This document shows, piece after piece, positions 1-64,000 of a stretch of DNA of 64,000 nt; positions within the stretch are counted from its first letter, which is position 1; each line of letters starts with the position of its first letter. The stretch lies in assembly GCF_001619985.1 (NCBI RefSeq), contig NW_017264200.1:186001-250000 (forward strand), in the 5' to 3' direction. The translations under genes and the position numbers were made by a program. This DNA comes from Xylona heveae TC161 (taxonomy: Eukaryota; Ascomycota; Xylonomycetes; Xylonales; Xylonaceae). The notes beneath the pieces are model-generated. The model had not been told where the DNA came from, searched no databases, and worked only from the letters and a program-made list of their open reading frames with translations.

Positions 1-128
1 CAGATCATGAGCCGCCAACGAAACGATCCTCCGCGGCCACGGTGAACTTCTTCATGTCATCAAAAAGGTCTTCAGCGGCGGTGAAAAATGACAAAGAACC
101 GTGTTCGACACCACCCAAACATACCCCC

Positions 129-550
129 AGGGCGGGTGACAAAAGGTATGGCAAGGGTTGAACAGGTCGGACAATCGGGGGCTACATGGCAGTCTCAGAG
201 AGTACAGTCGGGGGTGCGAGGGGTGTAGCGAGTACACTGAGCTCAACACGCGATAGCTGCATGTTTACCATCATCAATAACACAGGATGAAATTGATACG
301 CTTCTAATCACTATGCCTGAGCACATCAAGAAATGCATCAAGTGGCAGGGGAATTACACAAGTTATTACTTAGACAGAATCAATTGAATGTATAGCTCTA
401 TTGCATATGAAGCTGATGATTCCATGGGCGCCATCGCGTGCTGCCCTAAGTGTACTCGCTACACCCCCGACTGTGATCTCTGAGACTGCCATGTAGCCCC
501 CGATTGTCCGACCTGTTCAACCCTCGCCATACCTTTTGTCACCCGCCCTG
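129..550. repeat. Long imperfect inverted repeat (MITE-like or foldback)
   Basis: Positions 129-238 read on the minus strand match 450-550 on the plus strand almost base for base; the left arm has about 8 extra bases. Both arms end outward in CAGGGCGGGTGAC / GTCACCCGCCCTG and inward near AGTGTACTCGCTACACCCC. The spacer (about 239-449) shows no coding potential. Long arms with a short non-coding core suit a MITE or foldback element or an inverted duplication. No clear target-site duplication is visible outside the arms, so the class is open. Confidence 0.75.
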
Positions 551-853
551 CCCCCCAAACCTTCCTTCCTCCATTATAAACAAACGCTGCCGAATCTCCT
601 CGCAGGGAGAACCAAGTCCCATGGATTGCATGGTCCTTGGGGGTGGCGCACCTTCAATCATATTGTTGCTCTGTGAAATCAAGGATCAAATTCTTTCTCT
701 TGTCAAAGTTAAGGTTTGCAGGGAAGATGGAAGTGTTGATGCATATTGACTTGAGGAGCTAACATAGCAGGACCTGCTCTGCAGGAAACAAGGTCCAGAC
801 AATGACCTTCTCCTGACACTTGACCACTTGTTCCACAACCAGCCACAAAAATC

Positions 854-1123
854 CTACAAGCTTTGGTACATGCCTGCAGTATTCTGTAATGATGCTGAGG
901 GTGTCAGTGGGTTCAATGTAATCTGGGTCGCCTTTTTCAGATTTCTCACGGCAAGTTTGTCATATCTGCCCCGAGTCGTCCAAGTTACAGCTCCGATTTT
1001 GAAGACCTCGTTGTCCTCTAGATCAGGCTTTGCAGTGTCTACCATGACCTTGACCACATCGCTCATGTGGAAGGCCAGCAACTCTTTCCTATCCTCCTTG
1101 AAAGGGTTTGTGAAAACCGCCGG
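854..1123 (-). pseudogene. Unrecognised ORF remnant
   Basis: An open frame of about 88 codons on the minus strand with normal-looking composition (it contains the run LAFHMSDVVKVMVDTAKPDL) is preceded by an in-frame stop and has no ATG before its internal Met. It ends at a stop just before 854. It could be the 3' end of a decayed gene or an exon whose partners I cannot find. I recognise no family, and the neighbouring frames give no continuation. Confidence 0.25.
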
Positions 1124-3842
1124 GAACTACTCGCGTCCAAGATTAGTTTGGCTCTCAGGGTTTCAATAAGTTCGAATCTGGATGCATTACATAATTAAAC
1201 AACTGTCGCGGTGAGTTCACCTCCAACAACGCCCAGTCCAACGCCCAGTCCAACGTCCGTCTGTCGGGTTATTGAGCGGAATCCTGCGGCTGCGTATACA
1301 AAGCCCAAGTCATTCTTGTTGCGGTTGAAAAAATCTTGTGAAATATCCAGCAGGTGCTCTTAGTGATTGATCATGTGACGCCTGTGATGCTGATATGACT
1401 CCTCCTTTGGGATCAGAAATTCTCCGGCCGCTTCCTTTTCTTCGAGTCGGCAGAAACGAGGATCACGAAATTCATCCTGCTCTCTTCGATGGCATCCGAT
1501 TGTGTCATGGGTTCATGGTGAGATTGCTGTTGGGAGTGTCCGACAGCAACAATAGCAAGAACGAAAACAGAAATCTATTATGCCCCAATTGGCAGGAACC
1601 GCCCCACAAGGAACATGACGGCACACTGATTCTGATCTTCTTTTTTTTTTTTTTTTTTTTTTCCGTTATGCGATGAAAACTGTATATGCCACCTACGGCC
1701 TGAAGATAACATTCGAAATCCAGCACGCCCTGAGGTAGTTTGGGGGGGTGGTCGTAAGATGCTGAGTATCAATTGCCAATTGCGTGATTATCAATGGGCG
1801 CTGGAGTTGTGCTCCGAAATGTCTTGAATTGACTGTTGCTTCCGCGCAGTATCATGAGAGTAAAAGCGTCAAAGGGGCTTCTTCCTCTTTGACAACCATG
1901 TCGGATATGCTTGAGATATCTTTCTCTGAAGCCCGCTTTTTGTGGTTCTGTTTCTAAAATTTGATACATTTTAAAATGAGGTGCGGTGGATGTGCGACCA
2001 GAGAGATTGTTCCATTTGCTTTCGTTTTGAAACTGCTCCATTTACTGTCTTAAAAGCTTTATTGAGTTCTGGTTGTCTGCTTCAGCACAGATCTTGAATA
2101 AAAGATTCTTTTCGTTGTAATGGCGTTGGTGTGGCTTCCAACGTTGCCATCTGTATGAGCAAATCCCCGGCAGGCCAATGGACCAATGACCAGGACAACA
2201 GTCTTCGCTTCACAGTATGCCCACATTGCTGCAGCGACTGCAAACCTGTCAGCGAGACATTGTCTGGCGTATCTCGTTGTGTTGTTAACTATCTTCCAGG
2301 ACTTCTCGCATGCGGAATTGGTGGCGCCTTGAACCAGATGCACTGCTCCATCGGTCTCTTACGAAATCGACCCGGGATTTGAATAGGCAACGGCCGATAA
2401 CTGTTGATGCTTTTTCGGGAAGCAAACCATTGCAGGAAACTTCAGACTATCGGAATCTCGTCAGATTTGACAATGTGAAAGAGTAATGTATTAGGTCGAA
2501 TCGGGCGCCCAAGTTCGTTTAGAGCATCCATAGTTGCGTACAAATTGCAAAAACGATGAAGGAGTCTATGGCAAAACTAATACTAGCTCCTTGTAAGAAA
2601 AGAAAAATTCAATTCACACTTGAGATTGGAGTTTACCATTTTTCTTTACGGGCTCAAGGTTGCGGCAAATGTATGGCAATACAGTGGAAGCAAGTCAATC
2701 CAAACCACTTTTCTGGTGTCCGCTTCTCAGTCTCTGTAAAGCTGCTACAGAAGGATGTTAAAGTTCAATCGTAGACACAACTGGATTCTCTCTGGCGGGC
2801 CCTGCGTGGATTGCCTGTTCCTGGTCCGCCCCGAGGTCGAATTGTTTTGGAGCTTGGTAGGTGGTCAGCCGGTCTTATATAGTGTTGAAGATGAATGATT
2901 ATTGATTGTGGATTGTTGAATACAATTCATTGTTTGATTCAATTGATTGCTTCAATACATTGTGTTTTCCATTTGAGTCACTAGTTTGCTTCAATACCCT
3001 TAAGGCCGTTGATCCTTGAATGAAGCCGAATCACTCCAGACACTAGACAGTGAAGCCGAGGCTGAGCAATGAGCTCATTGAAGACAAACTTGCCTCCATT
3101 TCAAAGAAGCTAACACATACGCATATACACACAATGATCTAGGCCCGGAATCATAAAGTATGCAAAAGATTGGATTATTGATTGACGGGCTCAATCCTGA
3201 TTCTAGGCGTGACGGCTACCATCGAAGGAACTACATGGCTAGGAAGAGATTTGCAAATTGGCAATCTCATCAAAGATATGTGGCTGGTTGATTATTTACA
3301 GTATTAACAAAATATAAGGAAATAAATGTCGAAGATAGAAGGCTCAAGTCTAGTCGATATGGCCCATGGAGCTGTACAAGTCGCGTGTACGAGTGACAAA
3401 GGAAATGATAGGAAGAATGTTTTCAAAGGTGGTATGAAGTGAAAGACAGCAGGGTAATAGTGACCGTGAGGATATAATGTATGGGGAAAAAAAAAGGAAA
3501 ACGCAAAAGGATTGACACTGGGCCCTTAGCCGAAAGGATGCTTGACCGAGGAAACAAATAAAAAAAAAAGAGATTCGCTGCCACCAACTCCAAAGAGAAA
3601 GGGACCATCCAACCAACCCCAACCGAATCGAATCGAAAAAGGCGCCCATATGTGCAACCTTGTCGTACTGTACAGTGACTGGGTATCTGAATTACACTCT
3701 ATATCGAATAAATGAATTTTTCCTGTTGGCCATACAGGGACGTGGCTCATAAAATCCCGGCCCACGTATTGTCCTTGCAAGGCAAGATTAGACCAAATAG
3801 TAGCTCGACACTTCTATAGCCGCCTAATTTAAATCAGTTTTC
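1124..3842. other. Gene-poor stretch
   Basis: No reading frame here looks like a real gene. The stretch holds a T tract of about 21 bases near 1640-1663, AT-rich sequence around 2880-3000 with repeated TTGATTGATTG-like words, and only short shadow-type ORFs on both strands. Confidence 0.5.
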
Positions 3843-4833
3843 CTATCGGATGGCCTTTGCCACCTTCTTGCTCCGTGGGGGCGCTGAAAACGTTCCGAGG
3901 AGTTCGCCCACTTCGTTCCCGTTTACAGATCGCCAACCACGCGTGGTAGTCGTCGTGGTTGGATTTTCCGCCATCGCTACCAGCCAGTGTTGCTCCTCGC
4001 TTTCTCCAGCTTTAGCCATTGAAAGGTTATTATGGCCTTGACTCGCCAGGACTTTGTCGATCAGGCGATGATAACGGTCTGATTTAGTCTCGGCAGAATC
4101 GCAATCGGCGGGTTGGTGTTGCAGGGCGAAGATGTCAATTAGTTTGCTATGGTGTTCAGATCACGTCAGTATTTCGCGTCAATAGTCTATTTTATTTATT
4201 GATTAAGCACGGGACCGCGGGGGCGAGGGGATAAGATGAGTGTGCTTGAGGCGAGGAGCGATCGTGATGGAAGGGGGATAAAAAGCGTGGGTGACGAAAA
4301 AACAAGCTCAAGAGACCAAATCTGGCAACTGGTCTTGCAACACGTCGCAATCATTGTACCAGGCGAGGCCCGCATCGCGCCGATCGGCGAGGTGGTAGAG
4401 GGAAAGGTGACATGACGAAAAGGAATAAATCATTCGTACTCTGAAGTCTGCAGGCACACTCTCTCGAGGGCCTCCCTCTCGCGCTTGATGTCTTGCTGGT
4501 CAGCCTGACTCAGGCCATTTGGAACACCATTATTCAAACCACCATAGTTGGGTGGGTATGGGTCGTCGTAGAGGAGCCGGGAGGTTTCAGGATTCTGTGT
4601 AAGGGACGCGTCAAGTCAGTCATTGCTCTGACCATGAATGGCCCATGGCGCAGGTCGTGGGGAAAGGTATAGAAAGCTGGGTGCGAAAGGGATGGAAAGC
4701 TGAGCGCAACGAGAAAAAAGAAAACAAGAGAGACGAGACGACTGCGCGTGCTGAGACAAGCAAAAGGTGTGATACTAACCTCAGCATCAGACCCAGAGCG
4801 GCCCAGGCCAAGGCAGGAAGAGCAGTTGCCCAT
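3843..4833 (-). CDS. LAMTOR1 / Ego1-like late-endosomal lipoprotein
   Basis: Three exons, 4833-4780, 4594-4440 and 4146-3843, give a 170-residue protein. It starts MGNCSSCLGLG: Gly2 fits N-myristoylation and Cys4/Cys7 fit palmitoylation, the usual dual anchor of the Ragulator/EGO scaffold on vacuole and late-endosome membranes. A short SRLL-YDDPYPPNYG segment follows, then KREREALERVC and, across intron 2, TSDKLIDIFALQ, which resembles the core helix of LAMTOR domains. The phases (0 and 2) fit both junctions. Intron 2 is long (293 nt) with a good branch site (actgac) before its acceptor; reading into it would truncate the protein after ..QTSEYE. Family role: anchoring the Rag GTPase-TORC1 amino-acid sensing complex. 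The assignment rests on the N-terminus and one motif, so it is probable, not certain. Confidence 0.72.
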
Positions 4834-6738
4834 GGAGGGCAGGAAACAACTAATGGCAACAAGTGTCGAGCTCCTTGATATCAGGAGGAAAAAGAAGGAA
4901 AGTGCCAGTCGAAGATAACACGGGCGAAAACGGCTCCTCTGCCGGTGGCCCAGTTAGGTGAGGGGAGGAAAAGATGATAAGTTCGAGTGGACTGAAGAGG
5001 TAGAGGAGGGGTGACGGGAGGTTGGGCCAAGGGAAGGGTCTATGGGCAGTAATAGACCAAGAGAAATAGAGAACCTTTTGGCGTAAGGGTGAGGCGGTTT
5101 GAAGCCGTCGGGAGGTTTGATCGCAGCAAGGACGATGGCGCCAGTACGCTGGCCCGTGTCTCAATTAGGAAAGAGCTCGGATAGGCGGGTGATGGTCCAC
5201 TATCATGGCACAGTCTAACTTTTACAAGCTAGTCTCCGGGTACTTGCGAGTCCGCGCAGGGGAAACTCGCTCGGTACTCCGTAGACGATCTGTAAGTTAC
5301 AGTTACTCCTGCAGTGACGTGATGTGATGGGGAAAGGAAGGGAAACCTCACGTCGTTCCCAAAAGGTATCCTCTCCTCCCCATTCAACCTCCATGTCCCG
5401 TTGGGGAAGGGGCATCGATACTTTTTGACATGCATGTATCTCTCATTCTTTGAAGACTGCGTTTGAGTGTGACTGAAGCAGTTGAGTGTTGAGTTCATGT
5501 GCACGCGTGTGTGAGATGGTCAATGCCACAAAAGGGAGTGTCACCCCAAGGTAGAGATGATATCTGCTATTGTGAGATGAACAGTGAGATGTTGATTGAT
5601 GAAACATGGTGATGAGATCAGACCTGGTCTCATTCTCTTCGTCTCAGCTAACACTCTCAGGGACGCTTCTCGCCTCAAATGGGGGCGCCTTATTTCTCCG
5701 TGAGGAACAGGCCGGGAAGGGCCCCCGGTTAGGCCGCAGCTCGTCTCTGCTGGCAAAACTGGGCTGCGTGTGTCTAATCCTTTTTTGAACATGAAATCAG
5801 CCACCGTTGTGCAACGTTGGCAGGATCTCCTTGAATCATATGCATAATCACTTTTGGGGCTCTTCTTTCTTTTTGCGATTTCGTCTCGTCTTTCGTGTTC
5901 CTTAAGCATATGATTCGAAATACGCGGTCTTTCGTTTTATATCCCTGCGTGTGTTCGTGTGTTCTTGCCATGGTGTTACCATGATACCATCGTTTCTCAA
6001 TTCGAATTCTGCTTTTTGCATCTCGGTATTATTCGAAATCCCGACCTTTGGAAGCACTGATTTTTCTTGCCTTCTCTGATTTGGTGCGATTACTACTCCT
6101 CTTCAACGGTTTTCTTTTGGTATCGATTTGGCCCTATCGTGAGCCTCAAAATGCAAGGCACCGAGGGCTTATAATGATGGCACCCTTGCGTGGTACTCGT
6201 CGCCTTTGGGAGAATCACTTTCTTCTCAATATTGTTTCAACCGATATCTGTCCGAGAAAGGAAATTCCTGGCGTTCTCCTTTCATTTCCACCTCCACGAG
6301 GCAGCCATGTCCTCTCCGGGTTTCACGGCCAAAAGTCTCCACGCTAAACAGCCAAGCAGAACCGTCAGACCTACTACACACTAACCCTCACTCATATCCC
6401 ACTTTCTACCTCGAAGAAAACAATACAGTATTAGTCACCCCGCGCCCCTTCTGTGGCTTCAATCACGAATATGCAAGGTCATACAAGGCCATTTACCATG
6501 TTCTCAGGAACCCCCATCGTGTATCCCCTTTGTGGAGATTGAAACAGGGAGAAACAATTGTCGTCAGCTTGTCCTCCATGTATATAATTCTGGATCACGT
6601 CGCTTTGGAATGCTGATTCTCCAGGGCCGACATCTTTCCAGCACCGTCAATTCGTTTATTGAATCAGAGGTTTCCATCCCCGGACAACCCCATTTCTTTC
6701 TTTCTTTCTCTTCTTCTATCTTTTCAATACTCGCAATC
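4834..6738. other. Intergenic region between divergent genes
   Basis: About 1.9 kb separates the LAMTOR1-like gene (-) from the Ser-rich protein gene (+). The stretch 4860-5110 is rich in GGAGG/GGGAAA words, and 6660-6735 is pyrimidine-rich (ctttctttctttctcttc) just before the ATG at 6739, as in many fungal promoters. ORFs of up to 136 codons here overlap one another and look like chance frames. Confidence 0.45.
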
Positions 6739-8892
6739 ATGCGCTCCACGCTCTCTTCTTTGGCTACGGCCCTTCTTGTTGTTTCTTCTTGTGCGCCGGC
6801 ACTCGCAAATCCACTCGCTCGAATCCTCAACGAGAGGCAAGCTAGCAATGCTTCCGACGTTTGTGTCGAGGATGAATACTATACCGCTCTGCACCAAGAT
6901 GCTGCAGAGGCCAGTCCATTCTGTAGCTCCTACATTTCAATTCCTGTCGTGACATCGACTTTGCCATATACTGTTCAGGCTCCTCAATCGTATGGCATTT
7001 TCCCATGAAATCTTTTATTCTGCTTGCTAGAATCATGTTTCTAATGAGTTATTAGTCGGACGACGACGACAACCACGCGGACAACCACTGTTCCGCTCTT
7101 TGTCACTTCAACCGTCACTACTACTCTAGTTGTTGACAGCGTAACCCTGGTTCCCAAGCACAAACGGGCTGAAGCGACGCCCGTGGCTATGCCATTGAAA
7201 GTGCGAGACATCGTCAAGCGTGACAGAGCCTCTGACCTTTCTTCCATTGGCGTGGCTCTCTCCAGCGCTTGTACTTGCTTGGACGTCACTCCTTCAACGA
7301 CTTATGTCCCTGCGACATCTACTCCTCCGGTACGTTCTTTTGCCAATCGAAGCCCTGTCTTCAAAATCCGCTTTTCTAATCTCGTCTAGGTGAAAACGTT
7401 GACCGCTGTTGTGGTGACGACCACAACGCTCTCCTCGACCGGCTATGTTACTGTACTTGTCGAGTCAACCAGGACCATCACGTCCCACACTGGAATTTCC
7501 TCGTCTAACACGTCCGTGAGCACATTGCCCAGTTCGGCTTCATCATCCGTCAGCAGCAGCGTGAGCCTGTCTTCAACTATTTCAACGCTCAGCCCTTCAA
7601 GTTCCATTGTTTCTAGCTCGTCCTCGGTATCTGTCTCTACATCAGTATCAGTATCTACCTCGGTATCCCTCTCGAGCAGTACTATTGTCAGCAGCTCCGT
7701 GATCACCAACAGCAGCTCTTCTGTCTCGTCCGTGTCCAGTGTCAGTACTGTTAGCAGCGTTTCTGTCTCAACCAGCAGCAGCATCATCTTGTCTACGGGC
7801 GTCAGCAGCAGCGTCACGAGCATTCCTCTCTCCACTGGAGTGAGCTCATCGTCAATCTTCTCAAACACGACTAGCGTACCGTCCTCCACTGGTCCTAGCA
7901 GCAGTAGTGTTCCTCTGTCAACTGGTGTCAGCAGCTCGAGCGTTCCTCTCTCCACCGGAGTTAGCTCTTCCTCTGTAGTTTCATCCTCTTCCATCTTCTC
8001 GAACAGCACAAGCGTTGCATCCTCGACCGGTGTGAGCAGCAGCAGCATTCCGCTTTCAACCGGTGTGAGCTCCTCTTCAATTTTCTCAAACACTACGAGT
8101 GTGCCGCTGTCCACTGGAGTTAGCAGCAGCAGTAGCATTCCCCTCTCCACCGGTGTTAGCAGCTCGAGTATCTCTCTTTCCACTGGAGTTTCCTCCTCGT
8201 CAATCTTCTCCAACACCACCAGCATTCCCCTTTCAACTGGTGTCAGCAGCTCCAGCATTCCTCTTTCTACCGGTGTGAGCTCGTCATCCATCTTCTCAAA
8301 TACTACTAGCGTGCCGCTTTCGACTGGGGTGAGCAGCTCGAGCATCCCTCTGTCCACCGGCGTCAGCAGTTCCAGCATTCCGCTATCTACTGGTGTTAGC
8401 TCATCGTCCATCTTCTCCAACACTACCAGTATTCCTCTTTCGACTGGGGTGAGCAGTTCAAGCATCCCGCTCTCCACCGGAGTTAGCTCGTCCTCAATCT
8501 TCTCCAACACCACGAGCATTCCTCTCTCCACTGGTGTTAGCAGCAGCAGCATCATCCTATCCACTGGCGTGAGCTCCTCGTCCATCTTCTTCAACTCCAC
8601 CACCATCTCTCTCTCCACTGGAGTCAGCAGCCGAACCTCGATCATTTCGTTTAACGTCACCTCTTCTGTACCGACCAGCATCCCGCTGAGCACCGGTTTC
8701 AGCAGCAGCAGCAGCGGTAACTTCACCATTTCCTCCACCAACTTGACTAGCTCTGTTGCTTCAAGCACTGTGCCACCTCCAACTTCGTGCACGGCTTGCA
8801 ACACCACCATCACCTTTACTGCCCTCGAGACCATATTCACTACAGCTACAATTCTTCCTCGCCGTCTCGCCGCCCGTGGCAACTGGTTTTAA
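6739..8892 (+). CDS. Secreted Ser/Thr-rich repetitive cell-surface protein
   Basis: Three exons, 6739-6989, 7056-7329 and 7390-8892, encode 675 residues. The introns are 66 and 60 nt; the first has a CTAAT branch site. Residues 1-23 form a signal peptide (hydrophobic core ending APALA), followed by an Asn/Asp/Cys region (Cys42, Cys62) and a VVTSTLPYTV-type stretch. After the CTCL motif near residue 158 the protein becomes an extreme Ser/Thr/Val region built from repeats such as STGVSSSSIPL and SSSIFSNTTS (about 7790-8640). Many NTT/NST sequons and Ser/Thr runs imply heavy N- and O-glycosylation. The C-terminus (SCTACNTTITF to RRLAARGNWF) is not hydrophobic, so a GPI anchor is unlikely. Likely a wall-associated or released mannoprotein; no enzyme domain is seen. 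The family is not recognised. Confidence 0.85.
7786..8640 (+). repeat. Coding minisatellite in the Ser-rich protein
   Basis: This part of exon 3 consists of alternating units of about 11 codons (STGVSSSSIPL) and about 18 codons (STGVSSSSIFSNTTSIPL), more than 20 in all. Units differ at synonymous positions (tcc/agc/tcg Ser, act/acc Thr) while the peptide is kept, so the array has been under protein-level constraint. Confidence 0.85.
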
Positions 8893-10590
8893 GCGCATAC
8901 TTGACATGATGGCGACGACTTGAGCCATCGTTAACCGCGATAGAGATGTGGCAACTTTGGGGAAAATTCGGTTTTATCTATAATACAATCACCGGTATCA
9001 GTGGTGTTGTTTGGTGTTGGGTATGCAATGTTCCTTGTCGCAGAGACTTGTTGCTGGAGAGTCAGAGAGACGTGCAGCGCTGAGGACCCTAGGACGCGCG
9101 TAGTGAAAAAAGGTGGTGACTGTTGGGGAAATCATGGTAAAGCAGTGTAGTGTTAGGCCAGTGGTGGTGTTGCAGCAGGTGGAATCAACGCGCGAAGGAC
9201 AAAGAAAGCACTGTTGCGTGTGGTAAGGATACACTGGGATCAGCGACACAGGTTATACAGACAGTCGTACGACACTTTTCTCCTTTTTATTTCTTTTCCT
9301 TTGTCAGTCCTCTCTCTCTCTCTCTCTCTCTTCTTCTATCTATCTACATGTCCGGGGATGCCTCTGATGTTTTTTCCCCTCTAGCTTTTCTCTTTTCCTT
9401 ATCTCTTCTAGTCCGTGACTGATTAATTCTATACTATTTCCTTGTCTACCATCCGTGGTTCCATGGTCTATCCTACCTTCTCAATATATGCGTATTTCAC
9501 CATCGCTATGTGTGACATTGGAATTATTTCTCGTAATGCGCAAAGCACTCATATCCTGTCTTCCCAGCGGCTTCATATAGACTATAACGGTGTAAGGCTT
9601 TACTGTCACATGTCACATTTCATATTCCAGCCCTGCACAACACCAATTTGAATGACAAATCAGACTTGAACAAAATACCAACTTAATATCAAAATATCCT
9701 GGGCGCTGAGATATGAAGTATGAGGTATGACCGTATGACAGTATGACCCGTACGAGGTAGTACACCTTCACTATATCAAAAGTTTTTGGGGGAAAAAAAG
9801 ATAACATTATCGGTGCAAGACATCAAGGGCATTCGAATATTCAGAGAATCAGAGATAGATACTTGACATGACATGACATGACATGATGACAGACACGGAC
9901 AACGGACAACGGACATGTGATACGGGACATGACATAATAAACGTACAACGTACATGATACATGTAATAGACATTACAGCTAGCATATATAATAAAAGCTT
10001 GATAGCGCGGCACTGCGGCAATAAGTGCAGCGATAATAGAAAGGGGAAGGACAAAAAAAGGAGCCATTCTTCTTCCAATTTTTTTTTGGTATTCATTTCG
10101 CATCATGCTTTTTCACGTCCAAGAAATTTTCAATTTCAGGCCCAAGAGAATTCCAATTGCAAAATTAAACCCAAAAAGTAAAAGAAATAAAATGATATAA
10201 GATGAAAAATAACAGAAAACAGGGGGGGAAAGTAAAGAACTCCCCTCCCCTCCCAAAAAAAAAACAAAAAAAAACAAAAAAAAAATAAAATAAAATAAAA
10301 GCAAAGCAAAGCAGCGTGAGCTGGTGCGGTGTAGCCGCAGGACCGACAAAAACAAAGCAGAGATACCTACGAAAAGAAGAAAGAGTAAAGAAAGAAAAGG
10401 ACAACGTAGCAGCAGCAGCAGCCGTAGGGGGTATTGAGCTTGCGGAGTTTGGGCAAGATTCCTGAAGAAAACGAGGCAAGAAAACCAAACGAGAGAAGAC
10501 GGGGAGCGGGATGAGGGAGCGAAAGAGAAAAACCAAATTATGAAGAGAAGATTTAGGCGGGAAAAAAGGTGGGATTTAGACGGTCAAATG
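8893..10590. other. Convergent 3' region with simple repeats
   Basis: This lies between the 3' ends of the Ser-rich gene (+) and the zinc-cluster gene (-). It holds a (CT)n tract near 9310-9331, tandem ACATG units near 9864-9886, and an A/AAAC-rich tract at about 10250-10300 upstream of a purine-rich run to 10560. These probably lie in 3' UTRs or spacer. No convincing coding frame. Confidence 0.6.
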
Positions 10591-13326
10591 TCACCGGCCA
10601 TCCTGGACCAAGGCAGTCAAGTACCCATATCGCGTCAATCTAGTAGGATCGAATGGGGCGTCTAAGATGACGGAGCCATTCGACGATGTAGATGCTCGAG
10701 TTTCTTTGCCCCTAGTTGCCAGCGCTGGCGTGCCAGTCGAGGTTGTTGAGCCTGTTGTGCTCGCTGGTCCTCCTCCGCTCGGTAGTGGTGGTGCTGCTGC
10801 ATTCGTTGTCGTGGTACCATTATTTGTTACCGCTCCGGAAGAACCTTCGCCCGTGAGGCCGAGACCGACACCACCCCCATTATTTGTTGCGGAAGAAGCT
10901 CCAGTATTACGTTCTGCGGCGGCAGATCCAGTGCCCGTTCCGCTGACGGCCAAATCAGCAAGATGCTGCAATCCGGCATGGTTCGCCAGCGGTCCGGAGC
11001 CGCCCGTTTGTTTCTGGTGTTTCTTCTTGAGAATCAGATCCCGAATAGCCGAGTCCCAGCCTGTACTATCTTCACGCGCGGAGAAGCCGCGGCGCTTGTC
11101 TAGCGCCTCGTGTAGGTCCTCGATGCCCTTCCACGCGCCTCGAGAGGTTTCGGGGATGTCGGCCAGTTGGACTAGGGTCAAGGTCGCAAGCGCAGCAAAG
11201 TGGTGATTCAGCGGAGTGATTGTAGTCGTATTGGAGTTTAGAATGGCGGCCATGCGCTCGGCGGGCGCGAGTAGGTCGAGCGGTTCTGAGGTTGGGCTGT
11301 GGCGTTTCATGAGCAGTCGGACGTGCCAGTAGCAGAGATTGACCAGGTTCAATGATCCGATGACGGGATCAATCGATTCTCGGAATCGCTCAATTTCACC
11401 GTTGAGCAGTTTGCCAATGAGTGGCGCCGAGGAGGATGATGGTGCCAGAGTTTCTTCGGCTGCCACAAATATCTCTGCCAAGTGACCGATGATACATGAG
11501 AGACCTAAAGACAAGACGACACAAACGGTTAGATGAAGACGGGAAGGTATGAAAAGCGAAAAGGAGTAACCTACGGGTCAAGTGAAAGGTAGAATCGCCA
11601 AGAAGCCATTGGTCTTCAGGCAACAAGACTACATTGGTATCGGAAATAAAGAGCGGACTCGACGTGCTGCAGGCATGCCATCGGTCGAGAATGACCAAGT
11701 TCCACCAATTTCGTCGCGCAATCTTCTCGTCTGTGTCGGCATCGCCCTCGGTTCGACAACGGATGGTATGCAGGCGCATGTTATAGGCTAGACCGACGGC
11801 GCTCCCAATCCACACGGCGCGAGGGGGACCGAGTTGTCCTCGCATCGTGGCCGGACCGTGATTGTCTGCTTCCAGCACCATCAAAAGCAGGGTTTGCAAG
11901 TAGATCAGACTGGTTGAAAAAGTGCGCGTAGCGATGCTTTCGTACTGTGACTGGAAGATGAGATCTGCCGCCTTTTTGGTGCTTTGAAAGTCCCGCGTTG
12001 GTGGGAGGTTGGATGATGGAAAAGATCGGACGGCAGCATCCAGTGCCTCGAGGAAAGCTTCCCGTGCCGTGACGGGGCAATTGGCCAAACGCGACCGCAG
12101 TCTGGCCTTGTCGTGCGCAAGCAGCGGAAAGCAAGGGTGAATGATGCGGTAATATCTGTAGCACCAAGTCAGAATGGAGCGTCTTCCATTAATTGTCCAT
12201 CTATTTTTCCAACGTACTCGTCGATTGTCTTCTCATCCCATTCAAGAATGGTGTCGCTGTTGAGCTCTCCCGGCCGTGGATCGGTAGCTTCATAAGGCAT
12301 GTTCACGCTCGCCCTTCTACCCATCTCTGGCGCGCCCTGTCTCCAAAAGGGCTGAGCGATGCCATTGACTGTGTACGGAGCTCGAAAGCTTGACGAAAGA
12401 TCCGCAGGATGCGGTAAATGACGACCACTCTCGGGAGTCCAGCCTCCAATTGAGGGAAGCCGTTCGCTCGTCGTCCTCTGCGGTAGCGACTGCATGTAAT
12501 TTGTTTGAAGGCCGTCAGACACCGAGTGGGTTCGTTTTCGGAATGACGAGGAACCGTGTGGGGGTGGTGGAGAGAAGCCGTCCGACGGCCGAGGAGACGT
12601 CGCTCCGGCACTCACAGCGGCATATTGAAGGTCAGCGTGCGGGTTGGGCTGGATGGAATTTTCGAGCGTATTGAGTCGGTCGGCGAGTTCCTTGATGTAG
12701 CTAAAGACGAAGTTGCGAGTCAGCTGTGATTTTATTCTAGCTTCGCAGCGCGTTCAAATATCATACCCTTTGCTCGGTCCCCGCTTCATTGGGACTCGGC
12801 TGAATTGACACCTTGTGCCTACACGTTTGCAGCTGGAGCACTGTTCGAGGCCAGACTCGGACGTGGCATCGCAGCGGATCTGTACGTCATTAGCATGCAC
12901 GATCGCGCATTTTTTTTTCTCGGGGTTGCTGCGACATATGTAATCCACCCGGACACGCACCTTTTTGCGTCGACACTCATCGCAAGCTCTGGACACCTTT
13001 GATCGCTTTCTCGGAGCAGTGGGATCTCCGAAAGCAGGATCATGGACAGGGTCTAGTCCCGCACGAGCAAGCTGCGATGGAGATGTGGGATGCCCGCCAA
13101 CAACCGTGTGATCGTGGGGCGCGCCAGTGACAACATCTGGTCCCTCATCCAGCGCATTTCGAGCCAGAGGAGCAGCGGATAAATGAAGATGGTCCGGCGG
13201 TGAGAGCCTTTGCTGGTTAGCAAAAAAAGGCCCGACACCTTCTCCAATCTGGGCGGCGGTGGGCGACGGGTATGATTGTGAAGCTTGCATGCTCAGAGGA
13301 TCGACGTCCAGACGAGCGCCCACCAT
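10591..13326 (-). CDS. Zn(II)2Cys6 transcription factor, Rgt1 type
   Basis: Five exons, 13326-12961, 12879-12767, 12700-12218, 12155-11575 and 11504-10591, give 818 residues; all phases close. The zinc cluster is Cys115-x2-Cys118-x6-Cys125-x10-Cys136-x2-Cys139-x6-Cys146, followed by FSRVPMKRGPSKG and YIKELADRLNTLE, a linker/coiled-coil wording I associate with Rgt1-like glucose-transport regulators. The middle holds a fungal TF homology region (YYRIIHPCFPLL, then RNWWNLVILDRWHA), and the C-terminus is a Gly/Thr/Asn-rich low-complexity tail. Nuclear, sequence-specific DNA binding is expected; control of hexose-transporter genes is inferred from the family. A second in-frame Met at codon 13 is an alternative start. 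Intron 1 lies inside the zinc cluster and is stop-free. Confidence 0.85.
12880..12960 (-). other. Stop-free 81-nt intron inside the zinc cluster
   Basis: The sequence between donor GTGCGT and acceptor TACAG is 81 nt, a multiple of three, and has no stop in the host frame. Retention would insert 27 residues between the second and third zinc-binding cysteines and should spoil DNA binding. Removal restores CDECRRKKIRCDA, the family consensus. Confidence 0.7.
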
Positions 13327-16300
13327 GAATGATGTTGATTGAGGAGATGGAAAGTTGCCGAGTTGAGGCTGCTGCTGTGCGATGGTCGCCGTTCAGAGAG
13401 AGCTGGATTCGTATCAAGAGAATGCGGATAGGCAGTTGGATTACTATTAATTCGTTGTCGGGTGTCTTTCTGTTCTTGCTATTTCTCTCGGCGCTCGGCT
13501 CAATGTCGCATCGCAAATCTTTCGGGCGAAACAGGAGGTCAGCGAGGGGTACAAGCGGACCACAGCGTAATTTAAGCTCCCCACAGGCAGAAAAGCTTAC
13601 CTAAAGAGCCTTCAAGACGATAATTGAAGGTGAGCCGTCGGTGCGAAAAAAGGCCCGGAAGAGTAGGACTAGTATGTAGTATGTATTTGAGAGAAAGGAC
13701 GCGTGGGATGTTTTGAGACTTATTAGGGTGATCGGTACTTTATTATTGGGCGAGAGAGGAAAAAGGGAAAAAGAGCAAGCGGATGATGAGAGCTGGGGAA
13801 ACTGGAGAACGGACGGGGGGGGGAGGGAAAAACGAGGGAAACGTTTGGCGTTTTGCCCGGAAAGAAAGATGGTATGATGTTTAGCAGCTTTAGTGTCACT
13901 TCCTACTGCTCCTGTCGGCTCTCGGCGTCGGAAGAATGAAGCGCCTAACGGTTCTGATGACAGCAGCGGCGGCAGGAAGGGATTAAAAGGTTCATGGCAA
14001 GGGGTGAGGGGTTCTTTTAATGCTTCGTCTTCCCTCGGTCAGATGAAAAAGCGAGACCAGCAGGGGCACAATGGCAGCAAGAATGGAAAAAGAAACGAAA
14101 AACAAGATTCGAAAAGAGACTACGGATTGGGTGAACGGATTTATTCATCTGTCCATTCATCAGCGGACTTGATGATGCACTGTATGTGAAAGATTCATAT
14201 TAAATTCATCACAGAAAGTTCTGACATGATGACCATATTCATCTACATTGCTCGCCCAGATCAAAGCTTCCTTCGCCATTCTGTTCTCCCTCCGATCATC
14301 ATCATGGAGATCGTTTCGGCGACTGAGCAACGGAGCTTGCCTAAAACGACGTGCAACCTCGAGATACGACTTTGATTGTTTCCCAGCCTTGTCCAGATCA
14401 GGCATCAGCTTCCTTTCAATACTAACAGCAAGGCACGGTCAGTCTGATATGCCGCGTGTCTCATTGGCTCCATCAGTTTGATGGGCGTCATCTCCAAGGC
14501 AAGCCGGCGCTGAGCAGCTGAACCACTTCACTATTCTTCCTGATGCCTAGCCGTCCTGACACTGCGCTGTACCATTTTGGAACCAGACGGGAGTTGAGAC
14601 TATGGCTCCACTCAAAAAGTACTCTGCGGTACTGCATATCGCCCGAGCACAGGAGGGCTCTTACTCTGTTCTGTTCTGGCCTTTGGAGAAGTGGCGCCCC
14701 ATGCTGACAGGAAATTATACATCCGTCCCTGACGTGGAGCAAATTGTCCACCCCCGGAGTAATTCGCACGAGGACTAGCGAGGAATGATGCGGAGGGAAA
14801 AAACATGATTTCCACTTTTTCTGGGGTTCGCCAGCAACTACTGAGGTTATACCTACGTACTTTTTTTTCGCCCCAGCAATTCTTTTTGTTCCCCTGGAAG
14901 TCAATTCATGCCCTTTGACCCCCAGAACCCAGGTGTGGAGGCAAGACCGACGCCAGCCGCTGCCAGGGGCCCCACCTTAAACCCAATTGACTTGGCTCGG
15001 ACAATGCGGAAAATCAAAGCGGCAGACGGATCATCGAGACTATTCCAGCGCCCCCTCGGAAAGTCTCTCGGGAGATATTGCCCGACGCGGAGATTAATGC
15101 TGTAATTTAGGGCTTTTACGGTGACTTTGAACTGCTTTTCCTCTTACGTTAACACAGAAAAGGATGATTAACTAATGCCTGAAAACATCAAATTTATCCC
15201 ACGTATTTTTTGTTCTCTCGTGTCCTTCAGCGTCGGGGTTTGCCGAGGCCTTGCTGATTTCTCGTAAAACAGGGAATTACGGAAAATCCCAGATCCACTC
15301 AGACGGTAACGTGTACTTCCATCAAGTTTCTCCTCATAACTGAATCTCCAGGAAAGCCCCTCCTTGATCAATGGATTTGGGTTCGAACAAAAGCTAGTGA
15401 CATACCTTAGGTAGGTAGGTAGTTACCGTATGGTACGTAGTAAGGTAATTAGATGGTAAGCATCTCCGAGGCCCCAGTAGGTGGTATGCCCCCTTCACTA
15501 ACCGTGGCTCAATCCCGACGACTCGCCCAAGGTACCTGACCTTCTTGAATAAAAGTGCAAGATTACACTTTCTCTCTGATTTCGATTCTAATTCTTCTGG
15601 TTTCCTTCTCTCTTCCCCGCGACGGCTACCTCCATACCTTGGGTAGGAAAGATGATGCTGTACAAAGTATATGGTCTTGACAATATATCTTATCCTCTTC
15701 AAGTCCCGTCTTCTCTAGCGCAACATCCGGAGCAGCCTCCTTCGAGGAAAGACAGGCCTCGGCCCAGGGATGCTCTTCTGGACCGTGACAGTCTTGTAGT
15801 CTTTCTTAGCTTGGCGTAGCTTCCTTCCGGTCGGAAAATCTTGAAATTTTGTTTGCTGACAACCCCGCTCATCTCGCGCACCCGAATAAAATCAATCGAG
15901 ACGGGACAGGGTGGCAGACACAGACACGAGATGGAGTCATCTCTCAGGATCCGAATCGACTTGGTAGGTTCGTTCGTGTGGGGAACGTGGAGAGGGGACG
16001 GTATTATTGCGGGGCCCCAAATCATCCTCGACCAGTCAAAAGCCTTGAACTGCCCGGACAAATTACATTATGGAGACTCGTTCTTCCCCAGGCCCCAACC
16101 AAATCTCTCGCTCGTGCCATCCACCACACAGCATCTGGGGATCCGTCGACGCCGCATGCTCGCAGGCGCAAATATTCGGGCTGCTCAATGGGCCTGATCG
16201 CGGTCCATCCTGAATAATTTTTTTCCCAGCTGACTACTGGTCCCAGTCGAGGCAGGAGAATTCTACAAATTAAATGCCACCCGCACAGAACACGAGTTCT

Positions 16301-19300
16301 CATCGTAGCATCCTTCTTCCCGTTCCCCTTTTTTATCAGCGCCGAACATCGAGTTATGCTCGCCCTCATGCCCATACGCTCATAACTTGCTTCCTCTTGT
16401 TCAACTATAAGCGAGACGACATTCTGCTGACTTCACATTTTCTCTTTTGTGTTTTGTACCCTCCAAGAGAAGACACCTGAGCGACCGGCCAGCCCGGCCC
16501 GTCTCTAATCGTTTGGACCGTCCTCTACCCCTCCCGCTCTCTTCCACTCTTTTCTCTTGCCGTTTCCTCGGCCCTCTCTCACCCCCGGAGAGTATCAGCA
16601 GCAGAGTGAGTGGAGGAGATCCGGAGAGGGAAATCAGCATGGCGAAGTGATTGACCCACGTTGGGGAAATTCCTCCACTAAAGACGATGACGACTGATGA
16701 CGACAATGGAGAAAAAAAAAAAAGCCACGCGCTGTTCAGCCCACTCAGGCTGCTCTATCTTGCTGGTCTGTGTGTGGTCTCCCCATAATAATCATTTCTT
16801 GTTCGGCACAGCTCTTCCACTGGGGTGCATCTGCGTACGTGTGCGATAATCGGACGAGTGTCGGTTTTGCCTCGGATTCTCATCTTCCGCGGCATATCAC
16901 GTGACATATAATTTCCATTCTAGGCGTGAATCTCATGATATTGATTCAGAAAAATGCCCAATTTTGATTTTACTGTGGAAAATGAGCTGAGATGCGAAAT
17001 ATTTCCGAAAGATCATGTCTAAAATTGACAAGATTGCTGGGGGGCAGTTTTGAAAACAGCTGCAGTGTCATCCAAAATCCATCCAAAAAAGGTTCCTCTG
17101 TACCGGGTTGTCTACCCTGCTGCCCTGTGAGAGCCTCGTGATCGGGACTCGGAAGGGACAAAACATGTCCAATCATCCACGGCAAGATGTTGGCCGTGGA
17201 GCCAATGAGAGCACTCGGATGGACAGGCACAGAAGCTTACATCTGGACGAAAGGATGACTACGGATTGGCTCAACGGCATGGCCAACGGACGGACGACGG
17301 CCTGCAACGTGGAGCGGCAATTGCGGAGCTTAGCTAAGTCGGCATCGTACATCCGCGTGCGCGACCTGGTCTGCCTTACTGGTGTCTGGTTGTCCGTGAA
17401 ACGACTGTCGTGCTCTGCAAAGCCCAAAATGGTACTTGTATATCGTGGGAACCCTCGGACGCCGATTGGCAAGTTGCTGAAGAAGCAGACAAGGACGATT
17501 CCGACGTTAGGCATTGATTGCAGCCATCCTGTTGGGGATACATTACCTTCTCTATTTCCCATTCTTGTATCTACTTTTTTTTCTTATTATATTTACTCTA
17601 CCTCAGACCCACGACCCAACAGGACGTGAGTGAGAGTGCTTGTATATAGCGTGTTTGAGCGTGTGAGAACCAAAAGGGCTACTCTCCGAGAGATAACCTT
17701 TGACTCGTTTGAAAGCCGAAATTATTCCTGTGGCAACACCACCACTTCCTGTCCGCTTCTTTTCGCGACTACGAAACCGACCTTCCTCCGAACCGAAAAC
17801 CCCGAAAGAACACCTTGATTCTTGAGAGCTCGGGAACAGCTCACGGTGATTCGGAGCCGTCCAATAAGTGAGACGGAGCAAAGAGGACAACAAAGCATCC
17901 GGTGTCGAATTGTTGCTACGGTTTCCTCTTCGCAACGAAGAGGTGAGGGGAAAAGAATTTTTGTGAGATCGACTTTTTGTTGCGCGTCAGCCGCGAAGCA
18001 AAGAAAGTCAGTCATTGGCACATTGGGAGGAGGGGTAATTCCTTCACTCGAGAAAGAGAGAAAAGTGTGTGTTGTGCCTTGGCAGCGTTTTAGGAGGGGT
18101 CTTGGGACACCCTTCATCGTTTCCCTAGCAAAACCTTGGTGCGTGTGACGTCTGTTTTGGTTGGGGTACACCGGCGGTACCCCAGTTTCCGCAGGCATCC
18201 CACATTAGACCAAGTCGTGGCAAAGTCCGCTGACCCGGATTGCCGCGGTACGGAAACCACCAATTCTTCGGCCTTTGACCTTGCGGGCACGAGACCGACC
18301 ACCTGCCGTCACAAGCGAAAGAAGGCAGGAAAAAGGCACCACGGAAAAACCAGACGGGAAGAGAAAGCAGAGAAATCCTCGGAAAGGGCAAAAGGAGGCA
18401 ACACCCTGTGTTTGGATTGTCTTCTTCAGGTCACTCCCACGGAATTCGACGTGTATCCCCAGGTCTCTCTGTCATCTGGAGTGCTGCACCACGGCCCCCA
18501 GAAAAGATCTACAACTATACCACAATCCAATATCCTCTAACCCGGAAGAAACACGGCCGCTACCTACCCTGGACGAGACGAGTACCTCTTTTGGTTATAT
18601 CGCCCCCAATTCATCAGCTCTCGCACCCACCGCTTCTTCCGCTGTCAGGTAGCATTTTTCCTGAATCGGTCGGGGCTGCTTAGTTCGCACGTTTCCCCTT
18701 CCTGCCACCTCGTCTGGTTCCAACAGTCGAGTCGACCATTTACCCACCAAACGGCGGATCCCTCTTATCCCGCCGCTTCGCCCACTTTTCGCTTCCCTTT
18801 AATCCCTTCATCTCCGCGCTTCCCTTCTTTTTCTTTTCTCCCCTCTTTCCTCCCCCCCACCACACACAAACATATTGGGAGAAAAATTTCACCAGTTTAT
18901 TCTGGTCCTTGAAAGGCCTCTTTCCGCCGTTCGGTGTCGAGCAGCGGACAGCTGGCGACAAATCGGTGTAAAAGCCACGGCCGAACTGTATATACGTTTT
19001 TCTTGTGAAGAATTTCTGCTCTGTCTCTACTCGCCGATCCATCGAATCCATTTGCCAGTTCTTTCGCCACATTCCGCTTCGCAACTGAGCTATACGCACA
19101 AAAGACAAACCTTCGGCGCCATTTTTGATCGGTGACTGTTTGTGCGACGCTTACAACAACGCCAGTCATTTCTGGAAAATTTGGTTCTCTTTGCGACCGA
19201 AGAAAGCGTTCCTCGTCTCTTTTGTGAGATTGATTTGTTCTTCTCTCCACTCGAATTACCATTCTGCTTCAACCGCACCAAGGGGCATTTTCCTTGCACA

Positions 19301-19311
19301 CCTCATCAATC
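13327..19311. other. Six-kilobase stretch without a convincing gene
   Basis: It lies between the divergent starts of the zinc-cluster gene (-) and the copper-fist gene (+). ORFs of up to 173 codons occur (17108-17629 +, 14488-14904 -, 14160-14405 -), but none shows a known domain or a consistent splicing pattern. The 81-codon minus ORF at 14160-14405 is the most protein-like and could be an unrecognised small gene. CTTAGGTAGGTAGG-type words occur near 15410. Long non-coding upstream regions are common for fungal regulators. Confidence 0.4.
18768..18866 (+). promoter_or_regulatory. Pyrimidine-rich promoter/leader tract
   Basis: About 100 bases are almost entirely C and T (cttcccttctttttc, cccctctttcctcc). 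CT-rich tracts ahead of transcription starts are typical of filamentous-fungal promoters. It lies 445-545 bp upstream of the copper-fist ATG, implying a long 5' leader. The start site itself cannot be read from sequence. Confidence 0.4.
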
Positions 19312-20937
19312 ATGCTGATCGACGGCGAAAAGTGGGCTTGTGAAGCCTGTGTCCGAGGACACCGTGTGAGCAACTGCCAACATGCTGGTAAGCCCAACTA
19401 TGACTCTTACATGTCTGAAACTTTTACAACGAGCTCGCCTTTCTAACCTCCTTCGATTCTCAGACCGTCCTCTTACACACATCAACAAAAAGGGTCGGCC
19501 AGTCTCTCAATGCCAGCATTGTCGGGGTCTGCGCAAGTCGCGCTCCGCTCACGTCAAGTGTGATTGCAGCGAGAAGCCACATACCAAGGGTCAGTGCAGC
19601 CATATGGACAAAGGCGACGGCAAGAGTAAGCAAATCTCATCTGCTCTATTGTCTCATCCTTTTTTTTTTTGTTCTGCTTCGCTCTTGTTCTTTCCGCATT
19701 CGGCGTTTGGAAATCTGACTTGAGGATGGCAGGTGGTCATTCGTGCTGCTGTTCGCACGGTTCCAAGTGCACTTGTTCCATGAAAAAGGATGCGCGCAAA
19801 TCCGTCTCGGAGATCCTCGAGCTTTCCAAGGCCAACAAGGAAGCTCAGAAGCCGCGTCTGACGACTGTGCAATCCGAGAGCTCACTGACCGTTTTCGCCA
19901 ATGGCCACCACAAGCCCGCTCACAAGCACAATCAGATGGCCCACAAGTCCGGCATGCCCTACCAGATTCCGCGCTACCACTCTGTATCGGGCGGCATGGG
20001 TGATGCTCTTCCCCGCTCATCCATGGACAAGTCGTTCGACCTGGACGCCGAGCGCAGCCAGTCGGTCATGTCCGCTTCCGCCACCCCATCCATCCCAGAG
20101 GATACCCGCGTCGTCAAGTCTGAGCAGACCTCGCCGCGCCAGCAAGCCAACTCCGCGTCTCGGCTCAATTCTCGCCTGCCTCCGCTGGATATTGATTTCC
20201 CCGTCTATGACACGTCCAACATGAGCCAAGAGCAGCTTGATCTGCTGTCCGCGCCCGGATCATCCTATGAACAGTCCATCTCCACCCCCGAACTGGACCC
20301 TCCGCTGCTCTCGGCGGGCGTGGCCATTCCTCCGGTCGACTGGTCCGCATTTGATCTTCCCTTGGACACTGGCGCCTTTTCCAACAACTCGTTTAGTCAG
20401 GCGCCCTCGTTTGCGGGTGGATTTGACTATGGCAACCTGTCTCAGGCGGAAGTTGCGCCATCATCGTCTGGCGGTCTCTCCGACTTTGGCGACTTTACCT
20501 TTTCCAATGACAGCCCGCTAAACCCGCCGGGACTGGTGCACAACCAGGTTCCCTCGGACTCTTCGGAGCTCTGCGAGTCGGACTCGTACCGTTTGAGCAC
20601 CGCGTCGTCGTACATTGGCCTTCCGCAGACTTCGATGCTGGCATCGGAGAACCTCGGTACGATTGACATTGACGAGTTCCTCAAGGGTACACGGCGAAGC
20701 CCTTCGGACGATATCAGCATGGGAATGCACAATGATTTTGCCGCCGCCACGGCTGACTTGACTACGCTGTTTGACGACCAGCCCAAAAGCAGCTTCTCGC
20801 GCGGCGTGTCGCCCGACGATATGCTTATGATGGCTCCTCAAATGCACTCGTCGGCCACGTGGCCTACGATGAACACGGGCGCCTCGATGCCCTTTGATAC
20901 GGAATCAGAGGTGCCCGAGTGTCCTTGGATTAGTTGA
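19312..20937 (+). CDS. Copper-fist transcription factor (AceA/Cuf1-like)
   Basis: Three exons, 19312-19387, 19464-19625 and 19733-20937, give 480 residues. The copper fist fills the N-terminus: MLIDGEKWACEAC with zinc ligands Cys10, Cys13, Cys22 and His24, then the minor-groove KKGRP motif (Gly36-Pro38). A cysteine region follows with CQHC (42-45), KCDC and, across intron 2, HSCCCSHGSKCTC (Cys84-86, Cys92, Cys94), the type of cluster that binds Cu(I) in Ace1-like activators. The rest is Ser/Pro/Asp-rich with hydrophobic-acidic patches (FDLPLDTGAF, FGDFTFSN) suiting activation domains. Family role: nuclear copper sensor controlling metallothionein and copper-export or copper-uptake genes. The CCC-HG-CTC cluster favours the detoxification (AceA) type over the uptake (Mac1) type, but this is inference. 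Confidence 0.9.
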
Positions 20938-21991
20938 TTTGACGAATGATCCTGATTAGGACTGAATGCAAAAAAGTGGAGTCTTACGGCATGACGCAAC
21001 GACTCATGACGAATTGTTCATTTTTGTTTCTCTTTTGGTTCATGTGCCCTTTTTTTTTATCTATTTTTTTTTATTTGTTGGCGAGCATGCGCATACCACT
21101 ATAGATTTCCTTTTTCATCGTTGATGGCATTTCCTTTCAGTCACAAGTCACAGGGCTGTGGACGGGGTGACGAGTTTTCACAGTGATTGCCTCGTCAAAC
21201 ACTTATGTTTGTTTCTCCCGCCCTGCCTCACGCTTTCCTCTCCTGTACATAGTCGTCTTTCCTTTCCCTCGGCCGTGTCATTATTCCCTTTTTCTTTATA
21301 TTCTTTCCTTTTTTGTCATGTATACCCCCCGATACTACACCCTTGTTATGGGTACGGAGTGGCCTTGTTGCTGTCCCTTGTTTGTTAGTGTCCTTTTCAA
21401 ATCTTTTTTTATTTCCACGCTCATGTTTCTGGTCATTTTCTGTTGGAATAGAAGGAATAGTCGGGATCCAGCACAAGCACATTTGTTAGTTTTATATATA
21501 TTCCTTTTTTTTCTCTATATTTTGCCATATCTTGGTGCGTCACGTCTCTTGGTATATATTATATTATATTTTTGATGTTCATATCATATATATCTCTCTC
21601 TTTCGATGTATCTACACTTTGGACAAAGCACCAAGTTCATGTATGTATGTAGTTTTTGTTTTGCAAACGGAGAAATTATTTCACTTGATAAACATTCTTC
21701 TCATATTGATAAGATTCTCGTCATTCTCATACGCTTGCTACAAAGTACAAAGTACAAAGTACAGTGAAGACGAAAAAAACAGAAAGAATGCAAACGAAAA
21801 CGCCATATCGCCCCTTGTTCTCGCCCAAGTATAATATTCCCAACCCTGCGACTTGCAAATCATTTATTCTTCCATGCCTCACTTCCTCCCGTCGAGCGGA
21901 CACCTTTTGTACGTGTAAACATGTACGGAGTAGTGTAGCCTAGCCGTACAAACCGTACAAGCCGTGAGACAGGAGACACCGGGGATACAAA
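20938..21991. other. Convergent intergenic region
   Basis: About 1.05 kb between the copper-fist gene (+) and the small membrane-protein gene (-). T-rich runs at 21040-21080 and AT-rich words at 21550-21600 (atatattatattata) fit 3'-end processing signals. A short tandem CAAAGTA repeat lies near 21740-21760. No gene seen. Confidence 0.5.
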
Positions 21992-22443
21992 TCAAGTCGA
22001 CTTCTTTCCGGCGCCGTACAGCGGTTTGCGCTGCCCCGTGCGCGTCTGGCGCTGCGAATAGACTATGTATCCTGCAATCCCCGCCGCGATGAGCGACAGG
22101 ATGATGAAGTTTTCTGTTGTCATTGTATATCAGCCTCTATTCTCCCTTTTTCTTTGCCCTCTTTTTTTTTTCCGGTCTTCTTTTCTTATACTATCGTTCT
22201 TTTTCCCGCGCTTTCTTGTCATACTATTGTAAAGAAATACCACCGGATAAACGTGGGATAAGGGGAATACTTACTAAAGAAAAACTCAATCAGCGTCTTG
22301 AACAGGTTCAGGACATCTGCAAGCAATGTCTGGAACACGGCAGCGACGGACTCGATTGACGAGAGGAGGGTGTTGAGAATGGAGCGAAAGACGCCGAAGA
22401 TGGAGGAGAAGAGGTCGGAGATGGCGTGGGTTATTCCTGTCAT
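21992..22443 (-). CDS. Small membrane protein, 96 aa
   Basis: Two exons, 22443-22275 and 22113-21992, join in phase 1 through a 161-nt intron (GTAAGT donor, ACAACAG acceptor). Residues 1-56 form an amphipathic, Leu/Ile/Phe-rich region (SDLFSSIFGVFRSILNTLL), then a clear membrane helix NFIILSLIAAGIAGYIVY and a basic Gln/Lys/Arg tail ending GAGKKST. The pattern suits a small ER or mitochondrial membrane protein with its tail in the cytosol or matrix. I do not recognise a named family. A tight fit of both exons to one membrane-protein pattern makes the gene likely. Confidence 0.7.
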
Positions 22444-23672
22444 TTTGCTCTTTTCTTTTTTTCTCTCTTTTTCTCCTTCTTTCTTGGTCTTGCTGGACGT
22501 CTGGTATGGTTGCTAGAGTTGTATTTCGGAGGTACCGTGGTTTTGTTTACACTGATAGGTTTGAGGGAGAGAGATGGAGATAGAGTAAGAGAATTGTATG
22601 GTCAAAGCAGAACGTAGGGATGTGGGTTGTTCTTATATGTGAGACTTCGGTAGAAGAAATTAAGGTGTGTCACGCTCCTCTAATAAAGAGAAAAGGAAAA
22701 AAGAAAGGCGTGGCTGAGTATGATGTGTGAATAGAGTTTAGCTCTGGGAGAGGGAAACAAAAGCAAGAAGTTGGCTTTAGGCCCAGGAACAAAGAAAAGC
22801 AGGGAACCGGTTTTAGCAAGGATAATAGGATAATGGAATACAGTACGAAGTAGTTACTACGTAGCAAAGGTGGATAATGCAACAAGGCTACAGAGCTGGG
22901 GGTGATGAAAAGCATAGTAATATGTTGCACAAAGCTACGTAATAATCCTAGCACAGAGAGACACCAAGATGGCATGGAAATAGATTGCATTCCTGACAAA
23001 AATCCGGGGTGGAAAAAGGTCACACCTGGGGAAGGATCGACGGACAAGGGCAAATGACGTCGTTGGATGGTCATAAGAGGCACAGACCAATTAACTTCTA
23101 TTGTTACAGCTGGTTTGGGGTTAGTTGATAATTTAACTTGAGCTAAGTTGTTTCTGGGTAAGAGGAATAATGACTCAGGAACTAATTAGCTTGGTTAACT
23201 TTTATATAGCTAACCCAGCTATGGCATGGAAACGACACTGCACCACCACTCTTCCACGACGACAACATTGTGCGAACCACGGTCGTTGATTCGTTGCTTT
23301 GCTCAATGACTCGGCTGGATTGATATTTTCTTTCATCGAGAGACTTGTCAATAATTTCTGAAGCTTTCTGATTTAAATTCAGGCGTGCAATATGAACATG
23401 ACTCACGTGAAAGTGACTTGGGCTGTGGGGCAGTCTAATGGGACGCCTGACATTGACTGTCTACACTGCCAGCCTGTCCTGTGCGTTGCAAGGCGTCCAA
23501 TACACGAATTTTTGCCAAGAACCTGGCGGCAGATCGACAGGTCGCCCATTATATAAAGTCTCTGCTTGAGTTCAGAAAAGATCTATAATCCAACAGTCTC
23601 AATCATCTAGACTCAACTTTTTTTTTTAATATCATTTAATACTTTACGAGAAACACATCTGCTATAACTAGA
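22444..23672. promoter_or_regulatory. Upstream region of the RVT-type gene
   Basis: 1.2 kb between divergent starts. It holds TGACTCA at 23171-23177 and 23399-23405 (perfect Gcn4/CpcA/AP-1-type sites), a one-base variant TGACTCG near 23306, and TATATAAA at 23550-23557, about 115 bp before the ATG at 23673. ORFs here (such as 22670-23083 -) have no family resemblance. Confidence 0.55.
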
Positions 23673-26639
23673 ATGGCTGGCGTCTTGTCTCAAACTCTGC
23701 AGTCCATTACCCACACCAAGTTTGCTCAGATTGAGAAACAGCGCCATAATCTCCAGTCCCATAACAAGTCACTTGACGATGCGCTCGCAAAAGCAACGTC
23801 TCAACATGAGCGGATCCGCATCCTGCTGGATGGCCTTGAGTCGCTTGGTTCGTCTTCTCTAAAGCGTTCCGATGAGTCTGCAGAAGAGTCAGACGATGAA
23901 AGTATTTCCGGCAGTCCAAGTTCAGGAAAGGACAGCAAAGAATCCAAATCGCCCTTCTTCACAAACGAAGCAAAGATATATCGCAAACTGATTAATCAAG
24001 CCGACTCCGATTCTTCAATTTCTGCAAGTCTTCTCTCCGAATGGGAATCGAACTTGAAACAAACCATTGATATGCAGAGAAATAAACTTGACTTTGCGAG
24101 TCTCTACAGCAAACTGGTCACTGAATGGCTGACAAACTCGGCCGATACGCCTGTCAAGGGATCCGGTACAAGCAGCGCAGACAAACCGGCTGTCGACAGT
24201 GGTGCAGCCGAAGAGGCCTTTGAACCAGTTGGGCGTGAAGAAATGCATGAGCAACGCAAGACCTTTGAGCCTTATGTCTTCAACGCCAAAGAAACCGACA
24301 CCGACGCAATCCAGGGCTACCTAACCAATCTATTCGCGTCGAATAAAATCCAAAAGGAACAGCTCAAAAAGCTGCGCCTCAAGTTCAAGAATTTTGGCGA
24401 GCACTTCTTTGCCTCTGTGTCTCAGCCCGTCTTCGACGAAGATGCAGTCAAAATGGCTCTCAAGGGTCTTTTGAAATTGGACCTGCTGACGGAAGAAAAG
24501 CGCATGATGTTACGAGAATTCCAGCGCAACAGTGTCGTCCTCTCCGAGATCGCCAATGTGCTCAACATGAGGCTTGCTGCTCTCGACGAATGGACATGGG
24601 GCACTGAAGCCATTCTCATTGAGCAGCGCCGCGCTTTAAATGGGCGGTATCGAGTCTTTACTGACGAGGATTTGTTGCAAGCCTTGTTTCTGCACTATTT
24701 GGGTCTGAAATGGGCGGTCGAGCTTAAGAGAGCCTTGTCGCAATTCTACGAGTCACTAGCCTGGACACGACAACGAGGCCCCATGTCAAAACTCGAACTG
24801 GAGAGAAGAAGGTACTTTTTAGGCGAGAAAGTGAGAAACAAGACTGTCGACCGAAAACGTCAAGCCTTCTACACGGACTACTTTTTAACCCAGCTTCCAG
24901 ATTCAATAGCGGAGGCTGGACGGGGCTACGATGGAGATAGTGACGAGGACGATGATGATACCAATAGCGACGAGAGCAAGCAAAACTCTCCTGTTGAGCT
25001 CAAGCAACAGCTGCTCCACGCTCTCAGCACCGAAGCTTTGATCGCGAAAAACCTACACGGCAGCTTGACTGTCATTCAATCCGACTTCAAGTGGTTCGGG
25101 CCCTCGGTGCCGCACTCAACTGTGTTGGCCGTCTTGGAATTTTTTGGAGTTCCCAAGATATGGATCAGTTTCTTCCATCGCTATCTCGAAGCGCCTCTCC
25201 GATTCAAGCAGGACGGACCAGACGGCCAAGTCCGGCCTCGCAAGCGGGGTCTCTACAACTCGCACATTCTCTGCGACTTCTTTGGTGAACTTGTCTTGTT
25301 CTGCCTCGACTACGCCATCAACCAAAAGACGTCTGGCGCCGGTCTCTACCGTATGCACGATGATTTTTGGTTCTGGGGCCGTCAATCTACTTGCGAAACG
25401 GCGTGGGCTACAGTTCTCCGCTTCACCGAGCTAATGGGTCTGGATCTGAATGAAGAAAAGACGGCGGCGGTACGGATTACTGATCAGAAGAAACGCAAGC
25501 ACAGCCGGGACTCCGAGGCGCTTTCCAAGACCCTCCCATATGGCGAGATCAAATGGGGGTTCCTCCGGCTCGATGCGAAAACGGGCGACTTTGTCATCAA
25601 TCAAGACGACGTGGACAAGCACATTGGCGAGCTCAAGCTCCAGCTCGGCGCATGTAAGAGCACCTTTGCGTGGATCAAAGCATGGAACACATATGTGGCT
25701 CGATTCTTTGTCGCCAATTTTGGCAAGCCAGCGCACTGTTTTGGCCGACGACACGTGGATGACATGATTGAAACGCTCGTACGCATCCAGCGCGCCGTCT
25801 TTGCCAATGATACCGGCACCGCCAACAGCGTGACAGAGTATGTGCGGCAAATGGTCGAGGCGCGATTCGGCGTCAAGGATCTGCCCGACGGATTCATCTT
25901 CTTCCCCATGTCCATGGGCGGTATGGGCGTGACAAACCCGTTTGTCGAGCTCTTTGCCCTCCGCGACACCGTCGCCAAGTCGCCAGAAAAGATTTTGACG
26001 AGGGCTTTTGCCGAAGAAGAACGAGAATACAAGCATCTCCAGAAAGTCTTTGACGAAGGCAACGTGAAGCTTCCACCATTATATCACATGTCTGATGAAC
26101 TCCGTGACTCTCTACAGCAAGACCGCACACGGCGACAACAGCAGCAAAACCTTTCCACGGCTCGGAAGTCTGACGATGACAATGACAGTAACTTTAACCT
26201 CGACTCTACTTCTGACTCTACTTCTGACTCTACTTCTGACTCTGACTCTGAATCCCTTTCGTCCTCATCAGACAATGATAACGAACCATCCCTCTTCATG
26301 ACCTTTGAAGAATTCACCCGCTACAGAGAATCCACCTCTCCCCAGCTCGCACAAGCATATTCCCGCCTCCTCGCGTCCCCCGAACCAGCTCCTCTCCCCG
26401 AACCGTCTTTCTACGCCGCCCTTTCCCGCGCCGGACCCACCTCCGATCAGGATGACCTCAAGGAAACCTTTGGCGGCAGATACTGGCGGTACTTGCCCAT
26501 CTACTGGCGCATCGTCGTCTCCATGTATGGCCCTGACACGCACCGCCGGTTTGGGTTTTTGAGAATAGTCGATAAGGGTCTGCTCCCGCAGGGCATGATT
26601 GAGTTGTTTAATGCCCGCAGAGCGAAATGGTTAGGTTGA
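23673..26639 (+). CDS. Cellular reverse-transcriptase-related protein (RVT type)
   Basis: One uninterrupted exon of 988 codons. Residues 1-65 look coiled-coil (FAQIEKQRHNLQSHNKSLDD), and Ser/Asp/Glu-rich linkers surround residues 68-90, 420-440 and 830-870. The middle holds reverse-transcriptase motifs: motif A with Asp471 (SDFKWFGPSVPH), a G-V-P-K-I-W helix, a motif-B-like KRGLYNSHILCDF, motif C His562-Asp563-Asp564 (RMHDDFWFW) and motif-D-like LNEEKT (593-597). All three catalytic aspartates are present. No LTRs, endonuclease, RNase H, gag or zinc knuckle is visible. This layout (N-terminal coiled coil, intact catalytic Asp residues, long single-copy ORF) matches the rvt genes described in fungi, protists and some bacteria, thought to be domesticated cellular enzymes able to polymerise nucleotides. 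The exact cellular role is unknown. The rvt assignment is inferred from motifs and architecture. Confidence 0.8.
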   Translation: MAGVLSQTLQSITHTKFAQIEKQRHNLQSHNKSLDDALAKATSQHERIRILLDGLESLGSSSLKRSDESAEESDDESISGSPSSGKDSKESKSPFFTNEAKIYRKLINQADSDSSISASLLSEWESNLKQTIDMQRNKLDFASLYSKLVTEWLTNSADTPVKGSGTSSADKPAVDSGAAEEAFEPVGREEMHEQRKTFEPYVFNAKETDTDAIQGYLTNLFASNKIQKEQLKKLRLKFKNFGEHFFASVSQPVFDEDAVKMALKGLLKLDLLTEEKRMMLREFQRNSVVLSEIANVLNMRLAALDEWTWGTEAILIEQRRALNGRYRVFTDEDLLQALFLHYLGLKWAVELKRALSQFYESLAWTRQRGPMSKLELERRRYFLGEKVRNKTVDRKRQAFYTDYFLTQLPDSIAEAGRGYDGDSDEDDDDTNSDESKQNSPVELKQQLLHALSTEALIAKNLHGSLTVIQSDFKWFGPSVPHSTVLAVLEFFGVPKIWISFFHRYLEAPLRFKQDGPDGQVRPRKRGLYNSHILCDFFGELVLFCLDYAINQKTSGAGLYRMHDDFWFWGRQSTCETAWATVLRFTELMGLDLNEEKTAAVRITDQKKRKHSRDSEALSKTLPYGEIKWGFLRLDAKTGDFVINQDDVDKHIGELKLQLGACKSTFAWIKAWNTYVARFFVANFGKPAHCFGRRHVDDMIETLVRIQRAVFANDTGTANSVTEYVRQMVEARFGVKDLPDGFIFFPMSMGGMGVTNPFVELFALRDTVAKSPEKILTRAFAEEEREYKHLQKVFDEGNVKLPPLYHMSDELRDSLQQDRTRRQQQQNLSTARKSDDDNDSNFNLDSTSDSTSDSTSDSDSESLSSSSDNDNEPSLFMTFEEFTRYRESTSPQLAQAYSRLLASPEPAPLPEPSFYAALSRAGPTSDQDDLKETFGGRYWRYLPIYWRIVVSMYGPDTHRRFGFLRIVDKGLLPQGMIELFNARRAKWLG

Positions 26640-26683
26640 TGCTGTTTGATGCTGTTACGATTCTATGTATTTAATTATCTATC

Positions 26684-26744
26684 TATTATTATTATTATTA
26701 TTATTATTATTGTTATTATTGTTATTATTATTATTATTTTTATT
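26684..26744 (+). repeat. ATT trinucleotide microsatellite
   Basis: Roughly 20 ATT units broken by a few TGT units, starting about 45 bases after the stop codon of the RVT-type gene, so it probably lies in its 3' UTR. Confidence 0.9.
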
Positions 26745-27939
26745 GCCATCATCGTCATCATCACCACCATCATCTCTGCTGTTGTTTTTTTCCCTTGTCC
26801 TCGCCCTTCTTTTCTCGCCCTTTGTCCCATTATTCAGGGGGGAAAAACAAAGTAAGTCAAGGAAAATAGGAAATAACTACGAATGGAAAGAATTTTAACT
26901 TTCCCCGTCTCATATATTTGACTTTTATTGACTGTATTTTATTTTATTTTATTTCTATTTCTATTTCTATATCTATTTCTAGTTTATTTTACTTTTGCCC
27001 CCTCCCCGTAACAATTAATTGACAGGAGAAGGGGAAAAATAAAAGAAAAAAATAAAATAAAAAATTTAAATAAGCTTATTTAAATGCCACGATCTGAGCA
27101 AACTTCCCAATCTATAATTACTCCCAAAAGCAAATGGATTGCATTTATCTCTTCCTCCCCACCCTTACGCAGCAAATACTCTGGTAGTGACATCCAAAAT
27201 CAATATCTGATAGCATGACACCGACACTGTCGGTTCTGCCGGGAACCAAGGGAGGGGTTTGTAGAGTAGTAGGTAGATTATCATCTAAACTTGGTAATTT
27301 CTGCCATGTCGCAAATTGCAATCGGAAAGAACTACCAAACAGGAAAAAATAATATCAAAACAAAGGGTCACGTGTGGTCATTGAAACGCGAGCCATGTGG
27401 TAATTGGATCAGGAAACGAAAAAAAAAGGAAACGATTGTACAGAGGAATATTTTCCCAGATATAAAGTAATTTTTATTATTTTTTCCTATTCTTAAAGAT
27501 AATAATAATAGGGAAAGTGAATGGCGGATACACTTGTCAAGCTTTTTTACGGAATGAACAAGTCTATGGCAAAGAATGACAGGTGCTGAGAGGCCTCTCT
27601 GCGAACAACTAGGGGTAAAAAGGGGAGAGACGGATGTTGTTGTGACTAAAGCTTGACTTGCGGAGACTGTGGAATATAGGGTGAGTAGATATTAATACAC
27701 AAGCAGAGAAGATTGACGAGATGTGTGAGACAAGTGAAGAGCCAAGTGGGGTAAAAGCCTCATAAGACTTATTGTGCTGGAATGATTAGTCAATGAATCA
27801 ATCAAGTAGAATGCGTTCATGTAAGCAGCTGCAGGCCGGCCAGGCAGACAGCAGACATAAGACATAAGACGCACAGACACAAGTGGGATGGTTAGAGGCG
27901 AAAGGCGTCGAGGGAAAAAATAAAAACATGTGGACGGGA

Positions 27940-28290
27940 AGAAGATCGAGATGGGAGTGAGAGGGGAGAGGATATAGAAGAGAGTATCCAGCAAGAAGAA
28001 AGAAAAGAGAAAAGGGAAAGGGGGAAGAGACAGAGGAGAGGGCGCGAAGAGGTAAAGGATGAATTGAAAAGGGGAATCAAAGATAAGGAGAAGAAAACAA
28101 GAAGGACAGGCGGAGGATGAGAAGAGAACATTTGTTTCCTGCAGGTCAGAGGAGAAGGGGGGAGGTCCGGCTCGTCAAGGCAAGACGGCAGAAGTACAGA
28201 GGACGGACGTAATGGAGACAAGAAGACAGGGTGAGAGAAAAAGGAAGAAAGAAAGGGAGATAGAAAAAAGAACAAGAGAAAGAAAAGCCG
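27940..28290 (+). repeat. Long homopurine-rich tract
   Basis: Some 350 bases of the plus strand are overwhelmingly A and G (runs such as aagaagaaagaaaagagaaa and gaagagacagaggagaggg), with only scattered pyrimidines. Read on the minus strand it is a CT-rich tract of the kind found in fungal promoters, but no gene follows it on that strand. It could also form triplex (H-DNA). Confidence 0.65.
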
Positions 28291-29160
28291 AGCACGGTAT
28301 ATCGGCCAATAATGGTTGCAGGGGAAGTCGAAAATTATGCAGATGCAATGCAATGCAATGTAGTCAAGGGTCGCAGATATGCCTGCAGGGTGCGTGCGCG
28401 CATACACGCATATACGCACACGTCTTTTCTCTGCGTCTCCTAGGGATGGCTCCCAGTAAGTCAGCTAGTCACCGAATCTATCGGCGCCACTTAACTGGCT
28501 AGTCTTTCCCGAAGGAAAGTGTGGTACAGCCCACATGTTAACGCATCCATTTTCTCACCCTGGTCAGACTGCAAGCCCCCCTCTTTTTTCTACGGCGGAA
28601 TGCAGTCACAGAGAACCTATGAGGTTTCATGGGCGTCATAAGCCACTTTCGCCTTGGACCGTCCCCTAGACATAATTAAGCCCCATAACCCCGAAGATCC
28701 CAGACAATAGCTGTGATCAACCCTACCTGGACTCTTCACCCCTACCACCTACCTAACGCAAAAGGTCTTCTATCCGTAACCCACAAAACGTTCCACTACC
28801 CTTTCCCTACCGACCTTCTTCCCCACCCCGCCCAACGAGGCGACCAGCGGTCAAGGCGACCACCCCTAAAATCTTGGGTTGCGGTCCGCCCCAAATTGCT
28901 GCGACACGCTCTGCAGTCGATGCAGCACTTGTTGCTCACCTGAGAGATTTTGACCCGGCCGCAGGGTACCAGCCGGAATGGCCAAACGTGCGTGCATGTA
29001 GACAATTCCAACGTACATTCACAATAGGCAGCAAGAAACGACGAAAGATGAATGGCATTCCTGAACAGATCAGTCCCGGTCAAAGATCAAAGTCTGCGCA
29101 TCAGACAAAGATAATTGTAAGAAAAAAAGCCAGTGCCGGTATGTTACCTGCTATCGAGCC

Positions 29161-30858
29161 GACTGACCACGCAGGATTGTTCTGATCGAGCAAAGCAAAC
29201 CCAGGGTAAGAGATTGGCCAGGGCACGCTTCCCCGTGTTGAATGATTGGACAACAAAATCAGTAAGCGTGACATATTGACCCGGGGCGGGTTCGTTTACA
29301 TTGTTCACCAGCTTGGATAAGGGCAAAATTCTCAACATGTTATTGAAAGGAAGAACGACAATGTAGAGAGGGGGCAAAGCAATAAGCTGCGCATGCCCTT
29401 TTCAGCTTGAATGACACTTGCAATCTGTATTCTGATCGCCGTTCGGACGTCGGATTGTAACTGCGCCCCACTCCGTGATTGTTTTGACCGACGGTGGTGG
29501 CATCCGAATGATTCCCATCAAGTGAGGAGACAAGGAGCACTGTGTACGAGGCCAAAGCAAAAAATAACAGGCCTGAAAATGCGAAATGCATATGTGCAAC
29601 GACCGATCGTTTGCCTTTCAGGTTGCCTCGTCCCAAACCGACACGGCTGATTTGCTCACTATGCCATTCGAAGACGCATTGGTGATGCATTGATGCAGAG
29701 CGAGTTTGCCACCATCGTAGGCCAAAGCACCGAGCACTGGTAGCAATTCGGCCCAAATAAAGCGCGTATTCCTTGATAGTGGGGTAGAGCTGACGATCAA
29801 TTGGCACTCAACGGCAGGGTTCAGCCGTATTCGAGCGGATATGGATGATGAACCTGTGTAGCAATCCAAATTCCAATCCCGGGGGTAGCCCGTACAGTGG
29901 TGGGGTCCCAAAGGATTGAATTTTTGTGACCCGCAAATTTGATTGCAAGATAGCTGAACTATGATGCGAACGGACGTTTGAAATTGACCAGACCGCGTTC
30001 GCCACGTCAGTAGGGTCCTTGATTGTTGATCGTGCTTCCTTTCTCTAGCGTGAAGCCAAAACTCTAACTTGAACATGGCGTGCGATGCTCTTACCATGTT
30101 TCCCTGCCGTGTGTCGGTCACGCCCCGTCTTGTGGATCCGACACGGATATGTTGTGGCGACCCTAAAGTCTGCGATTGAGAACGATCCCGAATGCAATCG
30201 TGGTCAGCTGAGATGATGTCGTCCCAGACAATTGGGCAATGGCATGTCGGTCAAATTCGGCTTAGACGTGAGCCGGGCATGCCGTGGCATAATCGATTCG
30301 TTAAGTTGCAGCATTGCAACGCAGGATGTGACAATAAGGTGACTCGAATTCGATGTGATGCTAGAGACAAGGGGCTGACATGCATATTGCCAATATCAGA
30401 ACCGGCAGCTGCCAGTAGTTCTGCGATGATAGGACAGTAGTACGCGACAGTCAGTGCATCCGAAAGTGTCCGTCCAGTCTTTTCCTAAAGAGAGTAATGA
30501 GCCATGACAGACGTGAACACAGGAAGGAATTGGTTTCCCAAAAGATCCCTGCAGAAAGCCAACTAAAGGAGCGCCCTTGAACTTCGAGCGAGAGCACGGA
30601 AAGGGGCGTTGACGAAAAACACCAATTCCGATATCTCGACCGGGAGTAAAGGCGGCACAGTTCGATGGCCGAGACCAGGCCAGCCAAGAGAAGAATGACC
30701 GAGCGCGACTCGGTGAAGCCATGGCGTCGGTGGGAGAGAATGTGGTGATTCAGATGCCAATAATTCCCATGGTATGTTAGGATTCGAACGACTTCTGCAA
30801 CCATCCCTGACCAGGTTGGAAGATGAATCGACTGGATCACATCCAGGGAATTATCCAT
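29161..30858 (-). pseudogene. Possible decayed membrane protein gene (wax-synthase/MBOAT-like?)
   Basis: Several minus-strand frames carry membrane-like segments: near 30640-30720 (ESRSVILLLAGLVSAIELC), near 29650-29690 (RCFGLRWWQTRS), near 29545-29600 (HMHFAFSGLLFFALASYTV) and near 29340-29390 (LIALPPLYIVVPFNNML). The FG-R-W-W-Q followed by a membrane helix with SGLL recalls the FWGRxWHQ and SGLxHA signatures of fungal wax-synthase-like acetyltransferases. The pieces lie in different frames with stops between them and no splice pattern I can defend, so this is either a degraded gene or coincidence. Confidence 0.2.
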
Positions 30859-31663
30859 GACCCGGCTCAGGAGGTGAGCGATTTTCCCCCCAACACCTAG
30901 AGGCTAATGTACGTGACGAAGTTTTCGGTGTTTAACTTCGTGATCTGTACAACACAAAGGATCCCGTGCTGACCCTCTTGCAACGCCGAGGAAGTGTTTG
31001 TCCTGCAGCAGGGATGCATTCAAGCCGTGTTTTTGTGATGATCAGGAGCTTCAAGTGTTATAGTTGGACGACGAGAAGCGGGGTAAGAGAAATGGTTAGA
31101 CGACGGGTGGTGACGGAGGCAGAATCATAGGATCAACATGTTTTATTGTCAATTGAGGTATCGATGTGGAGGTGAGGTGGAGTTGTGTTCGAAACAACAT
31201 AAATACGTCGTTCAACTTCTCTTTGTTTCGCCTTTGTTCGTCCACCACCGTCATCTCGAGCTCGAGTCCACAGCAGAGCCAATCAGTATTGTCGAAATCT
31301 TCAATTGATCCTAAAGCTAAACGTTCAGTCAACACTGTATCCTGCTTGCTCAAACGCAACTACTACCAAAGGTCAAAACACCCCGGTGGGTAGGTTTCTG
31401 ATCATTATTCAAAACTTTTTGCCGATCCTTCTCAGGGGTAGGTTCTGATTGGCTTCAGCAGGTCGAGAGGGAAAGAAAAGTGTCGCACAGATAGCATTGG
31501 CAATCGAGCCTTGTTAGACTCAGAGCTAGGCAAACAAAGAAAAAAAAAATTTCTCCTTTGGCCTCTCTCTCTTTTCAAATTTGAGGTGAGTGCTTGGGCC
31601 ATGAACAGTCAATGGCTGGGATGCTGATTGCACCGAGTCCGCTTCAGATTTCAGACGTGAAAC

Positions 31664-31996
31664 ATGTGCTTTTTCGACCAGCATCGGTTCGCCTGTGGTG
31701 ACTGGAAATGGGGCCACTTCCGGCAACACTGCAACAGAGAATACCGGACCGGAGAAACGTGCGGTATGAAACTGATCATGACGACGGTGCCGGTTGGGCA
31801 AAAGTGCAAACTTTGCGAAAAGATCGACACGAAACAACGCCGCCGCACAGCCGAGGTTGAGCGCATCAATCGCTGGCGGCGCGAGGGGAGCAAGTTCAGC
31901 GCCTCAATTGATAGGTCATACGAGATCGTACGCTCCCTGGACGCTGAGATCTATGAGCTCGGCTGCGAACGGCAAAGGCGACTGCAGTCCATCTAG
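31664..31996 (+). CDS. Small conserved Cys/His-rich fungal protein, 110 aa
   Basis: A single exon of 111 codons starting at the ATG of MCFFDQHRFACGDWKW. It has a Cys/His spacing (C2, H7, C11, H22, C23, C33 and the pair C48/C51 in KCKLCEKID) that could bind zinc, then a charged helical half (RRRTAEVERINRWRREG to SLDAEIYELGCERQRR) likely to be coiled coil. I recall small ascomycete proteins with the same start and the TGETCGMKL segment, but no assigned function. It stands alone with wide spacers on both sides. Confidence 0.75.
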   Translation: MCFFDQHRFACGDWKWGHFRQHCNREYRTGETCGMKLIMTTVPVGQKCKLCEKIDTKQRRRTAEVERINRWRREGSKFSASIDRSYEIVRSLDAEIYELGCERQRRLQSI

Positions 31997-33201
31997 GGAA
32001 GCAATAAAACGGCTATGCCGAGGAAAGGGGGAAAGACTGGGGAAAACGGTTGAAACAAATCGCGGCAAACTGTCTGACCGCTCTGCTATGCTGTTTCGTC
32101 TCTGGAGCGTCATGGCCCACTCAACAATGGGAGAATTGAGTCCTTAGCGACCCGAAAGCGGAGGGTGCTGGTGGCCATGGCGGCTGGAGCTGGCGTTCTC
32201 TTTGCTGCAGGAATCTTTTTCATCATAGCGTGACATTCTCTTCCCTCGCTCAATTCTTCGACTCTCTTCTATCCTTTTTTTGCTGGGGTCGAATTTTGTT
32301 GTGTCATTCTTCTCCGTCCTTTCGCTTTTGATTTTTTTTTTCCTGAAACGCTTTTGGAAGAAAAGGTTCAATGCTAAGTTTAATTATCAATCAAACCCCA
32401 CTCGATTCATCTGAAACTTCTTTGAAAGGTTTAACCGCCGTGACCAGGGCTTTGTGCTAAGAGAGCCGTGCATCCTCAAAATAGAAAAGGGAAGGCTGAC
32501 AGGCGGCCACGTGGCTAGCCTGCCCCGCTGGTGACGATGGTCTCCATGGTTGGTGGAGGCTTCAAATCAACGGACAGAGTCCGGCCGTAGAGTGATCTGA
32601 GATGTAATAACCGTAAGAATCTCAACGGCTGGAATGCCGGATATGTATGACATATTTCGATCAGCAGATGCTAAATATTCGCAGGGGGAAAGCAAGTAGC
32701 GTTTCCAGGGCTTCCATTCACAAATCACAGCTCTCTTTCCGGACGGAGAGATACGTGGGAGGTTGTGGAAGAATAGCGAAAGCGGGGTTCCGGGAAGGAG
32801 AAAGCGGCCAGCGGGAGCGAATAGATGGGATCCATGGTTCACTGTGATGGCTGACTCAGCAGAAGTACCCATCCACGCAAAAGCGCGGAGCCAGATACCT
32901 GGGTCAGGGACAGAGGAGTAGAGATACCTTCCAATCCGACTCAGAAACGCACAGATATAAAGTATCTGTACTTCTCTCTCTCTGGGTCAGCGATTTGTCT
33001 ATCAAGAAGGCGCAACAAGGGGGAGTTGATACAACACACAGACGCCGGGGGGGAAAGACAGTAGAAACAGAGACCCTAACTGACCTCATCCCTTCCTCAC
33101 ACCATCGTTTGATGAGCCGCTCAGCGACATGGGTTTCAAACTTTATTGCTAGCCCTTGTCTGCAAACCAAAGAGGTGAGGATGGCGCCTGCTGCTAACAG
33201 C
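31997..33201. other. Spacer
   Basis: No supported gene. TGACTCA occurs once near 32849. A TC-rich stretch at 32260-32345 (minus-strand GA) and short overlapping ORFs are all I see. Confidence 0.45.
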
Positions 33202-33804
33202 TCAGCTCGTCGAGCGTGATGACGCTGAGCGTCCCATATTTGGGATGATTCTTCGAAGAACTATCGTTTCATTCGTGCAACGTCTGATCTTGTCATGTAT
33301 TTCCACTTCCTTGAACAGCTCATGGCCAATTCTTTTCTTGGCATATTCTAATGGAATATTTCGTTTCCTTGTATAGCGTTGCTTCGTCCTTTCTCTTTGC
33401 CGTTCTCTAAGTTGTTGTATTGTCATTGGACATGTCTGTCCGAGCTTTGGAACCGCCGCAAGTCGTTCCCGTGATTTATGCCCCGCACCATTTTTCCTGG
33501 CGTGATATGCTGCCAAGTTTTGTTGAAGACTTAAGTCGAGCTCCTGTACGTTCAAGTATGTTGCAGCGTTCATCTCTTTTGACGACTTCGATATTGGGAG
33601 CAGAATCTGGGTCGGATCAAGGTGGCAAAGCGCATCAATGACAAAGATACAGGACAAGTTTCTCTCTTTATACTCAAGTGTCATCATGTCACAGGTCAAA
33701 GGAGAAAGAGCTTTGCTGGCTTCTCTGACGGCCCTGCCTGACACAGATGCGTGGCGCCGCGTTACTGGCCTAAGTATATCACTGACGGCCGTGTCTGCCA
33801 CCAA
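33202..33804 (-). CDS. Hypothetical basic protein ORF, up to 200 aa
   Basis: A single open frame of 201 codons. The first third (TRRHASVSGRAVREASKALS) looks less protein-like than the rest, where EMNAATYLNVQELDLSLQQN is followed by a strongly basic, helix-prone run (QLRERQRERTKQRYTRKRN) and a Ser/Arg end. The true start may be the internal Met before NAATYL or an unseen upstream exon. No domain recognised; it may be a small nuclear or nucleolar protein, or chance. Confidence 0.3.
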   Translation of the reverse strand: MVADTAVSDILRPVTRRHASVSGRAVREASKALSPLTCDMMTLEYKERNLSCIFVIDALCHLDPTQILLPISKSSKEMNAATYLNVQELDLSLQQNLAAYHARKNGAGHKSRERLAAVPKLGQTCPMTIQQLRERQRERTKQRYTRKRNIPLEYAKKRIGHELFKEVEIHDKIRRCTNETIVLRRIIPNMGRSASSRSTS

Positions 33805-34074
33805 TCATACTTTAGAACGATCCCTCTCTCCAGGCAACCCACGACGACAATGTTTGGTGCAGCGATACTTCAATTTGCTCCTCATGTCCATTCAGAGGCT
33901 TGATCCGTCACCATGGTGTTGATCTAGTTCAAGAAAGATAGATTCAGAAAATGCATGCTACATGGATTAGAAATCTCTACGAGGAAAAGTCTAGTGTCAC
34001 AAAGGATATTCCGCGGCAGGAGCGCCGCCTTAATTTCTCGAGAAGAGTCGCGGGTACATTCTGCAAACCATGCT
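33805..34074. other. Spacer before the proteasome gene
   Basis: Short region between the start of the hypothetical ORF (-) and the stop of the proteasome gene (-). No feature stands out. Confidence 0.4.
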
Positions 34075-35016
34075 TCAGCCTGTTTCCGTATCCTCCTTCT
34101 TTGCCAGACCGTGCTCCTTCAATAACGCCGTAATCTCATCTGCGCTCCAAAGATGGTGGTAAATCTCGCCTTCCTTGGTTTTACCCACGGTAGCAAACTC
34201 GACTATCAAACAGTCGTCAGAAACACATGCACACTAACGCTTGGGAGGTTCCCGCATGACTTACCCTTCTCACTGCTGAGCTGTGTCGAGTCCATTGTCT
34301 TGCTCAGCACCTTGACAGCCATCCCACATGCTTCCTTGAGGCTGCATTCCTCTTTGTAATCTTGCTTCAACAAGCTTTGTGCGCTAGCGTTATTGGCTCC
34401 AACGCTCGTGGCCTTCCAACCACCGTAGTTGCCGCTCGGGTTGCTCTGGTAAAGCTGAAACTGACGAGTGGGATCCCAGCCGGCATAAATGAAAGAAACA
34501 CCAAATGGCCGAAGACCACCGTGTTGCGTGTACCCTTGTTTCAAATCGCATAATCTTCGAACGAGCTGCTCGCAAGGAATGTCTTCGTTGTAGGTTAAGA
34601 GGTATCGTTGGGCGGCTTGCCGGGCATAATTGATGAGAATATTGGCATCGGCGGTCATTCCAGCGACAGCGCAAATCATGTTGCTGACAATCCAATATGT
34701 TAGAAATCTATCTGAACCAGGTTCAGCTGTGATAAAAAGGATAAATCTCACTCGTTCAAGATGTAGAGCTTCTCAGCCGACGTGTCCTGCTCCAACAACT
34801 TGCTCGTAACTTTTCGCTCCGCGGCAAGAACGATACCATCTTGCGCCAAAATACCGAGGGCAGTTCCTGCATGTGAGATGGCTTCAAGGGCATATTCGAC
34901 CTGGTACAATCGCCCTTCGGGAGAGAAGATGGTCGTCTGAGCTCATAGTCAGCAAAAAGACCCTGCGGGACCGAAGAGAATGGGATAGTCACCCGTGAAT
35001 CGTATCTCCTAGACAT
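34075..35016 (-). CDS. PRE9: 20S proteasome subunit alpha type-4
   Basis: Four exons, 35016-34993, 34936-34752, 34683-34265 and 34202-34075, give 251 residues. The protein opens [28 protein letters not shown], the canonical alpha-subunit N-terminal helix that gates the core particle, then [38 protein letters not shown], the [13 protein letters not shown] strand pair, and a Lys-rich end. Like other alpha subunits it lacks a catalytic Thr and builds the outer ring. Exon 1 is only 24 nt, so the start depends on the GTGACT donor right after SR and the GAGCTCAG acceptor; reading through would break the conserved TTIFSPEG. It shares a 326-bp upstream region with the WW/FF splicing-factor gene on the other strand. 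Confidence 0.97.
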
Positions 35017-35342
35017 TTTGAATATTGAGCTGAAAGGAAAAGAAAATTGACGGAAAGAGAGTATTCGTTGATGGAGGTTGTCGTGGATTGCTTAAGCTCT
35101 GTAGGAGCTCGATCGGCGTCACTCGTCAATACTGTCTTTAGGCTCAAGGCAGCCTGTCTACGCGCAAGCCTTAGCGGGTGCCCGGACCAACTTCATGCGG
35201 CTCATGCCGTTCTCCAGTGCTTTGTTGCCAAATGCTCCGAAATTTTGGTAAACTTTGACGACAAACAACTTAGTTTTCTTGTGAGCAGCTCGTACGCCTT
35301 TCAGCGCTGCTATTTTGAAACTTTCTCTGGAATTGAGCAATA
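35017..35342. promoter_or_regulatory. Shared divergent promoter
   Basis: 326 bp between the ATGs of the proteasome alpha-4 gene (-) and the WW/FF gene (+), so both promoters must lie here. No TATA box is evident, as expected for housekeeping genes. Confidence 0.7.
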
Positions 35343-37272
35343 ATGCTGAAGTCGACTCATCGGCCGCAGAACGTTGGCCAGAGTCCTCCGCCGCTGCCAC
35401 CTGGTTGGACCGAGCATAAAGCACCTACTGGTACACCTATTTCGCACATAAAAAATTACTTATTTTGCGCAATGCTAACTATGAAATAGGCCACTCTTAC
35501 TACTACAATGCGGAGCTGAAGAAATCAACCTATACGCGCCCGACTGTCCAGACAGAATCGACTCCTGCCGAACCCGCGTTTGGAAGTCCTTGGCAATCCT
35601 ACCCCCCTGGTATCCCAGTGCAAGCTGGCTCTCCTTTTGGACCATTCCAGCAGCAGTATGGAGATGGATTTCACAGAGCGGAGCCTGCGATTGGATTCCA
35701 ATCAGGGTTCACAAGGCCGAGAGATGGGCGCGGGCACCACGATCGAGCGCGACATCAGCCTCAAGATCGACCGAAGTCGAAGCACGCCATTCCAGACTGC
35801 AGCCCTTGGCTTCTCGTAAGGACGAAGTTGAAAAGAAGATTTGTCTACAATTCTGAAACGAACGAAAGCTATTGGCGGATTCCGGAGGATGTAATGAAAG
35901 GTGTAGTGGAGTTTGACAGGATTGAGAGGGAGAAAAAAGAAGCCCGGGAAAGGGGTGAAGATGTCAGTGAAACTTTGAAAGATACCAAACAGACCGAAGT
36001 GGCACGGACAGAAGAGCAAGATGGCTCGGAGGCAGCTGAAGACGTGGAAAGCGATGAATATGAGGAAGTAGAGGTCACAGACGAAGAAGATGATCTGAAC
36101 GAAAATCCGACGAAACGACAGAAAACCGAGGAAGAACAAGTCGACCAACCAGTGGATTTCAATGAGGATGACATCGCATATCAGCTTGCAGCAATGGGTC
36201 AGGAGTACGGGCTTGATCCAGGCGAATATGGCGACGGAGAGGGTCAGGAATGGGAAGAAGGCGCAGAAGGCCTGCCTCTCACAGAGGAGGATTCTGCTGC
36301 CTTGTTCAAAGACTTGCTGAGCGATCACAATCTCAATCCGTTTTCCACATGGGACAAAATTATTGATGAAGGAAGGATCATCGACGATGATCGCTATACC
36401 GTGCTTCCAAATATGAAAGCTCGAAGAGCCGTGTGGGATGAATGGGCGCAGGATAAGATTCGCGATATTAGGGCGAAGAAAGAAAAGGAAGTCAAAAAAG
36501 ACGTAAGAATTTTATTCCATTCCTTTCAATGCGTGGCTGTGAAAGCTCACCATATCACTTTTAGCCGCGGATACCCTATTTCACTCTTCTAGAAAAATAC
36601 GCTACACCCAAGCTATATTGGCAAGAATTTAAGAGGAAATATAAAAAGGAATCTGAAATGCGAGACCTGAAGCTGTCCGATAAAGACCGGGAGAAGTGGT
36701 ATCGGGAATATATTAGTCGTATGTCCAAATCGCCAAGCAAAGGAGTCTCTTATTGGACTATGTTATCCGGGTCATTACTGATCTCATATTTCCCAGGCCT
36801 GAAACTTTCCTCTTCGACATTGAAATCGGATCTTTCTGTTCTCTTGAAGTCATTACCTTTGAGCGAGCTCAATCGTTCTTCTCAACTCGAGAACCTTCCT
36901 TCTGCCCTCCTCAGCGACCTCCGTTTCGTATCTGTATCGCCGTCTGTTCGTGATGAGCTGATATCTGCATATATATCAACTCTGCCGGCTGCACCCGAAC
37001 CCACAGATCTCTCAGAAGAGGATCAGACTGTAAAGTCGAAGGAAGCAGAAGAGCGCAAGCGGAGAGAAAAAGCGCTTCAAGCGCGTGCAAAGAAGGTCGA
37101 AGAAGACAAGAGGAGGCAGCAGAAAGAGCTTGATTACGGCAAGGATCGGCTTAGAGAAGAGGAGGAGCAAATCCAACAGGCGATGAAGTTTGGCAAGCAG
37201 GGATTACTAAGTCATTTGGAGACTGCACCGGAACATGGGACAGAAATTGCCAACGGTAACACACAGGCATGA
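35343..37272 (+). CDS. WW and FF domain pre-mRNA splicing factor (Urn1-like)
   Basis: Four exons, 35343-35430, 35490-36502, 36565-36718 and 36797-37272, give 576 residues. A WW domain spans about 18-48 (LPPGWTEHKAPTGHSYYYNA), split by intron 1. A second WW-like remnant reads NSETNESYWRIPEDV. A Glu/Asp-rich linker carries a KRQK basic patch, then an FF domain near 300-355 (LLSDHNLNPFSTWDKI ... VWDEWAQDKIRDIR), a second FF-like block (IPYFTLLEKYATPKLYWQEF ... EKWYREYISR) across intron 3, and a Lys/Glu-rich coiled coil ending in EIANGNTQA. WW-FF proteins bind proline-rich partners and the phosphorylated RNA polymerase II tail; yeast Urn1 is a spliceosome-associated example. Nuclear location expected. 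Confidence 0.88.
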
Positions 37273-37426
37273 GGTATGGTGTATATAGTCATCTATAATC
37301 TCTTTTTTTCCTGCTCTGGAATGTCTGGGAGAGGTTGTTCGTTTGAACTCCCAGCTAAAAACACATCTGCTTCCTATAGTTCCTACAACGATATCCAATG
37401 ACAGCACAATGATAAATCTTTCTCTG

Positions 37427-38329
37427 TTACCGAATACGAAGCGGAGTATTTTGCTGCACATTCTCTTCTTGAGTCGCATGCGATACCCTGGCACCAAGGC
37501 AGCATTCCTCAAGCCTCTCCCTTTTCAAATGCTCAAGCCTTGCCCTCAATTCTCGAGTCGCCTGAGCCGTCGGGATCCAGTATATACTTCTATCTTGTCT
37601 CCCTAGGCTAAAAAAATATCGGCGTTTGAGATGATTCATGCACTCTACCAACTCATCGTATTTCCCCGGCTCAGCCTTCTGCAAGGCCCCCAGCGCCTTT
37701 CTGTCATGATACAGGAATGACCCAACATCGCTGAAGGAAGCTTTGTCAATTGCTTCCTTGATATTCAAAATTCCGGATTTCTTTACATCTTCAATCTTCC
37801 TTTCAATCTTTTCATATTCGGCATATGTTTTCATTTCATTAAGGATGACACGTTGATTCATGCATAGCGCCCAGGCAGCCCCGTCGACTGCTTTTTTCCA
37901 GTTCCTGTTGTGCAACCATTCTTCGTATGTTTGCCCGTGTCCGTCCAGCTTCCGGTATAATTCGTACCAGGAAAATTCAGGATGATTCTGATAAAGCTTT
38001 TGCATAAGGCTTGTTTCTCTGCGTTTTTGGAACTTGCTTGGTAGATGATCGTTGTATTCTCGATAGAGCCGCTCTTCAATCAGCCCATGCATGTTCTCGA
38101 TGAGGATGACGTGGAGATCCTGTGGCACATTGAGATCTGCCCACGTGAGTGCCTGCGGTATATATGTGCAGTCGTTATTTGTGGAGCTGGTTGCTTGATT
38201 GCTACCCCGTCCTGGAAATTCTTCTAATTCCATTCCCTCCAGCTCTTCGTGTGTTCTTGTCAACAATTGTCGCAAAAATGTTTTGCATTTGTTCCATATG
38301 CTTGCCAAACAGTTGCTGTCGCTGGTCAT
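37427..38329 (-). CDS. Lineage-specific protein, paralogue A of local family
   Basis: A single exon of 301 codons. No known domain. It is clearly related to the protein encoded at 40871-41854: both have a DL/GL-HVILIENMHGLIEERLY-type helix, a HPEFSWYELYRKLD / HPGFSWSDVQHEID block, then LYHDRKALGAL / LYWDRQALAML followed by a CM-LK-FF segment and a charged C-terminus. Helical, soluble, with no signal peptide. The paralogue's N-terminal PLNKRGL block is missing here, so an upstream exon may exist. Its 3' end faces the splicing-factor gene 154 bp away. Function unknown. Confidence 0.65.
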   Translation of the reverse strand: MTSDSNCLASIWNKCKTFLRQLLTRTHEELEGMELEEFPGRGSNQATSSTNNDCTYIPQALTWADLNVPQDLHVILIENMHGLIEERLYREYNDHLPSKFQKRRETSLMQKLYQNHPEFSWYELYRKLDGHGQTYEEWLHNRNWKKAVDGAAWALCMNQRVILNEMKTYAEYEKIERKIEDVKKSGILNIKEAIDKASFSDVGSFLYHDRKALGALQKAEPGKYDELVECMNHLKRRYFFSLGRQDRSIYWIPTAQATRELRARLEHLKRERLEECCLGARVSHATQEENVQQNTPLRIR

Positions 38330-39870
38330 GGATGAGGTATCGGAGCTTTCAACTAAGGTTGATGAACTTGAGTTGGTTTGCGGTACTGGTTGTTGAGTCA
38401 GACATACTTTCTATGATTTGCGAATTCCCTGAAGTCTGAGCATTATCTAGGTAGTAGATGATCATACCTTGGTCTTGCGAATATTGTAACATCGTCTACA
38501 AGTTTTTTCTTTTCAATCTCAGTTGCATAAATTGCACGAGCGAAACATCTATTGTTGATGATCGCCGGAACAAGTTTCTCATATCAAAGAGAGAGGCAGA
38601 AACAGAAAAATCCTGAGCGAAATACTTCTCATCAAGAGATTTATAGTGGGGAGAAGAGATTTGAGAACACATTTTCAGACCTTAGGGCGTATAGACTACT
38701 CCCTTTTCGAGATATTGCTTGTTGATACAGGGTTGGAAAACCATCAATGGCGGCCACGGTCGATCTGAAAGGAGGCAAGTAGTTATCATCGTTTTTATTT
38801 AGCTGTAAACAGTTTAGTATCGCAAACGCCCTGGGAACAGAGACTTTTACCAATTTGAAGCGGTACTAGTCCAATTAAAACACAATTGTAGCGGTGGTAA
38901 CCTCATCACGATGCTGCTACTTTTGGTGTTGTAGCGAAAACGCAGATGTTGCTAATCCTCTTTTCCCATTAGAGCATTTCAGTCACGCGAATGACTTGAT
39001 CCTTTCACCGTTCATTTTTCACTGCTCTCCTTGAGAAATTATGAGTGAAGTGGTCTATTGACTCATCAGAAACTAATATGAGAAGAATAAATCATCGCCA
39101 TCATTGATATACATTCCATTCTGACAATTAACGCAGAACATATCCAGCTCAGTGTGGGATATAAGATCCACTCATAATAATTTCGAAACAAGCTAGGAAG
39201 ATACAGAAGGATAAACCTCATATAACCAGTCAATAAATCAAATCCCCTGACCGAAGGATATTTTCAGAACTTTTTTTTTGTTATTCACACATAATGCGTA
39301 CACATGGCAAGAACTGATGACTTCATTATAATTGAAGTTTAGTTTCTGAGCACAGAGGACACGTAAACGGTAAACACTTTCCAACAAAGCTTGAACTAGA
39401 GAGGAAGGCACGACTTAGACCTTTACGGCAGTATAGCCCACTCGAACACTGGACCACGCTACACGCTGCATCATCAAATAATAACACATCCGTCTCTCTA
39501 AATCTCCTTTGACTCATCAAGTGCTTATCTACTTACCAGGTCTGCCCGGGCGAGATAAATCTTTGTAAATATGGCCTCAATATTGCAGGAAGCTTCTCAG
39601 AAAATCGATCGCAGTGTACTACAGCCGCTGAAAATGCTCTTCAAACCCACTGGAAGGCGATATGAGTACGCAACTGTCAATTGCGGCCCGTATAATTCGC
39701 GCATTTCACTCACTCGCAAGCTGCATCTCTCCACAGGAGAAATCATAATCAACATAACCTGTCTCCCTCAACCCGAAGAGGAGGACGATATAGAATTGTT
39801 ATATACCGAAATACGAAAGGGAAGAGCTGTGTCCGACAGCGATCCGCTTTAGCAGAACCCCACTAATATC
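38330..39870. other. Spacer with a 93-codon ORF
   Basis: Between paralogue A and the paralogue fragment. The plus ORF at 39571-39852 (start MASILQEASQKIDRSVLQPL) has a good ATG context and acidic end, but no recognised family; it ends 18 bases before the paralogue-like sequence and may be part of that decayed gene. TGACTCA occurs near 39059 and 39510. Confidence 0.35.
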
Positions 39871-40023
39871 CCATTAAACAAGCGTGGACTCAAAGAAAGA
39901 GTTGAGTATTGGAACATATTCAGGACGAACTGGAACATTTTTTCCAAGGCCCGCGCAGTTCGTGGAGGAATTCCACGACGATTGCAAGAAGCCCTTGGGG
40001 TAAAGAAGGAACGGAAGGAGTAG
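39871..40023 (+). pseudogene. Fragment of the local paralogue family
   Basis: Translation gives PLNKRGLKERVEYWNIF, matching PLNKRGLKERVEYGNIF of the intact gene at 40871-41854, and the nucleotides remain collinear as far as CK-K-LG (39960-40005), where the match continues in another frame. The rest of the gene (about 220 codons) is missing; the AT-rich repeat begins just downstream. This is a truncated, frameshifted copy of the host gene. Confidence 0.8.
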
Positions 40024-40079
40024 GGTGTCCGTTGGTCTGCTCTGGGTCGGTCTTTGCCTGAAATTTCTACACCAAGGTA

Positions 40080-40450
40080 GTCTCTGGTCTTGGTTAGTCT
40101 TTAAGGTTAAGGCCAGTCTCTAGACTGGGTGTAGGTGGTCTATTAATTATACTCATTTATACATGAGTCTGGTATAAATGTATATACTTTGAGCAAATTA
40201 CTAGTATTTATAGTATAATTTTATTAATTAATTATTGGTAATTTTCTTAAATAAGTAGTCTTAATAGTAACTATAAACTAGTAGTAGCATGTTAAAAAAA
40301 TTAAATTTACAAAAGTCTAGTTCTACTTTTAAAATTCTATACTTGGGCTAGATTTACTATATAAAAAGGCTTAAGACTACTAGTATTTACTAGCCTTAAT
40401 GAATGTTCTAGAGAGTAGAATTAGCAAGTCTTGAAGAAGAATATTAGGAC
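40080..40450 (+). repeat. Dispersed repeat copy 1, AT-rich and RIP-like
   Basis: Aligns through most of its length, same strand, with 51366-51760. Shared anchors include gtgg-ggtggtct followed by A/T-rich ..cat-tat-cac/tgag, cataaac-ta-tag, aaaattcYatacttgg and aaaagRcYaaagacYactRgt. Where the copies differ, copy 1 mostly has T for C or A for G, and its GC content is very low, the pattern left by repeat-induced point mutation. Non-coding; class not determined. Confidence 0.7.
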
Positions 40451-40860
40451 AAGATTAAGTAGATTAAATTAGTTTACTATATATAAAAGTAAAGTAGATA
40501 ATTAATAATTAAATTAATTAGCTATACTGTTAAATTATAATAGAGATAATCTATAAATATACTAGAATCCAGGTTTAGACTAAGAGTCTCCTAATTCATT
40601 TTAGTAGAGGTCGAAGCTTAACCAAGATGGAAGGCACGACTTACAGATAATGCTTAGAATTAAGTTTACTACATTGGAAAAGGACAAGTATTGCTTGGTA
40701 TATAAGGCAGACGTGTTTTGAATGCTATCTCATTAAAGAAAAGAAGCAGAAAAAGCCAGATACTATATACATCGTACGAATACTTCTTTTGTGTAAGTCT
40801 CACCGCAACAGTGACTCATAGAAACTAATCAGCTATAATATAAATATCAGTGCTCTTGAA
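40140..40860. other. AT-rich island
   Basis: Around 700 bp of very low GC content rich in TA steps and in tta/taa/tag words (ttaattaattatt, actatatataaaag). It begins inside repeat copy 1 and ends near the start of paralogue B. No coding potential. Confidence 0.8.
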
Positions 40861-40870
40861 AGAATTAGAA

Positions 40871-41854
40871 ATGGCACATACCGGATTTCGAAGCGTTTCC
40901 CTGCCTCAAGCAGGTGAAGAAAAGAACATCCTCATTCCAACCACACCGACCGGAAAGCAAAGAAAAGACAAACAAAAAGAAAGTATGCCGAGATATGTAC
41001 CTCCGATCCAACGGCCTCCGGAAGGCCCACTTAATAAGCGTGGTCTGAAAGAGCGGGTGGAGTATGGAAACATATTCAAGAAAAATAGAAACATATCGCC
41101 AAGGTTGATGCAATTTGTTGAGAAGTTTCAAAATAACTGCAAGAAGCTTTTGGGTGCCAAAAAGATGAAGCGACAAGAGCAAGCTGCTCTTGAGAGAGAT
41201 ATTCAGATTGACGAAGGAATGTTGCAATCAAGGTGGGACGAAACCCACGGCCCCCAGGGCCTTTGTACAATTTTGGTGGAGGACATTCAAAATATTGTCG
41301 AGCAACATATCTATCTCCATTATGGAGATTATCTGGCTGCTTCCCTGCGTGAGCTCAGACAACATGAAGCCATGCCCCACCCAGGGTTCAGCTGGAGTGA
41401 CGTCCAGCATGAAATTGATAAGGAACAACAACCAGACTGGATGGTATTCGTTGGCGGAAAGCGTAGAGAGCAGCCTTGGTTAGATGCAGTCAAAGCCGCA
41501 GCAATAAAGCTAGATGTCGACCATGGGCTGCTCCTTTACGAAATCGAGGAGTACGCCGAGCGCAACAACAGGTGCCACCGCGGTATCAAAGGGTTCATAG
41601 ACGCCGCGAGCTGGGTCCAGCTCGCAGAGCATCTATATTGGGACCGGCAGGCTCTAGCGATGCTAGAGAAGCAGGTCCCAGAAAAACACGCAGCCCTGCA
41701 GCACTGCATGGAACGGCTAAAGGAGCAGTTTTTTGATGCCATCTACTTTGAGGATGGTAGAGTTCAATATTTTGAATCCATCGAAGCCCGACAGAGATCG
41801 GCGCGGAAGATTCAACGGCTCAAGGAAAAGGAAGAGCAACAACGAACGTCATGA
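40871..41854 (+). CDS. Lineage-specific protein, paralogue B of local family
   Basis: A single exon from ATG 40871 (MAHTGFRSVSLPQ) giving 327 residues. A basic, Pro/Lys-rich N-terminus (KQRKDKQKESMPRYVPP) precedes PLNKRGLKERVEYGNIFKK, a Lys-rich region, and the helical body shared with paralogue A: ILVEDIQNIVEQHIYLHYGDY, HPGFSWSDVQHEID, FIDAASWVQLAEHLYWDRQA and a C-terminal charged coil (RSARKIQRLKEKEEQQRTS). Basic and helix-rich with no signal peptide. No domain I recognise. TGACTCA lies about 65 bp upstream (near 40809). Confidence 0.7.
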   Translation: MAHTGFRSVSLPQAGEEKNILIPTTPTGKQRKDKQKESMPRYVPPIQRPPEGPLNKRGLKERVEYGNIFKKNRNISPRLMQFVEKFQNNCKKLLGAKKMKRQEQAALERDIQIDEGMLQSRWDETHGPQGLCTILVEDIQNIVEQHIYLHYGDYLAASLRELRQHEAMPHPGFSWSDVQHEIDKEQQPDWMVFVGGKRREQPWLDAVKAAAIKLDVDHGLLLYEIEEYAERNNRCHRGIKGFIDAASWVQLAEHLYWDRQALAMLEKQVPEKHAALQHCMERLKEQFFDAIYFEDGRVQYFESIEARQRSARKIQRLKEKEEQQRTS

Positions 41855-41963
41855 GGCGCATGTGGACAAGGCAAGGGAAAAGCCCAGCCGAATGAAACCG
41901 AAGACACTATGGATGTCACTTCCTCCTAGTCGATCTTCCCTGTCTCATTTCGCGGTTGCAAAT

Positions 41964-42000
41964 ACACGCGCGGAACACGCCGCGCGTGTTCCGCGCGTGT
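41964..42000. repeat. Perfect GC-rich hairpin, 17-bp arms
   Basis: ACACGCGCGGAACACGC is followed by CGC and then its exact reverse complement. The 37-bp palindrome is 110 bp past the stop of paralogue B and 250 bp before the next ATG. It could be a dyad for a DNA-binding protein or form a strong RNA stem in the 3' UTR. Confidence 0.9.
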
Positions 42001-42253
42001 TGCGACCCCTCGAACTTTGCTTATGATGTTCTCGAGCGAGCTTTTAGTAACTTACCGCATTCATACTTTGTCCTCAGACCAATTCAATAATCCGCCCCTC
42101 AACCTGCTCAACTTTTACCTATTTGCAATCTCCTTGGGCCCTATTTCTTCTTTTACTCAACATTATACAGTGGGCTAAGGTGCTATCTCATCTATCGCAT
42201 ACACAGCTTCACCGCCCCGCACTCCACCAGCGTCCCTCAATCCCCGCAAGAAG

Positions 42254-43491
42254 ATGGAATCCTCGAGATATGCCGACCATCAACCAGAACCAGCGCCACC
42301 TGCTACTTCTTCCCCTTTAGAACCCGAGACAAGCTCCATCCCTGCATTCGAAGTCGCCGGTACCGATGAAGATGCTTTCGCACAGACGCGACAAGCTGAG
42401 GACCTTTTCTTTGACGACTTCACTCCAGTCGAAGAAACAATTGTTATACCCGCTCGCCCAGCAGAAACAACTGAGCCCAGGAATGAGAATAGCCGGGAAG
42501 CTCATGGTCAGAATGAGCGAAGAGGTGGGCGAGGTCGAGGGATTCGACCAAGGCCATCTAACATTGAACCAAAGCCGGAAGGAGAAACAGAAGGCAGCAA
42601 CCAGCCCGGAAAAGATAAACCGAAGGAATCAGGTGCCGTGAGGGGCGATCGCAGTGGCACTGGCGGGGTTAGGAAGGTAATTCTGCTTGCATTGAGCCTG
42701 TGCGCAGAGATCTTTGCCATTTCACTGCAATTGCATGCTCTCCATTGCTGTTGTGAGCAAGAGCTAACTTCTATACGCAGCCTAAATTGACAGAAGACGA
42801 GCTCTCGGCACGCCTCGAAAGCATCAAGCTGAAGAACAAGGAACTAGAAGAAGCGCATCGGCGCGCTGAAGCAGACGAAGCCTCATTCCGACAACGAGAA
42901 AAGCTCGCTCAAGCTAAGGTTCGAGAGGAGCGGCAGAACCGCCAAGCGCTTGAAGGCGAACGTGAAAGAAATCGTCAGAGAAAGCTCAAAGCGCTGCAAG
43001 GACGAGAATGGGACGCGGAGAAAAACGAAGAGGACTATAATCAAGACAGGTCTCGTGGCTCGCAATTTCGGCGTGGCGCCTACGGCGGCGTCGCATACGA
43101 CGGCGCCCGGCCAGGCTATGGTGCGAACGACGGGCAATACGACGGTGACAGCTACGCTCCTCGCGGAGGACGAGATAGGGGAAATTTCAGAGGTGGCAGA
43201 GGTAGAGGAGGAGGGCGTGGTGGTGGCGGACATAGAGAATCATCTGCGCCAAATCATTCAGAGAAGCAACAACAACCACAGAAACCCCCTACCGCGGATG
43301 ATTTTCCCGCACTACCAGGTGGATCCTCAGAGAAAATTGCAGAGGAAAAAACAAGCGATAAGGATAACGTCTCTTCACAAGCCCCTGAAACGGCGCCGTC
43401 ATCCATTCAGATGCCAGAATCGACCGACGCCAAAGGAACTTGGGCCGAGCAAGTGGAGGCTGGTATGCCTATTACTCCTGCGGCTACATAG
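42254..43491 (+). CDS. RGG-rich putative RNA-binding protein
   Basis: Two exons, 42254-42676 and 42781-43491, phase 0, giving 377 residues. An acidic/Pro-rich N-terminus (FFDDFTPVEETIV), an RGG patch (RRGGRGRGIRPRP), a long Arg/Glu coiled coil (SARLESIKLKNKELEEAHRR onward), a second, dense RGG box (RGNFRGGRGRGGGRGGGG), and a DDFPALPGG motif near the C-terminus, of the kind found in several translation- and mRNP-associated proteins. RGG boxes bind RNA and are targets of arginine methylation. The named orthologue is not clear to me. Confidence 0.82.
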
Positions 43492-43956
43492 GACCTCCGT
43501 ATCTCATGCACTTGGACGATACGACAGGAACTTGTCTTGTTGCTTGAGCTTCTGCTCTTCCTTTTGCCCTTTTTTTTATTCTCCTTATTCCCCAGCAACG
43601 ATTGTGAAAAGCGCGAAAGACGAAATAATAAACACTGGCTTATTCCCCTTTTTCTCTTCGACTTCTTGGAGTTGATAGGCAGGATTAAATAAAAGACAGG
43701 ATAACGAATTGGAATTGAATAATGCAAGACGGCCATTACGCCCTTTATTAACTTAAACTTCGAGTGCTACCTCTTTGTTTTGCTCGCATGACTGGTACAA
43801 GCTAGATTCATACAAAAAGATGTAGTAAAATCATGTCAACACCCAGGACCCTTGGAAAATACATGCACACGCCTAACACCAGCCAACGCCCTTTTTACCA
43901 ATAATAACGAAGCTCGGCGACGATAAGTGATCCTGTCGAAGGCACCTCGTCTCAGC
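43492..43956. other. Convergent 3' spacer
   Basis: 465 bp between the stops of the RGG protein gene (+) and luc7 (-). T-rich run at 43569-43577 and AATAAA-like words near 43625 and 43688; 3'-end signals for both strands are expected here. Confidence 0.5.
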
Positions 43957-45042
43957 TCACCATCTGCCCCCTCTTCTGCGCCCATAACCGCCTCCACTTC
44001 TCGGCCCTCTACCATATCCTTTGCCTCCCCAGCTTCCTTCATCATCGCCTCTTGGCCCGGCAGGACTGCGATCTCCAATAGAATCATGTCGCACCGGTGG
44101 CGGCCGTCCCTTGAGTTCCTTTTGCAGCGTCTCCCATGTTTTCCGCATCTGCGCATATCCCAAATGCATCTTTCCAAAAAAGTGGTCGGCCAGTCGCCTA
44201 TCGTTATCCAGTCGACTCAAGTACGCCCCGCATACGTCGCATACTTGGAGTTTCTGGTGTCCCGATGGGCCGGAAGTATCCGACAGGGCTTTCAGCTCGC
44301 GCTCGCGCTCCTCGCGCTGCTGCTTGGCTTGTTTCACTTTAAAAAATTCCATCATCGCTTGTCCTACACTGCCTTCTTCACCGAGAATTGATACCTCGAG
44401 CAGACCATTGTTGATGGTGCGGGAGAGATCGGAGATTTGTTTGAGCTAGTGGTATTGACAATTAACATAGCAACTCGGATTGAGGACGGCAAAAGGGGAA
44501 AATTGGGAATTTACCAATGCGTTTGTCTGACGAATCTCATCAGGCGTCTTTTCCAATCGCCGCTGTGCTGCGTCAATGCGCCGATTACAATCGTCGATAT
44601 ACTTTTGCAGATCGCGCATGTAATCGTACTCGAAGCCGTATTTAGTTTTGTCGGACGCGTTCTCAAATTCGGTCTTGAGCGCTTCGCTGTGGACCTTGGG
44701 ACATGGTCCCAAATCTTGCTTCGTGTTCGTGAAGAGGTCGTGCGGGCATGTGCCTACAATGAAGGAGCGGCAGACTTTGGAGTCTGTCAGGGAGAGCTGC
44801 GAGTTGCGTGAGGAGAAGCCGCCGCCCATGAGCTGGTCTGTGGGTTTTTCATTAGTATAAGGATCGCCGTTTGAATAGCCATAGCTCCGAAATGGTCATA
44901 GGGACTCTAAAAGGAGTAAAAGACGAACCGCCCATGAGCTGCTCTGTATTAATGGAAAATAGTTAGCATCCATATGTGATTTCGATTGAAGATGATGAGA
45001 CCAAGCGCACGTACCGAGCAGCTTTCTCTGTTCCGCAGCCAT
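43957..45042 (-). CDS. LUC7: U1 snRNP-associated splicing factor LUC7
   Basis: Four exons, 45042-45015, 44943-44929 (a 15-nt microexon), 44837-44515 and 44445-43957, give 284 residues. Start MAAEQRKLLEQLMG; then a CCCH-type zinc finger VCRSFIVGTCPHDLF ... LGPCPKVHSE, a long coiled coil with DDCNRRIDAAQRRLEKTPDE, a C2H2-type finger LQVCDVCGAYLSRLDND ... DHFFGKMHLGY, and an Arg/Gly/Ser-rich tail. LUC7 acts in the nucleus in U1 snRNP and influences 5' splice-site choice. The microexon is needed to give LEQLMG before DQLMGGG. It shares a 303-bp upstream region with gpi16 on the other strand. Confidence 0.95.
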
Positions 45043-45345
45043 CGCTTATGCGTCTTTGCCAGACGGAGATCAGAGAATCAAGAAATGAAGAGATATGGCG
45101 TTGCTGACGATGAAGCTCAAGTGCTGTATAGTTGATAAAGTTATTTAGAGGGTCAGAGTCGAAAGCGGAACTTTGCGCGGGACGGGAGAGGGTTCTTGGC
45201 GTTGATTTCACCGCCCCCGATTTGCCGACCACCGACAACCTCCCCTTGTTGTTGACATGGCTATCATGCTGCAATAATTTCCACAATATTGTTGCTGCGA
45301 GAGGTGTAGATGGAGTCTGGCTCTCTTTCCGGCTGAAGAGCCACG
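45043..45345. promoter_or_regulatory. Shared divergent promoter
   Basis: 303 bp between the ATGs of luc7 (-) and gpi16 (+). No TATA box is seen; both are housekeeping genes. Confidence 0.65.
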
Positions 45346-47435
45346 ATGATCTTTCTTTATATCCTTACCTTCTTCCTTGGCTCTGTCTGCGCAGCTGCCG
45401 ACTACCACGAGCGTCTCGTGCTCCGTCCTCTCCCGCGTGGATCGTTACTGGCCTCTTTCGATTTCCGCAGTAATGCTTCTGCAAGCTCAATTGAGAAACA
45501 GAATTACCAGTATTTTCCCCGCTCACTAGGTCAGATTCTGCAACATGCGCATACGAGAGAATTACATTTGCGCTTCAGTTTAGGGCGGTGGGACGCGGAA
45601 ACGTGGGGATCGAGACCTTGGAACGGGAGAAAAGAAGGCGGTACTGGCGTGGAGCTCTGGGCTTGGGTAGAGGCAGAAAATGATGAAGAGTGAGATCTGT
45701 AGACTGAATCTCTCGAGCTTAAGTCATGTGCTGACGAAGGGAAAATGACAGAGCCGCTGCTCGATGGACAACGCTTACAAATGCTCTATCTGGACTGTTC
45801 TGTGCCTCGCTCAACTTTATCGACTCTACGAGGACTATCCGACCTGCCATCTCGTTTGAGCCTTCAGGACACCATTCCGAAGCTACGCTGAGCAAGTTGC
45901 ACCTGCTCCATGGCACACTACCTCGTGAACCGGTTTGCACGGAGAACCTTACGCCTTTTTTGAAGTTGCTGCCATGTAAGGGTAAAGCAGGAATTTCCAG
46001 TCTACTTGACGGCCATAAGCTCTTCGACGCTTCCTGGCAGAGTATGTCGATTGATGTGCGGCCGGTCTGTTCCAGTGATTCGAACTGTGTGCTCGAGATG
46101 GGCCAGACTGTGGATATGGTACTAGATATCGAGCGTTCGAAGCGGCATAGAGGTAAGTTAGCATTTTCTATCAATTGAATGTCCTGAGCATGCTAATGCA
46201 GTGATATAACTAGATAATCCTATTCCACGTCCTGTTGCCCCAGAAGAGCTTGCCTGCGATACTTCGAAACCATACGCATCAAGTGACGCTTGTTACCCAC
46301 TGGATTCCACGTCCGAACAACCATGGAGCTTGAGCGAAATATTCGGAAGACCGATGAAGCATTCCTGTCCGCTTACCGACAGCGAAGGAGAAGGTGCAGA
46401 GACCGTGTGCATCGAAGTCCCTCATGAGCGTCAAGTCTACGCAACCGCAGGATCGACTGAGCATAAACGGCCAGACGGTTTTTCACGATGCTACAAGCTT
46501 TCGGGTACGCAATACCTCGGATATTTTACATTTTCCCTTTTCACTAACATCTGCTTGCAGAGATTTCTGATTTTGATATATCTCTCCCCCAACAAACCCT
46601 CTCCACGTCACACCCTCTTTCCAAACCACCTCTCTATGCCGAGCGCTCATTTACCGGCTACGGCCAAGAGCGCGGTGGAGTTCAGACCCTCCTTACAAAT
46701 CCTTCCCAAACCGATTCCATTGAATTCATCTATCTCGAATCACTTCCGTGGTTCATGAAACCATATCTGCATACCCTGAAAGCGTCACTCATCAACGGCC
46801 TTCGAGGCTCGTCATCCTCCGACAACGTTGACACCTCCTCGACCTCTATCATCCAAGAAATATTTTACCGACCCGCTCTGGATCGCCGACGCGGCACACA
46901 GCTCGAAGTTCGACTTATTGTCCCACCCGCTTCCACAGCAGCACTCACGTACGATTTCGACAAGGCCATTTTGCGATATACGGAGTACCCACCCGATGCA
47001 AACCGCGGCTTCGATGTCGCGCCTGCTGTCGTTCGAGTCTTGTCTTCTTCTTCTTCTTTCACATCCGACTCAATCTTCGAGAAAGATCAATCTGAAAGCG
47101 AGCTTCCCGTGCAAGACTCGATCTATCTCCGCACGACCAGCCTCCTTCTCCCACTCCCAACACCGGACTTTAGCATGCCATATAACGTCATCATTCTCAC
47201 GAGCACCGTGATGGCGCTCGCATTTGGCAGCATTTTCAATCTCCTTGTGCGGAGATTTGTCGGTGCTGACGAAGTCGAGGGATTGAATGTGTCCGGTATT
47301 AAGGGAAAGGTTTTAGCCAGGATAAGAAAGGTTAAAGAGCGGTTCGATAACGTGAAGAAGATCAGGACCAATGCGACAAGTCATACGAATGGCGTTGAGA
47401 AGGAAAAAGGGAACGAGGGGAAAAAGAACCAATAG
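45346..47435 (+). CDS. GPI16: GPI transamidase subunit Gpi16 (PIG-T)
   Basis: Four exons, 45346-45689, 45752-46152, 46214-46504 and 46561-47435, give 636 residues. Signal peptide MIFLYILTFFLGSVCAAA; then YHERLVLRPLPRGSLLASFDF, the family's conserved opening, SLGRWDAETWG, ELWAWVEA, LSGLFCASLNFID, a lumenal beta-rich domain with FTGYGQERGGVQT and IEFIYLESLPWFMKPYLHT, and LLLPLPTPDFSMPYNVI leading into one C-terminal membrane helix (VIILTSTVMALAFGSIFNLL) with a short basic cytosolic tail. Gpi16 is disulphide-linked to the catalytic Gpi8 in yeast and helps attach GPI anchors to proteins in the ER lumen. Confidence 0.96.
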
Positions 47436-48340
47436 TCATGTTATTAAATCGTTGAATTTTTCTCTTGGTGCGCTTCGACATTCTCATATTGTCAAAGGAG
47501 AAGGGAGCATACGTTGCTGCATTGCATTACTTCATTTGGCCTTGAATGGCATCTCTACATTTCTAGAAGACAAAATATCAGACTATAAAAGTGAGCAGTA
47601 CTGTCAGCTCTCGAGAGACCTCTCACGAGCTGCTTGAAGCCATAAATGATGCGTATAGCATGTAATTACGGTAAGATGCAACTCTAGCCATCGCTCATTC
47701 CCTAGTATAGAACCGCAGCATGATAGATTTGTCCCCATTTCCGCATCTTACCTCTTCAGTCTTCACTATGTTCAGATCAATTCTCTAATCATCTTCTCTG
47801 AGAGCGTCCATCACAGAGAATGGAAAAGAGCTTATAGGGTCTTGCCCTATCGATTATATGAAAAATCTCGACCGTAATTGCTAGATCAAGAAGAGGTTCT
47901 TAGGCTTTTTTCTGTTACACGACCTAACCTGTGATACTATTGATCTTGATATATAGTGGAATATTGGAAGGGAAATAACGGGATTGCTTTGAGTAGAAAG
48001 TAATCTATTTAGATCTTGCCGAAACGGGAGCTTCCACCCCGCCAGCGCGGCACGCGGCTAGAAAGGGCGCCCAACGAAGCATAAGCGCGTGGCCCATCCC
48101 CAAAGCATAACTGGAGAAGTCAGGGATGCTGATAAAATAGTGTCGGCTGCTCGTTTATCTTCCCCAACCCTACCGTGACGTCTAACAAAGCAACTGACAA
48201 AGACACCTTTGTATAGCGTCACTCAAAATGGATTAGATAAGGCCGTTGCAGGCATATTACAGGAGCGACTCTATCCAGACTTGTTAATTATTCTTCCTGA
48301 TCCAGCGAATATTTTCCAATGAAATATTACTTAAAATGCC
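47436..48340. other. Spacer between gpi16 and the M24 gene
   Basis: About 0.9 kb with no gene. AT-rich around 47880-48010. Nothing structured seen. Confidence 0.5.
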
Positions 48341-51330
48341 ATGGCTGACGTAAAAGGCAATTTGCAATTGCGTTCGCCAGTGGTGGATCGCGATAATACA
48401 AGGCGCGTAAAGAATGGCAAGAGAAAATACTCTGCCCTTTTCAGAGCTATAAGTGCTGGCGCTGCCATTGTGTGCCTTTTGTTTGCCTGGAATTGGCTCA
48501 ACCAACTTGTAAGTGCCATTGGATCTATCTTAATTGGCAATGAGCATTCGAAACTGAATGATTTTTTGTCATCTCACGCATTGGTATATACTGATACTAA
48601 ATTGCCTTTTTTGTCATGATTAGTACAACGCATCGAACCGACTAGATGAACTGCCAATTATGCACCGCAATCCTTATATTCCGCCAATAAAGCTGCAGCC
48701 ACTATCATCATCGAATCTCTCCAAATTTCAGGACTGTTCGATCAGAAACCTACTCAGCACGGGACTGCCATTTCTCAAAACCGCCACGCCTCCCACGATA
48801 GCCGACTATGAAGAACGCCGAAACCGCATCGCCGAAGCGCTGGTGGCTGATAGCGTTGATGCTTTTGTTGTTGAACCGGGATATACGTTTAAATATTATG
48901 CAAATGTCAGCCAGCCCGAATGGGAAGTATGGGAGGTGCGTACTGATATGATACATAATCCCCAAAAAGCTTCTAAATGTTCTTATGCTGCACTGTCTGT
49001 TACTGTCATTGATTGGGCATGAATTGTTTGATACGTGATCTAATTTTAAACTTGTGCTCGTTATCATGGTTATTATTGATTGAACGGCGATCGTCCACAA
49101 TCATTTCATTTCCTATTTCGTCCAAGAAGAAGGATAAGCCTGACAATTCAATATCTAGCCCGAAGAACGGCCTTTTCTGATGATCATTCAACCAGTTCAA
49201 AATCCTAAAGATGGGAAAATCTCAGCAAATACCACCTTTTTATGTCCTACATTCGAAGCTCCTAGAGCAGAATTACTAGGCATGCCATTTTCTCAGCCCC
49301 TGCAGTTTGTCAAATGGGAAGAACACTGGAATCCATATACGACGCTTTCCGAATCTGGTATATTTCGCAAACCCTATATTAATGGCACAGAGGAAATCAA
49401 AATCATGATTGAGGAAGAAATGCGCGATTTTATTCAGCGCGGGCTTGGAGCGGCAGGATTCAGAGTCGTTGGTCTTAGAGGCGAAGTGGAATCTGTACGA
49501 CAGCGGAAATCTGCCCGTGAAATTGAGATTCTGCGTGCCGTCAATACAGGAACTGTAGAGGCAGTAAGACAGATAAGGAAATGTATATTTTGTTTCCGAT
49601 GATGCCGATTATCAACTTCCAAGTCTTCATAGCAGCAACTAATAGTCATGTCATTTTTGGGCTAAGACTGTTTTACTGATGAATGATTGGGATAACAGGT
49701 CTGACACCGGGCCTTACTGAGAGCGAAATCATTGAAGTACTCGACAATTCGCTGAGGGCAATTGGCCTGAAACCATTTTTTGATATTGTTCTATTTGGTA
49801 AGGCTTTTCCCAAAATTAATTGGTTCACCTTTCGGAAACGCTTTCTCAGGATACCGGTCGATTGGACTCTAAATATCCCGCTGGCTAATATGAAGTAGAT
49901 GAAAATGCAGCAAATCCACACGGCGGGACAAACGGAAGCAAAGTCCTCGAACCAGAAACTTTTGTCCTGATTGACGTAGGGTGAGCATAGTATTACTTGA
50001 CTGGTCCAGTGGCTCTTCTATTTGGATCATATCTACCATTCCGTATCTTAATCCCAGCACCACCCGATCCGTTGTACGAATCCAAGAATAAATTCATAGC
50101 TGATATAATGCTGCCAGCGCACATTTATTCGACTATTCCTCTGACATTACCCGGACATTCTTCCCGCCGTTTCTCAGAAAGCCTGCCGAAGGAGAGCAGA
50201 TTCCTGCTCACTTGGAAGAGAAGATCAATGTAAGCTAACCCTTTAGTCATCTGCACTACCTCTTCTCTTAATCACGCGGTTCAACCGTTCGGCTTATTTT
50301 GAATGCCCACTATTGCTTGTCTTTACATTGATTTCCAACTTATCCTCTAGCTCAATCCGTCCACATTCTTTCATGCTTGCTCCTTTTTATATCTTTAGTA
50401 TTCATTCACCCTTTGCTACTCCGTTAGATTAGTCGATCAGCGCTTCATTACATGAATCTTGCCTGTCACACGTCCATAAATTCTGAGTCTCCAAAATACC
50501 ACAAGTTCAGCTCCTCTATTATAGGCTGCGCATCTACTGATTCAAACCAATGGATTCGAATAGGTATGGAACATTGTCCTCGAAGCACAAACACAATCAA
50601 TGCTTCATCTCTGCCCCAACCAGTCCGCTGCCAGCGTGGACATTGCCGCACGCAAAGTCATTGCTGATGCAGGGTACGGAGATGCGTTTACACATCGCGT
50701 CGGTCATGGCATTGGGATTAAAGGTACGGTGCAATCATCATTGTTTTTTTTTTTTTTTTTCCTTCGGTTTTGCCGACTTTTCTGCGGTTTCTTTTCTTCT
50801 CTCCTTTCTTCCTCTTGGTATATTTATTCTTTTCGCCTCTGCCTTTTTTGCCAACCAACAAAAACCATCCTGCAAAAGACAAGAAACAAGGTGCAATAAA
50901 GAAGGAAACGAATGAATGAATGACGAAGCAGTCTGCAAACCCAAACTTACTCTACTCACATCTAGCACACGAATCGCCCTATCTCCATCGGGGGAATACA
51001 CATACCCCACTTCGGTCTGGGATGACGTTCACGTCCGAGCCCGGAATCTACCTCGTGGACAAGTTTGGCGTGCGGCATGAAGACGTTTTTCTCGTTCCTG
51101 AGGCGTCTGTATCCGAGGCGTTCGAGGTCTTCGGGCCGAAAACCCTAAGTAGTTCCAGCACTCTCTACCTCGAAGAACAACAACAAGAAGAAGAAGAGGA
51201 TGGTGACGATGATGGTAAAGAAGAACGAAAAAGACAAGGAGTAAGACAAGTCAACAAACAAAGACCAAAACAAAGACGGGGGCCAGAGATTCTGTCGGGA
51301 CGGAGAGCTACCTCGCCTTGGGACCCTTAG
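48341..51330 (+). CDS. Membrane-anchored M24 metallopeptidase (Xaa-Pro aminopeptidase-like)
   Basis: Eight exons, 48341-48583, 48624-48935, 49159-49582, 49699-49797, 49899-49980, 50118-50229, 50564-50723 and 50966-51330, give 598 residues; all phases close. A basic N-terminus and one membrane helix (ISAGAAIVCLLFAWNWL) predict a type II membrane protein. The creatinase-like N-domain (YEERRNRIAEAL ... YTFKYYANVSQPEWEVWE) precedes a pita-bread M24 domain with all five metal ligands: Asp385 (LIDVG), Asp396 (YSSDITRTF), His472 (VGHGIGIK), Glu502 (TSEPGIYL) and Glu516 (VRHEDVFLV). The family removes N-terminal residues before proline or cleaves X-Pro dipeptides with two metal ions. The last 60 residues (Gln/Glu- and Lys/Arg-rich) look like a disordered extension. 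Three introns exceed 220 nt. Confidence 0.88.
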
Positions 51331-52025
51331 ATTTTACATTGATATGACATTGATAGGGTGTGTGTTAGTCTAGTCTGGCTTACTCTTTATCCTAAAGACC
51401 AATCTCGAGAATCGAGACCAGGCATGGGTGGTCTTTTAGATTAAACCCATCTATGCACAAGCCCAGCATTCATACCGTAATTTTGCTGACTGATTGTTGA
51501 ATGGTGATTGTTGATTGACTTCTTAAAATGGGTAATGTTGGTGGTGATCATAAACTGATAGAGAAGGCATGTTCATACGACCACCCCAAAGTGGTCCCCT
51601 CGGTCTGGTCTTACGTACAAAATACTCCGTATAAAATTCCATACTTGGCCCGGGGTGTCTGTGTGTAAAAGATAGACGCCATGTGTAAAAGACCAAAGAC
51701 GACTGGTGTTCATCGGCCCCACAACGGACACTCTGCAGGACAGTATGAGCGACTTGGTAGTTTTGACTCCGTATCCTGCGCGTAGGGTATGTAACTCTGT
51801 ATTAGATCCGCTGAAGGGTTTCAATGTAATATCCACAATTGATAATACATTATATACAAGGAAACGAGGTTTGAACGACCAATGACAGGAATGGACTATT
51901 CTCTATGATAGAGAAAGAGAAAGAGTGGCAGAAAAAGAGAACTATTTATATGCCTGGGTTTGAAATGTTTCCAACGGCGGGCTTCGGTACCCAACATAGT
52001 GATTCTTAATTTTAAATGCTCAGTG
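51331..52025. other. Spacer carrying repeat copy 2
   Basis: About 0.7 kb between convergent stops, mostly occupied by the dispersed repeat; a short AT-rich stretch follows at 51830-51860. Confidence 0.6.
51366..51760 (+). repeat. Dispersed repeat copy 2, higher GC
   Basis: Aligns with copy 1 at 40080-40450 on the same strand. This copy keeps C and G where copy 1 has T and A, so it is nearer the ancestral sequence or has been exposed to less C-to-T mutation. It has no ORF of note and no clear terminal repeats or target duplication. Both copies start shortly after the 3' end of a plus-strand gene. Confidence 0.7.
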
Positions 52026-54345
52026 CTAATGCTCACACAGATTGAATTTGACTTTATTGAACTCATCATCCTGCGTAGCGACATATGCCCTCCGCTCATC
52101 CATGAGTTCTAGTCGGAGCGCTTTGGCCTCATCAAGGCTCATAGGAAAGTCGACTTGGTCCAGTACCTCGCTCTGGATCTCTGGTGGCAATTGACTCAGA
52201 GCACCGCGTCTCGCGAGCTCGTCACGCCACCAGTCCTGTCGTTGGGGAGGAATGTTTGCGGTGGAAATGACGCGGATGTTAGGGTCGACTAAGAACAGGG
52301 CCAGAATTTTTCTGTGACCGGGTTTAGTAGGGTCAGCGAGGCGAAAGGAGCCAACGCGATGCTGGAGCGTGTTTGGAAAAGTCAACAACCGGCCCTCTTT
52401 GCAGATGACGTCGCCGAGATACTGCACGGTGGAGCCATGTTGCTCGCATCCGAAAATGTCAGTGAGAAAGCCATGCTCTTCTTGTGGATAATGGACATCG
52501 ATCATGTCCTCATAGGTGCAGTGGCGGAAGGACAGGCGGCTCTCTGTGATATTTTCGCTGTCGTAGTAGTAGAGGGCTGTAGCGCAAATGTGTTCATTCT
52601 GATCATCAGAAGGACCATGTTAGTCAGTAAGCCACAAAATGAGAAAACATTTATGCCATGGTCAAAACGTCTTGGCAGAATTTTTAAAAAAGGTTGTCCG
52701 TGCCCTTGAGAGAGCATGAGGCGGGAAAAAATGAGGCAGAGAATACTCATGGACAGAGGGGAAAGCTTCGTCAAGAGGGCTAGAGAGAAGGAAGGAAGGT
52801 GATGGAGGACAGGGCATATTAAATGTGAGAAAAAAAAAAAAAAAAAAAAAGAAACCCAGTACCTTTTGGCCTTCAACATGCCACGATCCTCCTGTGTACT
52901 CGGGCTTCTCCGGCGTGAGCTCAATATTGGCAAGCTTTACTATCACTTGCAAACCGTTTTCCGCATATTGTTTGCGAAGATCGACCATATTGTACTCTGG
53001 AGGTGGTCTAAATTCGCCCGGCTCGGGTTGGATGACTTTCATATAGGGGCGGTCCCAACCATCAATTCTATCGTCATAGTCGTCCTCGTCTTCGCCTGGT
53101 AATTGCTGGGGCTTGAGATGTTCTGGAATCTCTTCATAATCCACAATGTTGTACTCGATTCGCCTTTTCTCTCGTCCGGAGAATAGTGGTCGTCGCTGAT
53201 GATCTAATGTCTTGTTCCAAAGAGGAATCGCACATACAATGATCTTCTCGATGATTGGATAAAGCTCATTGTGCGTGTGGGGATGTAGATTGTTGATATA
53301 GCTCATTATTTTGCAGCCATTCCCTGGAGGCACTGTATCATCCTCTGACTCGAGATTGCGTTCAGATGAAGTTGAGGAAATTGCAACATCGCAAGGCAAC
53401 CACTGAAATTTGTGGCTATACGGTTTGAAGTTCCAATTTGTAGGATATTGCGGCGGGCTGGGCGCTTCTTTTGGCTTAGCCAATATTTCGCCATGACCAA
53501 TTTTGGAGACACAATCTTCAAGACCGATGCGCTCATCGCGCAAGATTCGGCTTCGGCCATATACCAAAGGGAATAGAGACGGATGTACCAAATCCAAAAC
53601 TTGATCGTTCGATCCAGGATGATAATCCTTGTACGGATCAGGAACGTTTTCAAGAAAAGCGACAGCCTTCTTCAACGAATTTTTGATAGATTCTTCCACA
53701 GAAGTGTCGGATTTAACAATATCGTCGTTGTAAGCTGTGATCATTCCATTTTCTTCGTATGCCTTGACTTTGTATTGAATTTCAGCAATGACCCAGTCCA
53801 TCATTTTCTCTGTAACTTGGCCACCCCCAAGAGCCTCAGCCCGCCATTTATTGCAAATGTCCTTGTCAAATACCTAAAGTGGTCAGCAACAAGACTCGTT
53901 GTGACTCGAGATTGGGCAGAGAGGAAAAATGATTTCATTCGATCAACATAGACATAAAGTGACAAAATGCATACAGAAAAATTGCGAAGAATGTCAAGTT
54001 AGGAAGGGTAAGCTTGAAATTTTAAATCGCAAAGTCAGGGTTTCAAAATTACCTTTCTGTTCCACTCAGGCTTATCGGTAACCTCATTCATGATTTGCAG
54101 CATTGTGATTTCGCGGAGAGTTAATATGCTATGAGCAGTTGTCAGAATCATTTTACGAAGAACTCATCATTCAAGGTCGGTATCGAAAATTCCATATGTG
54201 ATCCTTACCGCTCAAACCCCTCGCCCACGCTTAGGGCAGATTCAAACAGTCCTCCTTCGTCTTGCCTTATTTCCTGGTTGTATTTCCCCTGTGGCTCATA
54301 ATTGAGGGCAAGTGTGAATCCTGGAAGCTCGAAATAATTTCTCAT
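52026..54345 (-). CDS. DUF4246 protein, 2-oxoglutarate/Fe(II) oxygenase-like
   Basis: Four exons, 54345-54209, 54128-54053, 53873-52863 and 52598-52026, give 598 residues. Start MRNYFELPGFTLALNYEP; then REITMLQIMNEVTDKPEW, VTEKMMDWVIAEIQYK, the family's GWDRPYMKVIQPEPGEFRPP block, and the likely metal site His403-x-Glu405 (SWHVEGQ) with a distal His488 (FPNTLQHRV) and Arg504 (PGHRKIL), the pattern of a jelly-roll dioxygenase. LFLVDPNIRVIST and the PPQRQDWWRDE segment follow. Fungi often carry several DUF4246 genes; no substrate is established to my knowledge. The intron at 52599-52862 contains an A run of about 22. Confidence 0.88.
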
Positions 54346-55187
54346 TGTCTCTCGTGCAGGCAGGAAATATGTCAGTTCACGCTTCAGAATAAAAAAAAAA
54401 GGTCGCAATAAGCGCTGGCACTGGGAGTATAGTAGGAATTCAATTTTCGTTGCTTTGCTCTCCCAGCAGCTTTACAGAGTATTTATGTCTTTCTGTTCTC
54501 GTCTTCAAGATTAACCAAGTGGGTCCAGATGCAAACCTGCGAGGCTGTTATTGCTCCATCTTAACGAGAGGTCTAGGCATCAGATGGAGGTTGGCGTGTC
54601 ATGTGACTGGAGGATAGGCAGCACTCCGCTAAAAGGCCGTGCGGTGCATAACCGAATTTCAGCGAAGAATAGTTGAAGCTTAGCTACAGTTAAATACGGA
54701 GGCGCGAAAATCTACCCGTCCGCTTAACGGGGGGATCATGTCTTGGCAAAAGTAAATCAGCAACAAATAAGAGTATAGAAGTTCCAAATTAATCAATAGA
54801 GTAGCAAATAATAAATTGTATGTTTCATGTGACTACCATCTCATTTCATTGTTGGGGTGTCCTTCTAATCAGGGCTTGATACTAGGTACTTACCAGAAAT
54901 CCTTAATTTTCGGAGAACTCTTCTAAGAATAACAAAAAGCATAATCAAACACATTCAAGCAATATCAAAACCATATAATAAGCTGATTTAGAACTCTATA
55001 ATGCATGTAAATTTAGAGCAATATATTGGTTGTTGAGAAAGAGTCATAATGTTAAATATTACAAGTTTTGGTGACCTTCGACTGAAAAGTATATACAATG
55101 TTTCTCCCTCCAGTGTAAAATCGATTCGAAAGGTTGGTTAAATGGGTATCTCCAAAAGTGCCGCAGATATAACTCGAGACTCGGGCC
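54346..55187. other. AT-rich spacer
   Basis: Between the DUF4246 start (-) and the next stop (-). Positions 54750-55090 are AT-rich with no coding frame. An A run (54392-54401) lies just upstream of the DUF4246 ATG. Confidence 0.55.
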
Positions 55188-56060
55188 CTAACTTGATGCG
55201 GCCGCACCGCTTGCCACAGCGGCTTGTTGCTGTCTCCTGCGATGCTCGATCATGGCCATAAGAGTCAAAACAGCCATAACCTCCCAGGCCGGACCGGTAG
55301 CAACGCCATTCAGGAGCACGATGCGACCTTTACTTCCTCTAAAAGAGCAAGAATGGCCCTGTTCGAACTGCGCGACAACAAAATCTTGGTTATGTGCTAG
55401 TACGAGCTTGAGCGAGCCCATCGAAATATTTCCTGATGCGCCGTTTGCTGTCATCAAGTGGTCATGGTGCGTTCGCTTCCAGATCAATTCTATGCGATCA
55501 CTTCCGGTGTTGCTTGCACCTAAATTGAGCATTCGAGCCGGCACGGAGAAGACTCCGTCGCCAGATTTGGCTCCGCTAGTTGCAGCTTTTCCGAAAAGCT
55601 TGCCGAACCCAGTCACAGAACGGAGATCCTCCCACCACAGCTGGCTTTCGTCGACAGTAGCACTGTTCACTGCTTGGACGTCTAAAGACAGAGGTCAATT
55701 GATCTCATCTTTCACTGTGAATGAACCTCTGTAAGATCCCATACCTGGCACAATTCCAATTCGCATTGAGTGAGAGAAATGCGGAAACCGCGCTATTCCT
55801 AGTGCGGGGCCATTCTTGTCCTCGCCTCGATGAAGAGTAACGTCTGGTTTTCCAGGTGTATAATTTGATACATCGACAAAATAGCCAAACTCTTGAGCAC
55901 TGTTGCCAGTAAGATCTGCTCGCTTCAGAACCATACTGCTCTTTCCGAAACCAGCCGAGACGACTTCGATAATCTGAACTCTCTGTTGAGGATGAGCTAG
56001 GCCACCCGGATATGGAGGAGGTGCCTCAGCTGGGACTCCTTGCAGATAGGACTTTTCCAT
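55188..56060 (-). CDS. Tubby/LURP-one-like fold candidate protein, 269 aa
   Basis: Two exons, 56060-55745 and 55681-55188, phase 1, giving 269 residues. The N-terminus has VPAEAPPPYPGGLAHPQQRVQI, a Pro-rich start, followed by alternating beta-strand-like segments (SMVLKRADLTG, FGYFVDVSNYTPGKPDVTLHRGED, ELIWKRTHHDHL, GSLKLVLAHNQDFVVAQFEQ) and a C-terminal helix (WEVMAVLTLMAMIEHRRRQQQ) before an Ala/Ser tail. The strand-rich body and single hydrophobic C-terminal helix recall the scramblase/tubby-like fungal proteins, but the match is by pattern only. Function not known. Confidence 0.75.
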
Positions 56061-56462
56061 AGTGGATAAGATTTTGCGCCGCAGTATGAGTCTCAAATTG
56101 TTTGATAAGGCAGGGACGTAGTATTGTGTTCACCGTTGGAACTAGATAGCATCAACTGGCTTTAGACAGTCTTGTGTGTCGTAGAGATGAAATGTTCTAG
56201 GTTTAAATAAAATAGAAGACGGCGGTCTACCCATGTGGAGCTGCAACAATAAACTCTGGTTCGTTTATACTTTTTTGAGCAAGAGATCATCATGCAGGCT
56301 GTGCCACAATATGGTCAGCATTGCTAGTGACCAACTTGGAAATAGTTTCGCTAAGACTCACCACTGATCATTGGATTTACGGGCGTATGAGGCTGTACAA
56401 GGGGGTAGCGTGACGGCTACTGACAGTTATGAACTCATAGCATCGCACCGTCGGTTCAGCTG
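56061..56462. other. Spacer
   Basis: Between the tubby-like candidate and the spliced unknown ORF. An alternative last exon for the latter could reach about 56390. Otherwise nothing supported. Confidence 0.4.
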
Positions 56463-56867
56463 TCAAAGCAAGAGCCAATCAATGTACCCACCAATCGCCC
56501 ACAAGTGACGCTTGGGTCGTACCCCTCGTTCCAGCGTCAGCGGAGTCGCCAGGATAAGGCTGGCAACGTCAATCTTTACCCAATATCTGCCATGCGATCG
56601 TCACATGGCTGAGCAAAGGGCTGATACTCGTACAATTAATTTCAGGTCTGCTTCCGCACGTCATCCACGTACTTACCTTGTCGGATCTTGTGGGGAGCAG
56701 TCGTTATCGAGGTCCTTCACAGCGAAAATGGCTGTGGGAATCATGCAGAGCAGCGAGAACAGAGCGTTATTGAAGCGATATGTCAGGGCCCCTGCATGTA
56801 ATCGTACTTCACAAGAACATAGACCAGGATAAATAGCCAAAAGTATATGGATAGGGTTCCCCGGATT
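56463..56867 (-). CDS. Unknown spliced membrane-type protein (5' end missing)
   Basis: Two exons I can defend, 56867-56677 and 56586-56463, join in phase 2 across a 90-nt intron with GTAAGT donor and GGCAG acceptor. They read NPGNPIHILLAIYPGLC, ALTYRFNNALFSLLCMIPTA, then DCSPQDPTRYWVKIDVASLI and ATPLTLERGVRPKRHLWAI, ending GGYIDWLLL. Two or three hydrophobic stretches suggest a small membrane protein. I cannot find the ATG exon; a GTAAGT donor at about 56976 marks a possible upstream exon. A splice at GTGGGT near 56485 would give another C-terminus. Family not recognised. Confidence 0.35.
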
Positions 56868-57318
56868 CTAAAGAGGCTGAAATGGGTTTATGGCTGGTGG
56901 AGAAATTGATAATTAGTGACATATTCCAAGTCGAACGCTCGCCAAAGTTGTCGAAAAGCAGTTGGTGAGTTACTTACCTTGGACAAATTCTTCTTGCCAA
57001 CGCCCAATTAAGCTCACGGGGTTTTTGCTTCTGCCTTATATTTTCGGGGCGAAATCGCTTTTCGCACCATTCAATGATATTTGTGCTTCATGGAAAAAAT
57101 CATTGTAATTTTGCATATCTTTCCTAATTTTCTAAAATGCTCCTACAAAGTTCACTCAAAATCCACAACAATTTTACCAGCTCCTTCCAATTTGAGTAGA
57201 AAGTCGAGAGCTTTTCCCACGAGACTAGTGAAATAATATTGACCGTGTTTCTTTATCCCATTCTTATACGCTGATAGTTCTGATTCCAGGCCAGATTATG
57301 GAATGATCATCAGCCGTA
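56868..57318. other. Spacer with a short gene-tail-like ORF
   Basis: On the minus strand near 57152-57237 a short frame reads FTSLVGKALDFLLKLEGAGK and ends IVVDFE, recalling the C-terminus of zinc-type alcohol dehydrogenases; it is too short to assign. Confidence 0.3.
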
Positions 57319-58380
57319 TTACTTGGGATCCCTATCTTGTAGTTCGACAGTGTTGGCAAAATGCCTGGCTTCGGATTCGGGGCGCTCAAGCTTTTGATAT
57401 CGTGATGACAAGGGGGGGAAGCAGTAGCCAGGATGGAAGGCTGTCATGAATAATACCGAGATGGAGATCATCCTATCGTTTGATGTCAGTATTGTAAACC
57501 AAGTGAACCTTGAGCTACTTGAGCTAAAAACGCAACAGCAATTTCCAAAGAAAGGAATGGATTCAAACACTCACACTCCGTCCAAAACAATAAAACTAAC
57601 TTCATCCTTCATGATCTTATTCCCCCAGCCGCCCGCCATTTCTGCAATTCGATAGACGCATCGTATATAAATAGTAACGAACGCAATCGTCATTCCGAAC
57701 AAGAAGAGCTTGAACAGAGTTGCGCGCCTCAGGGCATCTGCTTCGGAAGACAATATTGCCTGCGACGCTCTCAACCTCATATAGTATAATCCCGCAAGCG
57801 CAGCAAAGGCCGTCAGCGTAATCACCTGCCATACGATTCCCGCCATCATTATGTCGTTTCCCAGTTTCAAGCCAGACTCGTCAGACGCGCTGGCGGCAAT
57901 GCCACCACCTGCTGCCTGGAGGAGTAGAGAGATTATATCGAAGCAGATGAAGATCCAAGTATATGAGCGAGGCCTAAGGACTGAATACTCTGTCCCGAAA
58001 CACAAGACGATATGCTTGAGCGTGAGGTAGATGCCAGCAGAAATGAAAGCGGGCGCAATGATCAAGCAGCAGATTTGCATTTCAAACCCATTCCCGTCGA
58101 ACGGATTATTGTGTAGCATGATTCGTCCGATGTAGCCAATGAATTCGGTCAGGCAGCCTAGTGTAAGAGCGACCATGTATGTCCAGGTGCGGTAGTGCAG
58201 GCTCGATGCAAAACTGGAGATCATGCATATCGCGAAGACGGCGAGGAAGAATGCATTGGCACCGAGGTTGGGGTAGTATCCGTATGTGGATAGCTTCACG
58301 GGGCATAACTCAGAGACCTCTAAGCAGTAGGTTTGATTTGCTGCTGAAGTTGTATTCGATATAACGCTTGCGTTGGACAT
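57319..58380 (-). CDS. RTA1-like seven-helix membrane protein
   Basis: Two exons, 58380-57575 and 57472-57319, phase 2, giving 319 residues. After a short Asn/Ser-rich lumenal N-terminus (NATSNTTSAANQT-like sequons) and YGYYPNLGANAFFLAVFAIC come seven hydrophobic helices, with family signatures EFIGYIGRIMLHNNPF, QICCLIIAPAFISAGIYLTL, ILRPRSYTWIFICFDIISLLLQAAGGGIAA and IRCVYRIAEMAGG, and near the end FHPGYCFPP. RTA1/RSB1-like proteins are associated with lipid translocation and resistance to sphingoid bases or 7-aminocholesterol at the plasma membrane or ER. Substrate cannot be read from sequence. The start at 58380 (MSNASVIS) is the first ATG in frame. Confidence 0.93.
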
Positions 58381-61300
58381 GATGCTCGAAAAATGCGGTT
58401 TTGCGTTCGTCCTCAATTGATAATTTTGTTTGAAATTGGACCGAGGAGATCAATGATGAAATATGTGTAGCAGTATGAAGTCAAGATCCAGAAAGAAAGG
58501 AACCCATAAGAAAGAAAAAAATATGACAGAGATTGAATCAAGGTAGAAGAGAAAGCCCGATGTCTCCCACAGATCACTGGAGTAAAGAGTTGAAAAGGAA
58601 GCAGGAGATGTAGTACTTTTAAAGATGCCGTAAGGAGAAAGTTATGAGATCTTCTCGATTCTATCAATCCTCCACGCGCCGTTGAGCTTCTTTAGCCCAT
58701 GATTATCACTGCCTCAATGTTGTCTCCGCCGGCATACCGAGGATGCAACCCTACGACGCGCGGCACAGCCTCTTCTCATGAAACTCTTCTGGGCCTTTTG
58801 CTCCCCGGGGTTATCGTTCTGGCGTACCCACTCGCTGTCTTGGCAAGCAGAGCAAAGATCGCCGGAAAATTTATAATTGACGTGTTCAAACGGACATAGA
58901 TCTTTGGCATATCTCAAAACGTGAGCATACAATAACTCGAACAATGCCTATTGGCGAAGAGTAAATTTCCCCATTGGGCATCTCCGTCTTGTCTGATTCG
59001 GTTGGCGACAGATCGATAGAATGATAGCAGTCCGATCTTGATACTAGAGGCCCGAGGACCCAATCTTTTGGCACAGCCACTCTCCGCGAGTTCAGGAACC
59101 GGACTTCTGTAACTAATCGAGCATGACCGCAGGATTGGAAGCCGGGGGGAAGAAGAAACAGCAGCCCAGTAGGATTAAAAACATAGCCCCGTCCCTTTCC
59201 AGGGAGATTGGCCATGTTTATCATTCAATTTGTCCAACAGAAGGGTTAATCTCGTGTCACATTTGATTTCCACTTCCAACCAGGTCAGAATTCTCGTCAT
59301 GTACCAATTCAATTCAAAAAGCTGCGGGACTTTGAGTAGTCGAGAGATTCGGAGAGTGATATTTAGATTAGGAAATGCCAGAAAACAACAAGTTTCAAAT
59401 TATATTTTTATGCAGCAGGGTCAGTCAACTGGTAATGCATCAATCGCAATGCCCTAGACGCCCAGCTCTGATTTGAATGTTGACATACCCAGTCGCAGAC
59501 TCACCAATTCTTGGTCGCCAATTTGTCAATTGATTTGAACCGTTCAATTTGTTGATAAAAATTCAGGATATAAAGCTTAACATTAGTTGATCCACGAGAT
59601 GAGTTTGACTCTGATATGCTTGAGCATGAACCTCATCGGAAATTTATCCGAGAAATGAGGGCTTGGCACAAAAAGCAATGCCACCAAGACAGCGGTAATC
59701 TTTGTGAGATGAAAAAATACGATAGAAATACGATCACCCATGCAACCGATGGTGTTGGCGTCCACATAGCCTCCCTTCTTTCCGCATTGAAAAATTCTCG
59801 ATTGTCTCAAATGTCTCGAATCGCCAGACATTGATATTCTCGACTCAGAAGGTCAAATATCAAGAGGGCTGTGCTTTCCCCCTTGACCCACTGCATACCC
59901 ATGCCTCATTCAACTGGATGAACTTCGGCAAAACCATTAAAAAAACTAGAAATATGCACCAACTGCACCAGGGCACAGCCGCATCGGTAGTGATCTGAGT
60001 TGCATTAGTAGTCTATGCGCAGCAGTATAAAGGAGAGGTAGAAAAAGGATCAGTTCGGGAAGAAATCGGAGAAAAGTTGATAGGGCGTGTTGGTAACACT
60101 ATGGTGAGTGGAGACCGGGGGTTGGCGCGGCCGTGCAGGAAGTCATAGGGCGTGGAAACTCCACTGGCGTGATGGTTTGATCCTCTTGGCACCTTGTTAA
60201 CCGCATTCATAAATGAACTGATCAAATATGCGAATTAGCAAGTTATTAAAAGAAGGCAGTGCAAGACGAAATTTTTCAAGGGTTTTCTGGCATGGGTTTA
60301 ACATGCCGATTCCGTCATCATTAAGGTGCATTGACAAGAAGCAAGTAAGTAGAAAATTGATTACATCTCACTGTCTCTTTAAAGACTCCAATAAATTTTC
60401 TCAGATGATTCATGACTTTCTCATAAAGTATGCATTCCTGCCAGATCGCTGGAGTTGGAAGAAATATGCGTAGGAAAGAAGTGTTGTGGGATATGTCCAT
60501 AGTGGTCTGTGGTGCGAGTGTGCGGTAGCGCTTCTAGACCTCTACGGTGGACTAGGTGTCATGTTTGGCGAAAACCAATCCAGAAAGATCGAGCGAGTCC
60601 CTAGGCAGAGAGGAGTAGGCAAACCCCCGAGTATTTCCCCTACTGGAAATACAGTGAAAGTCCTTCAAAATCTTACCCGATTCTAGCGGAACATTAAGCA
60701 AATCCCATCCAATCCAAGCGCGGTACCAGGCGAAGTTTATCGATATTTAGCGATAAGTCCAAATAAACTTACACTAAACCTTTTGGTCACCGTCCCGTCA
60801 AAACACCAATGCAGTATGTTGAATCGTATTTCAAGCAACAAATACCAATGTTGTGAAAATGGAATAGAATTATAATAAATTTTATAAAATGCATAATATA
60901 TCTACTATATTTGATCAAATTCCATCCGGAACTGGCTATGCCACTTAGTCTGGTTAAAATTGTGCAAAGATTCCTGTCGAGTAATACTACTTATCAGCAT
61001 CAAATTATTTCCTATGCGGCACAGGCCATGTCTCTAGAACTTATGTTCAACACTATCAGAATTAAATTCTTCACTAGTCTTGTACATCTTCATACCTTAA
61101 TTATGTTCAATTAGATTTTCCGAAATTCCGAGTAACAATGTTATCTCTATCCACGCCTCTCGTACATGATAATAGTATAATGTATTCAAAGGATGTTGAA
61201 ATAATACAGAAGACAAGGCTGAGAATCTACTAGGCAGCAAGCTGCAAGCCCGTGCCACATGGCAGGCTGTGATTAGCTACCACGTGCCCAGTGCCCCATG

Positions 61301-61653
61301 GGGTATGTCTAAGGAAGATATCATCCATCCAAGCTTCGCATATTCGATCCAAGATCGATTGGATAAAGCTCCATGTATTCTTCTTTCTATTTTTCCGTGC
61401 TTACAGGTGCTCCAGTAAAGATCGTTCTACCCTTGTAATAAATATGCGGAACATTTTGGATCATTGCTGCCTTGGCTCTTGGGTGCAGTGCGCATGACTT
61501 GAAGCAGAAGAGCCTCAAATCGTGGATAGGATTCGAATTGGTCGTAGAATATAAATCCAAGCCGCTTCTAACCCCAGAGCCATGGTAGAAATAGTCGCAG
61601 GTCATTTCCAGTTCTAATTTCATAATCCAAAGTTCACTTATTCTAAAAGAAAT
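58381..61653. other. Three-kilobase gene-poor region
   Basis: Only short overlapping ORFs occur. The stretches 59580-59830 and 60890-61200 are AT-rich. A 78-codon minus ORF at 61387-61623 starts 30 bp from the plus ORF at 61654 and may be a chance frame. No RNA gene recognised. Confidence 0.5.
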
Positions 61654-61884
61654 ATGGCGGATAGACGTTCTGTCTCCTCTGATGACTACAAGGATGCCGT
61701 CGTCGAAGACGCGCGAGTCGCCGTCACAGGACTCTCAAAACCGCTGAGTGCAACGACACTGGCACAGCTTACATCGTCCGCGGAGGCCTGCAAGGACAAG
61801 CGGAAGGAGAAAGCTGAAGCTTCTCTTGACGAAGCTCTTAGAGCTCATTTGAAGAACAACCCAGACTCGATCAACAAGAAGTGA
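61654..61884 (+). CDS. Small acidic/basic hypothetical protein, 76 aa
   Basis: A single exon of 77 codons, MADRRSVSSDDYKDAVVEDA onward, with A at -3. The composition is hydrophilic and helix-prone (KRKEKAEASLDEALRAHLKN), with no membrane or zinc-binding feature. It ends 80 bp from the stop of the convergent APH-like gene. Family not recognised; it could be a short conserved nuclear or cytosolic protein. Confidence 0.45.
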   Translation: MADRRSVSSDDYKDAVVEDARVAVTGLSKPLSATTLAQLTSSAEACKDKRKEKAEASLDEALRAHLKNNPDSINKK

Positions 61885-61964
61885 AAGTGAAAATGCATAT
61901 TACAACGAAAGTGAGCATCCAAACATTCAGCAAAAAGCAACTCTGTTTCATCCTGCTAACTCTG

Positions 61965-63605
61965 TCAGGGCTCTTTGAACATTTCTCGAAGTCGGCTATC
62001 GTATGCTTCTTTGTCATCGACTCTGGATTGGATGAAATCTGCAGTTCCACGCGCCCAGTACTGAGAAACGATGAGATAGAAATTTACGTCATCAGCATGT
62101 TTGTCAGAAAATAATGGCTGGATGTGGTTAAGGAATACGTTGTAGAGCCCCGTTGGGCTCATCAAAGCTGCTCTGTACCAGAAGGCCCCCGACTTCCAAC
62201 AACGTTCCATGATAGATGCTGGAGAAAAGTCGTATTCTGGTGGGGAATTCTTCTCTTCTTCTTTGAATATCTCCATGAATTCTTGCCGCTGTTCGTCGTA
62301 CTCTTCTGTATTTGTCTGGTCAATCCCTTGACTAGTAAGCCAGAGTGGCGTACGCATAAATTCAATAGGGAGAGAGCTGGCCCATTCTAAATCGATAAAG
62401 CGTTTGATATGCCAATCTTTGTCGACCAAAATATTACTCGCGTGCAAATCAGTTAAGGTGAAGACAAAGGGCCCGTGGTTGAACTGGTGGTCAAGAAATT
62501 GCGGACGCACAGTCCTCATTAGAGCCAGAGCGGTCAACTGCCTAGCACAGTCACCGTAACTCTTCACGGCGTTGGGCTGAGAACGTAGTCTGCTATCATG
62601 ACACATGAGAAGACTGTTGACATATGAATCCACACTTGCGATAGTCTGACTCCTCGGCATATCAACGGGGATATTTTCATTCTCCAGGTCTTGCAACATG
62701 AGCGTCAGAGGTCTGTTTGCGAGGCGCAAGTAACCATTGTCATCGATAATAAAGGAGCCAATTTTAGGCAGTGCGATTCGACTCATAGTGAGCATGACTT
62801 TGGATAAATCTCGAAAGAGATTTTTCCGTAAGGTTTTATCATTTCTCTGGTTCGCCCAAGTGTCGGACAGCATCCTCCCCTCTTCGATATATTCGATAAT
62901 GAGATACGGTCCGAGCTCGTTTGAAGCATCGCTGTCATCTGGGACAAGACGGGAGGGAAGCGGGTTTCCAAATAGAGAAGAGTACCAGCAGTGGATGCGG
63001 TGAAGCAGGCGACGAACTAGTGGCAACCGGTCGAGGGCAGTAAACTATTCAAAGCGATAGATTAGAAATTAGTTAAGAACTTTAGGTATTCAATGGCGAC
63101 CGCAGCCACTACTTACACTCTGACCAGACCTCACGGCAAACCCATAAAAGCGTGGAATCGGTATTGAGGGGCAAAACTCTTGCATCCATGCGTATGTGCC
63201 AGCTTCGCATCTGACTTTCTCGTCGCCATTTCCAGGACAGAAACTTTCACCAACACGATAAGGAAGAGGAAAGCGAATAATGACGCGACCGAGACCTTCG
63301 ACACGCACAGGTACACAGATGTTGAAGCTTCCATTCATCCACTCGCCAACGTCTTCAGTTTGGCATTTTTTGACGGGTACCTTTAGGTGATGTGCGACGC
63401 GGGACTCGATGAGTTTGCGGCGGGCATGGAGAAAGTATAAAAGTTCATTTCGTTGTGGCCAGTATCCAAGCTGATGTAGAACGTTCACCTCTCTATCGAG
63501 GGCTTGAGAGAGTGTGATTGATTCACGCAAAAGACGCCGTTCAACTGGCATGGCTCGGCTCAGAGATATATAGAGCGACAGCACAATAACCAGATATGTC
63601 TGCAT
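61965..63605 (-). CDS. APH/choline-kinase-like phosphotransferase family protein
   Basis: Two exons, 63605-63117 and 63044-61965, phase 0, giving 522 residues from the first ATG; an internal ATG at 63551 (MPVERRLLRESITLSQAL) gives 504 residues and fits the usual family start better. The N-lobe has EWMNGSFNICVPV, VIIRFPLPYRVGES and DEKVRCEAGTYAWMQ; the C-lobe has the catalytic loop LTDLHASNIL (Asp362, Asn367) and the metal-binding IDLEWA (Asp381). These fungal proteins phosphorylate unknown small molecules or are non-canonical; aminoglycoside resistance is not implied. Divergent neighbour 227 bp upstream. Confidence 0.88.
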
Positions 63606-63832
63606 TCACAGAAATTCGAGGAATGCATTTTCTAAAGGGTCAAAGCGTTCAAATGACCCCTAAGTTCTCCAAGGACAAAACGCAAGGCTGAGGGCTCGAA
63701 TCACGTGCATAACCTCCTTCCAATGAGGCGCATCAATATATATTTCAACAGCTACATTAATGCCATACGCAAGACTAATCCAAAAAAAATTTGAAATATA
63801 AAGCCTCTATTTAATCCTTGCTGATATCAATC
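63606..63832. promoter_or_regulatory. Shared divergent promoter
   Basis: 227 bp between the APH-like gene (-) and the edge gene (+), AT-rich toward the plus-strand ATG (aaaaaaaatttgaaatata). Confidence 0.45.
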
Positions 63833-64000
63833 ATGGCATCAAATCCTCAAGACTGGCGAGAACTCATCACATCCCGCAAACCCGTCCGGGTTCTGGTCAT
63901 CGTCTATCCCGGCAGCTCTTTGTTCAAGGAATCCAACCTCTCTCTCATCCGAGACACCGCTCTCCAGAGAATTGGAGCCGACGAGAAGGATTGCAAGACA
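63833..64000 (+). CDS. 5' end of an unknown gene, cut by the window edge
   Basis: An open frame from ATG 63833 (MASNPQDWRELITSRKPVRV) runs 56 codons to the end without a stop. LVIVYPGSSLFKESNLSLI looks like a beta strand plus loop. Too little sequence to name; the gene continues beyond the window. Confidence 0.5.
   Translation, partial: MASNPQDWRELITSRKPVRVLVIVYPGSSLFKESNLSLIRDTALQRIGADEKDCKT

Follow-up and report, generated by a model that had tools for sequence, protein, structure and literature searches.

The window, the whole 64-kb stretch of DNA that was analysed, carries on its forward strand an intron-free reading frame of 988 codons (23673-26639, +) that runs from ATG to TGA with zero internal stops, so that the intact single-exon ORF of the original prediction is confirmed. 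The remaining five frames across the same interval contain 23-58 stops each, and 988 stop-free codons would arise by chance with p = 1.4e-19 (given this base composition, bases taken as independent). Codon usage adds no support (mean log odds 0.030 in the ORF frame vs 0.029 in another). Wherever a neighbouring gene matches a Pfam family, it is an ordinary fungal one. The gene most likely encodes a host-owned enzyme, related to reverse transcriptases (RTs), of the known rvt class; its features are:

23550..23557, +: TATATAAA, TATA-box-like, about 116 bp 5' of the ATG; a putative TATA box, as read from the sequence
23673..26639, +: probable rvt-class RT-related gene, single exon, 988 codons (RT_UG37 profile match, ORF reading)
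23697..23846, +: heptad-patterned, coiled-coil-like segment, residues 9-58, common to the bacterial protein P0002 (heptad score, shuffles)
23847..23957, +: Ser/acidic linker, residues 59-95 (26/37 residues opposite gaps in the bacterial relative)
24534..24737, +: conserved block preceding the palm, residues 288-355, of the pattern W-x-W ... R ... D-x-D-L ... VELK (score 92 vs bacterial relative, 0/1000 shuffles)
24930..24992, +: residues 420-440, an acidic stretch that follows the fingers block and precedes motif A (0/21 gap-facing)
25065..25127, +: RT motif A, whose Asp471 (codon 25083-25085) is invariant across all 23 aligned rows (palm-model block means of pLDDT 92-93)
25239..25289, +: RT motif B region, RKRGLYNSHILCDFFGE (UG37 blanking, profile comparison, 23-row alignment)
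25347..25376, +: RT motif C, YRMHDDFWFW, with Asp563/Asp564 (25359-25364; blanking, substitution, alignment, palm model)
25434..25472, +: RT motif D, MGLDLNEEKTAAV (UG37 blanking test)
25551..26087, +: conserved post-palm block, residues 627-805 (score 137 vs bacterial relative, 0/1000 shuffles)
26130..26297, +: Ser/Asp-rich linker, residues 820-875, with a 12-base tandem repeat inside (46/56 residues opposite gaps)
26472..26588, +: conserved C-terminal block, residues 934-972 (0/1000 shuffles vs bacterial relative)
26502-26504 and 26526-26528, +: Tyr944 and Tyr952 in the C-terminal block, identical in P0002 (two sequences compared)

The assignment of RT motifs A to D proved secure, and Asp471, Asp563 and Asp564 lie where they had been predicted. 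All three columns are invariant across a 23-row palm alignment, which consists of the window protein, its bacterial relative and 21 other RTs. The starting set comprised 45 RT loci (10 + 35); L006 and L049 were too short, and removing every sequence more than 80% identical to a retained one left 23 of the remaining 43. L020 and L046 of these 23 were omitted from the alignment, the frame of L020 being without RT motifs there. Profile-profile comparison likewise identified the palm as that of an RT (hhalign 97.8%, E 9.6e-13). The match to Pfam RVT_1 stayed below the cut-off (20 bits vs 29.6 required, E 6e-4), and the sole further Pfam match was a sub-threshold one to AF-4 within the Ser/Asp-rich stretch. 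Upstream of the palm, residues 288-355 are probably the fingers, with motifs 1-2 recognised by eye; no alignment of these motifs to other RTs was obtained, the fingers block being matched to motif 0 in group II RTs.

Structure prediction, which had been proposed as a check, returned an RT palm. The local model of residues 434-700 has a mean pLDDT of 73.6, with ten-residue block means of 76-96 over 464-603, and its alignment consists mostly of group II intron RTs. Foldseek ranked DRT9 first (TM 0.47). Since LINE-1, R2, group II and telomerase structures have TM-scores as high as that of DRT9 (0.47-0.49 over the query), the position of the protein within the RTs does not follow from the fold. 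The full-length model is of low confidence (mean pLDDT 35.7) and does not place Tyr944/Tyr952 at the active site.

The strongest family match of the window protein is PADLOC RT_UG37 (E 5.7e-53; residues 114-758, profile 76-657 of 778). General RT models score far weaker, the group II intron RT model giving 22.6 bits at a cut-off of 300 (E 5e-5); E-values can be compared across libraries only loosely, and the models searched were general RT models rather than ones for LINE or LTR polymerases. When nine blocks were blanked in turn, motif D caused the biggest drop of the UG37 match (25 bits, in a test copy one residue short). The searches yielded a single intact bacterial UG37 protein, the rare P0002 (L012:582-2891:-, 769 amino acids), which is 25% identical to the window protein over 523 amino acids (E 8e-36), with a separate C-terminal match. 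Homologous segments follow one another in the same order in both proteins: N-terminal helix, fingers, palm, post-palm block, C-terminal block. Five blocks (N-terminal heptad segment, fingers, palm, post-palm and C-terminal), picked after the alignment had been seen and shuffled separately, each beat 1000/1000 shuffles, and the catalytic aspartates and the two C-terminal tyrosines are common to both proteins. For the N-terminus, residues 1-60 against bacterial 1-55 scored 62 (0/1000 shuffles equal), and the heptad score itself was matched by 40/5000 shuffles. Residues 1-287 taken together gave a score reached by 1/1000 shuffles, with an alignment that spans residues 8-58 only, and residues ~60 to 287 are not demonstrably similar. 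The window protein is 219 amino acids longer; 230 of its residues face gaps, 72 of them within two Ser/acidic linkers and the remainder elsewhere. While the rvt class is already known, the link between RVT and UG37 is the freshest part of the finding.

A retrotransposon polymerase (LINE, LTR or Penelope), either recently captured or in decay and now without its partner domains, might at first sight account for such a gene: the palm does score, if weakly, with the general RT models, the R2 RT is among the PDB profile matches (E 7e-4), LINE-1 and R2 are among the fold matches, and an RT tree places RVT with non-LTR retrotransposons (PMC12440569). Against this, the RT_UG37 match is far stronger and also covers blocks outside the RT domain, and the frame is wholly intact. 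The earlier claim that LTRs, integrase, endonuclease, RNase H and gag are missing holds within the window by Pfam, repeat search and within-window blast: across 19000-31000 there are no inverted repeats and the direct repeats are short or low-complexity only, and blast found no second copy of the gene within the 64 kb. In the window, neither the companion endonuclease, RNase H or integrase nor the repeated copies of LINE/LTR polymerases are seen. We reject a LINE/LTR origin as the general RT scores are weak and confined to the palm and the LINE-1/R2 fold matches do not discriminate, and we regard a retrotransposon remnant as highly improbable.

The reading as a domesticated RT of the rvt class is supported, with five of seven listed rvt features found here. 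The protein has a D..DD palm and a relative in bacteria, it carries a heptad segment at its N-terminus and a conserved tyrosine block at its C-terminus, and within the window transposon parts are missing. The list further includes loop 2a and a single genomic copy under purifying selection. The N-terminal coiled coil and conserved C-terminal tyrosines are reportedly class features described in the 2018 HaRVT work; a coiled-coil-like N-terminus and a C-terminal tyrosine block are likewise present here. As in rvt genes of fungi, rotifers and bacteria, for example Neurospora crassa RVT, the RT palm is intact and mobile-element parts are missing. The assignment rests on the bacterial relative and on published and background descriptions of the class; on this basis a fungal rvt-class domesticated RT is the best explanation and one we hold with high confidence, the mechanistic part of it being inferred. 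RVT genes are given as the sole RT group in bacteria and eukaryotes alike (PMC5718144), a distribution matched by the window protein and P0002.

The role of rvt genes, which are RTs owned by the host, has long been unclear. Rvt proteins polymerise without a template and aid against stress, for example amino acid starvation and certain antibiotics, for which the catalytic residues are needed (PMC10680173). As an rvt-class polymerase, the enzyme would oligomerise via the N-terminal coiled coil and, in line with reports on other rvt proteins, would need no nucleic-acid template to add nucleotides. Synthesis would perhaps begin on one of the two tyrosines of the C-terminal block (Tyr944, Tyr952), both candidate priming residues. 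The role would then be that of a stress-induced cellular polymerase and not of a mobile-element part. The number of tyrosines is not distinguishing: the window protein has 27, of which seven are conserved in P0002, Tyr944 and Tyr952 being two of these seven.

There are precedents for protein priming among other RTs. In DRT9 (UG28), DNA synthesis is probably primed by a conserved pair of tyrosines at the C-terminus (PMC12483538), similar to the pair found here. DRT9 uses an ncRNA template, while no Rfam RNA was seen in the window; furthermore, PADLOC does not list DRT9 as a match to the window protein, and P0002 matches it only in the palm and just after. AbiK and Abi-P2 are oligomeric RTs with template-independent, protein-primed polymerisation (PMC9508834), but their priming tyrosines are near the N-terminus (Tyr44 in AbiK, Tyr61 in Abi-P2), unlike the C-terminal candidates. 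Group II intron RTs have palm motifs A to D in common with the window protein, which however scores far under the model cut-off, and in these comparisons the likeness does not extend beyond the palm.

That a fungal rvt protein shares conserved blocks end to end with UG37 ties RVT to a group catalogued with the phage-defence RTs. The protein-primed and untemplated chemistry of the linked enzymes is now being worked out, and through this link the role of RVT becomes directly testable. It is conceivable, though we consider it doubtful, that fungal RVT and bacterial UG37 form one enzyme family, and that fungi possess a functional relative of a bacterial defence RT which makes untemplated nucleic acid on its C-terminal tyrosines, to signal stress or as an immune signal. 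We hold this reading lower because P0002, UG37 aside, is no nearer to the other DRT groups than to group II intron RTs (UG19 65.4 bits, Drt9 57 bits, group II intron RT model 65.5 bits). Somewhat less likely still is a eukaryotic offshoot of a bacterial phage-defence RT (UG37/DRT) that was acquired horizontally and still defends against viruses or mobile elements and not against general stress. The block-by-block homology to a UG37 protein would fit such an origin, as would the cataloguing of UG37 (unknown-group RT) under DRT by PADLOC, the first rank of DRT9 among solved structures for the palm, and the horizontal transfer stated for rvt genes (PMC10680173). However, P0002 fits the other DRT groups no better than the group II intron RT model, no experiments on UG37 were found in the literature, and there is no clear defence island around the bacterial UG37 gene, as judged by eye from its neighbours. 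In addition, RVT is grouped with non-LTR RTs (PMC12440569), and the stresses named in PMC10680173, a meeting report, are starvation and antibiotics, not viruses.

A dedicated RNA is used by class 2 DRTs and telomerase (PMC13174585, PMC12632851), and RNA-dependent RNA polymerase activity has been given as a possible role of RVT (PMC8381367, citing a 2011 paper). A telomerase-like enzyme, either an RNA-templated cellular RT or an RNA-dependent RNA polymerase acting on a specific host RNA, is nevertheless improbable: an ncRNA partner in the window was rejected, with no Rfam family reaching the gathering score there, a search which an undescribed RNA would escape, and the reported rvt activity is non-templated or a terminal transferase (PMC10680173, PMC3520738).

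Searches for relatives returned mainly other RTs, and the plasmid, phage, viral-contig and genome-contig collections yielded no fungal orthologue. The window protein had no tblastn match in plasmids or phages at E 1e-3 or 1e-2, and the gene had no blastn match in plasmids. P0002 matched 141 plasmid records by tblastn, none with 80% query cover; among the best 20 of the 141, 14 were annotated as group II intron RT and six were unannotated, and in phages there were two short palm matches. Viral contigs scanned for rvt relatives contained none, the sole find being an RT that by eye belongs to a group II intron; 35 group II RT loci were deliberately collected from viral contigs for comparison. A scan of genome contigs gave nine loci, which on inspection looked like RTs of group II introns or of CRISPR type. 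Genomes searched with RT_UG37 at a limit of 1e-10 gave 1/9 (the CRISPR-type RT of L005, palm only, E 1e-14). At a limit of 1e-20 the genome sets gave 0/296, 0/247, 0/240, 1/396, 1/20 and 0/82, and at 1e-25 they gave 1/395 and 0/249; the sets overlap, and the finds in the sets of 396, 20 and 395 are one and the same genome.

Two peculiarities highlighted in the original prediction are present in the protein but did not stand as family hallmarks. The HDD followed by FWFW in motif C is rejected as a family signature, as it is missing from P0002, which has MDDAFII, and is barely scored by the UG37 profile: blanking FWFW-G lowers the UG37 match by 0.5 bit, and substituting MHDD with LVDD raises it by 3.6 bits. 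Of the three acidic/Ser linkers, those at residues 59-95 and 820-875 mostly face gaps in P0002 and would be flexible joints particular to the lineage of the window gene, whereas the stretch at 420-440 pairs gaplessly with a non-acidic stretch of P0002.

The original prediction had described an intact single-exon gene of 988 codons, and the ORF is indeed uninterrupted. Such a stop-free run has a chance of 1.4e-19 at the base composition of the ORF, and the other five frames of the same span contain 23-58 stops. A single exon suffices and an intron is not needed.

23673-26639, + strand: gene which we judge very probably a member of the rvt class, 988 codons, uninterrupted from ATG to TGA
About 116 bp upstream of the ATG of the same gene: TATATAAA, a reading of the sequence

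The predicted lack of mobile-element parts was borne out. Pfam gave RVT_1 and AF-4 for the window protein, each under the cut-off, and no match to a nuclease, integrase or RNase H. No inverted repeats were found in 19000-31000, where direct repeats are low-complexity or short only. The 64-kb window contains no second protein-level copy, and a 22-base match is all that the gene, taken with 3 kb of flank on either side, has in common with the rest of the window. Best hits to LINE or LTR polymerases, together with matching copies elsewhere in the genome, had been named as evidence against a cellular gene; the top family among the profiles compared was the PADLOC profile RT_UG37 (E 5.7e-53, window residues 114-758 on profile positions 76-657 of 778). 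The NCBIfam group II RT model reached 22.6 bits only.

A profile search detected a full-length RT_UG37 protein in one of 396 genomes, the only such genome across all sets searched; it shares its order with a Bacteroidota MAG. This bacterial protein (P0002; L012:582-2891:-) is 769 aa long and scores 419 bits with RT_UG37, and BLASTP aligns it with the window protein at 25% identity over 523 aa (E 8e-36), with a further separate C-terminal match. Its scores with UG19 (65.4 bits), Drt9 (57) and the group II RT model (65.5) are about equal and thus tie no other DRT group to the UG37/RVT line. On L014 (3496-7192, +), the divergent neighbours of the bacterial UG37 gene are two large ORFs that, judged by eye, carry P-loop GTPase-like motifs. 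In a Lachnospiraceae MAG, one 1050-aa frame (L005, 4699-7851, +) joins an RT to a long C-terminal part; by eye, the RT looks CRISPR-type and is accompanied by a primase-like region.

Local scores against P0002 were compared with 1000 shuffles per block, the blocks being picked post hoc from the alignment. None of the shuffles reached the score of residues 1-60, 288-440, 441-610, 611-805 or 806-988, nor that of the last 64 residues alone. Residues 1-287 as one block were reached once, because the alignment is confined to residues 8-58; conservation is not demonstrable for residues ~60-287. The N-terminal heptad pattern was reached by 40 of 5000 shuffles for the window protein and by 67 of 5000 for P0002. 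The block results thus point to a common architecture from the N-terminal helix through the C-terminal block, and these sequence comparisons show an intact catalytic palm within it. Palm and architecture together support the rvt-class reading, and the gene belongs to an already known kind.

The RT motifs A to D and the three catalytic aspartates, as predicted, were recovered in a profile-profile comparison of the palm with five group II intron RTs (97.8% probability, E 9.6e-13). In a 23-row alignment, from which some fetched RT loci had been dropped beforehand, every row has the three aspartates and the lysine of motif D. Motifs 1-2 and loop 2a could not be securely aligned with group II and other RTs. 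A palm model of residues 434-700 built on this alignment had a mean pLDDT of 73.6 and a pTM of 0.56, with ten-residue block means of 76-96 through residues 464-603; since the alignment consists mostly of group II RTs, the model is neither independent proof nor a placement among RTs. By E-value its PDB matches were led by DRT9 (7.9e-8), followed by a group II intron RT, DRT2, telomerase and Abi-P2, while TM-scores were 0.47-0.49 for LINE-1, R2, group II and telomerase chains and no higher for DRT9 (0.47). The full-length model had a mean pLDDT of 35.7.

The unusual HDD motif C with its FWFW flank is present as predicted, but it is a feature of the window protein and not of the family: blanking FWFW-G lowered the RT_UG37 match by 0.5 bit, changing MHDD to LVDD raised it by 3.6 bits, and P0002 has MDDAFII at motif C. 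Blanking the motif D block cost 25 bits (in a copy also one residue short). HDD-FWFW also occurs in other fungal RVTs. In the alignment with P0002, gaps lie opposite 26 of the 37 residues of the Ser/acidic stretch 59-95 and 46 of the 56 in 820-875, whereas the acidic stretch 420-440 aligns gapless with a non-acidic part. The linkers 59-95 and 820-875 supply 72 of the 230 gap-facing residues and therefore explain the extra length only in part.

According to PMC5718144, RVT genes sit on a very long branch, possess loop 2a and make up the sole RT group spanning bacteria and eukaryotes. According to PMC10680173, rvt aids bacteria, fungi and rotifers in stress and polymerises without a template, the catalytic residues are required, and the genes show purifying selection and horizontal transfers. 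PMC12440569 groups RVT with non-LTR RTs, and PMC8381367 mentions RNA-dependent RNA polymerase activity as a possible role. By analogy with these relatives, the enzyme would polymerise without a template, be induced by stress and oligomerise, and non-templated polymerisation would with somewhat better than even likelihood be its main activity. HaRVT reportedly has a coiled coil, multimers and C-terminal tyrosines (a 2018 study). Seven of the 27 tyrosines of the window protein are kept in P0002, including Tyr944 and Tyr952. DRT9 is probably tyrosine-primed, with two conserved C-terminal tyrosines close to the active site in its predicted structure (PMC12483538), the AbiK priming residue is Tyr44 (PMC9508834), and Class 1 DRTs are untemplated, with DRT3b primed from Y666 (PMC13174585). 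Priming on Tyr944 or Tyr952 might be speculated for the window protein, though we consider tyrosine priming somewhat less likely than not.

The gene is of interest because its blocks, one by one, tie it to a group catalogued among phage-defence RTs; this connection supplies concrete residues and assays. Since most of the RT_UG37 profile (PDLC03776, filed as DRT) is matched by a eukaryotic gene, some PADLOC matches to it may be rvt genes with a role in stress rather than phage defence. 'UG37' does not appear in the main texts, as available, of PMC12632851, PMC8934634, PMC12483538 and PMC13174585; the first treats telomerase and UG RTs and has 'rvt' once, in its reference list. By title and abstract, no paper retrieved with 'UG37' and 'reverse transcriptase' dealt with UG RTs; the 2022 UG/Abi classification lay outside this scope, and the RVT-UG37 link may already be published.

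The surroundings of the gene read as ordinary gene-bearing fungal DNA. Among 46 stop-to-stop frames of at least 150 aa, 20 were scanned with Pfam and eight had a match at E 0.01; these eight are a proteasome subunit, a WW/FF-domain protein, Fungal_trans, GPI16, DUF4246 and RTA1, with Zn_clus and Stathmin under the cut-off. Neither tRNA genes nor Rfam RNAs were found in the window. The 435-aa frame 19669-20937 (+), without a Pfam match, has an ATG 57 bases in and the protein start MAGGHSCCCSHGSKCTCSMKKD, which we take to be reminiscent of a fungal copper-fist regulator. The ORFs 37427-38329 (-) and 40850-41854 (+), 2.5 kb apart on opposite strands, are a diverged pair of one family (28% identity over 214 aa, E 7e-24 in a single comparison). 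A 500-aa Ser/Thr-rich ORF at 7390-8892 (+) contains 87- and 120-base tandem repeats, and our guess is that it encodes a surface or wall protein.
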